64,000 bases of DNA from Taklimakanibacter lacteus. Lineage in GTDB: Bacteria; Pseudomonadota; Alphaproteobacteria; Rhizobiales; Aestuariivirgaceae. This document shows positions 1-64,000 of the stretch, piece after piece (the stretch's first letter is position 1; every line of letters begins with the position of its first letter). Where the stretch lies: assembly GCA_003576695.1 (NCBI GenBank), contig QOZQ01000005.1, forward strand, positions 1 to 64,000. The letters are read 5' to 3'. A program made the translations under genes and the position numbers. The notes below the pieces were generated by a model that was not told the origin of the DNA, made no database searches, and saw only the letters and a list, made by a program, of their open reading frames with translations.

Positions 1-17
1 CGTTATACAATCTGTCG

Positions 18-90
18 GCATCGGAGCGCTCCTCGAATCCATCGAAGTTATTGCAGCACAACAACTTTCGCTGATTCGGCGCTCCGATGC
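18..90. repeat. 12-bp inverted repeat upstream of the first gene's 3' end
   Basis: GCATCGGAGCGC at 18-29 is the exact reverse complement of 79-90, with a 49-base loop. It lies downstream of the first minus-strand gene and may be a transcription-end structure or part of an element that continues outside the window. No gene is visible in bases 1-114. Confidence 0.35.
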
Positions 91-114
91 GCTCCTTAGT
101 TTGAGAAATCCGGG

Positions 115-933
115 CTAGCGCCGTCCGCGCACCGTGACGAACTCGCCGGGAATGAGATAGCGGCCATCGGAGCTGCGATGATCGCGCACCGAATGCAGGA
201 ACTCCTGCTCGACTTCCGCCATTATCTGCGGCGTGAAGCGCTTGACGGCCAGCGCCACCGGCCCGCCGACGAGCATCGCGGTCAGCAGCGCGCGGTCGCT
301 GGCGAATTCCAGCACTTCCTTCTGGCGGTGTTCGGCGATACCGGTAAGCCCGGCTCGCGCGAAATCATGCGCGAGCGCGCCCGGCACGCCGCAGGCATAG
401 AACAAGGGGCAGACCTCCGACTGGACACGCGCATCGACGATGGGGAATATCTCGGCCCAGCCGCAATTGCGCCGCTCACCCCAGACTGTGGCGACGACGC
501 GTCCGCCCGGCCTCACCGCGCGCCGCATCGACTGCACGGCAGCGAAAGGCTCGGGCACATACATGAGGCCGAGCGCGCAGACGGCGGCATCGAAGCGGCC
601 TTCCGCGACAGCGAGATCATCGGCATTCATCCGCGCCGTCGTCACCCAGGAGAGACCGTCATCAGCGCAGTTCGCCCGGGTGAGATCGGTCATGTTCTGC
701 GACAGGTCGGTGGCCAGGACTTCGCCTGACGGCCCGACGGCGTGCGCCATTTCCTTCGTCACCAGGCCGCTGCCGCATGCCGCCTCGATGACTTTTTCGC
801 CCGCCACAAGGGCCACAACTTCGAGAAGTGTGCGCTGCGCCGGCATAAGCTGAGCGCGCCAGCCCTCTTCGTAGAATTTAGCCGCGGCATCCCAGCCATA
901 GCGCTGGACCCGGTTCTGCAGCTTCGCTTCCAC
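115..933 (-). CDS. Class I SAM-dependent methyltransferase
   Basis: The 272-residue protein has the SAM-binding glycine loop VIEAACGSG near residues 48-56, followed by the acidic ribose-contact strand (VLATDLS) and a later RPGGRVVATVW strand, which is the usual Methyltransf_11 Rossmann layout. The substrate cannot be read from sequence. I chose the GTG at 933 because it follows the stop of the upstream OsmC-family gene by one base and has GGGAG about 10 bases upstream. The longer ATG frame from 978 would overlap that gene by 44 bases. The two genes therefore look like a translationally coupled operon, with the OsmC-like gene first. Confidence 0.85.
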   Translation of the reverse strand: MEAKLQNRVQRYGWDAAAKFYEEGWRAQLMPAQRTLLEVVALVAGEKVIEAACGSGLVTKEMAHAVGPSGEVLATDLSQNMTDLTRANCADDGLSWVTTARMNADDLAVAEGRFDAAVCALGLMYVPEPFAAVQSMRRAVRPGGRVVATVWGERRNCGWAEIFPIVDARVQSEVCPLFYACGVPGALAHDFARAGLTGIAEHRQKEVLEFASDRALLTAMLVGGPVALAVKRFTPQIMAEVEQEFLHSVRDHRSSDGRYLIPGEFVTVRGRR

Positions 934-934
934 C

Positions 935-1447
935 CTATTTTGCTCCCGCCACCGTGGCGACCTTGACATTCTGCGCATCGCGCAGGGCGATGAAGAACGG
1001 ATCGGCCGCCAAAGCGCGCTCGACCATCGCCGTCACCTCGGGCCACGGGGCGGCCGTCGCCAGCGTGATGGTGAAGCGCGTCTCGAGCGGAGCCGCCGTG
1101 TTGTCGCCAAGCCCCAGAAGGGCGCTGTCATCAAAATCCATGTCGACATCCACATCAACCGCCGCAAGGGCAATGTCTTCGCGCGCGGCGGTGAGCTTGA
1201 TCCCGATCGCAACACAGCTCGCGAGGCCGACGCGGATGAAGAAGCCCGGCGTCGGCGCCGAACCACCGCCACCCAGGACCGGGGGCATGTCCGCCACCGC
1301 TTCGCGATCACCCTGGCGGACCGTGCAGACAAGGCCCTCGCCCACGTGACCGCTGGCCCTCGTCGAGCTGAAAGCGGCGGTCGGCTTCTTGCGGAATATA
1401 TCCGCGACGCGCTCCTGCGCGGCACGGATCTGGGCGTCGCGGTGCAT
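935..1447 (-). CDS. OsmC family protein
   Basis: 170 residues. The central FFIRVGLASCVAIGIKL segment is the OsmC/Ohr core helix carrying the first redox cysteine, after a beta-rich N-terminal half. OsmC/Ohr proteins reduce organic hydroperoxides using two cysteines. Here the second, usually in a C-terminal xxCPxxxxL segment, appears as ADPFFIAL, so the resolving Cys is absent and peroxidase activity is doubtful; a lipid or small-molecule binding role is as likely. The start at 1447 follows GAGGAGACC, a good ribosome-binding site. It is the first gene of a two-gene operon with the methyltransferase. Confidence 0.8.
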   Translation of the reverse strand: MHRDAQIRAAQERVADIFRKKPTAAFSSTRASGHVGEGLVCTVRQGDREAVADMPPVLGGGGSAPTPGFFIRVGLASCVAIGIKLTAAREDIALAAVDVDVDMDFDDSALLGLGDNTAAPLETRFTITLATAAPWPEVTAMVERALAADPFFIALRDAQNVKVATVAGAK

Positions 1448-1612
1448 GATGCTGGTCTCCTCTTGACGCGTCGTCATAACAGCCAAGACCGCTTTTACAA
1501 GAGCGAGGAACGCTGTTCGGCGTCCTTTTGACGAGCCACTTCACGAGAACAACAGAAAGACTTCACGCCAAGCCTACTTGTGCTGATCACCATCTGTCTT
1601 AGTGTGGGGACC

Positions 1613-2299
1613 ATGTCGCTCACTCTTTACAGCCATCCCCTCGCGTCGTTCTGTCACAAGGTTCTGATCGCGCTTTACGAGAACGGCACGCCGTTCCATG
1701 CCGAGACCGTTAATCTCGGCGATCCGGGCTCGGCCGCCGCCCATATCGAGCGCTGGCCGGTCGGCAAGATGCCGGTGCTGCACGATGCCAAGGCCGGGCG
1801 CGTCATCGCCGAGACGAGCATCCTCATCGAATATCTGCAGGAGAAATATCCGGGTCCGGTGCGGCTGCTGCCCGAAGCGCCTGATGTGCTCCTGGAAACG
1901 CGCCTGTGGGATCGCTTCTTCGATCTCTATGTCAACATGCCGATGGGCAAGATCGTCACCGATCGCATCCGGCCACAGGGCCAAGGGGATCCGTTCGGCA
2001 TCAATGAAGCGCAGGCGACGCTCACCACCGCCTATGCGATGATCGAAGAGCGCATGGCGACGCGCGAGTGGGCGACAGGCAAAGACTTCACGCTGGCGGA
2101 CTGCGCGGCAGCCCCGGCTCTCTTCTATGCATCGATCGTGCATCCTTTCGGCGACAGCCAGCGCCATCTCGGCCGCTATCATGACCGCCTGCTGGCGCGG
2201 CCTTCGATGAAGCGCGTCATTGCCGGGGCACGGCCCTATTTCGTGATATTTCCCTATCGCGATGCCATGCCGGAACACTATTTCAAGGATGATGCCTGA
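1613..2299 (+). CDS. Glutathione S-transferase family protein
   Basis: 228 residues with the two-domain GST fold. The N-terminal thioredoxin-like half has the SHPLASFCHKVLIAL helix start and the WPVGKMPVLHD cis-Pro loop, followed by AETSILIEYL, the Glu-Thr/Ser pair that holds glutathione. The C-terminal half is all-helical and contains the FTLADCAAAPAL N-capping motif. The probable role is cytosolic conjugation or glutathione-dependent reduction; the substrate is unknown. The start at 1613 follows GTGGGGA and begins MSLTLYSHP, as expected for the family; the frame is open 33 bases further upstream without support. It stands alone between a divergent gene and the autotransporter. Confidence 0.88.
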   Translation: MSLTLYSHPLASFCHKVLIALYENGTPFHAETVNLGDPGSAAAHIERWPVGKMPVLHDAKAGRVIAETSILIEYLQEKYPGPVRLLPEAPDVLLETRLWDRFFDLYVNMPMGKIVTDRIRPQGQGDPFGINEAQATLTTAYAMIEERMATREWATGKDFTLADCAAAPALFYASIVHPFGDSQRHLGRYHDRLLARPSMKRVIAGARPYFVIFPYRDAMPEHYFKDDA

Positions 2300-2471
2300 G
2301 GACCGCACCGGCGTCGGACGTATTTCTCAATATTTTCAGTCGTTTAACTGATCCATAAGCGATCCGTAAGTCGCCGGCTGCGAGCCTCCCAGGCTCAGCG
2401 GCGGGGCGCCACTGTGTCAGAAACAGCACAGTCACCAGAAAAATTCCCAGGGGTAATTTGCGGGGGCTTAC

Positions 2472-5400
2472 GTGACGAAAATTGGGTCTAGTCTCTCCTT
2501 GGGATCGGTGTGGGTTGCGGATGCGTTCGCGATGCCCCTGGCGCAACCATCGAAAAGGTGGATGCGACGCCCAATGGGCGCCAGCGCTCTCGCTGCGCTT
2601 GCTGTCAGCTGTTACCAATTCATCGATCTCTCGCAGGTGCGCGCCGACGATGCCTGTGTCGGCGGTGGTGGCATCATCACGTGCTCGGGCGACCAATCGG
2701 AAGGCGTCAACGGCTCAGGCAATACCAGCGTCACTGTCAACAACCTCAATCAGCCGATCGCACCTCCGGACAATGTACCAGGCATCATTGTCACCAATAC
2801 CGGCACAGGTGGATCGGACGGCGGCGGGATTGGCGAAGACGGTGGCAACGGCGGCACCGGTCCCAGTGTCCTTATCAATTTCGACGGAAGCCAGCCGATC
2901 AGCACCGATGGAACTCCCGCCGCCGGGATTTTCGGTCGCAGCACCGGCGGATCTGGCGGCAATGGCGGCAACGCAGCAATAGTCAATGCGGGCGACGCCG
3001 GAAACGGTGGTGCGGGAGGCTCCGTCACCATCAACAGCAGCGGCACCATTCAGTCTACGGGCACAGATTCGCCCGGTCTCATGGCGATCAGCCGCGGCGG
3101 GAATGGCGGCATCGGCGGTGATTCCTCGGTGACTGGCGATGCCGGCACCGGCGGCGGCGGTGGCGCGGCCGGTGCGGTGACGGTCAACAATCAGAGCAAC
3201 ATCACGACCGGTGAATCCGGCTCGGCGGGCATCATTGCCCGCAGCCTCGGCGGCAATGGCGGCAACGGCGGCGATGGTTTCCTCGTCATTATCGGAAGCG
3301 GCGGTGGCGGCGGAGCTACGGGCATCGGCGGTCCGGTCAATGTAACAAGCACCGGTGTCATCACAACCACGGGTCCGTCGAACGCGGCGGGCATCTTTGC
3401 CCAGAGCGTTGGCGGATTTGCCGGAAGCGGCGGTGACGCCATTGGCCTCATCACATTCGGCGGCGATGGAAACAGCGGCGGTCACGGCGGCAATGTCGAA
3501 GTCCATGTCAATGGCGGTTCGATCACCACGTCGGGATCCAGCTCATCCGCTGTGTTCGCCCAGTCGGTCGGCGGCGGCGGCGGCGCGGGCGGTGTCGGCG
3601 GCGGACTTGTGGGCTTTGGCGGCGCGGGCACGGTCGGCGGCAATGGCGGCACAGTTCTCGTCACTAATTCCGTGGCGCTGACGACGAACGGTGTCCAATC
3701 GGCGGGCATTTTCGCCCAAAGCGTCGGCGGCAGCGGCGGCTCCGGCGCACCAGCCGGCGGCGCTTTTGCCATAGGTGGATCCGGCGGACCCGGCGGCAAT
3801 GGATCGGGTGTCACCGTCAACAGCTCGGGTCCGATCACGACGCAACTCGAACAGTCGGATGGTATTTTCGCCCAGTCGGTCGGCGGCGGCGGCGGCAGTG
3901 GAGGCGTGGCCGGCGGGCTTGTCGGCATCGGCGGAACGGGTGGTGAAGGCGGCATCGGTGGCGCCGTTTCGGTGACGGCGAGCACCAGCATCACGACATC
4001 CGGCACCAATTCGGCCGGCATCTACGCCCAGTCGATCGGCGGCGGTGGCGGACGCGGCGGCGCCACCGGCGGCGTCGTCGCCGTCGGCGGCAAAGGTTCA
4101 AGCGGCGGCGGGGCCGGCACGGTGACCGTCAACAACTCGGCAGCGATCACCACCAATGGCATCGGCTCCGAAGCCATATTCGCGCAATCGATCGGCGGCG
4201 GCGGCGGCGATGGCGGCTTCGCCGGCGGCTGGTTCAATTTCGGCGGCAGCGGCGCCAAGGGCGGCAATGGCGGTCTCGTGACCGTCACCAATAGCGGCAA
4301 TCTCACCACTCACAAGGAACAGTCCTCGGCGCTCTTCGCGCAATCGGTCGGCGGCGGCGGCGGATCGGGCGGCGGTGCGGTGGGCGGCGGCCTGTTCATC
4401 TCGCTCTCGATCGGCGGCTCGGGCGGCCCCGGCGGCACAGGCGGCGAGGTCAAGATCAATGAATTCAACAATGCCGGAACGCCTGGTTACACGATCATCA
4501 CGGAAGGCGAGCGCTCGGCCGGCGTATTCGCCCAGTCGATCGGTGGTGGCGGCGGCAATGGCGGATATGCCGTGTCGGCGGCCGTCGGGCTTTATGGCGG
4601 TGCGGCGGCTTCATTCGGCGGCACTGCCGCCGGCGGCGGCGATGCGGCGCAGGTGATCGTCGGCAACAATGGCAGCATCACGACGAAGGGCAATTTCTCC
4701 GCCGGCATCAGCGCGCAATCGACGGGCGGCGGTGGCGGCGACGGCGGCTTCTCCATTGCCGCGGCTGCCTCGACAGGCGCCGCGGCGTCACTCTCCTTCG
4801 GCGGCAAGGGTGGCGCTGCCGGCGCCGGCAAGAAGGTGACAGTCAACAGCTTCACCACCATCGACACGACGGGCACTCAGTCGCATGGCATTTTCGCGCA
4901 TAGCGCCGGCGGCGGTGGCGGTACGGGCGGGTTTGCGATATCGGTCGCGGGCGCTCCCTATGGCGCGCTCGGCCTGAGCTTCGGCGGCGATGGCGCGGGC
5001 GGTGGCGCCGGCGGCGAGGTGCTGGTCAACAGCACCGGCAACATCACCACCAAGGGCACGCTGGCACACGGCATCCTGGCCGAGAGTATCGGCGGCGGCG
5101 GCGGCTCGGGCGGCTTCAGCATCGCCGCGGGGCTGACGATCTCATCCGGCGGCGTCTCGGCCGATCTCAGCTTCGGCGGCAAGGGCGATGGCGGCGGCGA
5201 AGGCCAGAGGGTCGATGTCAACAGCACCGGCAAGATCGATGTCGCCGGGCAAGGCGCCATCGGCATTTTCGCGCAGAGCGTCGGCGGCGGCGGCGGCAAT
5301 GGCGGCTTCGCCGGCGCGCTCAGCGTCGCGGCGGGGACGACCTTCGGCCTGAGCATGGGCGGTGCCGGCGGCACGGCCAGCAAAGGCGGCATCGTGAATG

Positions 5401-8400
5401 TCACCAATAACGGAACCATCGTCACCGGCGGCGAGAACGGCATCGGCATTCTTGCCCAGTCGATCGGCGGCGGTGGCGGTTATGGCGGTTTCGGTCTGGT
5501 CGGCACCTTCAGCCTCGATGGCGATGCCGAAGGTCACAGCATCGGCGGCACAGGGGGCAAGGGCGGTGCGGGCGACAACGTCACCGTCAATCACACCGGC
5601 GATATCACAACGAACGGCAACAACGCAGCCGGCATCCTGGCCCAGTCGGTGAGCGGCGGCGGCGGCACCGGCGGCTTCAGTGCCGGCGTTTCCGCCTCGT
5701 ACAAGGCCAACGCAAAGCTCGGCGGCGTCGGCGGCACCGGCGGCGATGCGGCCAATACCACGGATGACAACCTGACCGTCGTGACGGTCAATGCCGGTGG
5801 CGGCAAGATCCTGACCAAGGGAGCAATGTCGCACGGCATTCATGCGCAATCGATTGGCGGCGGCGGCGGATCGGGTGGTTTTGCGGTGGGTGCCGGCCTC
5901 AGCATCAAGGGCGAGTCCGAGGCGGAAGTCGGCGGCGGCAGCGCCGGAGCTGGCGGCAATGCCGGTCAAGTGAAGGTCACCAATAGCGGAGCGATCGAGA
6001 CCCAGGGCCATCTTGCCATCGGCATCTTCGCGCAGTCGGTCGGCGGTGGCGGCGGGACCGGCGGCTTCGCGATCGGCGGCAGCTTCACCTCGGGCGATGA
6101 CGCCGGCGCGGCGACCAACAGCGTGGGCGGATCGGGCGGCGTCGCCAGCCGTGGCGGCAATGTCGAAGTCACCAATCAGGCTTCCGGCACCATCCTGACC
6201 CTCGGCAACCGCTCGCATGGCATCCAGGCGCAATCGATCGGCGGCGGGGGCGGATCGGGCGGCTTCGCCATCGGAGCCGCGGTGAGCCTCGATGGCGATG
6301 CCGAATCCGATATCGGCGGCGGGGCAGGTGGCGCCGGCGGCAATGCCGGAACCGTGACGGTCGTCAATCATGGCAGCATCGAAACACGCGGCAAGGATGC
6401 GATCGGCGTGTTCGCGCAGTCGGTCGGCGGCGGCGGCGGCGATGGCGGCTTCTCGATCACCGGCAGCTATGGAAGCAAGGCCGCCAATAACAGCGTCGGC
6501 GGCAATGGCGGTGGCTCGAGCATGGGCGGCACTGTGTCGGTAACGAATACCGGCTCGATCACGACCGGCGAGGTCAATTCTATCGGCATCCTGGCGCAGT
6601 CGATCGGCGGCGGCGGCGGCAGTGGCGGCTTCTCGATCTCGGCGGCGCTCAGCAGCGACGAAGGCGGCGAGAATTCCAGCGTCGGCGGCGAGGGCACCGG
6701 CGGCGGCAATGGCGGCGATGTGACCGTCATCAATTCGGGCACCATCCTCACCAAGAAATCGGAATCGACCGGCATCAAGGCGCAGTCGATCGGCGGCGGC
6801 GGCGGCAATGGCGCCTTCACGATCGCGGGCTCGCTGAGCAGCGGCGGCGATACGACCTCGAGCGTCGGCGGCAATGCCGGCGGCGGCGGCAATGGTGGCG
6901 TCGTCAAGGTCACCAATACCGGAACGATCACGGTCGCCGGCGCCAACTCCTTTGGTGTCTTCGCGCAAAGCGTCGGCGGCGGCGGCGGATCGGGCGGCAT
7001 TTCCGGCGGCCTCTCGACCGGCGGCCAGATCGACAATGTGGTGGGCGGTTCCGGCGGCAAGGGCGGCAATGGCGGCGAAGTCACGGTGGAGAGCAGCGGC
7101 GACATCTTCGTGACCGGCGCCAACTCGTCGGCGGTGTTCGCGCAAAGCGTCGCCGGCGGCGGCGGCTGGGGCGGCCTCTATCTTGGCCTGGGCGGCGGCG
7201 GTTCGGACGGATTGAAGGTCGGGCTCGGCGCCACGGGCAATCCGCTCGACGGTCTGCCGGTGACGGGCGAGACCGGCAAGGTCACCGTCACCATCAACGG
7301 CCAGACCACGATCACCGAAGGCAAGCTCTCCTATGGATTGCTGGCCCAGGCGATCGGCGGCGGTGGCGGCGCGGCCGGCACCGTGATGGACGGGCTCCTG
7401 AATTTGACCGGCAGCAATGTCGTCATGGATGTCGGCTCGAATGGCGCGATGAACGGCCATGGCAAGCTGCTGACCGGCTCCTACAGCAATGACGCCACGA
7501 TGGGCGGTGTCGGTTCCATCGGCCTCATCGCCCAGTCGATCGGCGGCGGCGGCGGCGTCAACGGCATGGCGCTCGACCAGGTCAGCCTCAATCCGGCAGG
7601 CAATGACGAATTCCTCATCCGGGTCGGAGGCTTCAGCGCCGGCGCCCAGCATACGGGCGGCGGCACTGGCGGCGGGTTCGACTTCACCGCCACGGGCACG
7701 GTCACGACCAAGGAGAAGAACGCCATCGGCGTGCTCGCCCAGACCATCGGCGGCGGCGGCGGCGTCGGCAATCTCACGGTGGAGAGCGTCACCAACACGG
7801 CCAATGCGCTCAGGATCACGGTCGGCGGCTCGCAATTGACCGAAGGCGATGGTGGTGACGCTTCCAAGGTGACTGCGCAGGACACGATCGTGACCGGCGG
7901 CGCCCTGAGTCACGGAATGGTGGCGCAATCGATCGGCGGCGGCGGCGGCGTGTCCAACCTCCTGTTCCAGAATGGCGTCTCGACGAGCGGCGTCACGATC
8001 ACGCTGGGCAGCGGCGGAACCGGCGCCGGCGGCGATGGCGGCGATCTGACGGCGACGGCTGCGGATGTATCCACCACGGGGTCGGGCGCGATGGGCATCG
8101 TCGCCCAGTCGATCGGCGGTGGCGGCGGCCTGACCGGCATCTTCAGCAACGGCCTGATCTTCGGCCAGGACGGCTTCTCGGCCGGTCCTCTCACCATAGT
8201 CGGCGGCGCGGCGGCGGATGGCGATGGCGGTGTCGTCGCCGTCTTCGCCAATGGCGCGGTGCATACGACGGGCTATGGCGCGCATGGCGTCGTGGCGCAG
8301 TCGATCGGCGGCGGCGGCGGCATTGCCGGCGGCGGCCTGTTCGCCACCACGCTCGGCGGCACCAGCGCCTTCGCGGGCAGCGTCGGCGGCGACGGCAGCG

Positions 8401-10592
8401 GCAAGGACGTCGATGTCACGACATTGCGCAATGTGGTGGTCGCCGGGCAGAACAGCGTCGGCATCTTCGGCCAGAGTGCCGGTCCCGACGGACAGGGCGC
8501 CGTCGACATCCGCGTCGACAAATCCGGCAATGGCGTCGGCCTGATCTGGGCCCTGGCCGGCATGGGATCGGCGGTGCAGTTCGCCGATGGCGCCACCAAT
8601 ACGCTGCAGACGGACGGCACGCTCTATGCCCAGGGCAGCATCGTCGGGACGGGTCTGCCCAATCTGGGCGGCATCGCCATTCGCGGCGGCAGCGGCGATG
8701 AGAACCTGACCAACCTCGCTTATCTGTTCCCGGCGGCACCGCCGCCCGGAACCTTCGGCTTCGGCGCCGATTATGGCGTGCTGTTCGACATGACCACCGG
8801 CGCGCTCGATCCCGTCACCAACCTGCCGCTCTTCGATGCCGGGACGCGCACCAACAACATCATCGGAAATGTCGATGTGGCGGGCGGCAACAACAATCTC
8901 ACCAACCAGGCGGGCGCGCTCTTCATCACCGAAAAATCCGTCACACTGGATGATGACGGCAATCCCAACCCGTTGGGCTCAGGCCAGGAACTCACCAATC
9001 ATGGCCTGCTGTCGCCGGGCGATCGCGGCCGCATCCAGGTCACCGACGTGGGCGGCAATTTCGTCGAAACCCTGACCGGCAAATATTTCATCGACATCGA
9101 CCTCAACCAGCAGAATACCGGCAATCAGCTCACCGACCGGCTCAATGTGACGGGCGGATCTGGCGTAGGCGGCGAAGGCGGATTGCTGCTGCTTTCCATC
9201 AACAAGGCGTTCACCGAGTATGTGATCGTCAGCTCAGCTGAAGGCACGGCGGACAACGGCTTCACCCCCAAGCTGACGCCGCCCGCCATCGGCTTCAATT
9301 TCAAGGTGAAGCTCGCCAATGCCGACCAGGACCTGGTGCTCTATGCCGATAAACCGCCGCTCGAGGATCTGTTAAAGGATCCGGCCTCGGGAACGCGCGA
9401 TCCCAATGTCTGGCGCATGGGCGAAGGCCTCGACAATATCGAGAACGCGATCACGGTCGATGACCCGTTCAACTATCTGATCAACATCCTGCGCCTGCAG
9501 CCCGACGCGAAGGCGCTCGGCGATGCGGTCGTGACGCTGACGCCGAGCCAGGCGCCGCATATCTTCGAGGCCACCTTCCGCCGCAACATGGCGTTCCTCG
9601 ACCAGATGATCGACTGCCCCCAGGATTTCGGACAAGGCTGGTTTGCCGACCGGCGCAGCTGCGTGTGGGGAAAGTTCAGCTACAGCGTATATGACCGCGA
9701 CAGCGTCGAGGACAGCCCGACCAATGCGGATGTCTATAGCGGGTTCAGCTTCGGCGCCCATGCGGCGGTCGACGAGAACTGGCAGCTCGGCTTCGGATTC
9801 GAGAAGGGCGAGATCAATTCCGACCAGGAGCGCGACGGATCGCCACTTTCGACGCTCGAGAGCGACATCTATCAGTTCGGCGCCTCGGCCACCTACCGCA
9901 ATTCGGGCTTCGGAATGGCGCTGGCGGCGGCCGGCTCCTATGGCGACTGGGACGCCAGGCGCTTCGTCAATGTCAACGGCTTCGTCCAGAATTATACGAG
10001 CTTCGAGGGCATCATGATGAACGAGGCGGGCGTCGAGCAGCCGGCCTTCGTCAACAACGAGATCGTGTTCGACGGCGTCTCCGGCACCGCGCGCAGCAAG
10101 CCTGAGGTCTTCACCTTCAACCCGCGCCTGCGGCTGAGCTATATCGACACTTTCGGTGGCGTCGACGTGATGCCCTATCTCGATGTCGACGCCTATATCC
10201 TGCACAGCGAGCGGCGCGAGGAGGAAGGCGTCGGCCTCACCAATCTCGAATATCCGGCGAAGACCGAGACGGCCTTCACCTTCACGCCGGGCCTCGAGCT
10301 CGGCGGCACGACGCAGCTCGACGAGGGATCGGCGATCCGCGCCTTCCTGCGCGGCAGCGTCATGCTGGCCACCGATGACAGCTGGACGGCGCTGACGCAG
10401 TTCGCCGCGGCGCCGGAGGGATTGCCCGATATCGAGATCATCGACGATTACGACGATGTCCTCGGCAAGGTCGATGCGGGTCTCATGGCCTTCGGGGCCT
10501 GGGGCCATCAATTGCGACTCAACTACAGCGGCATATTCGGCGAGACCACCGAGCAGCATGCGGTGAGCGGCGACTTCACCTACCGGTTCTAG
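2472..10592 (+). CDS. Giant Gly-rich autotransporter (type Va secretion), 2706 aa
   Basis: A GTG start at 2472 follows a GGGGG-containing leader. The N-terminus is long (about 58 residues) with a basic segment, a hydrophobic stretch (ASALAALAVSCY) and a plausible signal-peptidase site after VRA, resembling extended autotransporter signal peptides. Residues of about 60-2100 form the passenger, built of about 32 imperfect repeats (period near 63 residues) each centred on AQSIGGGGGSGGF-like blocks between short beta strands, which suggests a beta-helix. Residues of about 2396-2706 are the membrane barrel (GKFSYSVYDRD onward) ending in the terminal aromatic motif YRF used by the BAM complex. The likely role is surface adhesion or matrix; the ligand is unknown. 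Synonymous repeat DNA makes this gene prone to recombination and misassembly. Confidence 0.93.
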   Translation: MTKIGSSLSLGSVWVADAFAMPLAQPSKRWMRRPMGASALAALAVSCYQFIDLSQVRADDACVGGGGIITCSGDQSEGVNGSGNTSVTVNNLNQPIAPPDNVPGIIVTNTGTGGSDGGGIGEDGGNGGTGPSVLINFDGSQPISTDGTPAAGIFGRSTGGSGGNGGNAAIVNAGDAGNGGAGGSVTINSSGTIQSTGTDSPGLMAISRGGNGGIGGDSSVTGDAGTGGGGGAAGAVTVNNQSNITTGESGSAGIIARSLGGNGGNGGDGFLVIIGSGGGGGATGIGGPVNVTSTGVITTTGPSNAAGIFAQSVGGFAGSGGDAIGLITFGGDGNSGGHGGNVEVHVNGGSITTSGSSSSAVFAQSVGGGGGAGGVGGGLVGFGGAGTVGGNGGTVLVTNSVALTTNGVQSAGIFAQSVGGSGGSGAPAGGAFAIGGSGGPGGNGSGVTVNSSGPITTQLEQSDGIFAQSVGGGGGSGGVAGGLVGIGGTGGEGGIGGAVSVTASTSITTSGTNSAGIYAQSIGGGGGRGGATGGVVAVGGKGSSGGGAGTVTVNNSAAITTNGIGSEAIFAQSIGGGGGDGGFAGGWFNFGGSGAKGGNGGLVTVTNSGNLTTHKEQSSALFAQSVGGGGGSGGGAVGGGLFISLSIGGSGGPGGTGGEVKINEFNNAGTPGYTIITEGERSAGVFAQSIGGGGGNGGYAVSAAVGLYGGAAASFGGTAAGGGDAAQVIVGNNGSITTKGNFSAGISAQSTGGGGGDGGFSIAAAASTGAAASLSFGGKGGAAGAGKKVTVNSFTTIDTTGTQSHGIFAHSAGGGGGTGGFAISVAGAPYGALGLSFGGDGAGGGAGGEVLVNSTGNITTKGTLAHGILAESIGGGGGSGGFSIAAGLTISSGGVSADLSFGGKGDGGGEGQRVDVNSTGKIDVAGQGAIGIFAQSVGGGGGNGGFAGALSVAAGTTFGLSMGGAGGTASKGGIVNVTNNGTIVTGGENGIGILAQSIGGGGGYGGFGLVGTFSLDGDAEGHSIGGTGGKGGAGDNVTVNHTGDITTNGNNAAGILAQSVSGGGGTGGFSAGVSASYKANAKLGGVGGTGGDAANTTDDNLTVVTVNAGGGKILTKGAMSHGIHAQSIGGGGGSGGFAVGAGLSIKGESEAEVGGGSAGAGGNAGQVKVTNSGAIETQGHLAIGIFAQSVGGGGGTGGFAIGGSFTSGDDAGAATNSVGGSGGVASRGGNVEVTNQASGTILTLGNRSHGIQAQSIGGGGGSGGFAIGAAVSLDGDAESDIGGGAGGAGGNAGTVTVVNHGSIETRGKDAIGVFAQSVGGGGGDGGFSITGSYGSKAANNSVGGNGGGSSMGGTVSVTNTGSITTGEVNSIGILAQSIGGGGGSGGFSISAALSSDEGGENSSVGGEGTGGGNGGDVTVINSGTILTKKSESTGIKAQSIGGGGGNGAFTIAGSLSSGGDTTSSVGGNAGGGGNGGVVKVTNTGTITVAGANSFGVFAQSVGGGGGSGGISGGLSTGGQIDNVVGGSGGKGGNGGEVTVESSGDIFVTGANSSAVFAQSVAGGGGWGGLYLGLGGGGSDGLKVGLGATGNPLDGLPVTGETGKVTVTINGQTTITEGKLSYGLLAQAIGGGGGAAGTVMDGLLNLTGSNVVMDVGSNGAMNGHGKLLTGSYSNDATMGGVGSIGLIAQSIGGGGGVNGMALDQVSLNPAGNDEFLIRVGGFSAGAQHTGGGTGGGFDFTATGTVTTKEKNAIGVLAQTIGGGGGVGNLTVESVTNTANALRITVGGSQLTEGDGGDASKVTAQDTIVTGGALSHGMVAQSIGGGGGVSNLLFQNGVSTSGVTITLGSGGTGAGGDGGDLTATAADVSTTGSGAMGIVAQSIGGGGGLTGIFSNGLIFGQDGFSAGPLTIVGGAAADGDGGVVAVFANGAVHTTGYGAHGVVAQSIGGGGGIAGGGLFATTLGGTSAFAGSVGGDGSGKDVDVTTLRNVVVAGQNSVGIFGQSAGPDGQGAVDIRVDKSGNGVGLIWALAGMGSAVQFADGATNTLQTDGTLYAQGSIVGTGLPNLGGIAIRGGSGDENLTNLAYLFPAAPPPGTFGFGADYGVLFDMTTGALDPVTNLPLFDAGTRTNNIIGNVDVAGGNNNLTNQAGALFITEKSVTLDDDGNPNPLGSGQELTNHGLLSPGDRGRIQVTDVGGNFVETLTGKYFIDIDLNQQNTGNQLTDRLNVTGGSGVGGEGGLLLLSINKAFTEYVIVSSAEGTADNGFTPKLTPPAIGFNFKVKLANADQDLVLYADKPPLEDLLKDPASGTRDPNVWRMGEGLDNIENAITVDDPFNYLINILRLQPDAKALGDAVVTLTPSQAPHIFEATFRRNMAFLDQMIDCPQDFGQGWFADRRSCVWGKFSYSVYDRDSVEDSPTNADVYSGFSFGAHAAVDENWQLGFGFEKGEINSDQERDGSPLSTLESDIYQFGASATYRNSGFGMALAAAGSYGDWDARRFVNVNGFVQNYTSFEGIMMNEAGVEQPAFVNNEIVFDGVSGTARSKPEVFTFNPRLRLSYIDTFGGVDVMPYLDVDAYILHSERREEEGVGLTNLEYPAKTETAFTFTPGLELGGTTQLDEGSAIRAFLRGSVMLATDDSWTALTQFAAAPEGLPDIEIIDDYDDVLGKVDAGLMAFGAWGHQLRLNYSGIFGETTEQHAVSGDFTYRF
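2915..8530 (+). repeat. Tandem imperfect Gly-rich repeats inside the autotransporter passenger
   Basis: I count about 32 copies of a block with the pattern (G/A)-(I/V)-x-A-Q-S-(I/V)-G-G-G-G-G-x-G-G-F, spaced roughly 190 bases apart. Early copies (up to about 3420) and late copies (after about 7140) are more degenerate than the middle ones, and the last reads GIFGQSAGPDG. Confidence 0.9.
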
Positions 10593-10655
10593 AATCAGGC
10601 TGGCTTCGGGCGCCGATCTGCGCCATCTTCGGGCGCTCTCGGCAAAGGAGGCAGC

Positions 10656-11207
10656 GTGCCCACTGGCTGGACCACCCGCGCGCGGCGCGGCATCTTCGCG
10701 CTCTGCATTGTCGTCTCGATTCCCGGCACTGCCGGCATGGCCCAGGATGCGACCAATCTGCCGGGCGGCGCCAGTGCCATGAGCGAGACCCATGGCGACT
10801 GGACGGTCAATTGCGCGGACAAGCAGGGCAAAAAGATATGCACCATGTCGCAGCAGGGCTTCGACAAGGACAGGAAGCAGCGACTCCTCGCCATCGAGCT
10901 TGCCATGCCGGAGAAGAACCGGCTGCAGGGCATGATCGCCTTGCCCTTCGGGCTTCTTCTCAAGCCCGGCGTGACGCTGAGGATCGATGACGGCGCGGCG
11001 GCCGCGCCCCTGCCTTTCCGCACCTGCCTGCCGCTGGGCTGCCTGGTTCCGCTCGATATCGATGCGAAGACCGTGGACCTGCTGCGCAAAGGCAAGGCCA
11101 TCAATATCACGGCGACCGTGGCGCAGACCAACGAGCCCGTCACTTTCACGGTTTCCCTGAGCGGCTTCAGCACCGCGCTGGCGCGGACGGTCGAGCTGGC
11201 GAAATAG
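10656..11207 (+). CDS. Invasion-associated locus B (IalB)-like periplasmic protein
   Basis: 183 residues with a signal peptide (hydrophobic core ALCIVVSIPG, cleavage likely after GMA). The mature part opens with the HGDWTVNCAD motif and has four cysteines in the IalB arrangement: VNC...KKICTM and FRTCLPLGCLVPL. IalB was named in Bartonella as an invasion factor, but the family is widespread in non-pathogenic alphaproteobacteria and its biochemical role is unresolved. The GTG start at 10656 is supported by AAGGAGG seven bases upstream. It lies 63 bases after the autotransporter and could be read from the same transcript, although nothing shows that directly. Confidence 0.85.
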   Translation: MPTGWTTRARRGIFALCIVVSIPGTAGMAQDATNLPGGASAMSETHGDWTVNCADKQGKKICTMSQQGFDKDRKQRLLAIELAMPEKNRLQGMIALPFGLLLKPGVTLRIDDGAAAAPLPFRTCLPLGCLVPLDIDAKTVDLLRKGKAINITATVAQTNEPVTFTVSLSGFSTALARTVELAK

Positions 11208-11228
11208 AGCGCCATGGCGCGGCCGCCA

Positions 11229-12857
11229 TCACGGGTTGATCAGCTCCTTGGGCGGCACATCGAAATCGGAGCGCGCGGTGGTGCGCTCGATGAGGCGATG
11301 GGCGCGCGGCGGCCCGGCGCCCTTGTGCAGCCGGCGGATCTTCTCGCCCACCGCATCATCGGCGAAGGTGACGCGCTGGGCGAGGCGCACATAGTCGACC
11401 CAGGTCGGCACATTGTACATCTCGGTCCATAATTCGGGATTCTCGACGTCTCGGAAGAGCGCCCAGTGGCGCGCCCCGTCCCGCCGGCGGATGCGCCGGC
11501 GTTCGGCCATGGCGTCGAGGAAATCGCGCGTATCCTCGGGGCGGATGATGTATTCGACGGTGATCCGGATCGGCCCGCTGCGCGGCTTGAGATCGAGCGC
11601 GAGGCTGGGCTCGCGCCAGCGGCCGAGCGGGTCGAGATTGAGCTCGCGCTGATCCGGCATGGCGAACCAGCGCAGGCCCATGAGCACCCCCAGGAGCGCA
11701 ACTCCCGACGCCCAGAGCAGTGCGTTGTCCGAGCCCCTCTCCTCGGCGATGAGGCCCCAGACCCAGCTGCCGAGCGCCATGCCGCCGAAGGTCGCCGTCT
11801 GATAGAGCGACAGGACACGGCCGACCACCCAGCGCGGGGTGGAAAGCTGCAAGGTGATGTTGAAGAGCGACAGCGTGACGACCCAGCTGGCGCCACCGAG
11901 CATCAGAGCAGCACCGGTGAGCCAGGGCGAGGAACTGATGGCCGCCGTGGCGAGGCAGATGACGAAGCCCAGGAAGCCCAGCCGCACGCAATTTTCATTG
12001 GAGAACAGATTGCGCAGCCGCGCACTCGACAGAGCGCCGCCGACGGCGCCCATGCCGAAGGCGCCGAAGAGCAGGCCGTAGAGCAGAGCATCGCCCTGCA
12101 GCAGGTCGCGGGCGATGAGCGGCAACAGGGCCACAGAGGCGATGGTGGCAAAGCCGAAGACCGCGGCGCGGAACTGCACCCGCCGGATATTGGGCGACAT
12201 TGCGAGATAGCGCAGCCCGGCCGCCATCGCGGTGCCCATCGATTCGCGCGGCAGCCGGTCGGCGGTGGCCGCCGGGCGCCAGCGCGACAGCACGACGATC
12301 AGTGCCACATAGCTCGCCGCATTGATCGCGAAGGCCGTCACCGCGCCCGCCGCCGCCACGATGATGCCGCCAAGCGCCGGGCCGACACTGCGGCAAAGAT
12401 TGTAGTTCATGCTGTTCAAGGTCACCGCACCCGGAATATCCGAGCGCGGGACCATGTCGCCGACGGCCGCCTGCCAGGAGGGATTGTTGAGGGCATTGCC
12501 GCAGCCCAGCAGGAAGGTGAAGGCCAGAAGCAGCCAGGGTGTCAGCATCCCCAGATAGGCCGAGACGGCGAGCAGCACCGAAACCACCAGCATGAAGCCC
12601 TGCGCGACCAGCATCACCTTGCGGCGGCCGAAATTGTCGGCAATGGCGCCCGAGGGAAGCGAGAACAGCATGATGGGAAGCGCCAGCGACGCCTGGACCA
12701 GCGCCACCATATCGACCGAGCTCGAGATGGCGGTCATCAGCCAGGCGGCGCCGACATTCTGGATCAGCGAGCCCAGATTGGACACGAAACTTGCGGTCCA
12801 CACCGCCCGGAAGACCGGATGCCGCAACGGCGCCAGAGATGAAATGCGATCAGGCAA
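11229..12857 (-). CDS. MFS_3-type major facilitator exporter with C-terminal cytosolic domain
   Basis: 542 residues. The first about 400 form a 12-helix MFS transporter with the loop 2-3 signature FGRRKVMLVAQ; it resembles the enterobactin-exporter-like MFS_3 group. The last about 140 residues (from ITVEYIIRPEDTRDF) are a soluble domain with an antibiotic-biosynthesis-monooxygenase-like ferredoxin fold, which is normal for this MFS subgroup rather than a new fusion. The best start is TTG at 12857 after GGGGACC; no in-frame ATG lies nearby. The substrate is unknown; drug or siderophore export is an inference from the family. It ends convergently with the IalB-like gene. Confidence 0.85.
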   Translation of the reverse strand: MPDRISSLAPLRHPVFRAVWTASFVSNLGSLIQNVGAAWLMTAISSSVDMVALVQASLALPIMLFSLPSGAIADNFGRRKVMLVAQGFMLVVSVLLAVSAYLGMLTPWLLLAFTFLLGCGNALNNPSWQAAVGDMVPRSDIPGAVTLNSMNYNLCRSVGPALGGIIVAAAGAVTAFAINAASYVALIVVLSRWRPAATADRLPRESMGTAMAAGLRYLAMSPNIRRVQFRAAVFGFATIASVALLPLIARDLLQGDALLYGLLFGAFGMGAVGGALSSARLRNLFSNENCVRLGFLGFVICLATAAISSSPWLTGAALMLGGASWVVTLSLFNITLQLSTPRWVVGRVLSLYQTATFGGMALGSWVWGLIAEERGSDNALLWASGVALLGVLMGLRWFAMPDQRELNLDPLGRWREPSLALDLKPRSGPIRITVEYIIRPEDTRDFLDAMAERRRIRRRDGARHWALFRDVENPELWTEMYNVPTWVDYVRLAQRVTFADDAVGEKIRRLHKGAGPPRAHRLIERTTARSDFDVPPKELINP

Positions 12858-12989
12858 TAGTCTTGCGGTCCCCGCTGACCGGCAGGCGCTTGGCGCGCCA
12901 CCGCCGGATCAGTGTTGATTGAAGGCCCGCAAGCCGCGAGTCAACCATGCCGCTGTTGCAAGGACGGCAAGCCGGCCATGCGCAAGGCT

Positions 12990-14051
12990 TCACTTGGTGC
13001 CGGACACCAGACCGCTGGCCGGTTCCGCCGATCCGATATCGTTCTTGAGCCAGCACTCCCCGCGGGCCGCAACAAAGGTGAAGGCCTTGCAAACCTCGGC
13101 CTCACTGCAGGCGAGAAGACAGGTCTTGAACTTCATGCCCTTCAACCGGTCGATGTCGTTACCCGGATAGTCCGTTTCATCGCGGACCGTCATGGCGATA
13201 TGCCGGATGCCTGCCTCAAGCCGGGCGCGATAACCCGAAATGGCCCAGGGATAGCCGATGGCGAGTTCGGCGCTCGCTTTCAGGAAGCAGGCGGAATGCT
13301 TCTGGTTGAAGGTGAAAGCGGCGCACTCGCCATCACCCACGCAGCGTGCCTCGCAATCGGCAGCGTCGATGTTGCGGATCGGCATGCCGGGAAGGTCGAG
13401 ACCGATCAAGTCGATTGCGGGGACCCGCTTCATGGAAGCGGCAGGCGCCTTGTCCAGGGAACCGGTTATGCCTTCCTGTGTGTAGGTGCCGGCCTCGATG
13501 CCGAGACTGCGGGCATCATCGATGGAGAGCCAGTACATCCTCTCGGGCGGCGCCCCGGTAATATGCGCGATCGTCCGGCGCGGCAAAGCCAGCCCCCTCA
13601 AATACTCCGTGACGACGGCATTCGCGGTCGTGCTCCTGCGCGCCCTTCCGCCCCTGCTGACATAGGCGGCGTGAAAGCCGATTTGCGAACTCTCCGCCAT
13701 GAGGCGCGGAGTCCCGCCAAGCCAGGCGAGCGCGCAGGCCGAAGCGCAGTTGATCGCGGACGGCACGACGGTGCGAAACCCCTTCTGGCGGATGGCCCTG
13801 CCGATCTGCACTCCGGCGACGGCATTGCCGCCTGGGCTCTTGAGGAGAACAACCGCATGGATCAGATCTTGTGTTTTGCGCAGGAACTCGACGGTGTCCG
13901 CGAAATCAAGCTCGCCTGCGACCGTGACCAGCGACGGGCCGGATCCTGACGAAACGGAAATCTGTGCCGGCGCGGCATCATCGACGCCAGCCAGCCAGAC
14001 GACGCAAGCCAGCGCCAGCCGCAACACCCTCAAACGAGCAATTTCGATCAT
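12990..14051 (-). CDS. Secreted ClpP/crotonase-fold protein with two PAN/Apple-like domains
   Basis: 353 residues. A signal peptide (1 to about 29, ending PAQ) is followed by a ClpP-like domain (about 33-200). KSPGGN at 71-76 is the oxyanion-hole loop, CASACALAW places the likely nucleophile Ser at 104, and GFHAAY gives His at 127, matching the Ser-His order of ClpP/SppA-like peptidases. The rest (about 215-350) contains two cysteine-paired segments, DCEARCVGDGECAAFTF...ACFLK and CLLACSEAEVCKAFTF...ECWLKND, which look like PAN/Apple carbohydrate- or protein-binding modules. I infer a periplasmic peptidase or degenerate peptidase with a binding tail. It is monocistronic. Confidence 0.78.
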   Translation of the reverse strand: MIEIARLRVLRLALACVVWLAGVDDAAPAQISVSSGSGPSLVTVAGELDFADTVEFLRKTQDLIHAVVLLKSPGGNAVAGVQIGRAIRQKGFRTVVPSAINCASACALAWLGGTPRLMAESSQIGFHAAYVSRGGRARRSTTANAVVTEYLRGLALPRRTIAHITGAPPERMYWLSIDDARSLGIEAGTYTQEGITGSLDKAPAASMKRVPAIDLIGLDLPGMPIRNIDAADCEARCVGDGECAAFTFNQKHSACFLKASAELAIGYPWAISGYRARLEAGIRHIAMTVRDETDYPGNDIDRLKGMKFKTCLLACSEAEVCKAFTFVAARGECWLKNDIGSAEPASGLVSGTK

Positions 14052-14211
14052 CGAGCGGCATCCACCCCCGGCGCCTGCTTCATGATGGCATGATTCCGAA
14101 CGAAATGGCAGGTGCTGCGGCTGGTTTGGACGTCACGTTCGGCGAATTCCATGCCGATTTAATCGAGGCACATGATCAGACTGTATTTCTGTTTTCCGGT
14201 CATCACCTCGT

Positions 14212-14880
14212 TCAATCGTCACGCCACGATCCCCACTCGTAAGTGGGGGATTGCGGCCAGCCTTCCGGCGAGTCTTCCCATGCCTCCTGGCGTCCATAAG
14301 GCGTCAGGTCGAGAAGCTGGCGAAATCCCGAAGGCTCGACGCCGCGGCCGGTGGTGAAATAGCTGCGGCAGACCACGCCGTCTCCTCCCTTCAGGAAAAC
14401 ACTGAGCCCGAAATCCTCGCCATCCTCGCTGCTGACGCCCATATCGGCGTTGAAGGTGCTGCCGGCCGAGGAATAGAACGGGACGGTCCAACCCTTGCGT
14501 TTCCGCAAATCGGCGAGACGCGGATAGGGCGCCAGCGCCACGGCTACGAAGCTCGTGTCCCTGGCATGGAGATGAGCCAGATGCCCGACATCGTCGATAC
14601 GGCGGGCGCAGCCGGCGCAGGCGGTTTGCCAGTCGGGAGCGAACATGAAGTGATAGACGATCAGTTGCCGACGCCCGGCAAAAAGATCCCGTATCGACGC
14701 CCTCCCGTCGGCGCCAGCAAGGACATAGTCACGGCCGAGCGGCACCATGGGCAAGCGGCGGCGCTGCGCCGCAAGCTCGTCGAGCAATCGCGTTGCCGCC
14801 TTTTCCCGGACCAGCAGCCGGTCGCGGGCGGCCTGCCATTCAGCTCGCGTGACGATGGCCGGCAGGGGAACGCCCTTCAC
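14212..14880 (-). CDS. DUF899 family thioredoxin-like protein
   Basis: 222 residues from a GTG at 14880 whose first bases overlap the stop of the AraC-type gene (GTGA), with GGAGG eight bases upstream; this start is preferred over the ATG at 14904. DUF899 proteins have a thioredoxin-like fold. YHFMFAPDWQTACAGCARRID carries the two cysteines in a CxxC arrangement, and the ending WGSWRDD is typical of the family. The activity is not established. Translational coupling to the AraC/GyrI-like regulator suggests that the regulator controls it. Confidence 0.85.
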   Translation of the reverse strand: MKGVPLPAIVTRAEWQAARDRLLVREKAATRLLDELAAQRRRLPMVPLGRDYVLAGADGRASIRDLFAGRRQLIVYHFMFAPDWQTACAGCARRIDDVGHLAHLHARDTSFVAVALAPYPRLADLRKRKGWTVPFYSSAGSTFNADMGVSSEDGEDFGLSVFLKGGDGVVCRSYFTTGRGVEPSGFRQLLDLTPYGRQEAWEDSPEGWPQSPTYEWGSWRDD

Positions 14881-15716
14881 CGCGCGGCCTCCAGAGGTAT
14901 CCACAATGTAAGGCCGCCCTCACCCGTGCCTGGATCGAAGGCCGGATTGTGACGCTCGATAGCGGGCGCGTCGGCGGGCCTCAGCCCCTGCGCCGGCAGG
15001 GCCTCGTTCCAGATCGTTGTGTAGGTTTCGTAGATCCGCGAGACGTGCCCCTTATGCTCGAATATCGCATATCGGCGTGGCGCGATTTCGAGCCTCGCCA
15101 GCTCTTCCGGGATATCGCCGAAGCGCGACACCTCGACTGCGCAGATATAGGGAAACTGGCCATTGTCGTCCGGTGCATGGCTGATGCCGATCGGGATGTG
15201 ATCCAGCTTAGCCGGGATGGCTTCATAGTAGGCCATGAAACGCTGCCATTGCGCCGGAATGCCGATCGTCGTCGCAAAGGTGAAGACCTGCGAAAGCCCG
15301 ACGGCGCGGATCGGCCCCTCATCGCAGAGGCGCGGCACCGCCAGATGCCCCTGCGGCTGCGTCTTGAGCTCCAGCGGCGCAGTCAATTCGAGTCCGGCGA
15401 GGCTGCGGCCATCGCGCACGCTTTCGGGCGTCCTGCCGAATTGCTCGCGAAAAGCGCGGGTGAAGGCCTCGTGCGAGCTATAGCCCGCCTCGAGCGCCAC
15501 AGCGAGAATATCCGGCGCGCCATCGGCCAGGATGCGCGCGGCTTCGCTCAGGCGCCGGGCGCGCAGATATCTGACCACCGACAGCCCGGTCGCCGTGCCG
15601 AAGGCATTGGCGAGATGCGAGCGCGAGACGCCACAGGCCTCGGCGATCGAAACCAGCGTGATCGGCTGCTGCAAATTGCGCTCGATGACCCAAAGCGCGT
15701 TGTCGGCAATCGGCAT
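14877..15716 (-). CDS. AraC-type regulator with GyrI-like effector domain
   Basis: 279 residues. Residues 1-100 hold the two helix-turn-helix units of AraC regulators (SIAEACGVSRSHLANAF and ALEAGYSSHEAFTRAFREQFG). Residues of about 115-279 form a GyrI-like/effector-binding domain with the ending GLTLWIPLE. Such proteins (Rob/SoxS-like with GyrI tail) bind small lipophilic ligands and activate adjacent detoxification genes. It overlaps the DUF899 gene by four bases and heads that operon. The DNA-binding part is N-terminal, the reverse of classical AraC. Confidence 0.88.
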   Translation of the reverse strand: MPIADNALWVIERNLQQPITLVSIAEACGVSRSHLANAFGTATGLSVVRYLRARRLSEAARILADGAPDILAVALEAGYSSHEAFTRAFREQFGRTPESVRDGRSLAGLELTAPLELKTQPQGHLAVPRLCDEGPIRAVGLSQVFTFATTIGIPAQWQRFMAYYEAIPAKLDHIPIGISHAPDDNGQFPYICAVEVSRFGDIPEELARLEIAPRRYAIFEHKGHVSRIYETYTTIWNEALPAQGLRPADAPAIERHNPAFDPGTGEGGLTLWIPLEAAR

Positions 15717-15791
15717 GAATTATCCTCTTCGACCGCTCCCATAACAAGGATGCGGAGATGCCGCTTGATCGTTCGTCCAGACAGGCGCCGA

Positions 15792-16250
15792 TCAGTTGCG
15801 CTGCTTCAGGAAATCCCGGAAGGCGTTCAAGGTCTCGAGGCTGACATGATGCTCGATGCCCTCGGCATCGACTCGGGCGATTTCCGGGCTGATGCCGAGC
15901 GCGCAGAGGAAATTCTCGACGATCTGGTGGCGCTCGCGGCTCTTCCCGGCAAGGCTCGAGCCCTCCTCGGTGAGGAACACGCCGCGATAGGGGCGCTGCT
16001 GGATGAGACCGTCGGCGGCGAGCCGCTTCAGCATCTTGGCGACGGTCGGCTGGGCGACGCCCAGACGCTGGGCAATATCGACCTGGCGCGCCTCGCCGCG
16101 GTCGGCAATGAGATCGGCAATGAGCTCGACATAATCCTCGACCAGCTCGGTGCGCCGGTTGTGGCGGGTCTGGCGGAAGCTTTCGACATGAGTATCGGCG
16201 TCCACCAAAGTGCTTTCGGGGATCGCTGCGGCTTTCTTCACTTTCATCAC
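15792..16250 (-). CDS. mntR: Manganese-responsive DtxR-family repressor MntR
   Basis: 152 residues, the usual length for proteobacterial MntR. The winged helix is visible ([32 protein letters not shown]), followed by the metal-binding dimerisation helices with [17 protein letters not shown] and [11 protein letters not shown], where the Glu/His residues of the family's metal site lie. It lacks the SH3 domain of DtxR/IdeR, which separates MntR from iron sensors. It is transcribed divergently from the multicopper oxidase/ZIP operon, and two inverted repeats of the MntR type lie in the shared 126-bp spacer, so both autoregulation and control of that operon are likely. Confidence 0.9.
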
Positions 16251-16270
16251 GGCACTCGGAAATAAACTTC

Positions 16271-16284
16271 TTAGCTCCGGCTAT
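16271..16284. promoter_or_regulatory. Candidate MntR operator, mntR-proximal
   Basis: TTAGC-TCCG-GCTAT: short inverted arms with a four-base spacer, continued by ACGATGTT on the right. Its geometry matches the second site at 16312. It starts 21 bases from the mntR start codon, suited to autorepression. It is less symmetric than the other site. Confidence 0.5.
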
Positions 16285-16311
16285 ACGATGTTCCTGGATT
16301 AACATCAAAAC

Positions 16312-16325
16312 ATAGCCATTGCTAT
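16312..16325. promoter_or_regulatory. Candidate MntR operator, oxidase-proximal
   Basis: ATAGC-CATT-GCTAT is preceded by AAAAC and followed by AACATT. The core matches the known enterobacterial MntR box, AACATAGC...GCTATGTT, in sequence and roughly in spacing. It lies 52 bases upstream of the oxidase start, in an AT-rich promoter region. Confidence 0.62.
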
Positions 16326-16376
16326 AACATTACTCTTGTGCTCTTATTATTGCCCGGGGCTAACAAGGAGCGGATC

Positions 16377-17522
16377 ATGTCGGGCTGGTTGCCATTCGAC
16401 CTCAAACGGCGCGGCTTCATGGGCGCGGGGCTGCTCGCGGCAAGTGCGGCGGTCATCGGTACCAAGCGTGCGCTTGGGCAGGCGGATCAGGCGTCCGCAC
16501 ATCACGGCCACCAGGCCGCGACGACAGGCTCTGCCCAGTATGATGCCGGCAATCACATGAACGCCCATGGCGAGATGATCACCATTGGCGATGTCGATTA
16601 TGCGCGCAACGGATTCGATCCAACACCGATGCTCACCCAATGGGAAACGGGCACTGTCTCGATCCTTCCCGATGGGCGCAGGCTGCGCAGCTTCGAGGTG
16701 ACCGCCGAGGACAAGGAGATCGAGATCGCGCCCGGCGTCATGTTCCCGGCCTGGACCTTCAATGGCCGCGTGCCGGGCCCGGCTCTGCGCGCCACCGAGG
16801 GCGATCGGGTGCGCATCACCTTCAGGAATTTCGGATCGCATCCGCATTCGATGCATTTCCATGGCTTCCATGCGGCGCGCATGGACGGCATTCCGGGCGC
16901 CGGCCTGGTGCCGCCGGGCGGCGAATTCATCTACGAGTTCGATGCCCGGCCCTATGGCTGCCATCTCTATCACTGCCACGCTTTGCCGCTGGCGCGTCAT
17001 ATCCACAAAGGCATGTATGGCCTGTTCGTGATCGATCCGGATCCCGAGAAGCATCCCGAAATGGCGGCCGCCGCCAGATCGCGCCTCTTCGGCACGCCCG
17101 AGAATGCGCAATGGCAGGAAATGGCGATGGTGATGAACGCCTTCGACACCAATTTCGACGGCGAGAACGAGTTCTATGCCTGCAACACCATCGCGCACTG
17201 CTATGCCAAGCAGCCGATCAAGGTGGTGAAGAGCCGGCCGGTGCGCATCTATCTGGTCAATGTGACCGAGTTCGACCCGATCAACTCCTTCCACCTGCAT
17301 GGCAATTTCTTCGACTATTACGACCAGGGCACGACGCTGACGCCGACGCTCAGGACCGTCGATGTCATCATGCAGTGCCAGGCGCAGCGCGGCGTTCTCG
17401 AATTCACCTTCGCCGAACAGGCCGATCACGAGCCCGGCCTCTACATGTTCCATGCGCATCAGTCGGAATTCACCGAGCTCGGCTGGATGGGCATGTTCGA
17501 TGTCGTCGAGGCGCTGTCATGA
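16377..17522 (+). CDS. Tat-exported two-domain multicopper oxidase
   Basis: 381 residues from an ATG with AAGGAG eight bases upstream. The N-terminus carries a twin-arginine signal (KRRGFMGAG) and then a His-rich spacer (SAHHGHQ). Two cupredoxin domains follow. Domain 1 has HFHGFH (160-165) and HCHALPLARHIHKGM, giving HCH at 199-201 plus a downstream His and Met as a type-1 copper set. Domain 2 has FHLHGNFF and MFHAHQSEF, which supply trinuclear-centre histidines but no type-1 Cys. This corresponds to a type-C two-domain oxidase, active as a trimer in known relatives. Overlap with the ZIP gene (ATGA) and the MntR-type sites point to oxidation of a transition metal, perhaps Mn(II) or Fe(II). 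Confidence 0.85.
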   Translation: MSGWLPFDLKRRGFMGAGLLAASAAVIGTKRALGQADQASAHHGHQAATTGSAQYDAGNHMNAHGEMITIGDVDYARNGFDPTPMLTQWETGTVSILPDGRRLRSFEVTAEDKEIEIAPGVMFPAWTFNGRVPGPALRATEGDRVRITFRNFGSHPHSMHFHGFHAARMDGIPGAGLVPPGGEFIYEFDARPYGCHLYHCHALPLARHIHKGMYGLFVIDPDPEKHPEMAAAARSRLFGTPENAQWQEMAMVMNAFDTNFDGENEFYACNTIAHCYAKQPIKVVKSRPVRIYLVNVTEFDPINSFHLHGNFFDYYDQGTTLTPTLRTVDVIMQCQAQRGVLEFTFAEQADHEPGLYMFHAHQSEFTELGWMGMFDVVEALS

Positions 17523-18709
17523 GCCTGGAACAGACATCCGACGTCCCAGCGTCGCGTCCTTGGACGAAGCTATTATGGGCGCTGGCGCCGCTCGCCCTTC
17601 TCATCGCCGCTCTGTGGTGGCTCATTGCCGGCAATCTCCTCGGCCAGTTCAGCAATGGCGCGCCGCCGGTCGAGAATCTCACCATCGAGCGCACCATCCT
17701 CGACCAGAACGGTTTGCGCCTCCTGGTGCGGGGCGGCGGCTCGGCACCGATGACCATCGCGCAGGTGCAGGTCGATGCCGCCTATTGGCGCTTCACCCAG
17801 GATCCGCCCGGCGAGATTGCGCGCGGCAGCGCCGCCTGGGTCGCCATCCCCTTTCCCTGGGTGCTGGGCGAAGCGCACAAGGTGACCTTCGTCACCAACA
17901 CCGGCGCCACATTCGAGCATGACATTCCCGTCGCCGTCGAGACGCCGCAAGCGACGTCGCTCAATTTCGCCGCGCAGGCGATGCTCGGCGCCTTTGTCGG
18001 CATCGTGCCGGTGGTGATCGGCCTCATGTTCTATCCGGCCTTGCGCGGCGCCGGCCCGGCGCTGATAAGCTTCCTGCTCGCGATGACGATCGGCCTTCTC
18101 CTCTTCCTCCTGATCGACACGATGGAGGATGCGCTCGAATTCGCCGGGCGCTCGGCGACGATCTTCCAGGGTCCGATGATGGTGATCCTTGCCGCCGCGG
18201 CGAGCTTCATCGTGCTGCTCGGCATCTCACGCCGGCAGGGCCAGCCGAGCGGCCTGGCACTCGCCACCTATATCGCCATCGGCATCGGGCTTCACAATCT
18301 GGGTGAGGGCCTTGCCATCGGTGCGGCCTTCGCGGCGGGTGCGGCGGGTCTCGGCACTTTCCTGGTGATGGGCTTCACGCTGCACAACATCACCGAGGGC
18401 GTCGGTATCGCCGCACCGCTGCTCAAGCTCCAGCCGTCGCTCGCCCGCTTCGCCGGCCTGGCGCTCATCGCCGGCGGGCCGGCGGTGATCGGCATGTGGG
18501 CGGGAAGCCTGGCCTATGCGCCGCACTGGTCGGCGCTGGCGCTTGCCATCGGCGCCGGCGCCATCCTGCAGGTCATCATCGAGGTTGGCGCCTTCCTCAC
18601 CCGCTCGTCTGAGAGGCCGCTCAACGGGCTTATGACGCCGCCCGTTCTCGCCGGTATCGCCGTGGGCGTGGCGCTCATGTATGCGACCGCCATGCTGGTC
18701 AAGATCTGA
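17519..18709 (+). CDS. ZIP-family metal transporter with extracytoplasmic N-terminal domain
   Basis: 396 residues; the ATG overlaps the oxidase stop by four bases, so the two are translationally coupled. A first membrane helix (about 19-40) is followed by about 110 residues of beta-rich extracytoplasmic domain (about 45-155), then about eight helices. The ZIP metal-site motifs are HNLGEG (His near 259) and HNITEG (His near 288), the TM4/TM5 pair that binds divalent metal in ZIP proteins. Classical bacterial ZIPs of the ZupT type lack the N-terminal domain. The likely substrate is Mn(II), Fe(II) or Zn(II), with Mn favoured by the MntR context. It ends converging with a gene remnant. Confidence 0.87.
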   Translation: MSLEQTSDVPASRPWTKLLWALAPLALLIAALWWLIAGNLLGQFSNGAPPVENLTIERTILDQNGLRLLVRGGGSAPMTIAQVQVDAAYWRFTQDPPGEIARGSAAWVAIPFPWVLGEAHKVTFVTNTGATFEHDIPVAVETPQATSLNFAAQAMLGAFVGIVPVVIGLMFYPALRGAGPALISFLLAMTIGLLLFLLIDTMEDALEFAGRSATIFQGPMMVILAAAASFIVLLGISRRQGQPSGLALATYIAIGIGLHNLGEGLAIGAAFAAGAAGLGTFLVMGFTLHNITEGVGIAAPLLKLQPSLARFAGLALIAGGPAVIGMWAGSLAYAPHWSALALAIGAGAILQVIIEVGAFLTRSSERPLNGLMTPPVLAGIAVGVALMYATAMLVKI

Positions 18710-19028
18710 CAGAAGGCCAGCCCGCCAGCTGCAGGACCGTTCCGGCAAGGTCGGCCGGCGTCTGGCCATCGGTCGGGACCGAGATGATTCCTTCCCTCCC
18801 CTGCCCGGCCATCCGGCGCGCTTGTCTCAGGCTGCGCTCGAACTGGTCAGCGGCACCAGAGCCGACCTCGCGCTGCGCCAGGCGCGCGGCCAGCGTCGCT
18901 TCGCTGCCAAGAAGGCGGATGACGGTGATCTCGGCATCGGCGATGGCTGCAAATCGATATGCCTCGGCATTTAGCAGCCTGTGGTAGAATTGCGGTCTTG
19001 AGAAATCGCCGGTTGTGGGCGTAAAGAT
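18699..19028 (-). pseudogene. C-terminal remnant of a P-loop kinase-like protein
   Basis: The minus strand is open for 109 codons from just after an in-frame TAA (19029-19031) to a TGA at 18699-18701, but has no ATG, GTG or TTG near its 5' end. The translation looks like real protein: it includes NAEAYRFAAIADAEITVIRL, LLGSEATLAARLAQREVGSG and ends LAGWPSVRS. This resembles the C-terminal half (LID and last helices) of small nucleotide kinases of the adenylylsulfate-kinase/AAA type, with the Walker A half missing. It overlaps the end of the ZIP gene on the opposite strand by three bases. It largely fills the 413-bp gap before 19123. Confidence 0.55.
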
Positions 19029-19122
19029 TTAATGGACGGAATCTGCAGATCGGAGGGACTGTTTACCGGATAGTCATCCGTCTTCTGCTTGTTCGGTCAC
19101 GACATCGAGGAGGCGGCGCAGG

Positions 19123-19287
19123 ATGACTGATGCGGAACTGGCGGAGGCATTGCGATCTCAGGCGAGAAGCTGCGAGGAGACAGACAGGGTCAATCCGTTT
19201 CTCACCCATGAATATGAGGTCCTGCTGCGGGCGGCGGACCGCATCGACTATCTCAGCACGAAACTACGCCTGACCGGTCAGTCATAG
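19123..19287 (+). CDS. Small hypothetical protein, 54 aa
   Basis: The frame MTDAELAEALRSQ... ends LRLTGQS and has AGGAGG nine bases before the ATG. It is helical and acidic at the N-terminus (CEETDRVNP, YEVLLRAADRIDYL), has no signal peptide and matches no family I recognise. A degenerate GGAAT-N17-TGTT sequence lies at 19038-19063, similar to the two promoters assigned to the neighbouring ECF sigma factor. It ends four bases from the convergent anti-sigma gene. The coding call rests on the ribosome-binding site and codon usage only. Confidence 0.5.
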   Translation: MTDAELAEALRSQARSCEETDRVNPFLTHEYEVLLRAADRIDYLSTKLRLTGQS

Positions 19288-19290
19288 ACC

Positions 19291-20049
19291 TCAACGGAGC
19301 TTGCCCAACGCATCGCTCTCCACCTCCGCCTCGAGCGCCGGCCCGGCACCCAGGGCTTCGAGATAGGCGTCGAGCGTCTCCGCCGATGAAGCGGGCCTGT
19401 AGCCATCCCCCACGCCGCCCTCGATGCGCATCGCGAAATCGACACCCCATTTGCCGGGGCCGTGGCAAGCCACCACCAGATAGTTGCCCATATCGGCGCG
19501 GCTGATCCGGAATTCCCGGCAGAGCGCCTGGTCGCCGCGATGGAAGGAAGAAATCATGGCGATCTCGGCGCCGGAACTTGCCAACCGTGAGCTCTTGCCG
19601 GCCGGGAGGCTCGATAGCAGCCGCGCCAATTCCGGATCGGCGGCGGCCGCAATCTCATAGAAGCCGGGAGACCCTGCATTCTGGGTCGCGATCCAGTATC
19701 CGATGGCGCCCGAGATCACGGCGAGCACCGACGCCGCCATCGGCAGGGCCCAATTGCGGAAGGGCTGCCGCGATGCCGCTGCCTTTGCCGGCTTCATGGC
19801 CGTGACCGTGGCGGACGAGGCGTTGCGGATCATGTCCTCGACCGAGGCCTTGAGCCCGCCCGGCACCGGTTCGCCAAGATGCGCCCTGACGCTTTCGGCA
19901 GAAGCTTCCCGTGTTGCGACAAACAGAGCGATGCGCCGGGCCAGATCGGGACGCTGCGGCAGCAGATCGGCCAGCCTTGCCGCCTTGGCCGCCTGCATCT
20001 CGCCGTCGGCATAAGCCATCAATTCCTCGTCGGTGAAATCATCGCTCAT
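19291..20049 (-). CDS. Membrane-anchored anti-sigma factor
   Basis: 252 residues starting MSDDFTDEELMAYADGEM, a common opening of alphaproteobacterial anti-sigma factors. Residues of about 1-60 form the cytosolic sigma-binding part and lack the HxxxCxxC zinc site of ZAS proteins. One membrane helix follows near residues 102-124 (WALPMAASVLAVISGAIGYW), then a periplasmic domain of about 125 residues with two cysteines (ALCREF, VACHG). The start at 20049 overlaps the sigma gene by 11 bases. Release of the sigma factor probably requires proteolysis or a conformational change in the periplasmic part; the divergent subtilase is a candidate partner by proximity only. Confidence 0.83.
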   Translation of the reverse strand: MSDDFTDEELMAYADGEMQAAKAARLADLLPQRPDLARRIALFVATREASAESVRAHLGEPVPGGLKASVEDMIRNASSATVTAMKPAKAAASRQPFRNWALPMAASVLAVISGAIGYWIATQNAGSPGFYEIAAAADPELARLLSSLPAGKSSRLASSGAEIAMISSFHRGDQALCREFRISRADMGNYLVVACHGPGKWGVDFAMRIEGGVGDGYRPASSAETLDAYLEALGAGPALEAEVESDALGKLR

Positions 20050-20590
20050 GGCTATCGACCTTGTTGTCACGATGGGAACGGCTGGCCGGCTGATCTATTC
20101 CGGTGCTTGCCGCTAAGTTCGCCCGCGCGCGCGCCAGCCGGCTCATCACCGTGCCGATCGGGATACCGAGCACGTCCGCGGCTTCTCGGTAGGAAAGCTC
20201 CTCGACACAGACCAGGAGCAGCACCTCGCGCTGATCGCCAGCGAGATCGCCAATGGCACTCCAGACCTGCCTCAGCATCAGCCGATGCTCCGGCGCCATG
20301 CCGGCATCGCCTGCAAGCCTGCCCTCATGGAGGCCGATTTCCTCACGCGGGCCGGCGGTGCGGTCACGGCGCATCTGGTCGATCCATAGATTGCGCAGGA
20401 TGCGGAACATCCAGGCATCGAACCGCGTGCCCGGCGCAAAGGACGACGCATTGGCAATCGCCCTTTCGCAGGCAAGCTGCACCAGGTCGTCGGCGAGGTC
20501 CGACGAGCGGCAGAGCGAGATGGCGAACCGGCGCAGATTGGGCAGGAAGCCGATCAGCCGGGAACCGAAATCCTCAGGAAGTCCTGCCAT
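20039..20590 (-). CDS. ECF-type RNA polymerase sigma factor
   Basis: 183 residues. Region 2 is visible as DLADDLVQLACERAIANA...RFDAWMFRILRNLWIDQMRR. Region 4 is EVLLLVCVEELSYREAADVLGIPIGTVMSRLARARANL, with the helix-turn-helix that reads the -35 element. A short Arg/His-rich tail follows. The gene forms an operon with the overlapping anti-sigma gene and diverges from the subtilase. No GGAAT-type promoter is visible upstream of this gene itself on its own strand, so classical autoregulation is not supported by what I can see. Confidence 0.9.
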   Translation of the reverse strand: MAGLPEDFGSRLIGFLPNLRRFAISLCRSSDLADDLVQLACERAIANASSFAPGTRFDAWMFRILRNLWIDQMRRDRTAGPREEIGLHEGRLAGDAGMAPEHRLMLRQVWSAIGDLAGDQREVLLLVCVEELSYREAADVLGIPIGTVMSRLARARANLAASTGIDQPASRSHRDNKVDSHER

Positions 20591-20621
20591 GCGATGCCCG
20601 GAAAGTGATTTCCATTTCGCC

Positions 20622-20646
20622 GGAATAGGTGATCATGAGCGCCGTT
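20622..20646 (+). promoter_or_regulatory. ECF-type promoter for the subtilase (GGAAT-N16-CGTT)
   Basis: The -35-like GGAAT is at 20622-20626 and the -10-like CGTT at 20643-20646, with a 16-base spacer. It points towards the subtilase, whose ATG is 84 bases further on. The same two boxes with the same spacing lie upstream of the NSSS-repeat peptide gene. Confidence 0.55.
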
Positions 20647-20729
20647 ATCACGATGCCCGGCTGTGATCGGATCGCATGCCGATGCCGCAATGGCAAGCCC
20701 GGCGGTACCGAGGAACCAAGGAGGCGACA

Positions 20730-22103
20730 ATGGACGAATACCGCAGATGGATGCGCAGGCTCGTCGCGGCGCTTGGCGGGCTCATCGTGATCACCATCGG
20801 CGTGCCGCATCTGACGGGAAGCTCCGCCGGCTTCATCGCGACGGCCACGGCGGATGATGATGACGATGGCGGCGATGACGATGATGGTGGTGGCGCATCC
20901 TCGTCGCGGGGAGGCCGCGATGGCGGGGCGCGAAGGTGGAAGCCGAGGAAGAGCATCTTCGACAGGGCGCGGCCATCCCGCCCGCCAAAGCGGCGACGCG
21001 CCGCCGTGCGGCCGACCCGGCCCGCTTTCGCGCCGGCGGAGCTCATCGGCCGGAACATCGCCGGTGACGATGTCGCGCGCCTCGCAGCGGCGGGCTACAC
21101 CATCCTCGAGCAGATGACGCCCGGCGGCTCTGGACGGACGATCTATCGCCTGCGCATCCCGCCACGGCTGACGCTCAGCCAGGCGCGCGCCGAAATCGCC
21201 GTCGCATCGCCACAAGCCACGATCGATCTCAATCACTACTACAAGCCCGATGCCGAGACACCCTGCACCGCGAGTGCGTGTCTGGCCCGCCACATGATCG
21301 GATGGACCCCGGCGAGCGCGGACATGGCCTCGTGCAGCGCCGGATTGCGCATCGGCATGATCGATACCGCCATAAATGCCGAGCATGACGCGCTGGAGGG
21401 CAGCCGGATCGAGGTGAAGCGTCTCGCCGGCGACGAGCTGCCGGTCTCCGGTAAGCAGCATGGAACGGCGATCGCGGCGCTCCTCGTCGGCAAACCCGAC
21501 GGCCGTTCGCCAGGACTGGTGCCCGAGGCAACCCTCATCGCCGTCGATGCGTTCCACCGCTTCCGCGGCGGGTCCGATATTTCCGATGCCTATAGCCTCG
21601 TCAAAGGCTTGGACTACCTCGACAGTCGCGGGGTCGATATCATCAATCTGAGCTTCACCGGCCCGCCCAATTCGGTTCTCGAAGACACGATCCGCGAGTT
21701 GGCGCGGAAAGGCATCGTGCTCGTGGCGGCGGCCGGCAATGACGGCCCCCGCGCCAAGCCCCTCTATCCCGCCGCCTATCCCGAGGTCGTCGCCGTGACG
21801 GCGGTTGACAGGAACAAGCGTCCCTATCGGCGCGCGGCGCGCGGCTCCCATATCGATATTGCCGCGCCCGGCGTCAATGTCTGGATCGCCGCCTCGGTCG
21901 AGGGATCGCGGCCGCGGACCGGAACGTCCTTCGCAGCACCTTTCGTGACGGCGGCGCTGGCGCTCGCCCGCAAGCACGCAGCCGGCACCGAAGGAGGCGC
22001 AGCGCTGATGCATGTGACCGGTTCGGCCGAGGACCTGGGCGCGCCCGGCAAGGACGATGTCTTCGGCTGGGGTCTTCTCAACCCCAGGGGGCTGTGCGGC
22101 TAG
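20730..22103 (+). CDS. Secreted subtilisin-like serine protease (S8 family)
   Basis: 457 residues from an ATG behind AAGGAGG. The N-terminus has a signal peptide or anchor (ALGGLIVITIGV), an Asp/Gly-rich acidic stretch (about 43-57) and a basic Arg/Pro linker, then a propeptide-like segment (AELIGRNIAGDDVARLAAAG). The S8 domain has the full triad: Asp near 211 (IGMIDTAIN), His near 244 (KQHGTAIAALLVG) and Ser near 400 (GTSFAAPFVTAALA). VVAVTAVDRNK and IAAPGVNVW are further family markers. The acidic run may bind calcium. It is divergent from an ECF sigma/anti-sigma pair and probably under that sigma factor's control. The substrate is unknown. Confidence 0.9.
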   Translation: MDEYRRWMRRLVAALGGLIVITIGVPHLTGSSAGFIATATADDDDDGGDDDDGGGASSSRGGRDGGARRWKPRKSIFDRARPSRPPKRRRAAVRPTRPAFAPAELIGRNIAGDDVARLAAAGYTILEQMTPGGSGRTIYRLRIPPRLTLSQARAEIAVASPQATIDLNHYYKPDAETPCTASACLARHMIGWTPASADMASCSAGLRIGMIDTAINAEHDALEGSRIEVKRLAGDELPVSGKQHGTAIAALLVGKPDGRSPGLVPEATLIAVDAFHRFRGGSDISDAYSLVKGLDYLDSRGVDIINLSFTGPPNSVLEDTIRELARKGIVLVAAAGNDGPRAKPLYPAAYPEVVAVTAVDRNKRPYRRAARGSHIDIAAPGVNVWIAASVEGSRPRTGTSFAAPFVTAALALARKHAAGTEGGAALMHVTGSAEDLGAPGKDDVFGWGLLNPRGLCG

Positions 22104-22203
22104 CGCATCGGACCGCAGAGCGCAAAGCGGCTTTAGGAGAATCCGATGCGCAAAACAAAGAGATAGAGCGCCGCGGCACTCCACGCAGCTCGCCAATGCG
22201 ACA

Positions 22204-22232
22204 GGAAGGGCACGGACTGCCCGTGCCCTTCC
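22204..22232. terminator. Perfect 12-bp stem between convergent genes
   Basis: GGAAGGGCACGG (22204-22215), loop ACTGC, CCGTGCCCTTCC (22221-22232). It sits between the convergent subtilase and NSSS-peptide genes. No T-run follows on either strand, so it may act as an mRNA-stabilising hairpin or a Rho-assisted terminator. Confidence 0.55.
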
Positions 22233-22258
22233 CGATGCAGATGCAGGATCGCTCCGAC

Positions 22259-22600
22259 TCAACGCCGCCATTTCCCCCATCTGCGCGAAGAGTTCGAAGA
22301 GCTGTTGGAGCTCGAATTCGACGACGAGTTGGAAGATGAGTTGGAGCTCGAATTGGAGGAGCTGTTCGAGCTCGAATTCGATGACGAATTGGAGGAACTG
22401 TTCGAGCTAGAGTTGGAGGAGCTGTTCGAGCTCGAATTCGATGACGAATTGGAGGAGCTGTTCCCCGCCAGGATGATCTGGCCGCTCGTGCCAGTCACGC
22501 TCTGCATGCCCAGCAAATCAGGCTTGGCCACGGTCATCGCTTGCGCCGCACCGGTGCCAAGGCCCAAGGCCAGGGCTCCCAGGATCACTTTGCGTTTCAT
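22259..22600 (-). CDS. Secreted NSSS-repeat peptide with Trp/Arg tail
   Basis: 113 residues. A clean signal peptide (MKRKVILGALALGLGTGAAQA) is followed by about 25 ordinary residues (ending QIILAG), then 14 consecutive Asn-Ser-Ser-Ser units plus Asn-Ser-Ser, and a cationic aromatic end, RRWGKWRR. The ATG at 22600 has AAAGGA eight bases upstream; 22615 is a weaker alternative. The repeat DNA has a 12-base period. Composition suggests an extended, possibly glycosylated stalk carrying a charged tip to a membrane or polysaccharide. I recognise no family. It converges with the subtilase gene and shares its promoter pattern. Confidence 0.75.
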   Translation of the reverse strand: MKRKVILGALALGLGTGAAQAMTVAKPDLLGMQSVTGTSGQIILAGNSSSNSSSNSSSNSSSNSSSNSSSNSSSNSSSNSSSNSSSNSSSNSSSNSSSNSSSNSSRRWGKWRR

Positions 22601-22653
22601 GCTGTTTCCTTTCATCAAGGTTGCGAGTGGCTCAGGGGCGCACTCCATCGGCA

Positions 22654-22678
22654 AACGGGCGAGCGGCGCGGCTATTCC
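22654..22678 (-). promoter_or_regulatory. ECF-type promoter for the NSSS-repeat peptide (GGAAT-N16-CGTT)
   Basis: Read on the minus strand, GGAAT is at 22678-22674 and CGTT at 22657-22654 with a 16-base spacer, 54 bases before the ATG. This is the same pattern and spacing as the promoter ahead of the subtilase. Confidence 0.55.
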
Positions 22679-22682
22679 CCGT

Positions 22683-23471
22683 TCATGACCTCTTCGCCCG
22701 GGCGAATTTCCGGTACCAGCCTTCGCCGGCGATTGTGTTGCGGCGAATGCGCTCGCGCTCCTCGCTCTCTTGCAACTGCTCGCGGCGAACGGAAAACCCC
22801 CGAGCTTCATCCGCCTCGGCGTCGATGGCCGGCGCGAGCGCACTGTCGGTGCGCCGGAAGGGAATGACCTGCACCAGAGGCGTGCCTCTTTCGAGGGTGT
22901 GCACGCCGTCGGCGCCGGTGGCGAAGAACGGGAAGTTGACCAGCGAATGATAGCTGTCTGTATCGACCACGCCGGCCATGATCTCGACCGGAAGCGGCTC
23001 GCGATTGAGCGGCGCCACGAACAGGCAGCTCCATCCGGGCGGGGTCTTGATGGTCCAGTAATTGTGAAACTTCATCGGCGGATGGTCGGCGCGCGGATGC
23101 CCGGCGATCTGGTGGCTGCCATGGTTGCTGACCATGACCTTGTCGAATTCCCAGCCGGCATTGACCGTCTTGCCGCCCTCCGAGATTTCAAGGCGGGTCG
23201 TGGCGGCCAGAGGCAGGATATAGCCGAGCGCCATAGCGTCTAGGAACGGCATGCAGCGCTTGACGGTCAGGCCGTTATTGGTCGCCGACACGACGGAAGG
23301 CTCGATCGCGGGGATCCGCCGAAACCAGTCGGGCAGGACCGTTTTGGCGGGAACCGGTTCGGCGATCACGCCTTTATCCTGCGGATCGCAGATGAATTCG
23401 ATCGTATGGCAGGGTTCGCCTGACGCCTCCGGACGGCTGCGTGTGAATCTGAGAATATCCCGTAAAGCCAT
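22683..23471 (-). CDS. DUF6065 family protein
   Basis: 262 residues from MALRDILRF. Internal features include TVLPDWFRRIPA, LPLAATTRLEI, FHNYWTIKTPPGWSCLFVAPLN and WYRKFARAKRS at the end. The pattern fits DUF6065, a cytosolic family of unknown function found near secondary-metabolite and phage-like genes; my assignment is from memory of the motif set. There is no signal peptide or membrane helix. GAGGAG lies about 10 bases upstream of the chosen start; the ATG 18 bases earlier is less favoured. Its end is five bases from the NSSS-gene promoter. Confidence 0.7.
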   Translation of the reverse strand: MALRDILRFTRSRPEASGEPCHTIEFICDPQDKGVIAEPVPAKTVLPDWFRRIPAIEPSVVSATNNGLTVKRCMPFLDAMALGYILPLAATTRLEISEGGKTVNAGWEFDKVMVSNHGSHQIAGHPRADHPPMKFHNYWTIKTPPGWSCLFVAPLNREPLPVEIMAGVVDTDSYHSLVNFPFFATGADGVHTLERGTPLVQVIPFRRTDSALAPAIDAEADEARGFSVRREQLQESEERERIRRNTIAGEGWYRKFARAKRS

Positions 23472-23531
23472 GGGCCGTTCTCCTCGCATTCACGGGAGAA
23501 CGGACCAGCTTGCGGGTTATTCCATCGATTG

Positions 23532-24641
23532 TCAGTAAATCACGACGCTCCTGATCGACTTGCCCTGGTGCATCAGGTCGAAGGCGTCGTTGATCTTGTC
23601 GAGCGGCAGGGTGTGGGTGATCATCGGATCGATCTCGATCTTGCCCTTCATGTACCAGTCGACGATCTTCGGCACATCGGTGCGACCGCGGGCGCCGCCG
23701 AAAGCGGTGCCACGCCAGACGCGGCCGGTAACGAGTTGGAACGGCCTCGTCGCGATCTCCTGGCCAGAGCCCGCCACGCCGATGATGACCGATTCACCCC
23801 AGCCCTTGTGGCAGGCCTCCAGCGCAATGCGCATCACCTTCACGTTGCCGATGCATTCGAAGGTGTAGTCGGCGCCGCCGCCGGTCAACTCGACGAGATG
23901 GGCGACAAGATCGCCCTTCACGTCATTCGGGTTGACGAAATGGGTCATGCCGAAGCGCTCGCCCCAGGCCTTGCGGTCATTATTGAGATCGACCCCGACG
24001 ATCATGCCGGCGCCGGCGAGCCTGAGGCCCTGGATGACATTGAGGCCGATGCCGCCGAGACCGAAGACGATGCAGTTCGAGCCTTCTTCCACCCTGGCGG
24101 TGTTGATCACCGCCCCGATGCCGGTGGTGACGCCGCAGCCGATATAGCAGATCTTGTCGAAAGGCGCGTCACTGCGCACTTTCGCCAGCGCGATCTCGGG
24201 CAGCACCGTATAGTTCGAGAAGGTGGAGCAACCCATATAGTGATGCACCATCTTGCCCTTGTAGGAGAAGCGGCTAGTGCCGTCCGGCATCAGCCCCTTG
24301 CCCTGAGTCACGCGGATCTTCTGGCAGAGATTGGTCTTGGGATTGAGGCAATAGTCGCATTCGCGGCATTCGGGCGTGTAGAGCGGGATGACATGATCGC
24401 CCTTCTTCAATGATTTCACGCCGGGTCCGACATCGACGACGATGCCCGCTCCCTCATGACCCATGATCGCCGGGAAGAGCCCTTCCGGATCGGCGCCGGA
24501 GATCGTGAACTCGTCGGTGTGGCAGATGCCGGTCGCCTTGATCTCGACCAGCACCTCGCCTTCGCGCGGGCCCTCGAGATCGACCTCGACGATCTCCAGC
24601 GGTTTGGCTTTCTCGAAAGCGACGGCAGCGCGGGTCTTCAT
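23532..24641 (-). CDS. frmA: S-(hydroxymethyl)glutathione dehydrogenase / class III alcohol dehydrogenase
   Basis: 369 residues, the family's standard length. [12 protein letters not shown] and GHEGAGIV supply the catalytic-zinc Cys and His, and [15 protein letters not shown] provides the structural-zinc cysteines. [12 protein letters not shown] is the NAD-binding Rossmann loop and MTHFVNPND is a class III marker. The enzyme oxidises S-hydroxymethylglutathione, formed from formaldehyde and glutathione, to S-formylglutathione in the cytosol. The glutathione-formaldehyde-activating enzyme gene is immediately upstream on the same strand, so the two form a formaldehyde-detoxification unit. No S-formylglutathione hydrolase is seen in the window. 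Confidence 0.95.
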
Positions 24642-24722
24642 GGCGGGGAATCCTTCTTCACATGTCTCATCGATCTAGCCCGGCATGCGCCGTGCCGTCC
24701 ACCCCAAGATATGAGAAAGCCG

Positions 24723-25295
24723 TCAGGCCTTGAGCACGCCCGATGCCTTGGCGATATGTGTCGCGATGTAGTCCATGAGCGACGGCGACAGACAGTCATA
24801 GGGCTCGAGCTTGAGCTCCCTGAGCCGCGACCTGACCGCATTCATTTCACTGGGCGGGAAGCCCGACTCGATGATTGAAGAGACGAAGGCGGCGAATTGG
24901 GGCGCCGACCAACCCTGCTCCTTGGACAATTCGGTGTGGATGAAGTCGAGACCATAGAAGGGATGCTTGGTGTTCTCGACGCGACCATACATATGGACGC
25001 CGCAGCCCGTGCAGGCATGGCGCTGGATGGTCGCATTGGCATCGACCACTTTGAGCTTGTTGCCATTGGCGGTGACGGAGAGATTGTCACGCGGAACGAC
25101 GGCCACGACCGAGAACACTGCACCCTCAGGCTTCCAGCATTTGGTGCAACCGCAGGCATGATTATGCGCGCTCTGGCCAGTGATCTTGACGGTCACCGGA
25201 TTGCTCGCGCATTTGCATGTGAGCGTGCCGCCTTTGAAGTTGTCGTCCCCCGGCTTAAAGCCCTTATCGACAGATGGATGGATACCAACTGGCAT
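24723..25295 (-). CDS. gfa: S-(hydroxymethyl)glutathione synthase (glutathione-dependent formaldehyde-activating enzyme)
   Basis: 190 residues. Zinc ligands of the GFA fold are clear: [16 protein letters not shown] and [32 protein letters not shown] is diagnostic of Gfa rather than the broader GFA superfamily. It speeds the joining of formaldehyde and glutathione, the step before the dehydrogenase encoded 81 bases downstream. The start at 25295 has GAGGAACTC upstream; the frame extends further but without family support. Upstream lies an aldehyde dehydrogenase remnant. Confidence 0.93.
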
Positions 25296-25364
25296 TGCGA
25301 GTTCCTCCCTGGTTGATGGCTCACGACGATGACGAGGGGCCGAAGCCCCTCGTCTCATCGCTTG

Positions 25365-25580
25365 TTATTGTCGTTCACGATACTGCGCGTCGAAGCGCGC
25401 AGCAAGAGCGTGTCCGGGCCGTGCGGCTACCCACTTGGCCTCGGTATAGTGCTCCATCACGTCTTCGCTCATTTCGCGGCCCCAGCCCGACTGCTTGCAG
25501 CCGCCGAAGGGCCAGGCCGGATCGCCGTAATTATGGGTGTTGATGCAGTTGGTGCCGGCCTTGATCCTGCGGACCGTCAT
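25365..25580 (-). pseudogene. C-terminal fragment of an aldehyde dehydrogenase
   Basis: 71 codons: RRIKAGTNCINTHNYGDP, PFGGCKQSGWGREMSEDVME and HYTEAKWVAARP match the last about 60 residues of betaine-aldehyde-dehydrogenase-like enzymes (family form INxYN...PFGGxKxSGxGRExG...YTExK). The catalytic Cys and cofactor domains are absent, and a TGA stands just upstream in frame, so this is a decayed gene. It probably once belonged with the adjacent formaldehyde genes. Confidence 0.8.
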
Positions 25581-25643
25581 GTGAGCCGCTCGTCATCGAA
25601 AGCCTGGGCCGGCGCCGCTCGTCACCGAAATCTGATCTCGCGA

Positions 25644-26708
25644 TCAGGGTTTGGCCGTGGTTTCTGGTGGCTTGGCCGTGGTGTCCGGCGACTTGGCTGT
25701 GGCTTCGGGCTTCGCCGCGGTCTCCGGCTTCGGCGCATCGGCCGCAGGCACCGTCTTGGGTGCGCGGTCGACAAGGATCTTGCCCGACGGGTCGATCAGG
25801 TTGCCCTTCGGATCCGACATGACGACGAGGACATGGTTCGGCACGTCCGCCGGATAGGTCGGATGCAGGTCCTGCGCCTTGCCGAGCAGGGTCTCGCCGG
25901 CCTTCACCGCGAAGCGCGATTTGGCCGCGAGCGCCTGGTCGATCTCCGGCACAAGCTCGACGAAATAAATGGCCGAGCGATAGCCATCGGCACTGCGCAG
26001 CACGACGCCCTGCAATCCTTTGCGCGGATCCTTGCGCCGCTCGACCCAGCCGTCGATGGTCGCATAGACGGGATCGCCCGGCCTGGTCAGATAGTCATTG
26101 CCGCCATAGAAGCGCAATTTCGTCTTCTCGCGCCGGTCATTGAGGAAACTGCCGCCGCCGCCCACGAGACAGCAGGGCCGCATCTCGCCCGACTTGGTCG
26201 GCGGCACGAGCTTCTCTTTCTCGGGATAGCCCTGGCCCAGTTTCGCATTGGGCTGCAGGAACGGGCGGAAATGATGGACGTCGCGATCCTCGATCTCGGC
26301 CGCGGTCACTTCCTTGTTCTTCACGAACTCGGCGAGCTTGTTGAGCTCCTTGTCGCGCTCGGTCAGCACCGGATCGGTCTTGTCGCCGCGATATTTCTTC
26401 TTCGGGTTCTTCGGGTCGTAAGTATAGGTGCCCTTCTTGTCGTAGCCGATGCCGCTTTCGATCCGGCAGCGCCGATCGCTCTTGTCGGTGAAGGTATCGC
26501 AATAGCCATATTCGATCGCCTGGCCGGTCTTTTTAACGCCCCGCTCGATTGCCCGGCCGGTCTTCTTCACGCCGCGCTCGATCGCATTGCCGGCCTTGCG
26601 GGCGCCCTTCTTGATATCGGTGAGGAGGTCGGCATTGACCGGGATGGAATGCACGGCCGAGAAGGAAAGAAGGGCGATGAAGCAAAGAGCGAAGCGGCGC
26701 AGGATCAT
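25644..26708 (-). CDS. Secreted protein with degenerate M23/LytM-like domain and Pro-Thr-Lys tail
   Basis: 354 residues from the ATG at 26708. A signal peptide (LRRFALCFIALLSFSAVHS) precedes two 12-residue repeats (AIERGVKKTGRA and AIERGVKKTGQA) and a Lys-rich linker. The segment from TRPGDPVYATIDGWVERR to HPTYPADVPNHVLVVM has the strand order of an M23 lysostaphin-type domain. The HxxxD/HxH zinc residues are not evident, so it is probably non-catalytic, as in EnvC/LytM activators. The C-terminus is a low-complexity AKPPETTAKP-type tail. Cell-envelope binding is an inference. It is divergent from ku. Confidence 0.65.
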   Translation of the reverse strand: MILRRFALCFIALLSFSAVHSIPVNADLLTDIKKGARKAGNAIERGVKKTGRAIERGVKKTGQAIEYGYCDTFTDKSDRRCRIESGIGYDKKGTYTYDPKNPKKKYRGDKTDPVLTERDKELNKLAEFVKNKEVTAAEIEDRDVHHFRPFLQPNAKLGQGYPEKEKLVPPTKSGEMRPCCLVGGGGSFLNDRREKTKLRFYGGNDYLTRPGDPVYATIDGWVERRKDPRKGLQGVVLRSADGYRSAIYFVELVPEIDQALAAKSRFAVKAGETLLGKAQDLHPTYPADVPNHVLVVMSDPKGNLIDPSGKILVDRAPKTVPAADAPKPETAAKPEATAKSPDTTAKPPETTAKP

Positions 26709-26923
26709 CACATCAACCTTTCGACAGCCGATTGAATCATCAGACTCGCATCTTGCTTTTCCGATTTCAACGTCAACCGGGACGTTAGGGCAAAGTTCCA
26801 TTTTCCATATCTGGTAGGTGGATTTGGTTAACCGCATAGTGCGTTTTCGATTTGTTTCCGTAGAGGAACCCCAACCCGCAGGTTACACTTTAAATCGAAG
26901 TCAGTTGGTCAGTGGTGAGTATC

Positions 26924-27790
26924 ATGGCAATGCCGGGCCGCGCCTATTGGAAGGGCTTCCTCAAGCTTTCCCTCGTCTCCATCGGTGTCGCCGTCTACAA
27001 CGCCGTCGACACGGCGGCGGAGATCAAATTCAACCAGATCCACAAGCCAACCGGGCAAAGGATCAACTACACCAAGACCGTCAAGGGCATAGGGCCGGTG
27101 GAGGCCGCCGACATCGTCAAGGCCTATGAGGTCGACGAAGACACCTATGTGATCCTCGAGCCGGAAGAGCTGGACGCCATCAAGCTCGAAAGCAAGAAGA
27201 CCCTCGACCTGCACCAGTTCGTCGCGACCGACGAGATCGATCCGCGCTATTTCGAGCGGCCCTATTACATCGTGCCGACCGATGAGCATGCGGTCGAAGG
27301 CTATCTCGTCATCCGCGATGCGCTGAAGAAAAGCGGCAAGCTCGGCGTCGGCCAGGTCACCATGTCGGGACGCGAATATCTCGTCGCCGTCGGCCCGATC
27401 GCCAACGGTCTCGGCATGCATATCATGCGCTATGCCAATGAGATCAGGGCGGCGGGCCAGTATTTCGGCGACCTGCCGAATGAAAAGCTCGACCAGGAGA
27501 TGGTGTCGCTGGCAAGCGAATTGATCGGGCGCAAGGCGTCGACCTTCGCGCCGGACAAGTTCAAGAACCACTATACGATCGCCCTCCAGGACCTCATCAA
27601 GCAGAAGGCCAGGGGCAACAAGATCGTCGCGGCCAAGGAAGATCGCCCGACCGGTCCCAATGTCGTCGACCTGATGGATGCGCTGCGCAAGAGCGTCAAG
27701 GTCGATCAACCGGCGAAGACCGGCAGCGCGAAAGGCAAGACCAGCACTGAAAAGTCGCCTGCCAGGAAAAAGGCCACCGCTCGCAGCTAG
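26924..27790 (+). CDS. ku: Non-homologous end-joining protein Ku
   Basis: 288 residues beginning MAMPGRAYWKGFLKLSLVSI, the typical bacterial Ku opening. The ring-forming core (about 10-250) includes RYFERPYYIVP and ALKKSGKLGVGQVTMSGREYLV. The C-terminal about 40 residues are Lys/Ser/Ala-rich, which in bacterial Ku aids DNA threading and LigD recruitment. Ku binds double-strand ends as a homodimer. ligD follows after 66 bases in the same orientation, giving a two-gene NHEJ unit. I prefer the ATG at 26924 over the GTG at 26912. GGAAC at about 26868 is not followed by CGTT at the proper distance, so EcfG control is not supported. Confidence 0.95.
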   Translation: MAMPGRAYWKGFLKLSLVSIGVAVYNAVDTAAEIKFNQIHKPTGQRINYTKTVKGIGPVEAADIVKAYEVDEDTYVILEPEELDAIKLESKKTLDLHQFVATDEIDPRYFERPYYIVPTDEHAVEGYLVIRDALKKSGKLGVGQVTMSGREYLVAVGPIANGLGMHIMRYANEIRAAGQYFGDLPNEKLDQEMVSLASELIGRKASTFAPDKFKNHYTIALQDLIKQKARGNKIVAAKEDRPTGPNVVDLMDALRKSVKVDQPAKTGSAKGKTSTEKSPARKKATARS

Positions 27791-27856
27791 CTGGTGCCGT
27801 ACGAAAGCCTTATGCTCGCCGGCATGACGTATATGCCGCAACCGGGCCGGCGCTGA

Positions 27857-30376
27857 ATGCCGTCACCCAGCAGGAAGAAAGCCGCCAAGCGATCGCCCGG
27901 GCGTCTCGAGGCCTATCGCAAGAAGCGCGATTTCACCAGGACCCCCGAGCCGCGCCCCAGGATCGCGCGCAAGAAGGCCTTCCGCTTCGCCGTGCAGCGC
28001 CATGACGCACGGCGCCTGCATTTCGATCTGAGGCTGGAGCTCGACGGCGTGCTCAAGAGCTGGGCCGTCACCAAGGGCATCAGCATGGTACCGGGCGTCA
28101 AGCGGCTGGCGGTGCAGACGGAGGACCATCCGCTCGATTATCTCACCTGGGAAGGCACCATCCCCAAGGGCGAATATGGCGGCGGCACGATGATCGTGTG
28201 GGACCATGGCACATGGATGTCCGATGTCGATCCGCATGAGGGCCTGAAGAAAGGCAAGCTTATCATCGCGCTCAATGGGGAAAGGCTGAAAGGCCACTGG
28301 CATTTCGTGCGCATGAAGCGCCGGCCGGGCGAGAAGCAGGACCAGTGGCTGCTGTTCAAGGGCGAGGATGAATATTCGCTGGGCGCCACCGATCTGGAGC
28401 CCGCGGCGACCGAGCTTTCATCCGTCATCTCAGGCGTTACCAATGAAGACCTCGAACAGCGTAAGCAGATACGACCCGACCACAAAGCGCGCGAGAAGAT
28501 CAGGCGCGCCAGCGGCTCGAGAGCGGCCGACTACGAGAAGCTCAAGGGTGCGAAGAAGAGCATCCTGCCGGTCTTCGTAGAGCCGGCGCTGGCGGAAGAA
28601 GATGACGCCCCGCCTGGCGGCAAAGGCTGGCTGCATGAGATCAAGCAGGACGGCTATCGCATGCAGGCGCGGCTCGACGGCGGCAAGGTCAAGCTCCTCA
28701 CCCGCACCGGCCTCGACTGGACGAAGCGCTTCCCCACCATTGCCAAGGCGGTGGCGCAATTGCCGGTGAGCTCGGCGCTTCTCGATGGCGAGATCGTCGC
28801 CCAGGAAGACAACGGCATCCCGACCTTCAGCGCGCTGCAGTCCGACCTGAAGAACGGGCGGCGCGACCGCCTCGGCTATTTCCTCTTCGATCTTCTCTAT
28901 TGCGAGGGAGTCAACCTGACCGGCGTGAGCTTGCGCGAGCGCAAGGCCGCCCTCGAAAAACTGTGCGCGGCGCTCGATGGCGGATCGCCGGTGCGCTACA
29001 GCCAGCATATGGATGACGGCGACAGCCGCACCATCTTCAAGCATGCCTGCCAGATGGGGCTCGAAGGTCTCATCTCGAAGCGCGCCGATGCGCCCTATTA
29101 TAGCGGCCGGTCGCGCAACTGGATCAAGTCGAAATGCGTGCTCAGCCAGGAATTCGTGATCATCGGCTATGTGCCGTCCTCGACATCGCGCCAGGCGGTC
29201 GGGGCGCTGGTGCTCGGCTTCTACGAAGAGGGCGAGCTGGTGCATGCCGGGCGCGCCGGCACCGGCTTCACCGATGAAACGGCGCTGGCGTTGCGCAGCG
29301 GGCTTTCGGCGATCGAGATCGCCAAGCCCGACTTCAAGCGCCCGATCACCAGGGAATCATTGCTGAATGTGCATTGGGTGGAGCCGCGCTTCGTCGCCGA
29401 CATCCAGTTTCGCGGCTGGAGTCCGGACAGGCTTCTGCGCCAGGCCGCGTTCAAGGGCATTCGCGAAGACAAGGCGCCAAAGGACATTGTGCTTCAGGGA
29501 CCGCAGGGCCGGACCGCAAAGCCGGCCACGAGCCGGGTCAAGCTTACCCATCCCGACCGCATACTCTGGCCAGAGGACGGCATCACCAAGCAGGGCCTGG
29601 CGGATTTCTACAGCGACATCGCCGACTGGATCCTGCCCCATATCACTGGCCGGGTGCTGAGCCTGGTGCGCTGCCCGGCGGGCATCGGCAGATCCTGCTT
29701 CTATGCCAAGCATGTATGGGACGGAGCCGACAAGTCGCTGATCCCGATCGATGTCGGCGAAACCGAGCCGATGATCGCCATCCGCGATCTCGACGGCCTC
29801 ATGGCCCTGGTGCAGGCCAATGCGCTCGAGATCCATCCCTGGGGCTCGCGCGTCGGCAAGCTCGAGCAGCCGGACCGGATCATCTTCGATCTCGATCCGG
29901 GCGAGGATGTGGACTGGGCAGAAACGATTGCCGGCGCCTTCGAGGTCAGGGAAAGGCTCAAGAAGCTCGGCCTCGAAAGCTTCGTCAAGACGACCGGGGG
30001 CAAGGGTCTGCATGTGGTGGCGCCACTGACACCTTCGGCCAAATGGGAAAGGGTGAAGGCCTTCACGAAGAAAGTGGCGGAAGCGATGGCGGCGGACAGT
30101 CCCGGCAAGTATCTCGCCCTTATGACCAAGTCGCGGCGCAAGGGCCGGATCTTCGTCGACTATCTGCGCAACGGACGGGGCGCCACCGCGGTCGGAGCCT
30201 ATTCGACGCGCGCCCGCAACGGGGCGGCGATCTCGGTGCCGCTCACCTGGCCCGAGCTTCAGACCGGCATCAGGGCCAATCACTTCACCATCGACAATCT
30301 TCGCCAGCGGCTCAGCCACCGCAAGCGCGACGCATGGGCGGGCTTTTTTGATGTGAAGCAGAAGCTGCCACGCTAA
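27857..30376 (+). CDS. ligD: Multifunctional ATP-dependent DNA ligase LigD
   Basis: 839 residues with three modules. The 3'-phosphoesterase domain spans about 35-200 (HDARRLHFDLRLELDG, DHPLDYLTWEGTIPKGEYG). The ligase domain spans about 225-530, with adenylated Lys near 263 in HEIKQDGYR and DGEIVAQ as motif III. The polymerase/primase domain spans about 560-830 (LTHPDRILWP, IIFDLDPGEDVDW with the metal-binding Asp pair, TTGGKGLHVV). The order PE-LIG-POL is that of Pseudomonas/Rhizobium LigD rather than mycobacterial POL-PE-LIG. It works with Ku to trim, fill and seal breaks. Its stop overlaps the convergent TetR gene by four bases. Confidence 0.96.
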   Translation: MPSPSRKKAAKRSPGRLEAYRKKRDFTRTPEPRPRIARKKAFRFAVQRHDARRLHFDLRLELDGVLKSWAVTKGISMVPGVKRLAVQTEDHPLDYLTWEGTIPKGEYGGGTMIVWDHGTWMSDVDPHEGLKKGKLIIALNGERLKGHWHFVRMKRRPGEKQDQWLLFKGEDEYSLGATDLEPAATELSSVISGVTNEDLEQRKQIRPDHKAREKIRRASGSRAADYEKLKGAKKSILPVFVEPALAEEDDAPPGGKGWLHEIKQDGYRMQARLDGGKVKLLTRTGLDWTKRFPTIAKAVAQLPVSSALLDGEIVAQEDNGIPTFSALQSDLKNGRRDRLGYFLFDLLYCEGVNLTGVSLRERKAALEKLCAALDGGSPVRYSQHMDDGDSRTIFKHACQMGLEGLISKRADAPYYSGRSRNWIKSKCVLSQEFVIIGYVPSSTSRQAVGALVLGFYEEGELVHAGRAGTGFTDETALALRSGLSAIEIAKPDFKRPITRESLLNVHWVEPRFVADIQFRGWSPDRLLRQAAFKGIREDKAPKDIVLQGPQGRTAKPATSRVKLTHPDRILWPEDGITKQGLADFYSDIADWILPHITGRVLSLVRCPAGIGRSCFYAKHVWDGADKSLIPIDVGETEPMIAIRDLDGLMALVQANALEIHPWGSRVGKLEQPDRIIFDLDPGEDVDWAETIAGAFEVRERLKKLGLESFVKTTGGKGLHVVAPLTPSAKWERVKAFTKKVAEAMAADSPGKYLALMTKSRRKGRIFVDYLRNGRGATAVGAYSTRARNGAAISVPLTWPELQTGIRANHFTIDNLRQRLSHRKRDAWAGFFDVKQKLPR

Positions 30377-30945
30377 CGCGTCATCGCGGCGACGAAGCGC
30401 CTGAGCCCCGTTTCCACAAAGCGCTCGACATCATCCTTGGGATCGAAGCCCCACCACAGGAGCGAGCCCTGCCATTGCGACGCCATCAGGAGACCGACAT
30501 CCTTGGGCATATCCGGGATGGCGGCGAAGCACTCATTGAGCGCCTTCGCCAGTGCCCGCCGCCAGGCGGTTCCGCGCGCCCGCAATGCCGGATCGCGCAA
30601 ATCCTCGCGCAGGATGAGCAGCCCATCGGCATAGGCCTCGATGCCGCCATAGGAACCGGAAAGGCCAACCAGCAAGTGGATGGCCCCCTCGGGCGTTCGC
30701 GGCAGCGCAGCGGCAAGCTCGGCGGTCCGGGCATCGAGCTTGTCCCAGGCAAAAAGCAAGGTCGCCTGCATCAGGCCGGGCTTGCTCTTGAAGCGCTGGA
30801 CCAGGGTGGCCGGCGCCAGCCCGCAATATCGCGCAAGCCTCGCGAAGCTCAGCGCCTGCGGTCCCTCGGCATGGATGAGCCGGTGCGCCGCTTTCAGCAC
30901 TTCCTCATCGGTCTGGGTTTTCGGCCTGGGCATCTTGACTTTCAT
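30373..30945 (-). CDS. TetR/AcrR-family regulator
   Basis: 190 residues. The N-terminal helix-turn-helix (LKAAHRLIHAEGPQALSFARLARYCGLAPATLVQRFKSKPGL) is of TetR type; the C-terminal ligand domain is helical with two Trp (QWQGSLLWWGF). It faces an SDR gene across 54 bases that contain two CATTTATAAAC repeats, the first covering its own start codon, so it probably represses itself and the SDR/DMT pair. The start at 30945 or an ATG at 30933 are both possible; the latter leaves both repeats outside the coding part. Confidence 0.85.
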   Translation of the reverse strand: MKVKMPRPKTQTDEEVLKAAHRLIHAEGPQALSFARLARYCGLAPATLVQRFKSKPGLMQATLLFAWDKLDARTAELAAALPRTPEGAIHLLVGLSGSYGGIEAYADGLLILREDLRDPALRARGTAWRRALAKALNECFAAIPDMPKDVGLLMASQWQGSLLWWGFDPKDDVERFVETGLRRFVAAMTR

Positions 30946-30971
30946 TTATAAACGAACGATCATTTATAAAC
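30943..30971. promoter_or_regulatory. Tandem operator candidate for the TetR regulator
   Basis: CATTTATAAAC occurs at 30943-30953 and again at 30961-30971, 18 bases apart, each with the self-complementary core TTTATAAA. The position between divergent regulator and SDR genes fits an operator that covers both promoters. Confidence 0.55.
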
Positions 30972-30999
30972 AAGACCCTCTGTTTGTCTGGAGCGTTCG

Positions 31000-31908
31000 A
31001 TGAGCTTGCACGGAAAAATAGCCCTCGTGGCCGGCGCCTCGCGCGGAGCCGGCCGCGGCATCGCAGCCGAACTCGGCGCCGCCGGCGCCACTGTCTATGT
31101 CACCGGCCGCACGACCCGCCAGCAGCAATCGGAATATCAGCGGCCGGAGACGATCGAGGAGACGGCCGACATCGTGACGCGCCTCGGCGGCAAAGGCATC
31201 GCCGTCCAGGTGGATCATCTCATCGCCACCGATGTGGCGCGGCTCATCGAGCGCATCCGCGACGAGCAGGGCCGCCTCGATATCCTGATCAATGACATAT
31301 GGGGCGGCGAAAAGCTGTTCGAATGGAACAAGGCGGTGTGGGAGCATAATCTCGACAATGGCCTCAGGCTGCTCCGCCTCGGCATCGACACGCATCTGAT
31401 CACCGCGCATCATGCTTTGCCGCTCATGATCGAGCACAAAGGCGGCCTCCTGGTCGAGGTGACCGACGGGACGGCCGAGTACAACGCCGATCACTACCGC
31501 CTCTCACCTTTCTATGATCTCGCCAAAGTGGCCGTGAACCGCATGGCGTGGGCGCATGCCAAGGACCTGGAACCTCATGGCGCCGTGGCGGTTTCGATCA
31601 CGCCCGGCTGGCTCAGATCGGAAATGATGCTCGAGGCTTTCGGCGTCAGGGAGGAGAACTGGCAGGACGCGACGAAGAACGTGCCGCATTTCGTGATCTC
31701 GGAGACACCGCGCTTCGTCGGCCGCGCGGTGGCAGCGCTTGCCGCCGATCCTGACAAAGCGCGCTTCAACGGACAATCGCTGTCAAGCGGCGGGGTCGCC
31801 AAGGTCTATGGCTTCACCGATCTCGACGGCTCGCAACCCGATGCCTGGCGCTATGTGCCGGAAGTCCAGGAAGCCGGGAAACCCGCCGATGCGACGGGCT
31901 ATCGCTAA
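31000..31908 (+). CDS. Short-chain dehydrogenase/reductase (SDR)
   Basis: 302 residues. The NAD(P)-binding loop is GASRGAGRGIA, with TGRTTR suggesting an NADP preference through its arginines; the catalytic YDLAK gives the YxxxK pair. The protein is longer than the usual 250 residues because of an insert around IWGGEKLFEWNKAVWEHN and a C-terminal extension ending PADATGYR. The substrate is unknown. It follows the tandem operator of the divergent TetR regulator and precedes an EamA exporter by 15 bases, so it is probably the first gene of a regulated pair. Confidence 0.88.
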   Translation: MSLHGKIALVAGASRGAGRGIAAELGAAGATVYVTGRTTRQQQSEYQRPETIEETADIVTRLGGKGIAVQVDHLIATDVARLIERIRDEQGRLDILINDIWGGEKLFEWNKAVWEHNLDNGLRLLRLGIDTHLITAHHALPLMIEHKGGLLVEVTDGTAEYNADHYRLSPFYDLAKVAVNRMAWAHAKDLEPHGAVAVSITPGWLRSEMMLEAFGVREENWQDATKNVPHFVISETPRFVGRAVAALAADPDKARFNGQSLSSGGVAKVYGFTDLDGSQPDAWRYVPEVQEAGKPADATGYR

Positions 31909-31923
31909 CGCAACAGCCGACAC

Positions 31924-32796
31924 ATGAACCTCGCCTCCCCACCCTCCACCCGATCACCGCAAACGACCGGCATCATCCTGATGATCGTGGCGATGCTCTT
32001 CATTCCCTCGGTCGACGGGCTCGCCAAATATCTGAGCTCCGGCTATTCGCCGCTGTTCCTCGGCTGGGCGCGCTATGCGGTGGCGGCGCTGATCGTCCTG
32101 CCGGTCGCGGTCTGGCGCAACGGCACGCATATCTTCCCGGGGGAAAGACGCGGTCCGCATCTGCTGCGCACCCTCTTCCTCGTCCTCTCGATGACGCTCT
32201 ATTTCCTGGCGCTGGCGCGCATTCCGCTGGCGACGGCGATCAGCGTCTTCTTCATCGGCCCGATCGCCGCCGTGCTGCTCTCCATCTTCGTCCTCAAGGA
32301 GCGGATGACATGGACCAAAGGCATCAGCCTCGCACTGGGCTTCATGGGCGCTATCGTCATCCTGCGGCCGGGGCCCGACATCAATCCCGGGCTGCTGCTG
32401 GCCTTTGCCGCCGGCCTTGCCTTTGCCTGCTACCTCATCGCCACGCGCGCGGCCGCGCAGCAGAGCGATCCCATCAAGACGCTGGCTTTCCAGTGCGTGA
32501 TCGGCACCCTGCTCCTGACCCCGCAAGCCATCGCCACCTGGACGGTGCCGCAGTCGGGCGATCTCGTCTTCTTCCTGGGCCTCGGCTTCTGCTCCGTCTT
32601 CAGCCATCTGCTGTCGATCGCGGCCTTCCGCCATGCCGAAGCCTCGCTCCTGGCGCCGCTCGTCTATCTGGAACTCCTCGGCGCGACGCTCATCGGCTAT
32701 TTCGCCTTCGACGAAATTCCCGATATATTCACCATCGTCGGCGCCGGCTTCATCATTACGGCGGGTCTGGTTCTGTTCAGACATCGGACGAGATAA
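31924..32796 (+). CDS. DMT-superfamily (EamA) transporter
   Basis: 290 residues with ten predicted membrane helices arranged as two EamA repeats; typical segments are ARIPLATAISVFFIGPIAAVLLSIFVLKERMTW and the matching second-half AEASLLAPLVYLELLGATLIGYFAF. Proteins of this group export amino acids, metabolites or drugs with proton exchange; no substrate can be assigned. It lies 15 bases after the SDR and is probably co-transcribed. Confidence 0.87.
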   Translation: MNLASPPSTRSPQTTGIILMIVAMLFIPSVDGLAKYLSSGYSPLFLGWARYAVAALIVLPVAVWRNGTHIFPGERRGPHLLRTLFLVLSMTLYFLALARIPLATAISVFFIGPIAAVLLSIFVLKERMTWTKGISLALGFMGAIVILRPGPDINPGLLLAFAAGLAFACYLIATRAAAQQSDPIKTLAFQCVIGTLLLTPQAIATWTVPQSGDLVFFLGLGFCSVFSHLLSIAAFRHAEASLLAPLVYLELLGATLIGYFAFDEIPDIFTIVGAGFIITAGLVLFRHRTR

Positions 32797-32833
32797 TCTT
32801 CCTACACATCGGCGAATCCGGCCTGATCCTCCT

Positions 32834-32858
32834 GGAACCAAAGGACAAAGCAGGCGTT
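32834..32858 (+). promoter_or_regulatory. EcfG-type general stress promoter
   Basis: GGAAC (32834-32838), 16 bases, CGTT (32855-32858), 72 bases before the 63-residue protein gene. It is identical in boxes and spacing to four other sites in the next 6 kb. Confidence 0.85.
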
Positions 32859-32929
32859 AGCCAGATGAGCTCCGTGCCCGCAACACGGCACGGGAAAGCT
32901 CTTCCCCTTACCCAAAATGGAGGCGATCA

Positions 32930-33121
32930 ATGACCAATCGCAATCAGCAGGATCCGAAGCACGTGCAAGGTCAGAAGCCGAACGAGGATCAGCAGCGGCA
33001 GAAGCAGCAGCAGGCGGAGAATCCCGATCGCGAAAAGCAGCAGGGTGGTTTCGATCCCAACAAGGAGCGCCAGCAGGGCAATCCGGACCCGGTACGGCAC
33101 ATGCCGGACCAGAGCCGTTAG
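32930..33121 (+). CDS. Small hydrophilic Gln/Asn/Lys-rich stress protein, 63 aa
   Basis: The protein has almost no hydrophobic residues (MTNRNQQDPKHVQGQK...) and is predicted to be fully disordered, reminiscent of hydrophilin or LEA-like small stress proteins. GGAGGCGATCA provides a strong ribosome-binding site. An EcfG-type promoter is directly upstream, and a PRC-barrel protein and an iron-permease-like protein follow, so it heads a stress operon. The molecular function is unknown. Confidence 0.78.
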   Translation: MTNRNQQDPKHVQGQKPNEDQQRQKQQQAENPDREKQQGGFDPNKERQQGNPDPVRHMPDQSR

Positions 33122-33182
33122 CGATGCGAGACTGGGCGCCATCACCGGCGCCCTCTTCTCATCCGCACTCCAGGAGGCTGAG

Positions 33183-33536
33183 ATGGAACGCGTACATCCC
33201 AATCATGATCTGATTTCTTCCGAGCAGGTCGAGGGAACCGATGTCTTCGACCGCAAGGGCGACAAGGTGGGCAAGATCGACCATCTGATGATCAACAAGA
33301 AGAGCGGCCATGTGACCTATGCCGTCATGAGCTTCGGCGGCTTCATGGGCCTCGGCCACAATCACTATCCCCTGCCCTGGTCGGCGCTCTCCTATGACAC
33401 CGATATCGAAGGCTACCGCACGGCGGTCAACGAGAAGCAGCTGCGCGATGCGCCGGAATTCACCGACGATGCCTGGCAGGACCGCAACTGGGAAACCCGG
33501 CTGCATGATCACTATGGCGCGCCCTATTACTGGTAG
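33183..33536 (+). CDS. PRC-barrel domain protein (cytosolic)
   Basis: 117 residues from an ATG 5 bases after AGGAGGCTG. ISSEQVEGTDVFDRKGDKVGKIDHLMINKKSG and VMSFGGFMGLGHNHYPLPW are the PRC-barrel strands; the C-terminal third (DDAWQDRNWETRLHDHY) is polar and aromatic. PRC-barrel proteins of this type are recurrent members of the alphaproteobacterial general stress regulon, but their activity is not known. Second gene of the operon started by the EcfG promoter at 32834. Confidence 0.88.
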   Translation: MERVHPNHDLISSEQVEGTDVFDRKGDKVGKIDHLMINKKSGHVTYAVMSFGGFMGLGHNHYPLPWSALSYDTDIEGYRTAVNEKQLRDAPEFTDDAWQDRNWETRLHDHYGAPYYW

Positions 33537-33539
33537 GCC

Positions 33540-34049
33540 ATGGGCAGCGCGGTCGAAGCCAGATTTGCCCAGCTGACCAGCTGGGTGGCGCGCCAGGCGG
33601 GAAGCCCGGTCACATTCGCGGGCGCCTTCCTCGTCATCCTGGCGTGGGCGGCGGCCGGGCCGATTCTCGGCTTCTCCGATATGTGGCAACTCACGGTCAA
33701 CACGGCGACGACCATCATCACCTTCCTCATGGTCTTCATCATCCAGAATTCGCAGAACCGCGATACCGAAGCCCTGCAGATCAAGATCGACGAGCTCATC
33801 CGCACCACGATGGGAGCGCAGAATGCGCTATTGGACCTCGAAAACCTGCCGCAGGGAAGTCTGGACGAGTTCCGCGAACACTATAGCAAGCTCGCCGAAC
33901 ACGCCCGCCAGAAAGGGTTCGATCTCAAATCGATGATCGCCGGCATGGAAGCCGAAGAGGAAACGATCCGGCGCAAGAAGCGGCGGGTTCCGACAAAGTC
34001 CAGCAAGGCGGGCAAACGTCATATGGCGCTGGCCCTCAGAGGAACCTGA
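33540..34049 (+). CDS. Low-affinity iron permease-like small membrane protein
   Basis: 169 residues. Two membrane helices (FAGAFLVILAWAAAGPILGF and TATTIITFLMVFIIQ) are followed by QNSQNRDTEALQIKIDELI, the signature of the PF04120 iron permease family, and a Lys/Arg-rich tail. Despite the name, bacterial members have no demonstrated transport function and are often in stress regulons. It begins three bases after the PRC-barrel gene. The last nine bases of the gene contain the EcfG promoter of the next gene. Confidence 0.85.
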   Translation: MGSAVEARFAQLTSWVARQAGSPVTFAGAFLVILAWAAAGPILGFSDMWQLTVNTATTIITFLMVFIIQNSQNRDTEALQIKIDELIRTTMGAQNALLDLENLPQGSLDEFREHYSKLAEHARQKGFDLKSMIAGMEAEEETIRRKKRRVPTKSSKAGKRHMALALRGT

Positions 34050-34065
34050 CCGGTGAAGAAACGTT
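34041..34065 (+). promoter_or_regulatory. EcfG-type general stress promoter
   Basis: GGAAC (34041-34045), 16 bases, CGTT (34062-34065). It begins inside the end of the iron-permease-like gene and lies 38 bases before the exported PRC-barrel gene. Confidence 0.85.
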
Positions 34066-34103
34066 ACCTTGGCGACGGCATCGATTATGCAAGGAGTTCC
34101 CTC

Positions 34104-34709
34104 ATGAAGAGATTCGCCATCCCAGCAATCTCGCTCGCGGCTCTGATGGCGAGCGGCGTTGCTTTCGCCCAGACAACCCCCGACCAGCAGCCGGCGCAGG
34201 AAATGCAGCAGAAGCAGGACCCCGCCACCCAGGCACCGGTGACGCCGGATCCCTCGCAGACCGGCCAATCGTCGGAACAGCCGAAGGACCAGGACACGGC
34301 GCAACAGCCCACGCCCTCGACCGAGTCTACCATGGCGGTGACGGTCGACGCCACGAAGGCGGTGCTCGCCACAAGTTACATCGGAAGCTCGGTGTTCACT
34401 GCTGCCAACGAGAATGTCGGCGACATCAATGATCTCATCTTCGACGACAAAGGCATGATCCAGGCTGCGATCATCGGCGTCGGCGGATTCCTGGGCATGG
34501 GCGAGAAGGACGTCGCCCTCCCGATCGGCAAGATCACGGTCACCCGCGATGAGACCAACGCCATCAAGCTGACTGTCCAGGCTTCGCGTGAGGAGCTTGA
34601 ACGGGCGCCGGCCTTCGACAGAACGCTGTTCCTCGTCAAGACGCCGGCGCCGGACACGACGACATCGCAGCCGACCACGCCCGGCGGTGGGTCTGCGACA
34701 CAACAGTAG
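34104..34709 (+). CDS. Exported PRC-barrel protein with Gln/Pro-rich spacer
   Basis: 201 residues from the ATG preceded by AAGGAG. A signal peptide (RFAIPAISLAALMASGVAFA) leads into a disordered Gln/Pro/Asp-rich stretch of about 55 residues, then a PRC-barrel domain (YIGSSVFTAANENVGDINDL, VGGFLGMGEKDVALPIGKI) and a Thr/Pro/Gly tail. It is the periplasmic counterpart of the cytosolic PRC-barrel protein two genes upstream. It has its own EcfG promoter and is followed by a strong hairpin. Confidence 0.88.
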   Translation: MKRFAIPAISLAALMASGVAFAQTTPDQQPAQEMQQKQDPATQAPVTPDPSQTGQSSEQPKDQDTAQQPTPSTESTMAVTVDATKAVLATSYIGSSVFTAANENVGDINDLIFDDKGMIQAAIIGVGGFLGMGEKDVALPIGKITVTRDETNAIKLTVQASREELERAPAFDRTLFLVKTPAPDTTTSQPTTPGGGSATQQ

Positions 34710-34725
34710 CCTCTTGTTGAGCCTG

Positions 34726-34752
34726 GGTCCGGATGGTGCATCCATCCGGACC
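34726..34752 (+). terminator. Stem-loop after the exported PRC-barrel gene
   Basis: GGTCCGGATGG and CCATCCGGACC pair over 11 bases around the loop TGCAT, 17 bases after the stop codon. There is no T-run (TCTTGCC follows), so termination would be weak or factor-assisted. Confidence 0.6.
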
Positions 34753-34802
34753 TCTTGCCCGCCGGAGCAAGAGACAAATTCGTTCTTATAGAGTAACGTG
34801 CC

Positions 34803-35846
34803 GTGCTTTCCCGTAACAGACTGCAAGCGTGCATCGTGCGACAGGCGGCAAACGGAAACAAGCGAGGGAAGCAGCGTGGCGCAACAGCGGGCACGAGGCT
34901 CGACGACATATCCGCCGCCGTAAACTTGTCGGGCGCGATGCTCTTCCAGCAGGACAGCGATCTCAGATATGTGTGGGTCAACAACCTGCCGGCCGGCTAC
35001 CAGCTGGCACAGTTCATCGGCCATGCGGACGAGGATATCTTTTCCGCCGAAACCGTAAACATTATCGTGCCGGCAAAGCGCAGGGCGCTGGAAAGCGGCG
35101 AGCCGCAAACAGTCGAGTTCCAGATGCTGGTCGACGGCAAGCCGCGCTGGTTCGAATTGCGCATCGCGCCTTCCGGCAAGGACAGGACGGAAAGAGGCCT
35201 GCTGTGCGCCGCGATCGACATCGGCGAACGCAAGCAGACCGAATATCACATGCGCGTCCTGCTGCTCGAGCTGGCGCATCGCTCGAAGAACCTGCTGGCC
35301 GTCATCCAGGGCATCGCCAATCGCACCGGACAAACCTCCTCCACGATCGATGAGTTCAACCAGCGCTTCTCGGGACGGCTGATGTCGCTGTCGCGGGCGC
35401 ATGACATCCTCACCGACGAGAACTGGCGAGGTGCCGCGATGGGCGAGCTCATCCGCACCCAGGTCCTGCTCTTTGCCGGCAAAGCGGCGGAACGGGTGAA
35501 CTACAAGGGCGATCACGCGTCGCTGCGCCCCTCGGCGGCACAGCATGTGGCGCTGGCCCTCTATGAGCTGACCGCCAATGCGCTCAAATTCGGCGCCCTT
35601 TCGGGCGAGACCGGCCAGGTCGAGATCACCTGGTCGCTTGCCGAAAAATCCGGGGCGAAGCCGCAATTCCAGATCCGCTGGATCGAGACGGGAGGCCCCG
35701 AAGTGGCGCCGCCCAACGCACGACACTTCGGCCGGGTGCTCCTGGAAGAGGTCGTGCCCCTCTCGGTGCAGGGCAAAGCCAAGCTTGCCTTCACGCCGAC
35801 CGGCATCAGCTACACCCTCACCATGCCACAGACCGAGCTGATCTGA
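34803..35846 (+). CDS. Soluble PAS-HWE-type sensor histidine kinase
   Basis: 347 residues without membrane helices. Residues of about 40-148 form a PAS-like sensor (FQQDSDLRYVWVNNLPAGY, FELRIAPSG) with the linker DIGERKQ; the kinase core follows with the phospho-acceptor His near 158 (ELAHRSKNLLAVIQGIANRT) and YELTANALKFGAL as the N box of HWE/HisKA_2 kinases. Kinases of this type phosphorylate PhyR in the general stress response, and phyR, nepR and ecfG are 3-5 kb away. The GTG at 34803 has a weak ribosome-binding site, and the true start may be a little downstream. Confidence 0.85.
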   Translation: MLSRNRLQACIVRQAANGNKRGKQRGATAGTRLDDISAAVNLSGAMLFQQDSDLRYVWVNNLPAGYQLAQFIGHADEDIFSAETVNIIVPAKRRALESGEPQTVEFQMLVDGKPRWFELRIAPSGKDRTERGLLCAAIDIGERKQTEYHMRVLLLELAHRSKNLLAVIQGIANRTGQTSSTIDEFNQRFSGRLMSLSRAHDILTDENWRGAAMGELIRTQVLLFAGKAAERVNYKGDHASLRPSAAQHVALALYELTANALKFGALSGETGQVEITWSLAEKSGAKPQFQIRWIETGGPEVAPPNARHFGRVLLEEVVPLSVQGKAKLAFTPTGISYTLTMPQTELI

Positions 35847-35912
35847 CATTCGCCAATCGCCGGCGCTCATGATCTTCGCCTGCCTGAACGGTGTGGTCTC
35901 CTCGCTGTCGCA

Positions 35913-35937
35913 GGAACCATCGCGCGATCCCACCGTT
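35913..35937 (+). promoter_or_regulatory. EcfG-type general stress promoter
   Basis: GGAAC (35913-35917), 16 bases, CGTT (35934-35937), 57 bases before the CsbD-family gene. Confidence 0.85.
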
Positions 35938-35993
35938 AGTGAGGCAGGAGCGAGCGCTCGCGTCCGCCACATCATCAGCACAAGGAGGAACCC

Positions 35994-36200
35994 ATGAACT
36001 GGGATCGCGTCGAAGGCAATTGGAAGGTCTTCAAAGGCCAGGTGCAGCAGCAGTGGGGCAAGCTCACCAATGACGATCTCGACATCATCGCCGGCAATCG
36101 CGAGGAGCTGATCGGCAGGATCCAGAACAACTATGGCATCGCGCACGACGAGGCCGAGAAGCAGGTTACCCTGTGGGAGAAGGACAAGAAGGTCTTCTGA
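35994..36200 (+). CDS. CsbD-family stress protein
   Basis: 68 residues: MNWDRVEGNWKVFKGQVQQQ, then KLTNDDLDIIAGNREELIGR and a final helix with Glu/Lys. This is the complete CsbD domain. The family is a marker of general stress regulons (sigma B in Bacillus, EcfG in alphaproteobacteria); the function is not known. GGAGGAACCC supplies the ribosome-binding site and an EcfG promoter lies just upstream. Confidence 0.93.
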   Translation: MNWDRVEGNWKVFKGQVQQQWGKLTNDDLDIIAGNREELIGRIQNNYGIAHDEAEKQVTLWEKDKKVF

Positions 36201-36251
36201 CCCGATACCCGCGATGGTCACGCCGTCCCGGAGCCTGCCGGGACGGCGAAC

Positions 36252-37637
36252 TTATGCCGCTGCGGCATCCTGGCTGAAGTCGAGTTCAATCCGTGTTCCA
36301 CGCCGCGGGCCATCGGGCAGGACATGGGTTCGGCTGAGCTTGGCGCGCAAACTCACCGAGAGCGCCTCGGTGATCTGACTTCCAAGACCTGCCTGCGACC
36401 CCGCTTCATCGAAGCCTGCGCCGTCATCTTCGACGATCACGCGCAAAGGCTTCTTGTTCCTGTCCGCCTCCAGCGTCACGCGGATGCTGACGGGGCCGTC
36501 GCCCCTGCCCGCATATTTCACGGCATTGTTGATCGCCTCGGTAATGATGACCCCCACGCTCACCGCGTCATGGCTCGGCGCCACCATCTCCTGCGCCTTG
36601 AGGGTGATCGTCACCTTGTCGTTGTCGCCGAGGGCCGAGCGTAGATCATGAATCAGATTGTCGAGGAAATGGTTCACCTCGACAAGGTCGTTGCTGCCGG
36701 AGAGGCGCACACGCCGCTGCGCCGAGGCGATGGCGTGGACGGAGCCGCGCACCGATTCGATCACCTCGCGCGCCTCCTGGCTCTGGATTCTCGCCCCATG
36801 CATGCCGAGAAGCGACGATACGATCTGCAGGCTGTTGCCGACCCGATGATTGAGATCGGCCAGAAGCGCTTCGGCGCGATCCTTCTCGCGCTGAATATCC
36901 GCCTTCGCCGTCTCGAGCTCGGCGGTGCGCTGGTGAACGCTCATTTCGAGCTGTGCGTTGAATGCCGATAGGACGCGCTCGCTGGCCTTGAGCAGGTTCA
37001 CCCGCCGGCGCAGCAGCAGAAGCGCCCCCACGCACAGGAAGGCCGAGAGCAGGAAGGAGGTGGTCGATCCGACCGCCAGCCACCGGCGGCCGATCTCGCT
37101 ATCGCTGCGGCTTTCGACCAGGCTGGCCATCTCGATATTGGCGACCTGGCGCAAAAGCCCGCCGACCTCGTCGAGCGAGGCTTCGCTGACATCGCGGAAT
37201 TGCTGATTGAAGACGACGTCGAGACCATCCACGCGCCGCGCCTCCACTGCCTCCGTGAAGCGGGATGCGCGCACCGCAATCTGCGCGGCGATGGCCTTCA
37301 TCATATCGGCGTGACGTCCAACCTTGCTGGCGAGCTGCGTGAGATTGGCCAGCTTGCCGCGCAGGCTCTCTTCGGCGCGGCCATGGGCGGCAAGGGCCGC
37401 ATCATCGCCGGTGACCAGGAAATCCTTGGCGGCAAGCTCCTCGCTCTGCACGGCATTCAGAAGCTCGAGGCTCGCTATCCTGATCTCATTGGCTTGGCGC
37501 GCGAGCGAGCTTCGATAGGACGTGTCCCAGGAGAGATAGGTCGAAAGCGCCGCCACGAGGAGCAGCAGGCCGAAGCCGACAAGCAAGGCGGAGCTGCTCA
37601 ACTCCTCGCGCATGCGCCAGAAGCTGCCGCCGGTCAT
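36252..37637 (-). CDS. Membrane-bound CHASE3-type sensor histidine kinase (HisKA_2)
   Basis: 461 residues if the ATG at 37637 is used; the frame is open to 37865, but that part covers the divergent EcfG promoter. TM1 (about 14-34) and TM2 (about 180-205) enclose a periplasmic helical domain with SEELAAKDFLVTGDDAALA, the CHASE3 pattern. The HisKA_2 acceptor His is near 264 (DLNHRVGNSLQIVSSLLGMH), and the ATP site includes EAINNAVKYAG and VEDDGAGFD. Together with the soluble PAS kinase it gives the stress island two inputs, one periplasmic and one cytosolic. Confidence 0.87.
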   Translation of the reverse strand: MTGGSFWRMREELSSSALLVGFGLLLLVAALSTYLSWDTSYRSSLARQANEIRIASLELLNAVQSEELAAKDFLVTGDDAALAAHGRAEESLRGKLANLTQLASKVGRHADMMKAIAAQIAVRASRFTEAVEARRVDGLDVVFNQQFRDVSEASLDEVGGLLRQVANIEMASLVESRSDSEIGRRWLAVGSTTSFLLSAFLCVGALLLLRRRVNLLKASERVLSAFNAQLEMSVHQRTAELETAKADIQREKDRAEALLADLNHRVGNSLQIVSSLLGMHGARIQSQEAREVIESVRGSVHAIASAQRRVRLSGSNDLVEVNHFLDNLIHDLRSALGDNDKVTITLKAQEMVAPSHDAVSVGVIITEAINNAVKYAGRGDGPVSIRVTLEADRNKKPLRVIVEDDGAGFDEAGSQAGLGSQITEALSVSLRAKLSRTHVLPDGPRRGTRIELDFSQDAAAA

Positions 37638-37801
37638 GAGCGTTTTGATTCCGCTGCCAAGGGAAGCCACTTGTCGTACGTCCTCCCGTCTTGCCGAGCT
37701 CCCGGCAAATTCTGCAGACACGTCCGCGGGCGACTTCGCAAGCTCTCCGCGAGCATCCCGTTTCACGGCGATGCTCCAGCTTTGGGCGGGATTTGCCCTG
37801 G

Positions 37802-37826
37802 GGAACCCGGCCTGGATCCCCGCGTT
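37802..37826 (+). promoter_or_regulatory. EcfG-type general stress promoter
   Basis: GGAAC (37802-37806), 16 bases, CGTT (37823-37826), 33 bases before the 86-residue protein gene and upstream of the divergent kinase. Confidence 0.85.
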
Positions 37827-37858
37827 GATATTAAACAATATTTGGAAAGGGTAGAGCA

Positions 37859-38119
37859 ATGACAAAATCTGTCGTCAGCGAAGCGATCGCAGATCCGTCA
37901 CGCATGTTCCCCAGCCCTGCGGCCGTGGCCGAAGCCAAAGATCTGTCCCGCGAAGAGAAGATCAAGATCCTGCAGAACTGGGAGCTCGACGCCAGGCGGC
38001 TGCTCGAATCGGCGGACGAGAACATGACCGACGAAAGAGGGCGCGAACCCAATCAGCTGCCCGAAATCCAGAAGGCGTTGCGCGCGCTCGGCGGGGATGC
38101 GGCGCTCCCGCCCCGATAA
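37859..38119 (+). CDS. Conserved hypothetical protein of the stress island, 86 aa
   Basis: MTKSVVSEAIADPSRMFPSP is followed by AKDLSREEKIKILQNWELDA and a polar, Glu/Arg-rich end. It is soluble and mostly helical, and resembles a small conserved Rhizobiales protein with no assigned domain. The coding start is 33 bases after an EcfG -10 box and the gene ends at a strong terminator, so it is a monocistronic member of the stress regulon. It sits next to ecfG but has no sigma, anti-sigma or receiver motif. Confidence 0.82.
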   Translation: MTKSVVSEAIADPSRMFPSPAAVAEAKDLSREEKIKILQNWELDARRLLESADENMTDERGREPNQLPEIQKALRALGGDAALPPR

Positions 38120-38124
38120 CTCCC

Positions 38125-38152
38125 CAAAAAACCCGCCGGCCGGCGGGTTTTT
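38125..38152. terminator. Bidirectional rho-independent terminator
   Basis: AAAAAA-CCCGCCGG-CCGGCGGG-TTTTTT is a perfect palindrome with A and T runs on both sides, placed between the 86-residue protein gene (+) and ecfG (-). It should stop transcription from both directions. Confidence 0.93.
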
Positions 38153-38175
38153 TCTTCATTTGGCCTCCTCGGAAA

Positions 38176-38742
38176 TCAGTCCTTCCTGCCGCCGCTCTGG
38201 CGTAGCGCCGAAAATGTCGCCTCCGATGTGTGATCAGGACCGATATCGGCAGTGCTCTCGATATTGAGCCTTTTGGCGAGATGGGTGCGCGCCCGGTTGA
38301 CCCGGCTCTTGATGGTGCCGATCGCCACGCCGCAGATCTTCGCCGCATCCTCGTAGGAAAAGCCCGAGGCGCCGACCAGGATGAGCGCTTCCCTCTGATC
38401 GTCGGGAAGCTTCTGCATGGCGGCCTTGAAGTCCGCCATATCGAGATGACCATATTGCTCAGGGTGGGTGGCAAGCGTCGCCGAATAGCGGCCCTCGACA
38501 TCCTCGATCTCGCGCCGCCGCTTGCGGATCTCCGAATAGTAGTGATTGCGCAGGATCGTGAACAGCCAGGCCTGGAGATTGGTGCCTTCCTCGAACTTGT
38601 CGAGATTGGACCACGCTTTGACGATGGCCTCCTGCACCAGATCGTCGGCGACATCGGTGCGCCCGCACAATGACACCGCAAAAGCGCGCAACGAGCGTAT
38701 CGACTTCAGCATTTCCTCGGTGATTTGCGGGTTGAGCTTCAT
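38176..38742 (-). CDS. ecfG: General stress response sigma factor EcfG
   Basis: 188 residues. Region 2: DVADDLVQEAIVKAWSNLDKF and LQAWLFTILRNHYYSEIRKR. Region 4: REALILVGASGFSYEDAAKICGVAIGTIKSRVNRARTHL. The context (nepR overlapping its start, phyR divergent) identifies it as EcfG, the sigma factor that reads GGAAC-N16/17-CGTT promoters. It is held by NepR until phosphorylated PhyR takes NepR away. Its start overlaps the nepR stop by four bases. The tail after region 4 (GPDHTSEATFSALRQSGG) is of ordinary length. Confidence 0.95.
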   Translation of the reverse strand: MKLNPQITEEMLKSIRSLRAFAVSLCGRTDVADDLVQEAIVKAWSNLDKFEEGTNLQAWLFTILRNHYYSEIRKRRREIEDVEGRYSATLATHPEQYGHLDMADFKAAMQKLPDDQREALILVGASGFSYEDAAKICGVAIGTIKSRVNRARTHLAKRLNIESTADIGPDHTSEATFSALRQSGGRKD

Positions 38743-38933
38743 TCCGTGGAACGACCTTCGAGTTTTGCCAATAGATCGAGTATTTCCTTGGGCAACGGCT
38801 CGGCCGCGACCTCGTCATAGACGGCCTTCAGCTTGCGGCCGATATGGACCTGAACCTGGCGATCAAGCACGGGCTTTGTTCCTGTAGTTCTCAAGCGGCC
38901 GTTCCCTGCCGCGTCGGCTTCATCTTTCGACAT
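38739..38933 (-). CDS. nepR: Anti-sigma factor NepR
   Basis: 64 residues. VQVHIGRKLKAVYDEVAAEPLP is the conserved NepR helix that binds both EcfG and the sigma-like domain of PhyR; the flanking ends are polar and disordered as usual. It precedes and overlaps ecfG. On the minus strand upstream of it, GGAAA-N17-AGTT (about 38992-39019) is only a poor match to an EcfG promoter, so autoregulation from here is uncertain. Confidence 0.93.
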   Translation of the reverse strand: MSKDEADAAGNGRLRTTGTKPVLDRQVQVHIGRKLKAVYDEVAAEPLPKEILDLLAKLEGRSTE

Positions 38934-39048
38934 CTGTGAATCCGGCCTGCCTCAGCAGCACCCCTTCCGATTGTAGTCGTCACCACACGCCGACAACTCC
39001 CATCCCCTGACAGGGTTTCCTAAGGGCGGAAATATTTTTACAGGGGCA

Positions 39049-39073
39049 GGAACCGCTCAGGCGGGCAAACGTT
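39049..39073 (+). promoter_or_regulatory. EcfG-type promoter of phyR
   Basis: GGAAC (39049-39053), 16 bases, CGTT (39070-39073), 51 bases before the phyR ATG. It makes phyR part of the regulon it activates, a positive feedback known from other alphaproteobacteria. Confidence 0.88.
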
Positions 39074-39123
39074 GTAAAACGATAGTTGTGCTGAAAAGCG
39101 TGGCAAGAGACACAGGGGTCCGC

Positions 39124-39927
39124 ATGACCATTGCACAAAGAATTTCCCCATATATTCCGTATCTTAGGCGATATGCGCGCGCGCTTACCGGCAGCCAGAA
39201 ATCCGGTGATGCTTATGTGGCAGCAGCAATCGAGTCGCTGCTGGCCGATCCATCATCCTTCGACACGGAATTAAAGCCCAAGGTTGCCCTCTACAAGGTC
39301 TTAACCAAGATCTGGCGGTCGCTGCGGGTCAACCGGCAGAAATCGGAAGGGGTCAGCTTCGACCACTCTATCGACAGCAAGCTCGACATCATCACGCCAC
39401 CGGCGCGCCAGGCCTTCCTGCTTCTCTCGATCGAGGATTTCAGCAACCAGGAAGCTGCCGCCGTCCTCGAAGTGAGCGAGAAAGAGCTCGATACGCTGAT
39501 GGCGCAGGCCGGCCGCGAGATCGCCGAGCAGATCGCCACCACCGTGCTCATCATCGAGGACGAGCCGATCATCGCCATGGATGTCGAGCATATCGTGCGC
39601 TCGCTCGGCCATGATGTGGCGGGCATTGCGCGCACCCACAACGAAGCGGTGAGCCTGGCGCGCCGCGGCGGCATCGGCCTTGTCCTCGCCGATATCCAGC
39701 TTGCCGACGGCAGCTCCGGCATCAATGCGGTGAACGAGATCCTGCAGAATATCGAGTTGCCGGTGATCTTCATCACCGCCTATCCGGAACGCCTCCTGAC
39801 CGGTGAACGGCCGGAGCCGACCTTCCTCATCACCAAGCCCTTCCAGCCGGAAACGGTGAAGGCGGTCATCAGCCAGGCGCTGTTCTTCGAATCGGCCGCC
39901 CACACGGTGACCCGCAAGAGCGCCTGA
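39124..39927 (+). CDS. phyR: General stress response regulator PhyR
   Basis: 267 residues from MTIAQRISPYIPYLRRYARA, the canonical PhyR opening; the GTG frame from 39088 lies too close to the -10 box. Residues 1 to about 125 are the EcfG-like decoy domain (QAFLLLSIEDFSNQEAAAVL), unable to bind promoters. Residues of about 137-255 are the receiver, with IIEDEPIIAMDVEHI, the phosphorylated Asp in VLADIQLADG, and TAYPERLLTGERPEPTFLITKPF. Phosphorylation frees the decoy to bind NepR and release EcfG. The gene is divergent from nepR-ecfG. Confidence 0.95.
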   Translation: MTIAQRISPYIPYLRRYARALTGSQKSGDAYVAAAIESLLADPSSFDTELKPKVALYKVLTKIWRSLRVNRQKSEGVSFDHSIDSKLDIITPPARQAFLLLSIEDFSNQEAAAVLEVSEKELDTLMAQAGREIAEQIATTVLIIEDEPIIAMDVEHIVRSLGHDVAGIARTHNEAVSLARRGGIGLVLADIQLADGSSGINAVNEILQNIELPVIFITAYPERLLTGERPEPTFLITKPFQPETVKAVISQALFFESAAHTVTRKSA

Positions 39928-40021
39928 TCCGCCAGCCCGCCGGCGATCGTTGATTGACTATTCAGCCAGAATGATCTTAGCCTGACACCTGGACGAAATC
40001 TCGGGTCAAGCCAAGGTGCAG

Positions 40022-40810
40022 ATGGCCGATCACGGCGCCAGCGGAGAGCTCTATTCAGGGGAGCTGATCGGCATGCTCGAGTTCGTCTGGGGCGAAGGCT
40101 GGCTGTCGCCGGGCGGCCCGGAAGAAGTCGCCACCGCGATCAAAGGCATCTCCTTCGCCGGCAAGACCGTGCTCGATATCGGCTGCGGCGTCGGTGGCGT
40201 CGACTTCCTGCTGTGCGAAACCCATGGTGCCCGTTATGTCACCGGTATCGATGTCGAGGATACGGTGCTCACCACCGCGCGGCAGCGCGCCGAGGCCAAA
40301 GGACTCTCAGACAGATGCGGCTTCGTCAAAGTATGGCCGGGACCTCTCCCCTTCCCGCCTGAGAGCTTCGACATCGTGTTCAGCAAGGATGCGGTGGTCC
40401 ATATTCCCGACAAGCATTCGCTGATGCGCGATGCCTTCCGCATCCTCAAGCCTGGTGGCTGGTTCGTCGCCTCCGACTGGCTGATCGGCCATGACGGCGA
40501 TCCCTCGCCCGAGATGAAGACCTATATTGCAGCGGAAGGCCTCGATTTCGGCATGGCCTCGCCCAAGCGCTATCGCGCCGCGCTCGAGGAAGCGGGCTTC
40601 CGCAATATCGGCATCGTCAACCGCAATGGCTGGTACCGGGAGACCGCCCGCCAGGAGCTCGCCCGGATGGAGGGGCCGCTCTATGGCCCGGCGGTTCGGC
40701 GCCTCGGCAAGGAATTCGTCGACCACAATATCGACATCTGGCGCAAGATGCTTGTCGTGCTCGACACAGGAGAGCATTGTCCGACCCATCTCAGAGGACA
40801 GAGGCTCTAA
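40022..40810 (+). CDS. SAM-dependent methyltransferase, phosphoethanolamine/glycine-methyltransferase-like
   Basis: 262 residues. VLDIGCGVGGVDFLL is SAM motif I, GIDVEDTVL motif II, SKDAVVHIPDKHSLMRDAFRILKPGGWFVASDW motif IV and beyond. The overall order and the long alpha-helical tail resemble phosphoethanolamine or sarcosine/dimethylglycine N-methyltransferases. The start ATG at 40022 has AAGG at spacing 5; GTG at 40016 is an alternative. It ends two bases before a BetI-like TetR gene and is read in the same direction as an acyl-CoA dehydrogenase-like gene and a polyamine-type importer, suggesting a joint quaternary-amine or polyamine theme. Confidence 0.78.
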   Translation: MADHGASGELYSGELIGMLEFVWGEGWLSPGGPEEVATAIKGISFAGKTVLDIGCGVGGVDFLLCETHGARYVTGIDVEDTVLTTARQRAEAKGLSDRCGFVKVWPGPLPFPPESFDIVFSKDAVVHIPDKHSLMRDAFRILKPGGWFVASDWLIGHDGDPSPEMKTYIAAEGLDFGMASPKRYRAALEEAGFRNIGIVNRNGWYRETARQELARMEGPLYGPAVRRLGKEFVDHNIDIWRKMLVVLDTGEHCPTHLRGQRL

Positions 40811-40812
40811 CG

Positions 40813-41451
40813 ATGGCTGCGATCGAACAAACCATTGGCCGCAAGGCATCGAAAGAAGTCCGCCGCCAGCAGCTGATCGAAGCCACCATCGATGTGATGG
40901 CGCGCAAGGGCTATTCCGGCACCACCATGTTCGATGTCGCCAAGGCGGCGGGGCTTTCCTCAGGCATCGTCAACTTCCATTTCGAGACCAAGGAGAAGCT
41001 CCTGGTCGAGACGCTGAAATATCTTGCCGATGAATATCGCGCCAACTGGCACAAGGCCCTGAACGGAGCCGGCAGCAACCCGGCCGATCAGCTCGGCGCG
41101 CTGCTGTTCTCGGATTTCAATCCCGATATCTGCTCACCCCGCAAGCTCGCGGCCTGGTGCGCCTTCTGGGCGGAAGCACAGAGCCGGCCGACATATCTCG
41201 AGCATTGCGGCTCCAATGACGAGGAATATTCGGCGATCGTACTCGAGCTGTGCCGGGCCATCATCAGGAAGGGGCGCTATCCACTGGTGCCCGACCTCAT
41301 CGCGCGCGCACTCGATGCGCTGCTGGAAGGCTTGTGGCTCGATCTGATGACCATGGCCAAGCCCTATTCGCTCGAGGATGCGAAGCAGACCATCGCTGCC
41401 TGCCTGCATGCCTTCTTCCCCAAGCATTATCCTCCCGCCGGTAAATCATGA
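40813..41451 (+). CDS. BetI-like TetR-family regulator
   Basis: 212 residues. The helix-turn-helix is QLIEATIDVMARKGYSGTTMFDVAKAAGLSSGIVNFHFETKEKL, which closely follows the BetI pattern (the GIxxxHF end of TetR helix 3). The C-terminal domain has AFWAEAQSRPTYL and ALDALLEGLWLDL, as in BetI relatives that sense choline or other amines. It is the middle gene of a run and overlaps the next gene by four bases. The perfect palindrome at 42631 is a candidate operator. Confidence 0.85.
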   Translation: MAAIEQTIGRKASKEVRRQQLIEATIDVMARKGYSGTTMFDVAKAAGLSSGIVNFHFETKEKLLVETLKYLADEYRANWHKALNGAGSNPADQLGALLFSDFNPDICSPRKLAAWCAFWAEAQSRPTYLEHCGSNDEEYSAIVLELCRAIIRKGRYPLVPDLIARALDALLEGLWLDLMTMAKPYSLEDAKQTIAACLHAFFPKHYPPAGKS

Positions 41452-42629
41452 CCTTCAGCCTGCCGCCAGAGGCGGCCCAGTGGCGCGACAAGGTCCGGCA
41501 GTTCGTCGACAGCGAGCTCCAGCCCTTCGAGCTGGAGGCGGAGATGCATGAGGGCCGTATTCCGGAAGCTGCCCGCAAGGCGCATGAAAAAACCTGTATC
41601 GCCATGGGTGTGACGCGCATGGACGTGCCGAAGGAACGGGGCGGGCTGGCACTCCCGATCCTCACCCAGACGGCGATCGTCGAGCAGTTCGGCCGCGTCA
41701 CCAATGCGCTTGGCTGGTGCTATGGCGAGGCGCAGGGGTGGATGTTCGAGGCCTTCAACGAGGAACAGGTGGCGCGCATCGTCATGCCGGTGACGCGCGG
41801 CGAGATCCATCTGTGCTATGCCATCACCGAGGAGAATGCGGGCTCGGATCCCGGCGCCATCGCGACCGAGGCGCGGCGAAAAGGCGACAGCTATTTCATC
41901 AGCGGCGAGAAATGGCATGTGACCAGCCACAATCTGGCGAGCCATATGATCGTGCAGGCCAAGCTCGGCGGCGGTGAGCATGAAGGCGAGCATTGCCTGT
42001 TCGTCTGCCGTGCCGATGCGCCGGGCGTCAGTATCGCGCGCTCGCCCGCCTACACGCACAACTACAATCACCATCATCCGGTCCTGCGCTTCGACAATGT
42101 CGAGGTCCCGCTGCACGACCGGATCGGCGCCGAAGGCGACGGCATGGGCTTCACCCATTCCTGGTTCCGGCGCGAACGCCTCATGATCGCGGCGCGCTGC
42201 TGCGGGGCGATGGCGCGGCTCATCGAGGAGGCGAGTGAATTCGCCAAAATGCGCGTGGTGTCGGGCCAGCCCATTGCCGACTACCAGATGATCCAGGCCA
42301 TGCTCGCCGACAGCGTGCTCGATCTGCATGCCGCCCGCCTCCTTACTTATGAAGCTGCCGCCGAGCATGACCGGGGCTGCGATCTCAAGTCACTCCATGC
42401 CCGCTGCTCGATCGCCAAGCTGTTCGCCTCGGAGGCCGCCTTCCGGGTGGCGGACCGGGCCGTCCAGATATTCGGCGGGCGCGGCTATATGCGTGAGAAT
42501 GTGGCGGAACGTTTCCTTAGGGAAGTCCGGGTGGACCGGATCTGGGAAGGAACCAGCGAAATCCAGCGTCTGATTATCGCACGGTCCCTCCTCAAGCGGG
42601 GGCTTGAGGGTACGATTGGACCGAACTAG
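41448..42629 (+). CDS. Acyl-CoA dehydrogenase family flavoenzyme
   Basis: 393 residues. CYAITEENAGSDPGAI is the FAD/acyl-CoA loop, YFISGEKWHVTS the mid-domain strand, ERLMIAARCCGAMARL the dimer helix and WEGTSEIQRLIIARSLL the C-terminal signature. FAD binding with electron transfer to ETF is expected. It is coupled to a BetI-like regulator and followed by a polyamine-type importer, so the substrate may be an amine-derived acyl-CoA such as a carnitine or betaine derivative rather than a fatty acid; this is an inference from context only. Confidence 0.85.
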   Translation: MTFSLPPEAAQWRDKVRQFVDSELQPFELEAEMHEGRIPEAARKAHEKTCIAMGVTRMDVPKERGGLALPILTQTAIVEQFGRVTNALGWCYGEAQGWMFEAFNEEQVARIVMPVTRGEIHLCYAITEENAGSDPGAIATEARRKGDSYFISGEKWHVTSHNLASHMIVQAKLGGGEHEGEHCLFVCRADAPGVSIARSPAYTHNYNHHHPVLRFDNVEVPLHDRIGAEGDGMGFTHSWFRRERLMIAARCCGAMARLIEEASEFAKMRVVSGQPIADYQMIQAMLADSVLDLHAARLLTYEAAAEHDRGCDLKSLHARCSIAKLFASEAAFRVADRAVQIFGGRGYMRENVAERFLREVRVDRIWEGTSEIQRLIIARSLLKRGLEGTIGPN

Positions 42630-42630
42630 T

Positions 42631-42648
42631 ATTGAATGATCATTCAAT
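42631..42648. promoter_or_regulatory. 18-bp perfect palindrome, candidate TetR operator
   Basis: ATTGAATGATCATTCAAT is fully self-complementary. It begins one base after the acyl-CoA dehydrogenase stop and lies 42 bases before the binding-protein start. Size and symmetry fit a TetR/BetI operator that would control the importer separately. Confidence 0.65.
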
Positions 42649-42690
42649 GAACCGGCCGGAAGAGTCGGGTAACATCTAGGGAGTAACATT

Positions 42691-43797
42691 ATGAAGATCA
42701 CAAGACGGTCCGCGATCCAGCTGATCGGCAGCTCGACGCTCGCCATGCCCTTCATCAGCAGGGCCAAAGCCGAAGAAGGCAAAGTCCACGTCTACAACTG
42801 GGTGGACTATATCGGCGAGACGACGCTCGAGGATTTCAAGAAAGCGACCGGTATCGAAGTCGTCTATGACACCTATGATTCAGCCGAGACGGTGGAAGCC
42901 AAGGTGATGGCGGGATCGACCGGCTATGACGTCATCGATATGGCCTCGGTCAACCTGCCGCGCTTCATTCCCGGTGGCGCCTTCGAGAAGCTCGACAAAT
43001 CGAAGCTGCCCAATGTCGCGCATATGGATCCCGAGATCATGAAGGTCCTCGCCGATCGCGATCCAGGGAATGAATATGCGGTTCCCTATATGTGGGGCAC
43101 GGTGGGCACGACCTACAATCTCGACATGGTGAAGGAGCGGCTGCCCAATGCCGATCTGAAGTCCCTCGACACGATCTTCAAGCCTGAAAACATCTCCAAG
43201 CTTGCCGATTGCGGCATCAACATGCTGGAAAGCCCGGGCGACATCATGCCGATGGTGCTCAAATATCTGGGCCGCGATCCTGACTCCGAGAAGCAGGAGG
43301 ACTATGATGCGGTGGTCGAGGCCTTCAAGCCGATAAGGCAATATATCAAGACCTTCGACTCGGCGAACTACCTCAACGCCTTGCCCAACAAGGAGCTGTG
43401 CGTATCGGGAACATGGTCGGGCGACTATGCGACGGCCGCCGCGCGCGCCGAGGAAGCCAAGATCGACGTCAAATTCGAGTATAATGTGCCGGCCTCAGGC
43501 TCGCCCGCCTGGTTCGACGTCTGGGTCATTCCGGCGGATGCCCCCAACAAGGAAGCCGCCTACAAGTTCGTGAACTATATGATGGATCCGGAAGTGATCG
43601 CCAAATGCACGAACTTCACCAACTACGCCAATGCCAATCTGGCGGCGAAGCAATTCATCGACAAGGGCGTCCTCGAAGATCCGGCCGTCTATCCGAGCGA
43701 TGACATCAAGAAGACGCTGTTCGTGCCCAAGATGCTGTCGCAGCAGGGTGAACGCCTGCGCACCCGCGCCTGGAACAAGATAAAGGCGGGCTCATAA
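42691..43797 (+). CDS. Spermidine/putrescine-type ABC importer, periplasmic binding protein
   Basis: 368 residues. A signal peptide with a Tat-like start (KITRRSAIQLIGSSTLAMPF) precedes VHVYNWVDYIGETTLEDFKK, the standard PotD/PotF opening, and MWGTVGTTYNLDMV and FKPIRQYIKTFDSANYLNAL, the ligand-lobe segments. In PotF/PotD, acidic and Trp residues hold the diamine; here W and D positions are present (GTWSGDY, AWFDVWVIPADAPNKEAA). The substrate may be putrescine, spermidine or another amine. It is followed by a hairpin and then the ATPase and two permease genes. Confidence 0.9.
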   Translation: MKITRRSAIQLIGSSTLAMPFISRAKAEEGKVHVYNWVDYIGETTLEDFKKATGIEVVYDTYDSAETVEAKVMAGSTGYDVIDMASVNLPRFIPGGAFEKLDKSKLPNVAHMDPEIMKVLADRDPGNEYAVPYMWGTVGTTYNLDMVKERLPNADLKSLDTIFKPENISKLADCGINMLESPGDIMPMVLKYLGRDPDSEKQEDYDAVVEAFKPIRQYIKTFDSANYLNALPNKELCVSGTWSGDYATAAARAEEAKIDVKFEYNVPASGSPAWFDVWVIPADAPNKEAAYKFVNYMMDPEVIAKCTNFTNYANANLAAKQFIDKGVLEDPAVYPSDDIKKTLFVPKMLSQQGERLRTRAWNKIKAGS

Positions 43798-43810
43798 TTC
43801 TCCAGCAACG

Positions 43811-43838
43811 AAACCCGGCATCGCAAGATGCCGGGTTT
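43811..43838 (+). terminator. Intra-operon attenuator hairpin
   Basis: AAACCCGGCATC and GATGCCGGGTTT pair over 12 bases around GCAA, followed by TC. It lies between the binding-protein and ATPase genes and likely lets the binding protein be made in excess over the membrane parts. Confidence 0.8.
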
Positions 43839-43866
43839 TCACGTTGAAGCGACAGGGGAGAGAGTT

Positions 43867-45024
<1,158 letters not shown>

Positions 45025-45028
45025 CGCC

Positions 45029-46003
45029 ATGGCTGCACTGGCTCCCGCGCCCACTTCGGCGCAAGGCGAAGAAAGCCACCTGCCCAAGGCGCACACCTTC
45101 CGCGCCTGGCTTGACCGCGAGGCCTGGCGGCAGGCGATCATCGCCATACCCTATCTCTGGCTCCTGTTCTTCTTCATCGCGCCCTTCCTCATCGTGCTGG
45201 CGATCAGCATCGGCACGGCGCAGGTCGGCATTCCGCCCGTCATCTGGAAGGACAGCTTTCCCTTCGGCACCTTCGACAACTACGCCTTCCTGACCCAGGA
45301 CGACATCTACTGGCAGGGATATCTCAACTCCCTCAAGGTCGCGGTGATCGCGACCTTCTTCGCGCTGCTCATCGGCTATCCGATGGCGCTCGGCATTGCG
45401 CGCGCCTCGGGCACCTGGCGCAATGTGCTTCTGCTCCTCGTGATCCTGCCCTTCTGGACCTCATTCCTGCTGCGCGTCTATGCGTGGATCGGCCTTCTCG
45501 GCAACAACAGCTGGTTCAACAAGGGACTTACCTGGATCCTCGCCACCTTCTTCCCCTTTTGGGTCGAAGGCGACCATATACAGATGATGAACACGAATTT
45601 CGCCGTCGTGCTCGGCATCGTCTATTCCTACCTGCCTTTCATGATCCTGCCGCTATATGCGACGCTGGAAAAGCTCGACCGCACGCTCGACGAAGCGGCG
45701 ATGGATCTGGGCTCCAGGCCCTGGCAGGTATTCAAGGACATCACCTTGCCCTTGTCGGTGCCGGGCATCGTCGCCGGCGCCATGCTGGTCTTCATCCCGG
45801 CGACCGGCGAGTATGTCATTCCCTCGCTGATGGGCCGCGGCGACAGCCCGATGATCGGGCGCGTGCTGGCGGACGAGTTCTTCCAGAACCGCGACTGGCC
45901 GGTCGCCTCCTCGGTGGCGGTGGCGCTGCTCGCCATACTGGTCATCCCGATCATGATCTATAATTTCTTCCAGGCGCGCGACGCGCGGGCAGGTGCGAAA
46001 TGA
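45029..46003 (+). CDS. Polyamine-type ABC transporter permease, PotB/PotH-like
   Basis: 324 residues with six core membrane helices and a cytosolic N-terminal extension of about 40 residues. The EAA loop contacting the ATPase is LDEAAMDLGSRPWQVFKDITLPLSVPGI. It forms a heterodimeric channel with the next gene product. The stop overlaps the next start by four bases. Confidence 0.94.
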   Translation: MAALAPAPTSAQGEESHLPKAHTFRAWLDREAWRQAIIAIPYLWLLFFFIAPFLIVLAISIGTAQVGIPPVIWKDSFPFGTFDNYAFLTQDDIYWQGYLNSLKVAVIATFFALLIGYPMALGIARASGTWRNVLLLLVILPFWTSFLLRVYAWIGLLGNNSWFNKGLTWILATFFPFWVEGDHIQMMNTNFAVVLGIVYSYLPFMILPLYATLEKLDRTLDEAAMDLGSRPWQVFKDITLPLSVPGIVAGAMLVFIPATGEYVIPSLMGRGDSPMIGRVLADEFFQNRDWPVASSVAVALLAILVIPIMIYNFFQARDARAGAK

Positions 46004-46839
46004 GACGCCGCCCCTATTTCCTTATTTTCGTGCTGATCCTGGGCTATGCCTTCTTCTATGTGCCGATCGCCTCGATGATCTTCTATTCCTTCAACAAGTC
46101 GCGGCTGGCGACGGTGTGGGGCGGCTTCTCGACCGAATGGTACGGCAAGCTTCTGACCAACCAGCAGGTGCTCGACGCCGCCTGGCTCAGCCTGCGCATC
46201 GCGTTCCTCTCCGCCACTATCGCCACCATCCTCGGGACCATGGCCGGCATGGCGCTGGCGCGCTTCTCGCGCTTCCGCGGCCGCGTCCTGTTCTCAGGCC
46301 TCGTCTCGGCGCCGCTCGTGATGCCCGAAGTCATCACCGGCATCTCCCTGGTGCTGTTTTTCATCGGGCTCGAATTCCTCATTGGCTGGCCGAATGGCCG
46401 CGGCTTCACCACCATAACCCTCGCCCACATCACCTTCTCGCTCTCCTATGTCACGGTGGTGGTGCAATCGCGCCTCGCCTCGATGGACCGCTCGGTAGAG
46501 GAGGCGGCGATGGACCTGGGGTCGAAGCCGCTGCGCGTCCTCTTCGACGTGACCTTGCCGATCATATCGCCCGCCATCATCGCCGGCTGGCTGCTCGCCT
46601 TCACCCTGTCGCTCGACGATGTGGTGATCACCGCCTTCACCAACGGGCCGGGCACGACGACGCTGCCGCTTTATATATTCTCCAAGGTGAGGCTCGGTGT
46701 GACGCCCGACATGAATGCGCTCGCCACCATCATCGTGCTGCTGGTCGGCACCGGTGTGGCGCTGGCCGGTTTCCTCATGTACCGCGCCGAGAAGAAGCGC
46801 GAGCGTGACGTGCAGATGGCGATTGCCGCGAACAAGTAA
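46000..46839 (+). CDS. Polyamine-type ABC transporter permease, PotC/PotI-like
   Basis: 279 residues with six membrane helices and the EAA loop VEEAAMDLGSKPLRVLFDVTLPIISPAI. FTLSLDDVVITAFTNGPGTTTLPLYIF is the conserved segment of PotC/PotI. Last gene of the importer operon; a toxin-antitoxin pair of the opposite strand follows convergently after 30 bases. Confidence 0.94.
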   Translation: MRRRPYFLIFVLILGYAFFYVPIASMIFYSFNKSRLATVWGGFSTEWYGKLLTNQQVLDAAWLSLRIAFLSATIATILGTMAGMALARFSRFRGRVLFSGLVSAPLVMPEVITGISLVLFFIGLEFLIGWPNGRGFTTITLAHITFSLSYVTVVVQSRLASMDRSVEEAAMDLGSKPLRVLFDVTLPIISPAIIAGWLLAFTLSLDDVVITAFTNGPGTTTLPLYIFSKVRLGVTPDMNALATIIVLLVGTGVALAGFLMYRAEKKRERDVQMAIAANK

Positions 46840-46868
46840 ACTGTCGGAACCGAGCTGGCCCGCCCGAC

Positions 46869-47186
46869 CTACACGTTTTCCAGCTTTCGTTTCCTGGGTT
46901 TGCCGACCTCGATCCTCACTTCTTCGCCCATGAGCTCGAGAAAGCTCATGAGCATTTCGAGCGAGAACTTGCTGAGCTTACCCCGCATCAGATCGGAGGC
47001 CCGAGGCTGGCTGATGCCCAGCATCTTGCCGATTTCCGGCTGACTCCATTTGCCTTTCTCGATCTTATCCTGAATGAGGAGCATAAGATTGGCGCGGCGC
47101 TCCTTGGCGCGGGCGACAAGGGGATCGTCTTCGAGCGCATCCCAGACGCTCTTGAAGCTTTCACTTTTCATGGCGGCCTTCATCAT
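46869..47186 (-). CDS. XRE-type antitoxin (HigA-like)
   Basis: 105 residues. The helix-turn-helix is KWSQPEIGKMLGISQPRASDLMRGKLSKFSLEMLMSFLELMG, typical of antitoxins paired with phage-Gp49/HigB toxins. The C-terminal tail is basic (KPRKRKLENV). It overlaps the toxin stop by four bases; the toxin-first gene order is that of higBA. It should neutralise the toxin and repress the shared promoter. Confidence 0.87.
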   Translation of the reverse strand: MMKAAMKSESFKSVWDALEDDPLVARAKERRANLMLLIQDKIEKGKWSQPEIGKMLGISQPRASDLMRGKLSKFSLEMLMSFLELMGEEVRIEVGKPRKRKLENV

Positions 47187-47506
47187 TTCACTTCACGGTA
47201 GCGGCGTTTGGCCAAATCAATATCCTTTTGTGGCGTCTGCTGCGTTTTCTTCTGAAAAGCATGCAGCACATGCACTTTATCGGCAATCTTGACTACATAG
47301 ATTGCGCGAAAAGCACCATTCGCATCCTGTGTCCGAAGTTCTCGGACTCCCGGGCCAACTGAAGGCATGGGCTTCCAATCTTTCGGTTCGCGATCGTTTT
47401 GAACTGCCCAGAGCTGCTGGCCGATATCATCTTTGGCAGCCTCGGGGAAATCCCTGAGGTCTTTCCTCGATGAACCGAGAAAAATCACCATCCTCGGCAT
47501 TCTCAT
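47183..47506 (-). CDS. HigB/RelE-superfamily toxin (phage Gp49-like)
   Basis: 107 residues. FLGSSRKDLRDFPEAAKDDIGQQLW, GPGVRELRTQDANGAFRAIYVVK and KVHVLHAFQKKTQQTPQKDIDLAKRR are the three conserved blocks of the Gp49-like/HigB family, ribosome-dependent mRNA endonucleases. The start may be M1 (47506) or M5 after it. An inverted repeat lies just upstream. The pair sits between operons, as acquired TA modules often do. Confidence 0.88.
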   Translation of the reverse strand: MRMPRMVIFLGSSRKDLRDFPEAAKDDIGQQLWAVQNDREPKDWKPMPSVGPGVRELRTQDANGAFRAIYVVKIADKVHVLHAFQKKTQQTPQKDIDLAKRRYREVK

Positions 47507-47516
47507 CGAAAGATGA

Positions 47517-47547
47517 TATCAGTACTTATATGAAAAATCAACTGATA
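47517..47547. promoter_or_regulatory. Inverted repeat at the toxin-antitoxin promoter
   Basis: TATCAGT (47517-47523) and ACTGATA (47541-47547) are inverted with a 17-base AT-rich spacer, immediately upstream of the toxin gene. This fits an operator for the XRE antitoxin overlapping the promoter. Confidence 0.6.
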
Positions 47548-47593
47548 CAATTAAGATTAATGAGATTCCGGCGGGAAACGATTGCTGCGATGC

Positions 47594-48247
47594 TTAGAGT
47601 TTCAGATTGAAATAGGTCAGCACAAGATTGCCGAGAATGACGAAGCCGAAGACGGCGATCGCGATGCCGGCCCAGATATTGAGGCGCACCAGCGTGTAGC
47701 TCGTCACCCGGCCCTTGATGTGGGTGACGAGATAGGTGAGGAAACTCCACCAGACGAGCGTGCCGAGAATGACGCCTGCCACGGCATTCAGCGGCCTGTA
47801 GGGCACGCTGCCGAGATCGAGCACGCCGCCCAGGCCGCTGAAGATGGCGAAGAAGCCGAGCAAGGCTCCCGGATTGGTGATGGTGAGGAAAAAGCAGGTG
47901 AAGGCCTTGCGCACATAGGCGCCGCGGCCGAGATCGGCGAGCGAGAGTTCGGCATCCTTCACATGATGCATGGCGGTGCGGATGCCGATGAAGATGAGCA
48001 GCAGGCCCCCGACGATCTGGATGGCCTGGGTGTGGGCATGCACCCAATCCTCGATCCAGCGCACGCCATAGGCGGCGAGCGTGGCAAAGAGCGCATCGCT
48101 GACAATGGAGCCTGACGCCGCCGCCATGCCGCCGCCCATGCCGGCGCGCAGAGCGGAGCGGATGACGGTCAGATTGACAGGCCCCAGCGGCGCGGTCACG
48201 GCAATGCCGATGGCCATGCCAATGGCGATAAGGTCGAGATCTATCAT
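47594..48247 (-). CDS. LysE-family exporter
   Basis: 217 residues with about six membrane helices. The opening AIGIAVTAPLGPVNLTVIRSAL and AFTCFFLTITNPGALLGFF are the LysE/RhtB motifs. The substrate is probably an amino acid or derivative. The ATG shares one base with the stop of the upstream oxidoreductase gene (TGATG), so the two are translationally coupled. Confidence 0.87.
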   Translation of the reverse strand: MIDLDLIAIGMAIGIAVTAPLGPVNLTVIRSALRAGMGGGMAAASGSIVSDALFATLAAYGVRWIEDWVHAHTQAIQIVGGLLLIFIGIRTAMHHVKDAELSLADLGRGAYVRKAFTCFFLTITNPGALLGFFAIFSGLGGVLDLGSVPYRPLNAVAGVILGTLVWWSFLTYLVTHIKGRVTSYTLVRLNIWAGIAIAVFGFVILGNLVLTYFNLKL

Positions 48248-49233
48248 CAAAGGTCGATCACCACGCGGCCACGGATCTTGCCGGCGATGATGTCGGCGGC
48301 GATGGCCGGCACGTCATCGAGCTTCGCATGGCTCGTCAGGGCGTTGAGCTTGGCGCGATCGAGATCGCGCGCCAGGCGCGACCAGGCCTCGATGCGGCGC
48401 GTCGGCGCGGCGGTCACCGAATTGATGCCGATGAGCTTGATGCCGCGCAGAATGAAGGGCGCCACGGAAGCCGGGAGATCCATGCCCTGAGCCAGGCCGC
48501 AGGCCGCCACCGTGCCTTCCGGCTGGATCTGCGAGAGCACATTGGCGAGCGTCGTCGAGCCCACCGCGTCGACGGCGCCGGCCCAGCGCGTCTTGGCCAG
48601 GGGCTTCACCGGCCCCATGAATTCGTTGCGGTCGATGATCTGGGACGCGCCGAGGCCCTTGAGAAAGGCCTCCTCCTCGGGTCGGCCGGTCGATGCCGCC
48701 ACCCGGTAGCCGAGCTTGGCCAGTATGGCGATGGCGATGGAACCGACCCCGCCGGCGGCGCCGGTGACCAGGATCTCGCCGTCCTCGGGGCGTACCCCCT
48801 GGCGCTCCAGCGCCACGACGCACAGCATGGCAGTATAGCCCGCCGTGCCAATGGCCATGGTCTCGGCCGTCGTCATGGTGTCCGGCACCGGCACCAGCCA
48901 GTCGCCCTTGACGCGGGCCAGCCCGGCGAAGCCGCCATGATGGCTTTCACCCACGCCCCAGCCATTGAGGATCACCTTGTCGCCGACCTTGATCAGGCGG
49001 TGGGTCGAGTCGACCACGGTTCCGGCGAAATCGACCCCCGGGATGAGCGGATAATGGCGGATGATCGGGGCGCGGCCGGTGACGGCCAGGCCGTCCTTGT
49101 AATTGACGGTCGAATGCTCGACGGCGACGGTCACATCGCCCGGCATCAGATCGGTCTCACTCAGCGTCACGAAATCGAGCTTCTGGCCCTTGTCGGTCTT
49201 GCTGATCTCAATGGCGCGGAACTGACGACCCAT
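48247..49233 (-). CDS. acuI: MDR-family NADPH oxidoreductase, acrylyl-CoA reductase (AcuI/YhdH)-like
   Basis: 328 residues. The zinc-free medium-chain fold has VEHSTVNYKDGLAVTGRAPI and PLIPGVDFAGTVVDS; GAAGGVGSIAIAILAKLGYRV is the NADPH loop, with STGRPEE as the phosphate-binding turn. ALTSHAKLDDVPAIAADIIAGKIRGRVVIDL is a typical AcuI/YhdH ending. The family reduces acryloyl-CoA to propionyl-CoA and protects cells against acrylate. The LysE exporter is the next gene in the operon. AAAGGAG precedes the ATG. Confidence 0.85.
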   Translation of the reverse strand: MGRQFRAIEISKTDKGQKLDFVTLSETDLMPGDVTVAVEHSTVNYKDGLAVTGRAPIIRHYPLIPGVDFAGTVVDSTHRLIKVGDKVILNGWGVGESHHGGFAGLARVKGDWLVPVPDTMTTAETMAIGTAGYTAMLCVVALERQGVRPEDGEILVTGAAGGVGSIAIAILAKLGYRVAASTGRPEEEAFLKGLGASQIIDRNEFMGPVKPLAKTRWAGAVDAVGSTTLANVLSQIQPEGTVAACGLAQGMDLPASVAPFILRGIKLIGINSVTAAPTRRIEAWSRLARDLDRAKLNALTSHAKLDDVPAIAADIIAGKIRGRVVIDL

Positions 49234-49288
49234 GAATCTCCTTTAATGTTACCCTCGCCCCCAACGGGGGAAAGGGGATTCCTGTTGC

Positions 49289-50626
49289 TTATACAGAGGG
49301 CAAGGTCTCCATGAAAGCGATGGCTTGGCCCCCAGCCTGCCCCAGTATCTCGCCATCCCACATGACGCGCCGTCCACGGATGATCGTCCCCACCGGCCAG
49401 CCGGTGACCTCCACTCCATCATAGGGCGTCCAGCCAGCGCGGCTCTCCATCCAGCGGTTGGTGATGGTGCCACGGCGCTTCAGATCGACGATAGTGAAAT
49501 CGCCGTCATATCCTTCAGCGATCCGCCCCTTGCGGCTGAGATTGAAGATGCGGCCCGGCCCATGGCTCGTCAGGTCGACGAAGCGCTCGAGCGTCAGCCG
49601 GCCCCTGCTCACATGGTCGAGCATGATCGGCACCAGGGTCTGGACGCCCGTCATGCCCGATGGTGACTCAGGATAGGCCTTGGCCTTCTCTTCCAGCGTA
49701 TGGGGCGCATGGTCGGAGCCCAGCACATCGACGACGCCCGACAGCAGCGCCTGCCAGATCGCCTCGCGGTGATGCGCCTCCCGAACCGGGGGATTCATCT
49801 GGGCCTTCGCGCCGAGGCGCTCATAGGCCTCGGGAGCCGCCAGAGTGAGATGATGCGGCGTCACCTCGACGGTCGCCAGATCCTTGTTGGCGGCAAGCAA
49901 GGGCACCTCGTCCGCCGTCGAGACGTGGAGGACATGGATGCGCTTGCCATGCTTGCGGGCGATGCGGATGAGGCGCTCGGTGCACAGGCGCGCGGCTTCG
50001 GCATCGCGCCAGACCGGATGGCTTGCCGCATCGCCCGAGCGCTGCTCGCTCTTGCGGGCGCGCAATCTCGCCTCATCCTCGCTGTGGAAGGCGGCGCGCC
50101 GCCTGATCTGCGACAGGATGAGATCGATGCCGGCATCGTCCTCGACCAGGAGATCGCCGGTGGACGAGCCCATGAACACCTTCACCCCGGCGCAACCGGG
50201 CAGGCGCTCGAGCTCGGGCAGGAGCTTCGCATTGTCGCGCGTGCCGCCCATATAGAAGGCGAAATCGCAGAACATGCGGTTGGTGGCGCGGCCGATCTTG
50301 TCGGCGAAGGTCTCGGCCGAGGTGGTCAGCGGCCTGGTATTGGGCATCTCGAAGACGCCGGTGACGCCGCCCGCCACGGCGGCGCGGCTGCCCGTCTCCA
50401 GGTCTTCCTTGTGCTCTGCCCCCGGCTCGCGGAAATGGACCTGGCTGTCGATGACGCCCGGCAGGATATGAAGCCCCGAACAGTCGATGACCTCGGCGGC
50501 GGCCGCCCCGGCAAAGCTGCCGAGCCCGGCGATCCGTCCGCCTCTGACCGCTATGTCCCTGATTCCCGTCCCATCCTGGTTGACGACGGTTCCGCCTTTT
50601 AAAACAAGATCATAGGTGGCGGGCAT
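49289..50626 (-). CDS. Dihydroorotase-type amidohydrolase
   Basis: 445 residues from the ATG preceded by CAAGGAG; the frame runs on to 51310 but overlaps ygfZ there. GVIDSQVHFREPGAEHKEDLETGSRAAVAGG contains the HxH zinc motif (QVHF variant with one His here) and the class I dihydroorotase core. GVKVFMG holds the bridging Lys, and HVLHVS, VTPHHL and GSDHAPH the remaining ligands. Typical class I DHOase has DxHxH; here it is DSQVHFREP, so the first His is Gln. PyrC activity or a related cyclic amidohydrolase function needs caution. Confidence 0.85.
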   Translation of the reverse strand: MPATYDLVLKGGTVVNQDGTGIRDIAVRGGRIAGLGSFAGAAAAEVIDCSGLHILPGVIDSQVHFREPGAEHKEDLETGSRAAVAGGVTGVFEMPNTRPLTTSAETFADKIGRATNRMFCDFAFYMGGTRDNAKLLPELERLPGCAGVKVFMGSSTGDLLVEDDAGIDLILSQIRRRAAFHSEDEARLRARKSEQRSGDAASHPVWRDAEAARLCTERLIRIARKHGKRIHVLHVSTADEVPLLAANKDLATVEVTPHHLTLAAPEAYERLGAKAQMNPPVREAHHREAIWQALLSGVVDVLGSDHAPHTLEEKAKAYPESPSGMTGVQTLVPIMLDHVSRGRLTLERFVDLTSHGPGRIFNLSRKGRIAEGYDGDFTIVDLKRRGTITNRWMESRAGWTPYDGVEVTGWPVGTIIRGRRVMWDGEILGQAGGQAIAFMETLPSV

Positions 50627-50689
50627 CAGGACTCCTTGAATAGGCTTCCGAGCATTCGTAGATGTCTCTCTCCGGAGGTGCAACATCCC

Positions 50690-51550
50690 ATGCAACGCCT
50701 GCCTTTTGCCACCCACAAGCTTGCCGGCCGCGCCGTCCTCACGATCGCCGGCGAGGATGCCCGGCACTTCCTGCAGAATCTCATAACCGCCGATATTGAC
50801 GGGCTGAAGCCCGGCCAGGCCGCCTATTCCGCCCTGCTGGCGCCGCAAGGCAAGATCCTGTTCGATTTCTTCGTCCTCGCCGAAAACGGGCACTATCTCA
50901 TCGACTGCTCGGCGGCGCAGAAGGCCGAGCTGCTGAAGCGCCTGACTTTCTACAAATTGCGCGCCAGGGTGACGCTTGCCGACAATGGCGAGGAGGTGGG
51001 CGTCACGCCAGTGAAGCCGGAATCGGGCCTTGCCTATACCGATCCCCGCGCCGCCCAGCTCGGCGTCCGGCTCATCGCTGCGAAAGGCAGCCTGCCCCAC
51101 ACGGATGACGCAGCCTATGAGGGCGGGCGCATCAGGCTCGGCCTTGCCGACAGCGACAAGGATATCGGCTCGGGCGAGCTCTTTCCGCATGAGGCCAATC
51201 TCGACCAGCTGGGCGCGGTGAGCTTCGACAAAGGCTGCTTCATCGGCCAGGAAGTGGTCTCGCGCATGGAGCATCGCGGCACGGCGCGCAACCGCATCGT
51301 GCCGGTCCATGCACCCAAGGGTGCGGCTGCCAAAGGCAGCGAGATCAAGGCCGGCGGCAAGCCGATCGGCACCATGCTTTCATCGGCGGGCAGCGACGGG
51401 CTCGCCCTCATCCGTCTCGACCGGCTCAAGGACGCGGTCGAGGCCGGTACTGCGCTCCTGACAGAAGCCGGGCCCATCCATGTTAGAAAGCCGGGCTGGG
51501 CGCGATTCGACGTCGCCTTGCCGCGAGATGACGATGACGAAAACGAATGA
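50690..51550 (+). CDS. ygfZ: Folate-binding protein YgfZ / iron-sulfur repair
   Basis: 286 residues. A GcvT-like fold (HFLQNLITADIDGL, APQGKILFDFFV) ends with the family signature DKGCFIGQEVVSRMEHRG, whose Cys is required for YgfZ function. The protein uses tetrahydrofolate to help repair or assemble Fe-S clusters in MiaB-type enzymes. The ATG at 50690 has GGAGG 11 bases upstream. It is divergent from the dihydroorotase-type gene and heads a run with tag and an HD hydrolase. Confidence 0.92.
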   Translation: MQRLPFATHKLAGRAVLTIAGEDARHFLQNLITADIDGLKPGQAAYSALLAPQGKILFDFFVLAENGHYLIDCSAAQKAELLKRLTFYKLRARVTLADNGEEVGVTPVKPESGLAYTDPRAAQLGVRLIAAKGSLPHTDDAAYEGGRIRLGLADSDKDIGSGELFPHEANLDQLGAVSFDKGCFIGQEVVSRMEHRGTARNRIVPVHAPKGAAAKGSEIKAGGKPIGTMLSSAGSDGLALIRLDRLKDAVEAGTALLTEAGPIHVRKPGWARFDVALPRDDDDENE

Positions 51551-52151
51551 CTCGGTGATCAAGCACGAAGACGGGATAAAGCGCTGCTTCTGGTGCGGCA
51601 CGGATCCCGTCTATGTCGCCTATCATGACAATGAATGGGGCGTGCCCGAATATGACTCACGCGCTCTTTTCGAGAAGCTTCTGCTCGATGGATTCCAGGC
51701 CGGCCTCTCCTGGATAACCATCCTGCGCAAGCGCGATGCCTTCCGCGAGGCGTTTGATGGCTTCGAGCCCGAGATCATGGCGCGCTACAATGCGCGCAAG
51801 CTGCAGAGCCTCATGAAGAACGAGGGCATCGTGCGCAACCGGCTCAAGGTCGAGGCCAGCGTGACCAATGCGCAGGCCTATCTGACGCTGTCGGAGAGCC
51901 AGCCGTTTTCCACTTATCTGTGGGACTTCGTCGGCGACGGGCCGCGGCAGAACCGCTTTCGCAGCCGCAGGGACGTGCCGGCCGCCACCCCCCTGGCCGA
52001 AGCCATATCCAAGGACCTCAAGAAGCGCGGCTTCCGGTTCTGCGGCCCGACCATCGTCTATGCCTTCATGCAGGCCTGCGGGCTGGTGAATGACCACATG
52101 GTGACATGCCATCGCCACGGCGCTCACCTCGACAGCCGGCGGCCAAAATAA
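51528..52151 (+). CDS. tag: DNA-3-methyladenine glycosylase I
   Basis: 207 residues. RCFWCGTDPVYVAYHDNEWG begins the protein with its zinc-binding Cys and substrate-pocket residues; GFQAGLSWITILRKRDAFR and FCGPTIVYAFMQACGLVNDH are further Tag signatures, and the zinc His ligands lie at HMVTCHRHG. It removes 3-methyladenine from DNA. The gene overlaps the ygfZ end by 23 bases; an ATG six bases downstream is equally possible. Confidence 0.94.
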   Translation: MTMTKTNDSVIKHEDGIKRCFWCGTDPVYVAYHDNEWGVPEYDSRALFEKLLLDGFQAGLSWITILRKRDAFREAFDGFEPEIMARYNARKLQSLMKNEGIVRNRLKVEASVTNAQAYLTLSESQPFSTYLWDFVGDGPRQNRFRSRRDVPAATPLAEAISKDLKKRGFRFCGPTIVYAFMQACGLVNDHMVTCHRHGAHLDSRRPK

Positions 52152-52153
52152 AG

Positions 52154-52756
52154 ATGGCGCCGAAAAAATCCCAAGAGCCCCGCGCCTGGCAGCGCATGCT
52201 GTCGGGACGAAGGCTTGACCTGCTCAATCCCTCGCCGCTCGATATCGAGATCGAGGACATCGCCCATGGCCTGGCGCGCGTGGCGCGCTGGAACGGCCAG
52301 ACCAGGGGCGATCATGCCTTCTCGGTGGCCCAGCATTGCCTTCTGGTCGAGGCATTGCTGCTGCACGCGGAAGACAATCTCGACCGTGGCGCCCGGCTCG
52401 CGGCTCTCCTGCATGATGCGCCCGAATATGTGATCGGCGACATGATCTCGCCCTTCAAGGCCGCACTCGGCCTCGATTACAAGGCCTTCGAGCACAAGCT
52501 TCTCGCCGCCATCCATCTGCGCTTCGGCCTGCCCGCCCGGACTTCCGATGCCTTGGGCCGGAAAATCAAGAAGGCCGACCAGGTCGCCGCCTATCTGGAA
52601 GCGACGCAGCTTGCCGGTTTCAGCCTGGAAGAGGCCGCCAGGTTCTTCGGGAGACCGAGCGGCCTCGACGGGGCGCGCGGTTTTCACTCACTGCGGCCTC
52701 TTGCGCCCAATGACGCGGAAGCGGCATATGTGCGCAAATTCAAGCAGCTTCTGTAG
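52154..52756 (+). CDS. HD-domain phosphohydrolase (YfbR-like)
   Basis: 200 residues. RVARWNGQTRGDHAFSVAQH holds the first metal-binding His; LAALLHDAPEYVIGDMISPF has the HD doublet; the last Asp is in KIKKADQVAAYLEA. This is the arrangement of YfbR-type 5'-deoxynucleotidases, which remove phosphate from dNMPs. It begins three bases after tag and is probably in the same operon. Confidence 0.87.
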   Translation: MAPKKSQEPRAWQRMLSGRRLDLLNPSPLDIEIEDIAHGLARVARWNGQTRGDHAFSVAQHCLLVEALLLHAEDNLDRGARLAALLHDAPEYVIGDMISPFKAALGLDYKAFEHKLLAAIHLRFGLPARTSDALGRKIKKADQVAAYLEATQLAGFSLEEAARFFGRPSGLDGARGFHSLRPLAPNDAEAAYVRKFKQLL

Positions 52757-52762
52757 AGTTCC

Positions 52763-53269
52763 ATGGAAATCATCGTCAGCCCGCTCGCCGCCGTCCAACT
52801 GCTCGTCAACCGGCACAAGGTCAGCCATGTGGTGAGCCTGCTGGGCCCTGAGACGCCGCATCGCAGCTTTTCCGGCATCGTGGACGACAATCACCTGAAG
52901 CTCACCTTCCACGACATTATCTCCCCGGCCGACGGCTTCACCGCACCCATGGCCGATCATGTCGAAACGCTCATCACATTCCTGAAGGCGCGCCAGGGCG
53001 AGGATCCGATGCTCATCCATTGCTGGGCCGGGATCAGCCGCTCGACGGCCTCCGCCTTCACCGCCATGTGCCTCTACAATCCCGATCTCGACGAAATGAA
53101 GCTCGCCCAGCAATTGCGCGCTCTCTCGCATGTGGCGACCCCAAACCGGCGTATCGTCGCCTTCGCCGACGATATCATGGGCCGCCAGGGCCGCATGGTC
53201 GATGCGGTCGATGCGATCGGGCGGGGCGAGGATGCCTATGAGGGCGTCATCTTCCAGTGGAAGGTGTGA
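52763..53269 (+). CDS. Tyrosine phosphatase-fold protein
   Basis: 168 residues. HCWAGISRS is the CX5R phosphatase loop; the general acid may be an Asp in the preceding TFHDIISPADG loop. The sequence resembles the bacterial family annotated as tyrosine-protein phosphatase or predicted protein tyrosine phosphatase. It begins six bases after the HD hydrolase. The substrate is unknown. A REP-like inverted repeat follows. Confidence 0.87.
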   Translation: MEIIVSPLAAVQLLVNRHKVSHVVSLLGPETPHRSFSGIVDDNHLKLTFHDIISPADGFTAPMADHVETLITFLKARQGEDPMLIHCWAGISRSTASAFTAMCLYNPDLDEMKLAQQLRALSHVATPNRRIVAFADDIMGRQGRMVDAVDAIGRGEDAYEGVIFQWKV

Positions 53270-53275
53270 GCACTA

Positions 53276-53378
53276 CCGTCATCCCGGCGAAAGCCGGGAC
53301 CCATTAAATTGGTGAAGTGCCGGCAGCGCCGCCCGGTTGATTCTATTCAGGGGGTCCCGGCTTTCGCCGGGATGACGG
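53276..53378. repeat. REP-like pair: perfect 27-bp inverted arms
   Basis: The arm CCGTCATCCCGGCGAAAGCC... (53276-53302) is the exact reverse complement of 53352-53378, with a 49-base centre. Each arm is itself a small hairpin (CCCGGCGAAAGCCGGG). Arms of this sequence are common dispersed repeats in alphaproteobacterial intergenic regions; it separates two convergent genes. Confidence 0.88.
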
Positions 53379-53389
53379 AGTGGTGGGTG

Positions 53390-54244
53390 TCAGCCATGCG
53401 CGTATTCCCAGTAGAGCTCGCGCGCTTTCTTGAACATCGGGCCGGGCTGGAGATCGCGATTCTCGATGCGCGTCACCGGAATGACCTTGCCATAATTGCC
53501 GGTCGAGAAGACCTCATCGGCGGAAAGCACTTCGGGCCAGCCGACCGCGCGCTCATGCACCGTGACGCCGGCCTTGCGCAGAAGCTTGATGACGCGCTGG
53601 CGCGTGATGCCGTTGAGCAGCGTGCCGTTGGGGATCGGCGTGTGGACCTCGCCCTCCTTGGCGTAGAAGAGGTTCGAGGTGGTGAATTCCGACACCTTGC
53701 CCACCGGATCGAGCAGGACCGCATTGTCGAAGCCCCTCGCCTGCGCCTCGCGCACCGCCCGGCTGGAATTGGCATAGTGGCAGGCGGCCTTGGCGTCGGT
53801 CGGCGCATATTCATAGGACGGCCGGCGGAAGGTGGAGAGGCCGGCCGAGAACCCCTTGGTCGACGGCATCGCCGATTCATAGACCGAGACGCAGTAGCGC
53901 GTTTCCACCGGCCCCGGATCGAGAAAATTGCTCTCGGCCCAGAACATCGGGCGCAGGTAAAGCGGAGTATTCTTGGGAAATTTCTTGATGCCATCGCGCA
54001 CCAGTTCCTCGATGGCGCCGGCCTTCAGGGGCTTCAATCCGAAGGCCAAGGCAGAGCGTTCGCAGCGCTGGCAATGCAGGTCGAGATCGGGGGTCACACC
54101 TTCGAAAGCCCGCCCGCCATCGAATATCGCCGAACCCAGCCAGGACGCATCGCTCCACGGCCCCATCAGCGGCGGGTTGCCCTGATGCCACTTGCCCTCG
54201 ATATAGGTCCAGCACTTGCTCGCGTCATACTGCGAAATCGCCAT
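53390..54244 (-). CDS. ilvE: Branched-chain-amino-acid aminotransferase
   Basis: 284 residues from the ATG after GGGAGATTG. GSAIFDGGRAFEG, LRPMFWAESN, LDPVGKVSEFTTSNLFYAKEGEVHTP and GITRQRVIKLL are fold-type IV aminotransferase motifs; the PLP lysine should be in the AKAACHYANS segment. IlvE interconverts branched-chain amino acids and keto acids. Some relatives (D-amino acid aminotransferase, ADC lyase) share the fold, but length and motif order favour IlvE. Confidence 0.86.
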   Translation of the reverse strand: MAISQYDASKCWTYIEGKWHQGNPPLMGPWSDASWLGSAIFDGGRAFEGVTPDLDLHCQRCERSALAFGLKPLKAGAIEELVRDGIKKFPKNTPLYLRPMFWAESNFLDPGPVETRYCVSVYESAMPSTKGFSAGLSTFRRPSYEYAPTDAKAACHYANSSRAVREAQARGFDNAVLLDPVGKVSEFTTSNLFYAKEGEVHTPIPNGTLLNGITRQRVIKLLRKAGVTVHERAVGWPEVLSADEVFSTGNYGKVIPVTRIENRDLQPGPMFKKARELYWEYAHG

Positions 54245-54374
54245 GATCAATCTCCCATTCGAGAGCAGCTTAGGCGAGCCGACATAAAAAGACAAAGCGC
54301 GGCCCAACAAAATGTGGTCACAGAGTTAGCCCAAGCAGATAGGCACGAGAACTTGCCCGCCGGGAAAAGGCACG

Positions 54375-55244
54375 ATGGAAATCGCCGCAGGAACTTTGAT
54401 CAGCAAGGCCTTCAGATTCAAAATTGCGGCAGGTTGCGCGCCGGCTCTGGCCGCGATCCTTTTGGCATATGCTTTCGAGGGCAGCGCTGTCGCGGCGCAG
54501 AAAGGCCGGGTAAAGGCCGGTTATGTGGTCGAAGTCGGCGGTATCTCGGTATTGAAGATGTCCTATGATGCAGCCCTCACTGAAAGAGCCTATCAATCGA
54601 AGGCCACGGTAAAGACGAAGGGCCTGGCGGGCCTGTTCTCCGACTACCGGATGGACATGACGGCGACCGGCGCCGTGGTTGGAAACGATCCCCGGCCGTC
54701 ATGGTTCAGATCGCGTGCCGAGAAGAAGGACAAGAACAAGACAATCGAATTGAGCTGGCGCGACGGCGAGCCGCCGAGCATCGACCCCAGTCCGGACGCC
54801 GATGACAAGCGGCTGTTCGGCGATGCCGTCATAGCGAGCCTCGTCGACCCCTTGTCGATGATCGTTCGTCTGACGGCATTGCAGGAAGACCGCCCCTGTC
54901 AGACGGTCGAGAGGGTGTTCGACGGCAAGGAAGTATATGACTTGAAGTTTGAACTGGCCGGCAAGGTCACGATCGGATCGGAAGAGGGCGGCAACTATCG
55001 CGGCCCCGCCCTTAAATGCAGTGTGACTTACACGCCCGTGGCAGGACGACCGGCCGTCAGGTTCAAGAAGAAGGGGCTGACGCCGCCCAAATTCGATATC
55101 TGGTTTGCACCGGCACGATCCGGCACCGAGGGCACATTGTTCCTCCCGGTTCTTGCCACCGGGAAGCTCAAGGGCTTCAGCTTCGTTGCCTATGCCAACA
55201 AGACAATGATCGACGGTGTGCCGCTCGCCTCGAGCGCAGATTAG
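54375..55244 (+). CDS. DUF3108 domain exported protein
   Basis: 289 residues with a signal peptide (IAAGCAPALAAILLAYAFEGSAVA). YVVEVGGISVLKMSYDAAL, GLFSDYRMDMTATG and a long beta-rich body fit DUF3108, a periplasmic family of unknown function. Two cysteines (RPCQTVERVF, ALKCSVTYTP) may pair. AAAAGG supplies the ribosome-binding site. A dispersed 246-bp repeat follows the gene. Confidence 0.8.
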   Translation: MEIAAGTLISKAFRFKIAAGCAPALAAILLAYAFEGSAVAAQKGRVKAGYVVEVGGISVLKMSYDAALTERAYQSKATVKTKGLAGLFSDYRMDMTATGAVVGNDPRPSWFRSRAEKKDKNKTIELSWRDGEPPSIDPSPDADDKRLFGDAVIASLVDPLSMIVRLTALQEDRPCQTVERVFDGKEVYDLKFELAGKVTIGSEEGGNYRGPALKCSVTYTPVAGRPAVRFKKKGLTPPKFDIWFAPARSGTEGTLFLPVLATGKLKGFSFVAYANKTMIDGVPLASSAD

Positions 55245-55280
55245 ATCTTCGTCAGCCCTGGAGCTGAGATCGCGCCATAT

Positions 55281-55526
55281 GTGCGAAATCTCCCTTCGCC
55301 ACGCGAAGCGCGGGGAGGATGGCCGCCCGTAGGGCGGACGGGTGGGGTTTCTCCACCGGTTAGTATTCGACGATTGGACTGAGCATATTCAAGATACTCT
55401 GCCGGAGAGGTCTCCCTTGCTCAAACACCCCAGCCGTCGCGCGTTCCGCGCGCCACCCTCCCCGCCTCTCGCCTTCGCGAAGCCGAGACTTCGCTTCGGC
55501 GGAGCCAGGTCGGCGGTGAGGGAGAA
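55281..55526. repeat. Dispersed palindromic element, copy A (about 246 bp)
   Basis: Aligns almost end to end with 63602-63850. Both begin CGAAATCTCCC and end with its near-inverse, GAGGGAGAA, and contain CGGGGAGG(G)TGG and its inverse CCACCCTCCCCG, so the element folds on itself like a MITE or large REP structure. It occupies the space between DUF3108 and an outer-membrane protein gene. Confidence 0.85.
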
Positions 55527-55537
55527 ATCATCATGCT

Positions 55538-56197
55538 CTAGAATCTCACGCGAATGCCGGTAACGACGAATGACGAGCCGCTATGCACGCCATCTATTGT
55601 TCCGAAGATGCCGGAACGGTGATGCAGCCTGAGCACGAATTCGAGGTTCTTGTTGTCCGGATCGGCAATCGTGATCTCGGGCGAGAAATTGTGCAGGACC
55701 TGCGAGGACTGGCCGCCGCTGCGGTCTTTTTCGAACTCCGAAGTCTCGGCAATCCAGCTGAGGCCGGTGTTCAGCGCGGCGGTCGTATAGATCGTGTCAT
55801 TCCAGAGAAAACCGTCATAGCGGAAGTAGAGCGATCCCCAGAATTCTCCCTGCTCCTCATATCCGAAACGGTAGGCGGCACCAGCCTCCACTTCGATGGA
55901 AACATAGTCACCGAAATGGCCGATATCCGAACCGACCAACTCGCCTATCGTTCCCAAGCGCCGGGATCCGGTGATGCCCAGCATCGTCAGATCAACGAAA
56001 TTCGTCGTCCATGGTTGGGTGATGATCTGGGTGAAATCCGTGTCGGTTCCCCATCCAACCTGGAAAGTGACGGCATTGGGGGCACCTCTCGCTTCAGCGA
56101 GGGCCGGCCCTGTATGGCAGAATGTTGCCAAGGTCACACCAACGGCGAGCGCAAGACCGTTGCGGTCCCAATTGCGGCCTGCTGCCACCTGAAACAT
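55538..56197 (-). CDS. Outer-membrane beta-barrel protein, possibly PagL-like
   Basis: 219 residues. A signal peptide (GLALAVGVTLATFCHTGPALA) is followed by alternating hydrophobic strands and the outer-membrane ending ITGIRVRF-like (...VVTGIRVRF). The C-terminal FVLRLHHRSGIFGTID block, with a His-His-x-Ser core, is reminiscent of the PagL lipid A 3-O-deacylase active site (His/Ser on the last strands), but the similarity is limited and I would not name it PagL. The start at 56197 follows GGCGGAGTGC; the frame extends to 56278. Confidence 0.65.
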   Translation of the reverse strand: MFQVAAGRNWDRNGLALAVGVTLATFCHTGPALAEARGAPNAVTFQVGWGTDTDFTQIITQPWTTNFVDLTMLGITGSRRLGTIGELVGSDIGHFGDYVSIEVEAGAAYRFGYEEQGEFWGSLYFRYDGFLWNDTIYTTAALNTGLSWIAETSEFEKDRSGGQSSQVLHNFSPEITIADPDNKNLEFVLRLHHRSGIFGTIDGVHSGSSFVVTGIRVRF

Positions 56198-56493
56198 GCA
56201 CTCCGCCCCTTGATACCCCGACGCACTCACAGACAGCCAAGCAGACTGGACTCTAGCCGCGCCCAGCGCAAACGGCACGGTAATCCATGGATAATTTCAT
56301 GTTTCTGTTCAAGCACAATAGGCCCAAAGGGCAATGGGGCCCGGCAGAGACAATCGGCCGGGCCGCCATACGATGAAACGATGTGAAGGCTGTCCGGCTG
56401 TCTTCGAGGGGCCAGGAGCGCTGCTTACGCTGCACCATCATCACACCAGAACCAAGTTCTGCTGTTCGCACAAAACTTGACTATGCGAGAAGA

Positions 56494-57471
56494 CTAGCTG
56501 TCGGAATAGAAGATGTGGCGGCCGATCTTGATCAGCTTGCGCATCTCTTTCGCCCATTTGGGCCGCACATAATCGGCATGGTAGTTGGTGGCGGCGCCGA
56601 TCACGCGGATGGTCTGGTCGCCGGCGATCGCCTTCTGGGCAACGAGCTTGGAGCGGTCCCAGGCGGCCTTGCTCTTCACCTCGTCGGGCACGCCGTCGCA
56701 GGCGAAGGAGAACTGGCAGGAATTGCGGCGATCCGATCCCTGATAGACGACGCCGCAGATCGTCTTGGGATAGTTGGGATCCTTGACGCGGTTGAGAACG
56801 ACCTTGGCGACCGCGAGCTGGCCGAGCTCCGATTCCGAACGCGCCTCGAAATAGACGGCCTTGGCGAGGCAGTTTTCCTCGGCCATGGCGAGACGGCGCT
56901 GGGCGACGATCTTCTGCTTCTCGTTGCGCTTCAGCTTGAAGGTCGATTCGAGCTTCCACACCGGCGGCGTCATCGCCAGGCGCTTCTCGATCTTTTGCGG
57001 CGCGGGCTGCTGAACCACTTCCGGCACATCGGGCTCGGGGCTGATATAGTCGCCCTTGGCCGTCGACATGACTTCCTGCTCGCGCGTGATCGGCAGATTT
57101 ATGAGATCGAGGGTCGCATCGCTCGGCATGAGCGAGCCCTTCTGGATCAGGGTCGATACGGGCGAGGCAACCGCCATCATCGGCTCATCTTCGCCAACGA
57201 GGCTGTGGGCATCGGCATTGCGGCCCATATAGTGGCCGGCAAAGGCGAAGCTCGCGACCAGCATGGCACCGGCAAAAGCATAAGGCACATAGCTGAGCGC
57301 ACCGGCCTTCTCAGGCTCCAGCGGCTCATCATAATCCGGCTCGAACTGCCTATGCGCTCGCTTCGCTGCTTTCACTTCCCCTCGCGCTACCGTCTCAACT
57401 CTTAAAGTTTCCCGAACAGGCGGTAGTATGACCCTTCCGCGTTTAGCATAGGTTAACCATGCCAGCAACAC
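56494..57471 (-). CDS. SleB-like cell-wall hydrolase
   Basis: 325 residues, GTG start. A membrane helix (about 61-80) places the rest outside; after a variable linker, residues of about 200-325 form the Hydrolase_2 (SleB-type) domain: CLAKAVYFEARSESELGQLAVAKVVLNRV, with the catalytic Glu in YFEARSE, and GVVYQGSDRRNSCQFSFACDG. It is expected to cut the glycan strand of peptidoglycan. It lies 70 bases downstream of ppdK on the same strand and may be co-transcribed. Confidence 0.88.
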   Translation of the reverse strand: MLLAWLTYAKRGRVILPPVRETLRVETVARGEVKAAKRAHRQFEPDYDEPLEPEKAGALSYVPYAFAGAMLVASFAFAGHYMGRNADAHSLVGEDEPMMAVASPVSTLIQKGSLMPSDATLDLINLPITREQEVMSTAKGDYISPEPDVPEVVQQPAPQKIEKRLAMTPPVWKLESTFKLKRNEKQKIVAQRRLAMAEENCLAKAVYFEARSESELGQLAVAKVVLNRVKDPNYPKTICGVVYQGSDRRNSCQFSFACDGVPDEVKSKAAWDRSKLVAQKAIAGDQTIRVIGAATNYHADYVRPKWAKEMRKLIKIGRHIFYSDS

Positions 57472-57541
57472 AAAGCGGCCTATAATCAGCCACTAAATGC
57501 TTCAAGGTTAACAAGGCCTTAGAGGGCTGTCTCGCCATAAT

Positions 57542-60223
57542 TCAGCCACGTTTTGCGAGGGCTGCCTGGGCACTTGCGAGTCTGGCGATGGGCACGCGGA
57601 AGGGCGAGCAGGATACATAATCGAGGCCCACTTTCTCGCAGAACTGGATCGATGCCGGGTCGCCGCCATGCTCGCCGCAGATGCCGAGCTTGATGCCGGA
57701 CCGCGTCGCGCGCCCGCGCTCGGCGGCGATCTGCACCAGTTCACCGACGCCCTCGGTGTCGAGCGACACGAAGGGATCAGTCTTGATCACGCCCTTAGCC
57801 GCATATTCATTGAGAAATCTCGCTGAATCGTCGCGGCTGATGCCGAAGGTGGTCTGGGTCAGGTCATTGGTGCCGAAGGAGAAGAACTCGGCCGATCTGG
57901 CGATATCGCCGGCCCTGAGCGCGGCGCGTGGCAACTCGATCATCGTCCCAACGAGATAATCCAGCTTGTTCCCGGTTTCCTTACGGACCTCCTCGGCAAT
58001 GGCGACGATGCGGTCGCGCACGATGTCGAGCTCGGCCTTGGTGGCGACGAGCGGCACCATGACCTCAGGGATCGGCGGTGTTCCCGTCCGGCGGCCGACC
58101 TCGGCCGCCGCCTCGAAAATGGCGCGCGCCTGCATCTCGGCGATCTCGGGGTAAGAGACCGCCAGGCGCACGCCGCGATGGCCCAGCATCGGGTTGAATT
58201 CGTGGAGTTCCGCCACCCGGCTGCGCAGCGAATCGGGGCTGACCGAAAGGGCCGTCGCCACCTCGGCGATCTCGGCCTCGCTATGCGGCAGGAATTCATG
58301 CAAGGGCGGATCGAGAAGGCGAATGGTGACCGGCAGGCCCGCCATGATCTCGAACAGCTCGATGAAATCCTTGCGCTGCATCGGCAGGATCTTGGCGAGC
58401 GCGGCGCGCCTGCCCTTCTCGTCCGCGGCCAGGATCATCTCGCGCATCGCGACGATGCGGTCGCCCTCGAAGAACATATGCTCGGTGCGGCACAGGCCAA
58501 TGCCTTCGGCGCCGAATTCGCGCGCCGCGCGTGCATCGAGCGGCGTCTCGGCATTGGTGCGCACCTTCATGCGCCGCGCCTTGTCGGCCCATTCCATGAT
58601 GGTGGCGAAATCGCCGGAGAGTTCGGGCTTGATGGTGGGAACCGCCCCCTTCATCACCTGCCCGGTCGAGCCGTCGATGGTGACGATATCGCCCTTCTCC
58701 AGCACCGTGCCTAAGGCGGACAAGGTCCCCTGGCGGTAGTCGACGCGGATATTGCCGGCGCCCGACACGCAGGGCTTGCCCATGCCGCGCGCCACCACGG
58801 CCGCGTGAGACGTCATGCCGCCCCGCGTGGTGAGGATGCCTTCCGCCGCATGCATGCCGTGAATGTCCTCAGGGCTCGTCTCGATGCGCACCAGGATGAC
58901 GGCGCGGCCCTGCTCCTTCAGCTTCTCGGCCTCATCGGAATCGAAGACGATCTCGCCCGATGCGGCGCCGGGCGAGGCCGGCAGGCCCTGGCCGATGATG
59001 TCGCGCCTGGCGTTGGGATCGAGTGTGGGATGCAGAAGCTGGTCGAGCGAGCCCGGATCGATGCGCCGCACCGCTTCCTCGCGGCTGATCAGGCCCTCAT
59101 TGGCGAGATCAACGGCGATCTTGAGCGCCGCCTTGGCGGTGCGCTTGCCGGCGCGCGTCTGCAGCATCCACAATTTGCCGCCCTGGATGGTGAATTCCAT
59201 GTCCTGCATGTCGCGATAATGCTTCTCGAGACGCGCGAAGGTCCGGGTGAGCTCGGTGAAGGTCTCGGGCATGAGGCTTTCGAGCGAGGGAGCGCGCGAG
59301 CCCGCCTCCTTGCGCGCGACCTCGGTGATGTTCTGCGGCGTGCGGATGCCGGCCACGACATCCTCGCCCTGCGCATTGACGAGGAACTCGCCATAGAGCT
59401 CATGGGCACCGGTCGAGGGATTGCGGGTGAAGGCGACGCCCGTCGCCGAGGTGTCGCCCAGATTGCCGAACACCATCGCCTGCACATTGACCGCGGTGCC
59501 CCAGTCTTCCGGTATGTTGTGGAGCTTGCGATAGGTGTTGGCGCGAGCCGACATCCAGGACTGGAAGACGGCGCCGATGGCGCCCCAGAGCTGCTCCTTC
59601 ACATCCTGCGGGAAGGGCCTGCCGGTCGCCTTCTCGACGCAGGCCTTGTATTTGGCGATGACCTTCAGCCAATCCTCGGCAGTGAGCTCGGTATCGAGGC
59701 CCAGCTCCTTCTCGTCCTTGTATTCGCCGAGAATGTCCTCGAACTGATGATGCTCGACGCCCAGCACGACATCCGAATACATATGGATGAAGCGGCGGTA
59801 GCTGTCATAGGCGAAACGGCGGTCCTTGGCGCGGGACGCCAGGCCCTCGACGGTCTCGTCATTGAGGCCGAGATTGAGGACGGTGTCCATCATGCCCGGC
59901 ATCGAGGCGCGGGCGCCCGAGCGCACCGAGACGAGCAGCGGATTTGCGGCATCGCCAAATGTCGAGCCGACGATGCGGCCGACTTCGGCCAGGGCCGCAT
60001 CGACATCGCCCGAGAGCGCTGTGGGATAGGAGCGGCCATTCTTGTAGTAGCCGGTGCAGACTTCGGTGGTGATGGTGAAGCCCGGCGGGACGGGCAGACC
60101 GAGATTGGCCATCTCGGCGAGATTGGCGCCCTTGCCGCCCAGGAGATTGCGCATTCCCGCTTCGCCATCGGCCTTGCCATTGCCGAAACGGTAGACAAGC
60201 TTCCCATTCACCTGCTGACTCAC
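57542..60223 (-). CDS. ppdK: Pyruvate, phosphate dikinase
   Basis: 893 residues, full length. The N-terminal ATP-grasp domain begins LLGGKGANLAEMANLGLPVP, the central phosphohistidine domain has the catalytic His in GGMTSHAAVVARGMGKPCV, and the C-terminal PEP/pyruvate barrel has LCRTEHMF and GICGEHGGDP. It interconverts pyruvate, ATP and phosphate with PEP, AMP and PPi, giving a reversible pyruvate-PEP step. GTG start after GAGG. Codon usage is ordinary. Confidence 0.97.
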   Translation of the reverse strand: MSQQVNGKLVYRFGNGKADGEAGMRNLLGGKGANLAEMANLGLPVPPGFTITTEVCTGYYKNGRSYPTALSGDVDAALAEVGRIVGSTFGDAANPLLVSVRSGARASMPGMMDTVLNLGLNDETVEGLASRAKDRRFAYDSYRRFIHMYSDVVLGVEHHQFEDILGEYKDEKELGLDTELTAEDWLKVIAKYKACVEKATGRPFPQDVKEQLWGAIGAVFQSWMSARANTYRKLHNIPEDWGTAVNVQAMVFGNLGDTSATGVAFTRNPSTGAHELYGEFLVNAQGEDVVAGIRTPQNITEVARKEAGSRAPSLESLMPETFTELTRTFARLEKHYRDMQDMEFTIQGGKLWMLQTRAGKRTAKAALKIAVDLANEGLISREEAVRRIDPGSLDQLLHPTLDPNARRDIIGQGLPASPGAASGEIVFDSDEAEKLKEQGRAVILVRIETSPEDIHGMHAAEGILTTRGGMTSHAAVVARGMGKPCVSGAGNIRVDYRQGTLSALGTVLEKGDIVTIDGSTGQVMKGAVPTIKPELSGDFATIMEWADKARRMKVRTNAETPLDARAAREFGAEGIGLCRTEHMFFEGDRIVAMREMILAADEKGRRAALAKILPMQRKDFIELFEIMAGLPVTIRLLDPPLHEFLPHSEAEIAEVATALSVSPDSLRSRVAELHEFNPMLGHRGVRLAVSYPEIAEMQARAIFEAAAEVGRRTGTPPIPEVMVPLVATKAELDIVRDRIVAIAEEVRKETGNKLDYLVGTMIELPRAALRAGDIARSAEFFSFGTNDLTQTTFGISRDDSARFLNEYAAKGVIKTDPFVSLDTEGVGELVQIAAERGRATRSGIKLGICGEHGGDPASIQFCEKVGLDYVSCSPFRVPIARLASAQAALAKRG

Positions 60224-60384
60224 CCTCGGTGCTCCTCTTTAGGTCCTTGAAGGCCCCCCGCAAGGGGAACGCCCAAGATCATGATCGGCCGTCCAATAGC
60301 GAGCGCTGCTCGGTTTCCGACTTTCCATATTGCACTTGCGAAATCAAGTGTGCAGATGCGCAGCCAATGCCGCAGGAGAAAAAC

Positions 60385-61512
60385 TCAGCCGAAATGGGCG
60401 AGGTTCCGCCGGATCTCTTCCGGCGTCTGGGCAAAATCGGCAGGGGAATAGACGTGACGGCCATGCTTGTCCTTCGGATTCTCGGCAATGAACCTGCCGA
60501 AGCTCCGCTCAAGCTCGGGCCCGATGGTGAGACCCAGACGCTCATAGATGCGCATCATCACCTGCAGAGGCTGACGCGTCAGCTCCTCATAGTCGACCTC
60601 CAGAATATGACCTCGGCATGTCGGATATGCCGATACGTAATGCCGGGACTCAGTGGCGTAGAATGTTAGATTGGATTGGCCAAGCTTCGTCTTGTCCGCG
60701 CCTGCCGATGTCACCTGATGCAGGCCATCGATCAGGCTGTTGAAGCTTGCAAGCGCCACGGCCGGGTCGCGGCGGCAAACAAGAACGAGCGCCTCCGGCA
60801 CGCTTTCGATGAGCGCCGCGAGCCCGCCCAGATGATCGGGCGCTTTCAGCAGAAGGCGCCGAGTGGGTGCCCGACGTTGCAGAAGGCAGAGGATGTCGCG
60901 ATATTCGTGGTATTTCCGGCGGCGATCGGCATTGCCATACCAGGCGAGATAGGAATGGACCGGCGCCAGCGTCCAGGGCAGAAGCGTGCGGAACGAGATC
61001 GCCAGAGCGAACATGCATTCTTCCGGTTCGTCGCTCCTGGTGAAGTGTCTGGCATCGAGCCCGCGATTGAGGAGGCGCATCACGGCAAGCTCGATCTTGA
61101 GCCGCAGATCGCGAAGCCAGCGTCTCGGACCCGGGCTTTGCACGACGGGCTCGAACAGCTCGCGCAGGATGGGGGCCCGCATCCGCTCATCCACGGCGAG
61201 AAGGCGGTGCAGAAAAGTGGTGCCGCTGCGCGGCATGCCGGTGATGATGACGGGCGGCAGCAAGGGCGCCGTAAATATTTCGGGCTGGGTCTTCCGCAGC
61301 TCCTGGATCAGGAGACGCTGCTCGAGCGCGATCGTGATGCTGCGCTCCAGCATGCGCCGGCCGATCAGCGTGAGCTTCGCGTCCCGGCGCAGCGAACGCA
61401 ACAGGATACGCAAGCCCGAACGGTAATAGGGATCGCCGAAATCGCTCAAGCCCGTCGCGCGGCAGGCAGCCTTGCAGAATTGATCGAGGCAGCTTTTGCG
61501 CTGCCGCCTCAT
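60385..61512 (-). CDS. Sulfotransferase family protein
   Basis: 375 residues. IITGMPRSGTTFLHRLLAVDERMRAP is the PAPS 5'-phosphosulfate loop, ALVLVCRRDPAVALASF the 3'-phosphate strand and a later YEELTRQPLQ follows. The best hits in memory are cytosolic bacterial sulfotransferases of unknown acceptor. The ATG immediately follows the glyS stop. No sulfate-activation genes are in the window. Confidence 0.85.
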   Translation of the reverse strand: MRRQRKSCLDQFCKAACRATGLSDFGDPYYRSGLRILLRSLRRDAKLTLIGRRMLERSITIALEQRLLIQELRKTQPEIFTAPLLPPVIITGMPRSGTTFLHRLLAVDERMRAPILRELFEPVVQSPGPRRWLRDLRLKIELAVMRLLNRGLDARHFTRSDEPEECMFALAISFRTLLPWTLAPVHSYLAWYGNADRRRKYHEYRDILCLLQRRAPTRRLLLKAPDHLGGLAALIESVPEALVLVCRRDPAVALASFNSLIDGLHQVTSAGADKTKLGQSNLTFYATESRHYVSAYPTCRGHILEVDYEELTRQPLQVMMRIYERLGLTIGPELERSFGRFIAENPKDKHGRHVYSPADFAQTPEEIRRNLAHFG

Positions 61513-63588
61513 CTAGCCTTCGATCTTGGAGAAATCCGCAACCTCGCGGGTGGCGGCACGGATGCGGTTCAGGAGCTTCAGCCTGTTCTCGCGGAAGGAG
61601 GGGTCATCGGCATTGACCGTCACCTTGTCGAAGAAGGCATCGACCGGGGCCCGGAGCTTGGCGATGGCGCGCATCGCCGCTGCGAAGTCCTCGGCCGCGA
61701 CCGCCTTCCGGGCCTGGGCGCTCAGGCCGTTGATCGAGGTGTTGAGCTCGCGCTCCTCGCCCTGGATCAGGATGTTGGTGTTGACATTGCCGTCGAAGCT
61801 GCGGCCGTCCTTCTTCTCCTCGATCTTGAGGATATTGGTGGCGCGCTTGACGCCGGCGAGCAGGTTCCTGCCGTCATCGCTGTCGAGGAATTTCGACAAG
61901 GCCTCGACCCGCTTGACGATCATCAGGAGATCGTCCTGCCCGCCCAGCGCAAAGACCGCATCGATCAGGTCATGGCGCATGCCCTGGTCGCGCAAATAGA
62001 CCTTGAGCCGATCGGCGAAGAAGGAGAGAAGGTCCGCCCGATCGAAATCGCCGCCGAAAGCCTGGCCGAGCTGAGCGCGATAGAGCTGCAAGCCGCTATC
62101 GAAAAGAGCGAGCAGCGGAAGACGCACCTGGTTTTCCTGCACGATGCGGATCACACCCAAAGCGGCCCGGCGCAGCGCATAGGGGTCCTTCGAGCCCGTC
62201 GGCTTTTCATTAATGGCCCAGAAGCCGACCAGCGTATCGAGCTTGTCGGCCAGGGCGGCGACGATCGAGAGCGGCGCAGCAGGAACGGCATCGGCCGGTC
62301 CCTGTGGCCGGTAGTGATCCTGAATGGCCGCCGCAATTTCGGAATTCTTGCCCTCGTTCAGCGCATAGTAGCGCCCCATCAGGCCCTGCAATTCAGGAAA
62401 CTCTCCCACCACGCCGGTAAGCAGATCCGACTTGCTGAGGCGCACCGCCATCTGCGCCGCAACCCTGTCGGCCTTGCAGTGCGGGGCAAGATCATTGGCC
62501 CATCCCTCGAAACGCTTCACGCGCTCGCCCTGGGTGCCGAGCCTGGCGTGGAAGGTGATGTGGTCGAGCTTCGGCAGCAGCTTCTCGAGCGGCGTCTTCT
62601 TGTCCTGCTCCCAGAAGAATTTTGCATCGGACAGGCGCGCGGCGATGACCTTGTTGTTGCCCTGCACGATCTGCTGGCCGCCATCCCTGGCGATCATGTT
62701 CGACACGAGCAGGTAGCGGTTGGCGAGCTTGCCCGTCTTGCCGTCCCTGAGCGCGAAGCATTTCTGATGCTGCTTGATCGAGGTGACGATCACTTCCGGC
62801 GGCACGTCGAGGAAGCTTTCGTCGAAGGATCCCATCAGCACCACCGGCCATTCGACGAGGCCCGCCGTTTCCTTCAGCAACGCTTCGTCCTCGATCAGCT
62901 CGAGGCCTTGCGCGAAGGAAAGGTTCTTCGCCTCGACCCGGATGAGCTCGGCGCGGCGCGCGGCATCGACCACCACCTTCGCGTCATGGAGCTTCTGCGC
63001 ATAATCCTCGAAGCGGCGCGCGGTGATCTCGCCCGGCGCCAGGAAGCGATGGCCCCTTGTGGCCGCCCCGCTCTTCAGGCCGGCAATCTCGCAATCGACG
63101 ACCTCGCCATCGAAGCAGCACAGGATCGATTGCAGCGGGCGCACCCAGCGCAGATCGCCCGAGCCCCAGCGCATCGATTTGGGCCAGGGGAATTTGCGGA
63201 TCACATCCGGCACGATCTCGGCGATCACGGCTTCGGTGGCGCGGCCCGGCTTGCTGATCCGGGCAATATAGAACTTGCCCTTCTTGTCGTCCTGGACCGT
63301 GAGATCAGCGAGCTTGAGCCCGGTCGATTTGAGAAAGCCCTGGATCGCCTGCTCTGGCGCATCGACGCGCGGCCCCTTGCGCTCTTCCGCCACGTCCCTA
63401 GTGCGGGCGGCAAGGCCCTCGACCGACAGAACGAGACGGCGGGGCGTGGCATGCGCCTGCGCCCCCTCATAGACGAGGCCCGCCTCGACCAGCGCGTTGG
63501 TGACGAGCGATTTCAGGTCCTCGGCCGCCTTCATCTGCATGCGGGCCGGGATTTCCTCGGAGAAGAGTTCGAGAAGAAGCTCAGCCAT
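61513..63588 (-). CDS. glyS: Glycyl-tRNA synthetase beta subunit
   Basis: 691 residues, standard length for the beta chain. [22 protein letters not shown] opens the protein; [22 protein letters not shown] and LARDG-type loops follow, and the C-terminal anticodon-binding-like helical domain ends with [17 protein letters not shown]. It needs GlyQ (alpha subunit), not encoded within the window. The upstream side holds a dispersed repeat and a CDGSH gene rather than glyQ. Confidence 0.96.
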
Positions 63589-63601
63589 GATCGGGGCTCA
63601 A

Positions 63602-63850
63602 ATGCGCGAAATCTCCCTCCGCCGCGCGAGGCGCGGGGAGGGTGGACGCCCGCAGGGCGGACGGGTGGGGTCTATCCACCGGGAAGTACTCATCGATTGA
63701 TCCAAACCGCTCGGAGAGAATTTGCTTGAGAAACCTCACCCGCGTCGACACCCCACCCGTCGCGCGTTCCGCGCGCCACCCTCCCCGCCTCTCGTCTTCG
63801 CGAAGCCGAGGCTTCGCTTCGGCGGAGCAAGGTCGGCGGCGGAGGGAGAA
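63602..63850. repeat. Dispersed palindromic element, copy B (about 249 bp)
   Basis: Second copy of the element at 55281-55526, in the same orientation. It fills the gap between the CDGSH gene and glyS, beginning 14 bases from the glyS start codon, and so contains whatever promoter glyS has there. The central part (about 63680-63745) differs most between copies. Confidence 0.85.
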
Positions 63851-63854
63851 CTCG

Positions 63855-64000
63855 TCAAAGCGTCTTGTGCGTGCCGTCGCAGAAAGGCCGGCCGTTGGTG
63901 TGCTTGCAGGCGCAGAAGAATTTGCGCGCCGATTTGTCGGCCGTCCATTTGACGGGCGAGAATTCGCTGCCCTTGTGGCTGCCGTCGCAGAAAGGCTGGT
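63855..64000 (-). CDS. CDGSH iron-sulfur domain protein, 5' end outside the window
   Basis: The last 47 codons are visible, ending HKTL before TGA at 63855-63857. Two CDGSH motifs appear: PFCDGSHKG and, after KFFCACKHTNGR, PFCDGTHK. Each would bind a 2Fe-2S cluster through three Cys and one His. Such small bacterial proteins take part in iron or redox metabolism. The start lies beyond 64000. Confidence 0.9.
   Translation of the reverse strand, partial: QPFCDGSHKGSEFSPVKWTADKSARKFFCACKHTNGRPFCDGTHKTL

What the first reader, a model, noticed from the sequence alone, without database searches (positions are those of the whole stretch)
16250..18709. MntR-linked multicopper oxidase-ZIP operon: a possible oxidase-coupled manganese uptake system
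A Tat-exported two-domain multicopper oxidase overlaps (ATGA) a ZIP transporter that carries an unusual extracytoplasmic N-terminal domain, and the pair diverges from mntR with two ATAGC-N4-GCTAT-type sites in the 126-bp spacer. Fungal Fet3-Ftr1 and bacterial oxidase-permease iron systems pair a copper oxidase with a permease; a ZIP partner under a manganese sensor would be a different design. I infer that the oxidase changes the metal's redox state or delivers it to the ZIP periplasmic domain.
Basis: partly seen in the sequence, partly recalled or inferred. Interest (0 to 1): 0.8.

Follow-up and report, generated by a model that had tools for sequence, protein, structure and literature searches.

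The report
Copper oxidase paired with manganese transporter
A secreted copper oxidase and a ZIP-type metal transporter form a fixed gene pair, found from soil bacteria to salt-loving archaea and often sitting beside manganese-sensing regulators, which suggests that cells couple an oxidation step to bringing in manganese.

Summary
mntR (15792-16250, minus) diverges across 126 bp from a Tat-exported two-domain multicopper oxidase (MCO, 16377-17522), which overlaps by ATGA a ZIP-type transporter (17519-18709) with an extra domain. Two ATAGC-N4-GCTAT palindromes, 41 bp apart, lie in the spacer; both, with that spacing, recur in three other species of the genus, and the MCO-side site overlaps a TATAAT-like hexamer. 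The pair is a fixed module: MCO directly precedes ZIP in 80 of 80 named genome loci, and among 289 genomes of the class both occur in the same 7. It reaches Cyanobacteria, Deinococcus, Actinomycetota, Bacillota and haloarchaea. Manganese links recur: MntR beside 34 of 80 loci, Fur proteins close to 5fd5/5fd6 (recalled as Mur) beside 8 more, MntR/DtxR-like regulators with FeoA domains in distant phyla, Nramp or GDT1 genes beside some. A Deinococcus plasmid carries a ZIP-MCO fusion. Heavy-metal regulators or ATPases occur within 1 kb in 13 of 80; 32 of 80 have neither kind. I read it as an MntR-repressed manganese acquisition operon. What the oxidase does (making Mn(III), or removing competing Fe(II)) is inference. 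Ten searches of one open-access library found no description.

The parts
15792..16250 (-). mntR, manganese-responsive DtxR-family regulator (short, E. coli type)
   Evidence: NF008273 247.2 bits, cut-off 153; best solved relative 2h09 'Transcriptional regulator mntR', E 7e-57; only hit over that cut-off in the genome
16271..16284 (.). MntR-box-like palindrome TTAGC-TCCG-GCTAT (9/10), mntR-proximal
   Evidence: equivalent site in L019, L020, L021 at the same 41-bp spacing
16312..16325 (.). MntR-box-like palindrome ATAGC-CATT-GCTAT (10/10), overlapping a TATAAC (TATAAT in three relatives) -10-like hexamer before the MCO
   Evidence: a site 61-73 bp upstream of the MCO match in 12 MntR-linked loci L030-L037, L041, L043, L046, L059
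16377..17522 (+). Tat-exported two-domain multicopper oxidase, type C by ligand positions (T1 copper in domain 1; four HxH motifs)
   Evidence: T1 ligands H157, C200, H208 and eight trinuclear-site His invariant in 96 of 96 aligned sequences, 4 partial MCOs left out
17519..18709 (+). ZIP-type (ZupT-like) transporter with N-terminal membrane segment and a hydrophilic, probably extracytoplasmic domain (residues about 37-153)
   Evidence: H259, N260, E263, N290, E293 invariant in 100 of 100 and H289 in 99 of 100 aligned sequences

Best explanation
This is a manganese acquisition operon. When manganese is scarce, MntR leaves the two palindromes and both divergent promoters open. The MCO folds with copper, leaves through the Tat system and works in the periplasm next to the ZIP, whose own extra domain is its likely docking or metal-collecting part. 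The ZIP core passes the metal into the cell through its HN-x2-E/HN-x2-E site. The oxidase handles the same metal pool by redox chemistry: most likely it oxidises a metal ion (Mn(II) itself, or the competitor Fe(II)) at the transporter's mouth, so that uptake is driven toward, or made selective for, manganese. Shown: the genes, intact copper and ZIP ligand residues, the gene overlap, the paired conserved sites, and the repeated linkage to manganese-type regulators and transporters. Inferred: co-transcription, MntR binding and direction of regulation, manganese as cargo, the oxidase's substrate, and physical contact of the two proteins. The first two rivals below are two ways in which the last step could work.
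For: Adjacency: MCO directly upstream of ZIP in 12 of 12 first relatives and 80 of 80 named genome loci, with the 4-base overlap in 58 of 80 by automated start choice. Co-occurrence: of 289 genomes of the class, the MCO subfamily (>600 bits) is in 7 and the ZIP in the same 7, the window's own included; all other listed MCO matches are <110 bits. In plasmids 147 records hold the ZIP (E 1e-5) and 144 the MCO (E 1e-40). Regulation: MntR within 1 kb in 34 of 80, and in 4 of the 7 class-sample genomes, all four adjacent, where overall 40 of 289 have MntR; TAGC-N4-GCTA sites in 25 of 34 linked and 9 of 44 unlinked loci against 3 of 2200 control windows; overlap with a -10-like hexamer. Other links: Fur proteins beside 8 loci without MntR, one of them tested and closest to 5fd6/5fd5 (recalled as Rhizobium Mur); MntR or DtxR-family regulators in 12 of 23 plasmid loci that I chose; Nramp directly downstream in L140 and L029, in a DtxR-Nramp unit divergent from the pair in L163, convergent in L095, 3-6 kb off in L061, L115, L160; GDT1 in L115, L158. 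Fusion: L164, ZIP then MCO in one 603-aa ORF. Concept: in P. putida GB-1 a non-oxidising double mutant (recalled as lacking two MCO genes) held 1/59 of the wild-type intracellular Mn, and the authors named oxidation-coupled uptake as a possibility (PMC3798386, passages).
Against: No binding, expression, uptake or oxidase data. The genome also has a SitCD-like ABC-3 pair with a Mur-like repeat upstream, so this is not the only plausible manganese importer. 32 of 80 loci have neither kind of metal feature within 1 kb, and 13 of 80 have MerR, CsoR or P-type ATPase genes there; one Bacillota locus has ArsR. 3 of the 7 class-sample genomes with the pair have no MntR. Two Fur neighbours score best against iron Fur models, below cut-off, and the DtxR-like regulators of distant phyla score below the MntR cut-off, with an iron DtxR model second, so iron sensing is not excluded. 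The ZIP falls below the Pfam cut-off. The fusion uses a different MCO type, with ArsR and CDF neighbours. Nine of 34 MntR-linked loci lack TAGC-N4-GCTA. The palindrome is not enriched in the window's genome.
Confidence: 0.6

Rival explanations
1. Selectivity filter: the oxidase is a ferroxidase (or cuprous oxidase) that removes Fe(II) or Cu(I) at the mouth of a promiscuous ZupT-like ZIP, so that Mn(II) itself enters unoxidised.
For: ZIP core carries HN-x2-E motifs and ZupT is its only NCBIfam match, though far below cut-off; strict pairing; manganese-type regulators. ZIPs are known to carry divalent ions (recalled).
Against: No substrate data; Fe(II) is short-lived in air at neutral pH (recalled), so the gain may be small.
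Confidence: 0.35
2. Fet3-Ftr1-like channelling: the oxidase makes Mn(III), which is passed directly to the extra domain of the ZIP and imported.
For: Fixed order and gene overlap, extra domain with invariant Q82 and W114, natural ZIP-MCO fusion, intact copper sites, axial T1 residue Met in 75 and Leu in 21 of 96 (Leu is recalled to raise T1 potential). PMC3798386 raises Mn(III) uptake (passages).
Against: No ZIP is known to me to carry trivalent ions; the potential needed for Mn(II) oxidation is high and unmeasured; candidate metal ligands H120 and H134 of the domain are kept in only 88 and 84 of 100.
Confidence: 0.25
3. Iron acquisition: an oxidase-permease iron system with ZIP in place of Ftr1, regulated by Fur or DtxR-like proteins that sense iron in some lineages.
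For: Fur-family and DtxR-family neighbours, some with iron models as best or second match below cut-off; VIT1/CCC1 gene near the Arthrobacter pair.
Against: In the window the linked regulator is over the MntR equivalog cut-off; the Fur protein tested is closest to 5fd6/5fd5 (deposited as 'Ferric uptake regulation protein', recalled as Rhizobium Mur); MntH/Nramp and GDT1 neighbours.
Confidence: 0.15
4. Copper or heavy-metal tolerance module: the MCO detoxifies Cu(I) and the ZIP supplies zinc or manganese during stress; the module simply travels in metal islands.
For: MerR, CsoR, P-type ATPase, CDF-like or PCuAC genes near a minority of loci, several on plasmids.
Against: 13 of 80 within 1 kb against 43 of 80 for features classed as manganese-type; MntR-type sites at the promoter; MCO far below the CopA and CueO model cut-offs.
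Confidence: 0.15

Closest known systems
Fet3-Ftr1 high-affinity iron uptake (yeast)
   Same: A multicopper oxidase paired with a permease; oxidation coupled to import there, proposed here.
   Different: Permease here is ZIP-type, not FTR1; the oxidase is a two-domain type C enzyme, not the larger membrane-anchored Fet3 (recalled); the linked regulator is manganese-type.
ZupT/ZIP divalent metal transporters
   Same: HN-x2-E motifs; ZupT is the only NCBIfam match.
   Different: Below family cut-offs; extra N-terminal membrane segment and hydrophilic domain; constant MCO partner.
Type C two-domain multicopper oxidases (PDB 7rab and 3gdc are the nearest solved sequences)
   Same: 547-bit and 322-bit matches; T1 site in the N-terminal domain, as type C is defined in PMC13151041 (passages).
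   Different: My searches gave no biological role for these relatives (for 7rab); here the enzyme is tied to a transporter and to MntR.
MntR-MntH and Mur-SitABCD/MntH manganese uptake
   Same: MntR (recalled palindrome type) or Mur-like regulators; in L029 and L140 the pair is followed by Nramp, in L163 it faces a DtxR-Nramp unit.
   Different: Adds an oxidase and a ZIP; the window's genome has no Nramp match at E 1e-20.
Pseudomonas putida GB-1 manganese oxidation
   Same: Mn oxidation goes with higher intracellular manganese (PMC3798386, abstract and passages).
   Different: The paper names no linked transporter; sequence relation of its oxidases to this MCO was not tested.

Membership tests
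MntR (E. coli-type, NF008273) | Score over the curated cut-off | tested here: met
   247.2 bits against 153
MntR regulon member | MntR-type palindrome in the promoter (consensus recalled) | tested here: met
   10/10 and 9/10 sites, conserved in the genus and beyond; binding not shown
MntR regulon member | Manganese-dependent, MntR-dependent expression | not testable with these tools
   needs bench work
ZIP family (PF02535) | Score over Pfam gathering cut-off | tested here: not met
   24.1 bits against 35.1; hence called ZIP-type, a divergent relative
ZIP family (PF02535) | Metal-site motifs in TM4 and TM5 | tested here: met
   HN-x2-E twice; five of the six residues in 100 of 100 and H289 in 99 of 100
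ZIP family (PF02535) | Eight-helix core | tested here: inconclusive
   hydropathy scan calls seven segments after the extra N-terminal one
ZIP family (PF02535) | ZIP fold | not testable with these tools
Two-domain MCO, type C | T1 ligands in domain 1 only, four HxH motifs for the trinuclear site | tested here: met
   H157, C200, H208 with M213 or Leu; H160, H162, H199, H201, H306, H308, H359, H361 in 96 of 96; no Cys in the last HxH of the window protein; definition from PMC13151041 (passages)
Copper nitrite reductase | TIGR02376 equivalog cut-off | tested here: not met
   88 bits against 296.3
CopA / CueO copper-resistance oxidase | TIGR01480 and NF008205 cut-offs | tested here: not met
   86 against 478.95 and 49.6 against 525
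Fet3-Ftr1 oxidase-permease system | FTR1-family permease | tested here: not met
   only PF02535 found in the partner at E 0.1
Fet3-Ftr1 oxidase-permease system | Oxidation coupled to transport | not testable with these tools
   needs uptake assays with oxidase mutants
Known Mn(II) oxidases (MnxG, McoA, MofA type) | Mn(II) oxidase activity; sequence kinship | not tested
   no comparison with these enzymes was run

The most novel reading that the evidence does not exclude
An ancient oxidase-coupled manganese importer shared by bacteria and archaea: a periplasmic type C two-domain MCO oxidises Mn(II) to Mn(III) and hands it to the extra domain of a ZIP, with electrons leaving to oxygen or, in lineages that add a Rieske or plastocyanin gene, to an electron carrier. 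It would be the manganese counterpart of Fet3-Ftr1 and one physiological reason for bacterial Mn(II) oxidation.
Probability: 0.25. Interest if true: 0.92.

Novelty: new variant of a known kind. Interest (0 to 1): 0.77.

Why it matters
Oxidase-permease coupling is known for iron. Why bacteria oxidise Mn(II) was called elusive in 2013, and coupling of Mn oxidation to uptake was offered there only as a possibility (PMC3798386, abstract and passages). A two-gene module beside manganese-type regulators, present in culturable rhizobia, Deinococcus and haloarchaea, makes that idea directly testable by deletion and uptake assays. It also suggests a role for a group of two-domain MCOs with solved relatives, and for a divergent ZIP group that most of the plasmid records I saw annotate only as 'metal transporter'.

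Tried and rejected
Structure prediction of the ZIP and MCO could not be run, so the fold of the extra domain and any metal site near T1 are unassessed, and no fold search was possible. The viral collection held no relative. Counting palindromes alone in the window was not significant, and the genome-wide count with one mismatch was below its reversed control (142 against 268); I therefore relied on position and conservation. The idea that this is the cell's only plausible manganese importer was rejected (SitCD-like pair). Copper nitrite reductase, CopA and CueO labels were rejected. Ten literature searches gave no description of the pair in the listings and passages I saw; subscription papers and preprints are not in that library, and a 2006 study of iron and manganese regulons in alphaproteobacteria (recalled) was not held. 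The consensus promoter scan found no sigma-70 match; the -10 overlap rests on the alignment. Downstream neighbours differ between lineages and gave no universal third gene.
Full report
WHAT IS THERE. The window holds mntR at 15792-16250 (minus) and, across a 126-bp spacer, a two-gene unit: a multicopper oxidase (MCO) at 16377-17522 and a ZIP-type transporter at 17519-18709, sharing the bases ATGA. MntR scores 247.2 bits against a curated cut-off of 153 and is the only hit over that cut-off in the genome. The MCO has a twin-arginine leader and matches two MCO Pfam domains. The transporter matches PF02535 only weakly (24.1 bits, cut-off 35.1) and ZupT weakly, and is the only PF02535 match in the genome at E 0.001. 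A hydropathy scan finds a segment at residues 18-36, a 117-residue hydrophilic stretch, and then seven further segments over the cut used, one fewer than the eight of a ZIP core; both HN-x2-E motifs lie just outside the segments called. That the hydrophilic stretch is periplasmic follows from the usual ZIP topology (recalled) and is inference. The class of the genome is given only as 'class' by the search tool; I take it as Alphaproteobacteria from the nearest named relatives.

THE SITES. Two palindromes of the form ATAGC-N4-GCTAT lie at 16271-16284 (9/10) and 16312-16325 (10/10). The count in the window is not striking (3 with up to one mismatch, 0.88 expected), and genome-wide the pattern is not enriched. 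Position and conservation are what matter. In the three other species of the genus that have the pair both sites are present exactly 41 bp apart, and the alignment shows the MCO-side site overlapping TATAAT (TATAAC in the window), as expected for repression (the reading as repression is inference). In 34 named loci with mntR next to the pair, 25 have TAGC-N4-GCTA within 400 bp upstream of the MCO match (12 have two); in 44 loci without mntR, 9 have it; 3 of 2200 control windows from the same loci do (2 of the 80 loci were dropped because the contig ends too close). With a 9/10 rule in 300 bp the figures are 13 of 34, 10 of 44 and 9 of 2931. Many of the loci are close relatives, so these counts are not independent; 7 of the 9 unlinked ones are Mesorhizobium (titles).

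THE PAIR IS A MODULE. Of 60 genomes near the window's, its own included, 13 have the ZIP; in the 12 others the MCO lies beside it in 12 of 12, and mntR in 5 of 12, some contigs ending before the neighbour. In 289 genomes of the class the ZIP is in 7 and the MCO subfamily (over 600 bits) in the same 7, adjacent; the other MCO matches listed stay below 110 bits. In 398 genomes of the phylum, 5 have the ZIP, the window's own and one partial copy included. In plasmids 147 records hold the ZIP at E 1e-5 and 144 the MCO at E 1e-40. The pair occurs in Alphaproteobacteria, Litchfieldella (L098, a gammaproteobacterium, recalled), Cyanobacteria, Deinococcus, Actinomycetota, Bacillota and haloarchaea. 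One record filed as Verrucomicrobiaceae (L101) resembles rhodobacterial loci such as L102 and may be misbinned.

MANGANESE LINKS. MntR is within 1 kb in 34 of 80, upstream and divergent there; in three class-sample genomes it is downstream on the same strand (L142, L143, L145). Of the 7 class-sample genomes with the ZIP, 4 have MntR and all four have it adjacent; MntR occurs in 40 of 289 genomes overall. Nine of the 80 loci have within 1 kb a Fur-family protein, eight of them without MntR. The one tested against solved structures is closest to 5fd6 and 5fd5 (E 3e-50), which I recall as the manganese regulator Mur of Rhizobium, though the deposit is named ferric uptake regulation protein; against NCBIfam that one and a second score best with the iron regulator Fur, below cut-off (86-90 bits against 146). 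Nramp follows the ZIP in L140 (over the MntH subfamily cut-off) and in L029, where mntR is divergent; it is convergent with the pair in L095, forms a DtxR-Nramp unit divergent from the pair in Deinococcus L163, and lies 3 to 6 kb off in L061, L115 and L160. Nramp was found in 40 of 289 class genomes, 1 of the 7 with the ZIP among them. GDT1 genes lie near in L115 and L158. Of 23 annotated plasmid loci that I picked for variety, 12 have an MntR or a DtxR-family regulator within about 1.1 kb; the eight such proteins scanned from seven loci outside the Proteobacteria carry the FeoA domain. Three of them were run against NCBIfam: the best model is an MntR one, below its cut-off, with the iron regulator DtxR second, so manganese against iron sensing is open there.

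RESULTS THE OTHER WAY. Within 1 kb, 13 of 80 loci have MerR, CsoR, ArsR or a P-type ATPase by single-query tblastn, 8 of these also with a manganese-type feature; 32 have neither; PCuAC chaperones (6 of 80) were not counted. Among 46 loci without MntR, clusters of neighbours within 2.5 kb include MerR-like proteins in 7, CDF-like transporters in 6 and P-type ATPases in 6, named by eye. Several plasmid copies sit with copper or heavy-metal genes. The genome has a SitCD-like pair of ABC-3 permeases with a TGCA-type repeat upstream of the presumed sitA (the sitA name is inferred from order and leader, and Mur-like is recalled). It has no Nramp match at E 1e-20.

ANATOMY. Across 96 MCOs (4 partial ones of the 80 left out) the T1 ligands H157, C200 and H208 and all eight trinuclear-centre histidines are invariant; the axial position 213 is Met in 75 and Leu in 21. 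The last HxH (H359-A-H361 in the window) has no Cys, so T1 is in domain 1 only: type C in the scheme given in PMC13151041 (passages). Ligand assignment follows known motif spacing (recalled) and the sequence. Across 100 ZIPs, H259, N260, E263, N290, E293, Q351 and M387 are invariant and H289 is in 99; in the extra domain Q82 and W114 are in 100 of 100, while H120 and H134 are in 88 and 84. The closest solved sequences are 7rab (547 bits) and 3gdc (322 bits); no paper naming 7rab was found.

EXTRA PARTNERS AND A FUSION. A small Rieske protein follows the ZIP directly in four bacterial plasmid loci (L115, L117, L119, L123) and after a DoxX gene in L160; a plastocyanin-like protein follows in four haloarchaeal loci (L121, L156, L157, L158) (annotation; Pfam-checked for L115, L119 and L121). 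This suggests that the oxidase exchanges electrons with a carrier in some lineages; the role is unexplained. Deinococcus sp. KNUC1210 has one 603-aa ORF with a ZIP half (HNLSEG, HNATEG; Pfam Zip again below cut-off) followed by a MCO whose Cys lies in its second domain; it is the only plasmid record in which one place covers at least 80% of that protein. It joins the same two kinds of protein with another MCO type, which supports functional coupling but is not a member of the same MCO subfamily.

READING. The strongest conclusion is that MCO and ZIP work together and are used for manganese (or, in some lineages, iron) acquisition. I put about 0.75 on a manganese acquisition role in the window's lineage and 0.6 on the full statement including a redox role of the MCO on the metal pool. 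Channelled Mn(III) (0.25) and removal of competing Fe(II)/Cu(I) (0.35) are the two mechanisms to separate by experiment. Nothing like the pair was seen in ten searches of one open-access library, so 'not described' holds only for those searches. The nearest published idea I saw is in PMC3798386 (abstract and passages), where a non-oxidising double mutant (recalled as lacking two MCO genes) had 1/59 of the wild-type intracellular manganese and Fet3-Ftr1-like coupling or Mn(III) uptake was suggested. PMC5575495 (passages) reports Mur control of sitABCD and mntH in Rhizobium leguminosarum.

Noticed in passing
L164:3686-5497 (Deinococcus sp. KNUC1210 plasmid): Natural fusion of a ZIP half and a multicopper oxidase (T1-type Cys in its second domain) in one 603-aa ORF; the only plasmid record covering at least 80% of it.
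   Followed up: partly
L115, L117, L119, L123, L160 and L121, L156, L157, L158: A small Rieske protein (bacteria) or plastocyanin-like protein (haloarchaea) follows the MCO-ZIP pair, suggesting an electron-carrier partner in some lineages.
   Followed up: partly
L155:6968-7620 (G501): A 42-residue mntR match abuts a ZIP match covering only about the last 180 residues, and no MCO match was seen in the 14-kb locus: apparently a decayed copy.
   Followed up: no
window 2472-10592 (+): A 2706-aa glycine-rich repeat protein with an autotransporter-like C-terminus (by eye).
   Followed up: no
window 22259-22843 (-): ORF with a long SNSS repeat tract after a leader-like stretch.
   Followed up: no
window 19291-20590 (-) and 20676-22103 (+): ECF sigma factor (Pfam sigma-70 regions 2 and 4) with a possible anti-sigma partner without a Pfam match at E 0.1, divergent from a subtilase-like protein (by eye).
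   Followed up: no
G000 C18:240175-241799 (L150): SitCD-like ABC-3 permease pair with a TGCAATTGCAACTCATTTGCA repeat upstream of the presumed sitA, so manganese uptake in this genome may be split between a Mur-like regulator and MntR.
   Followed up: partly
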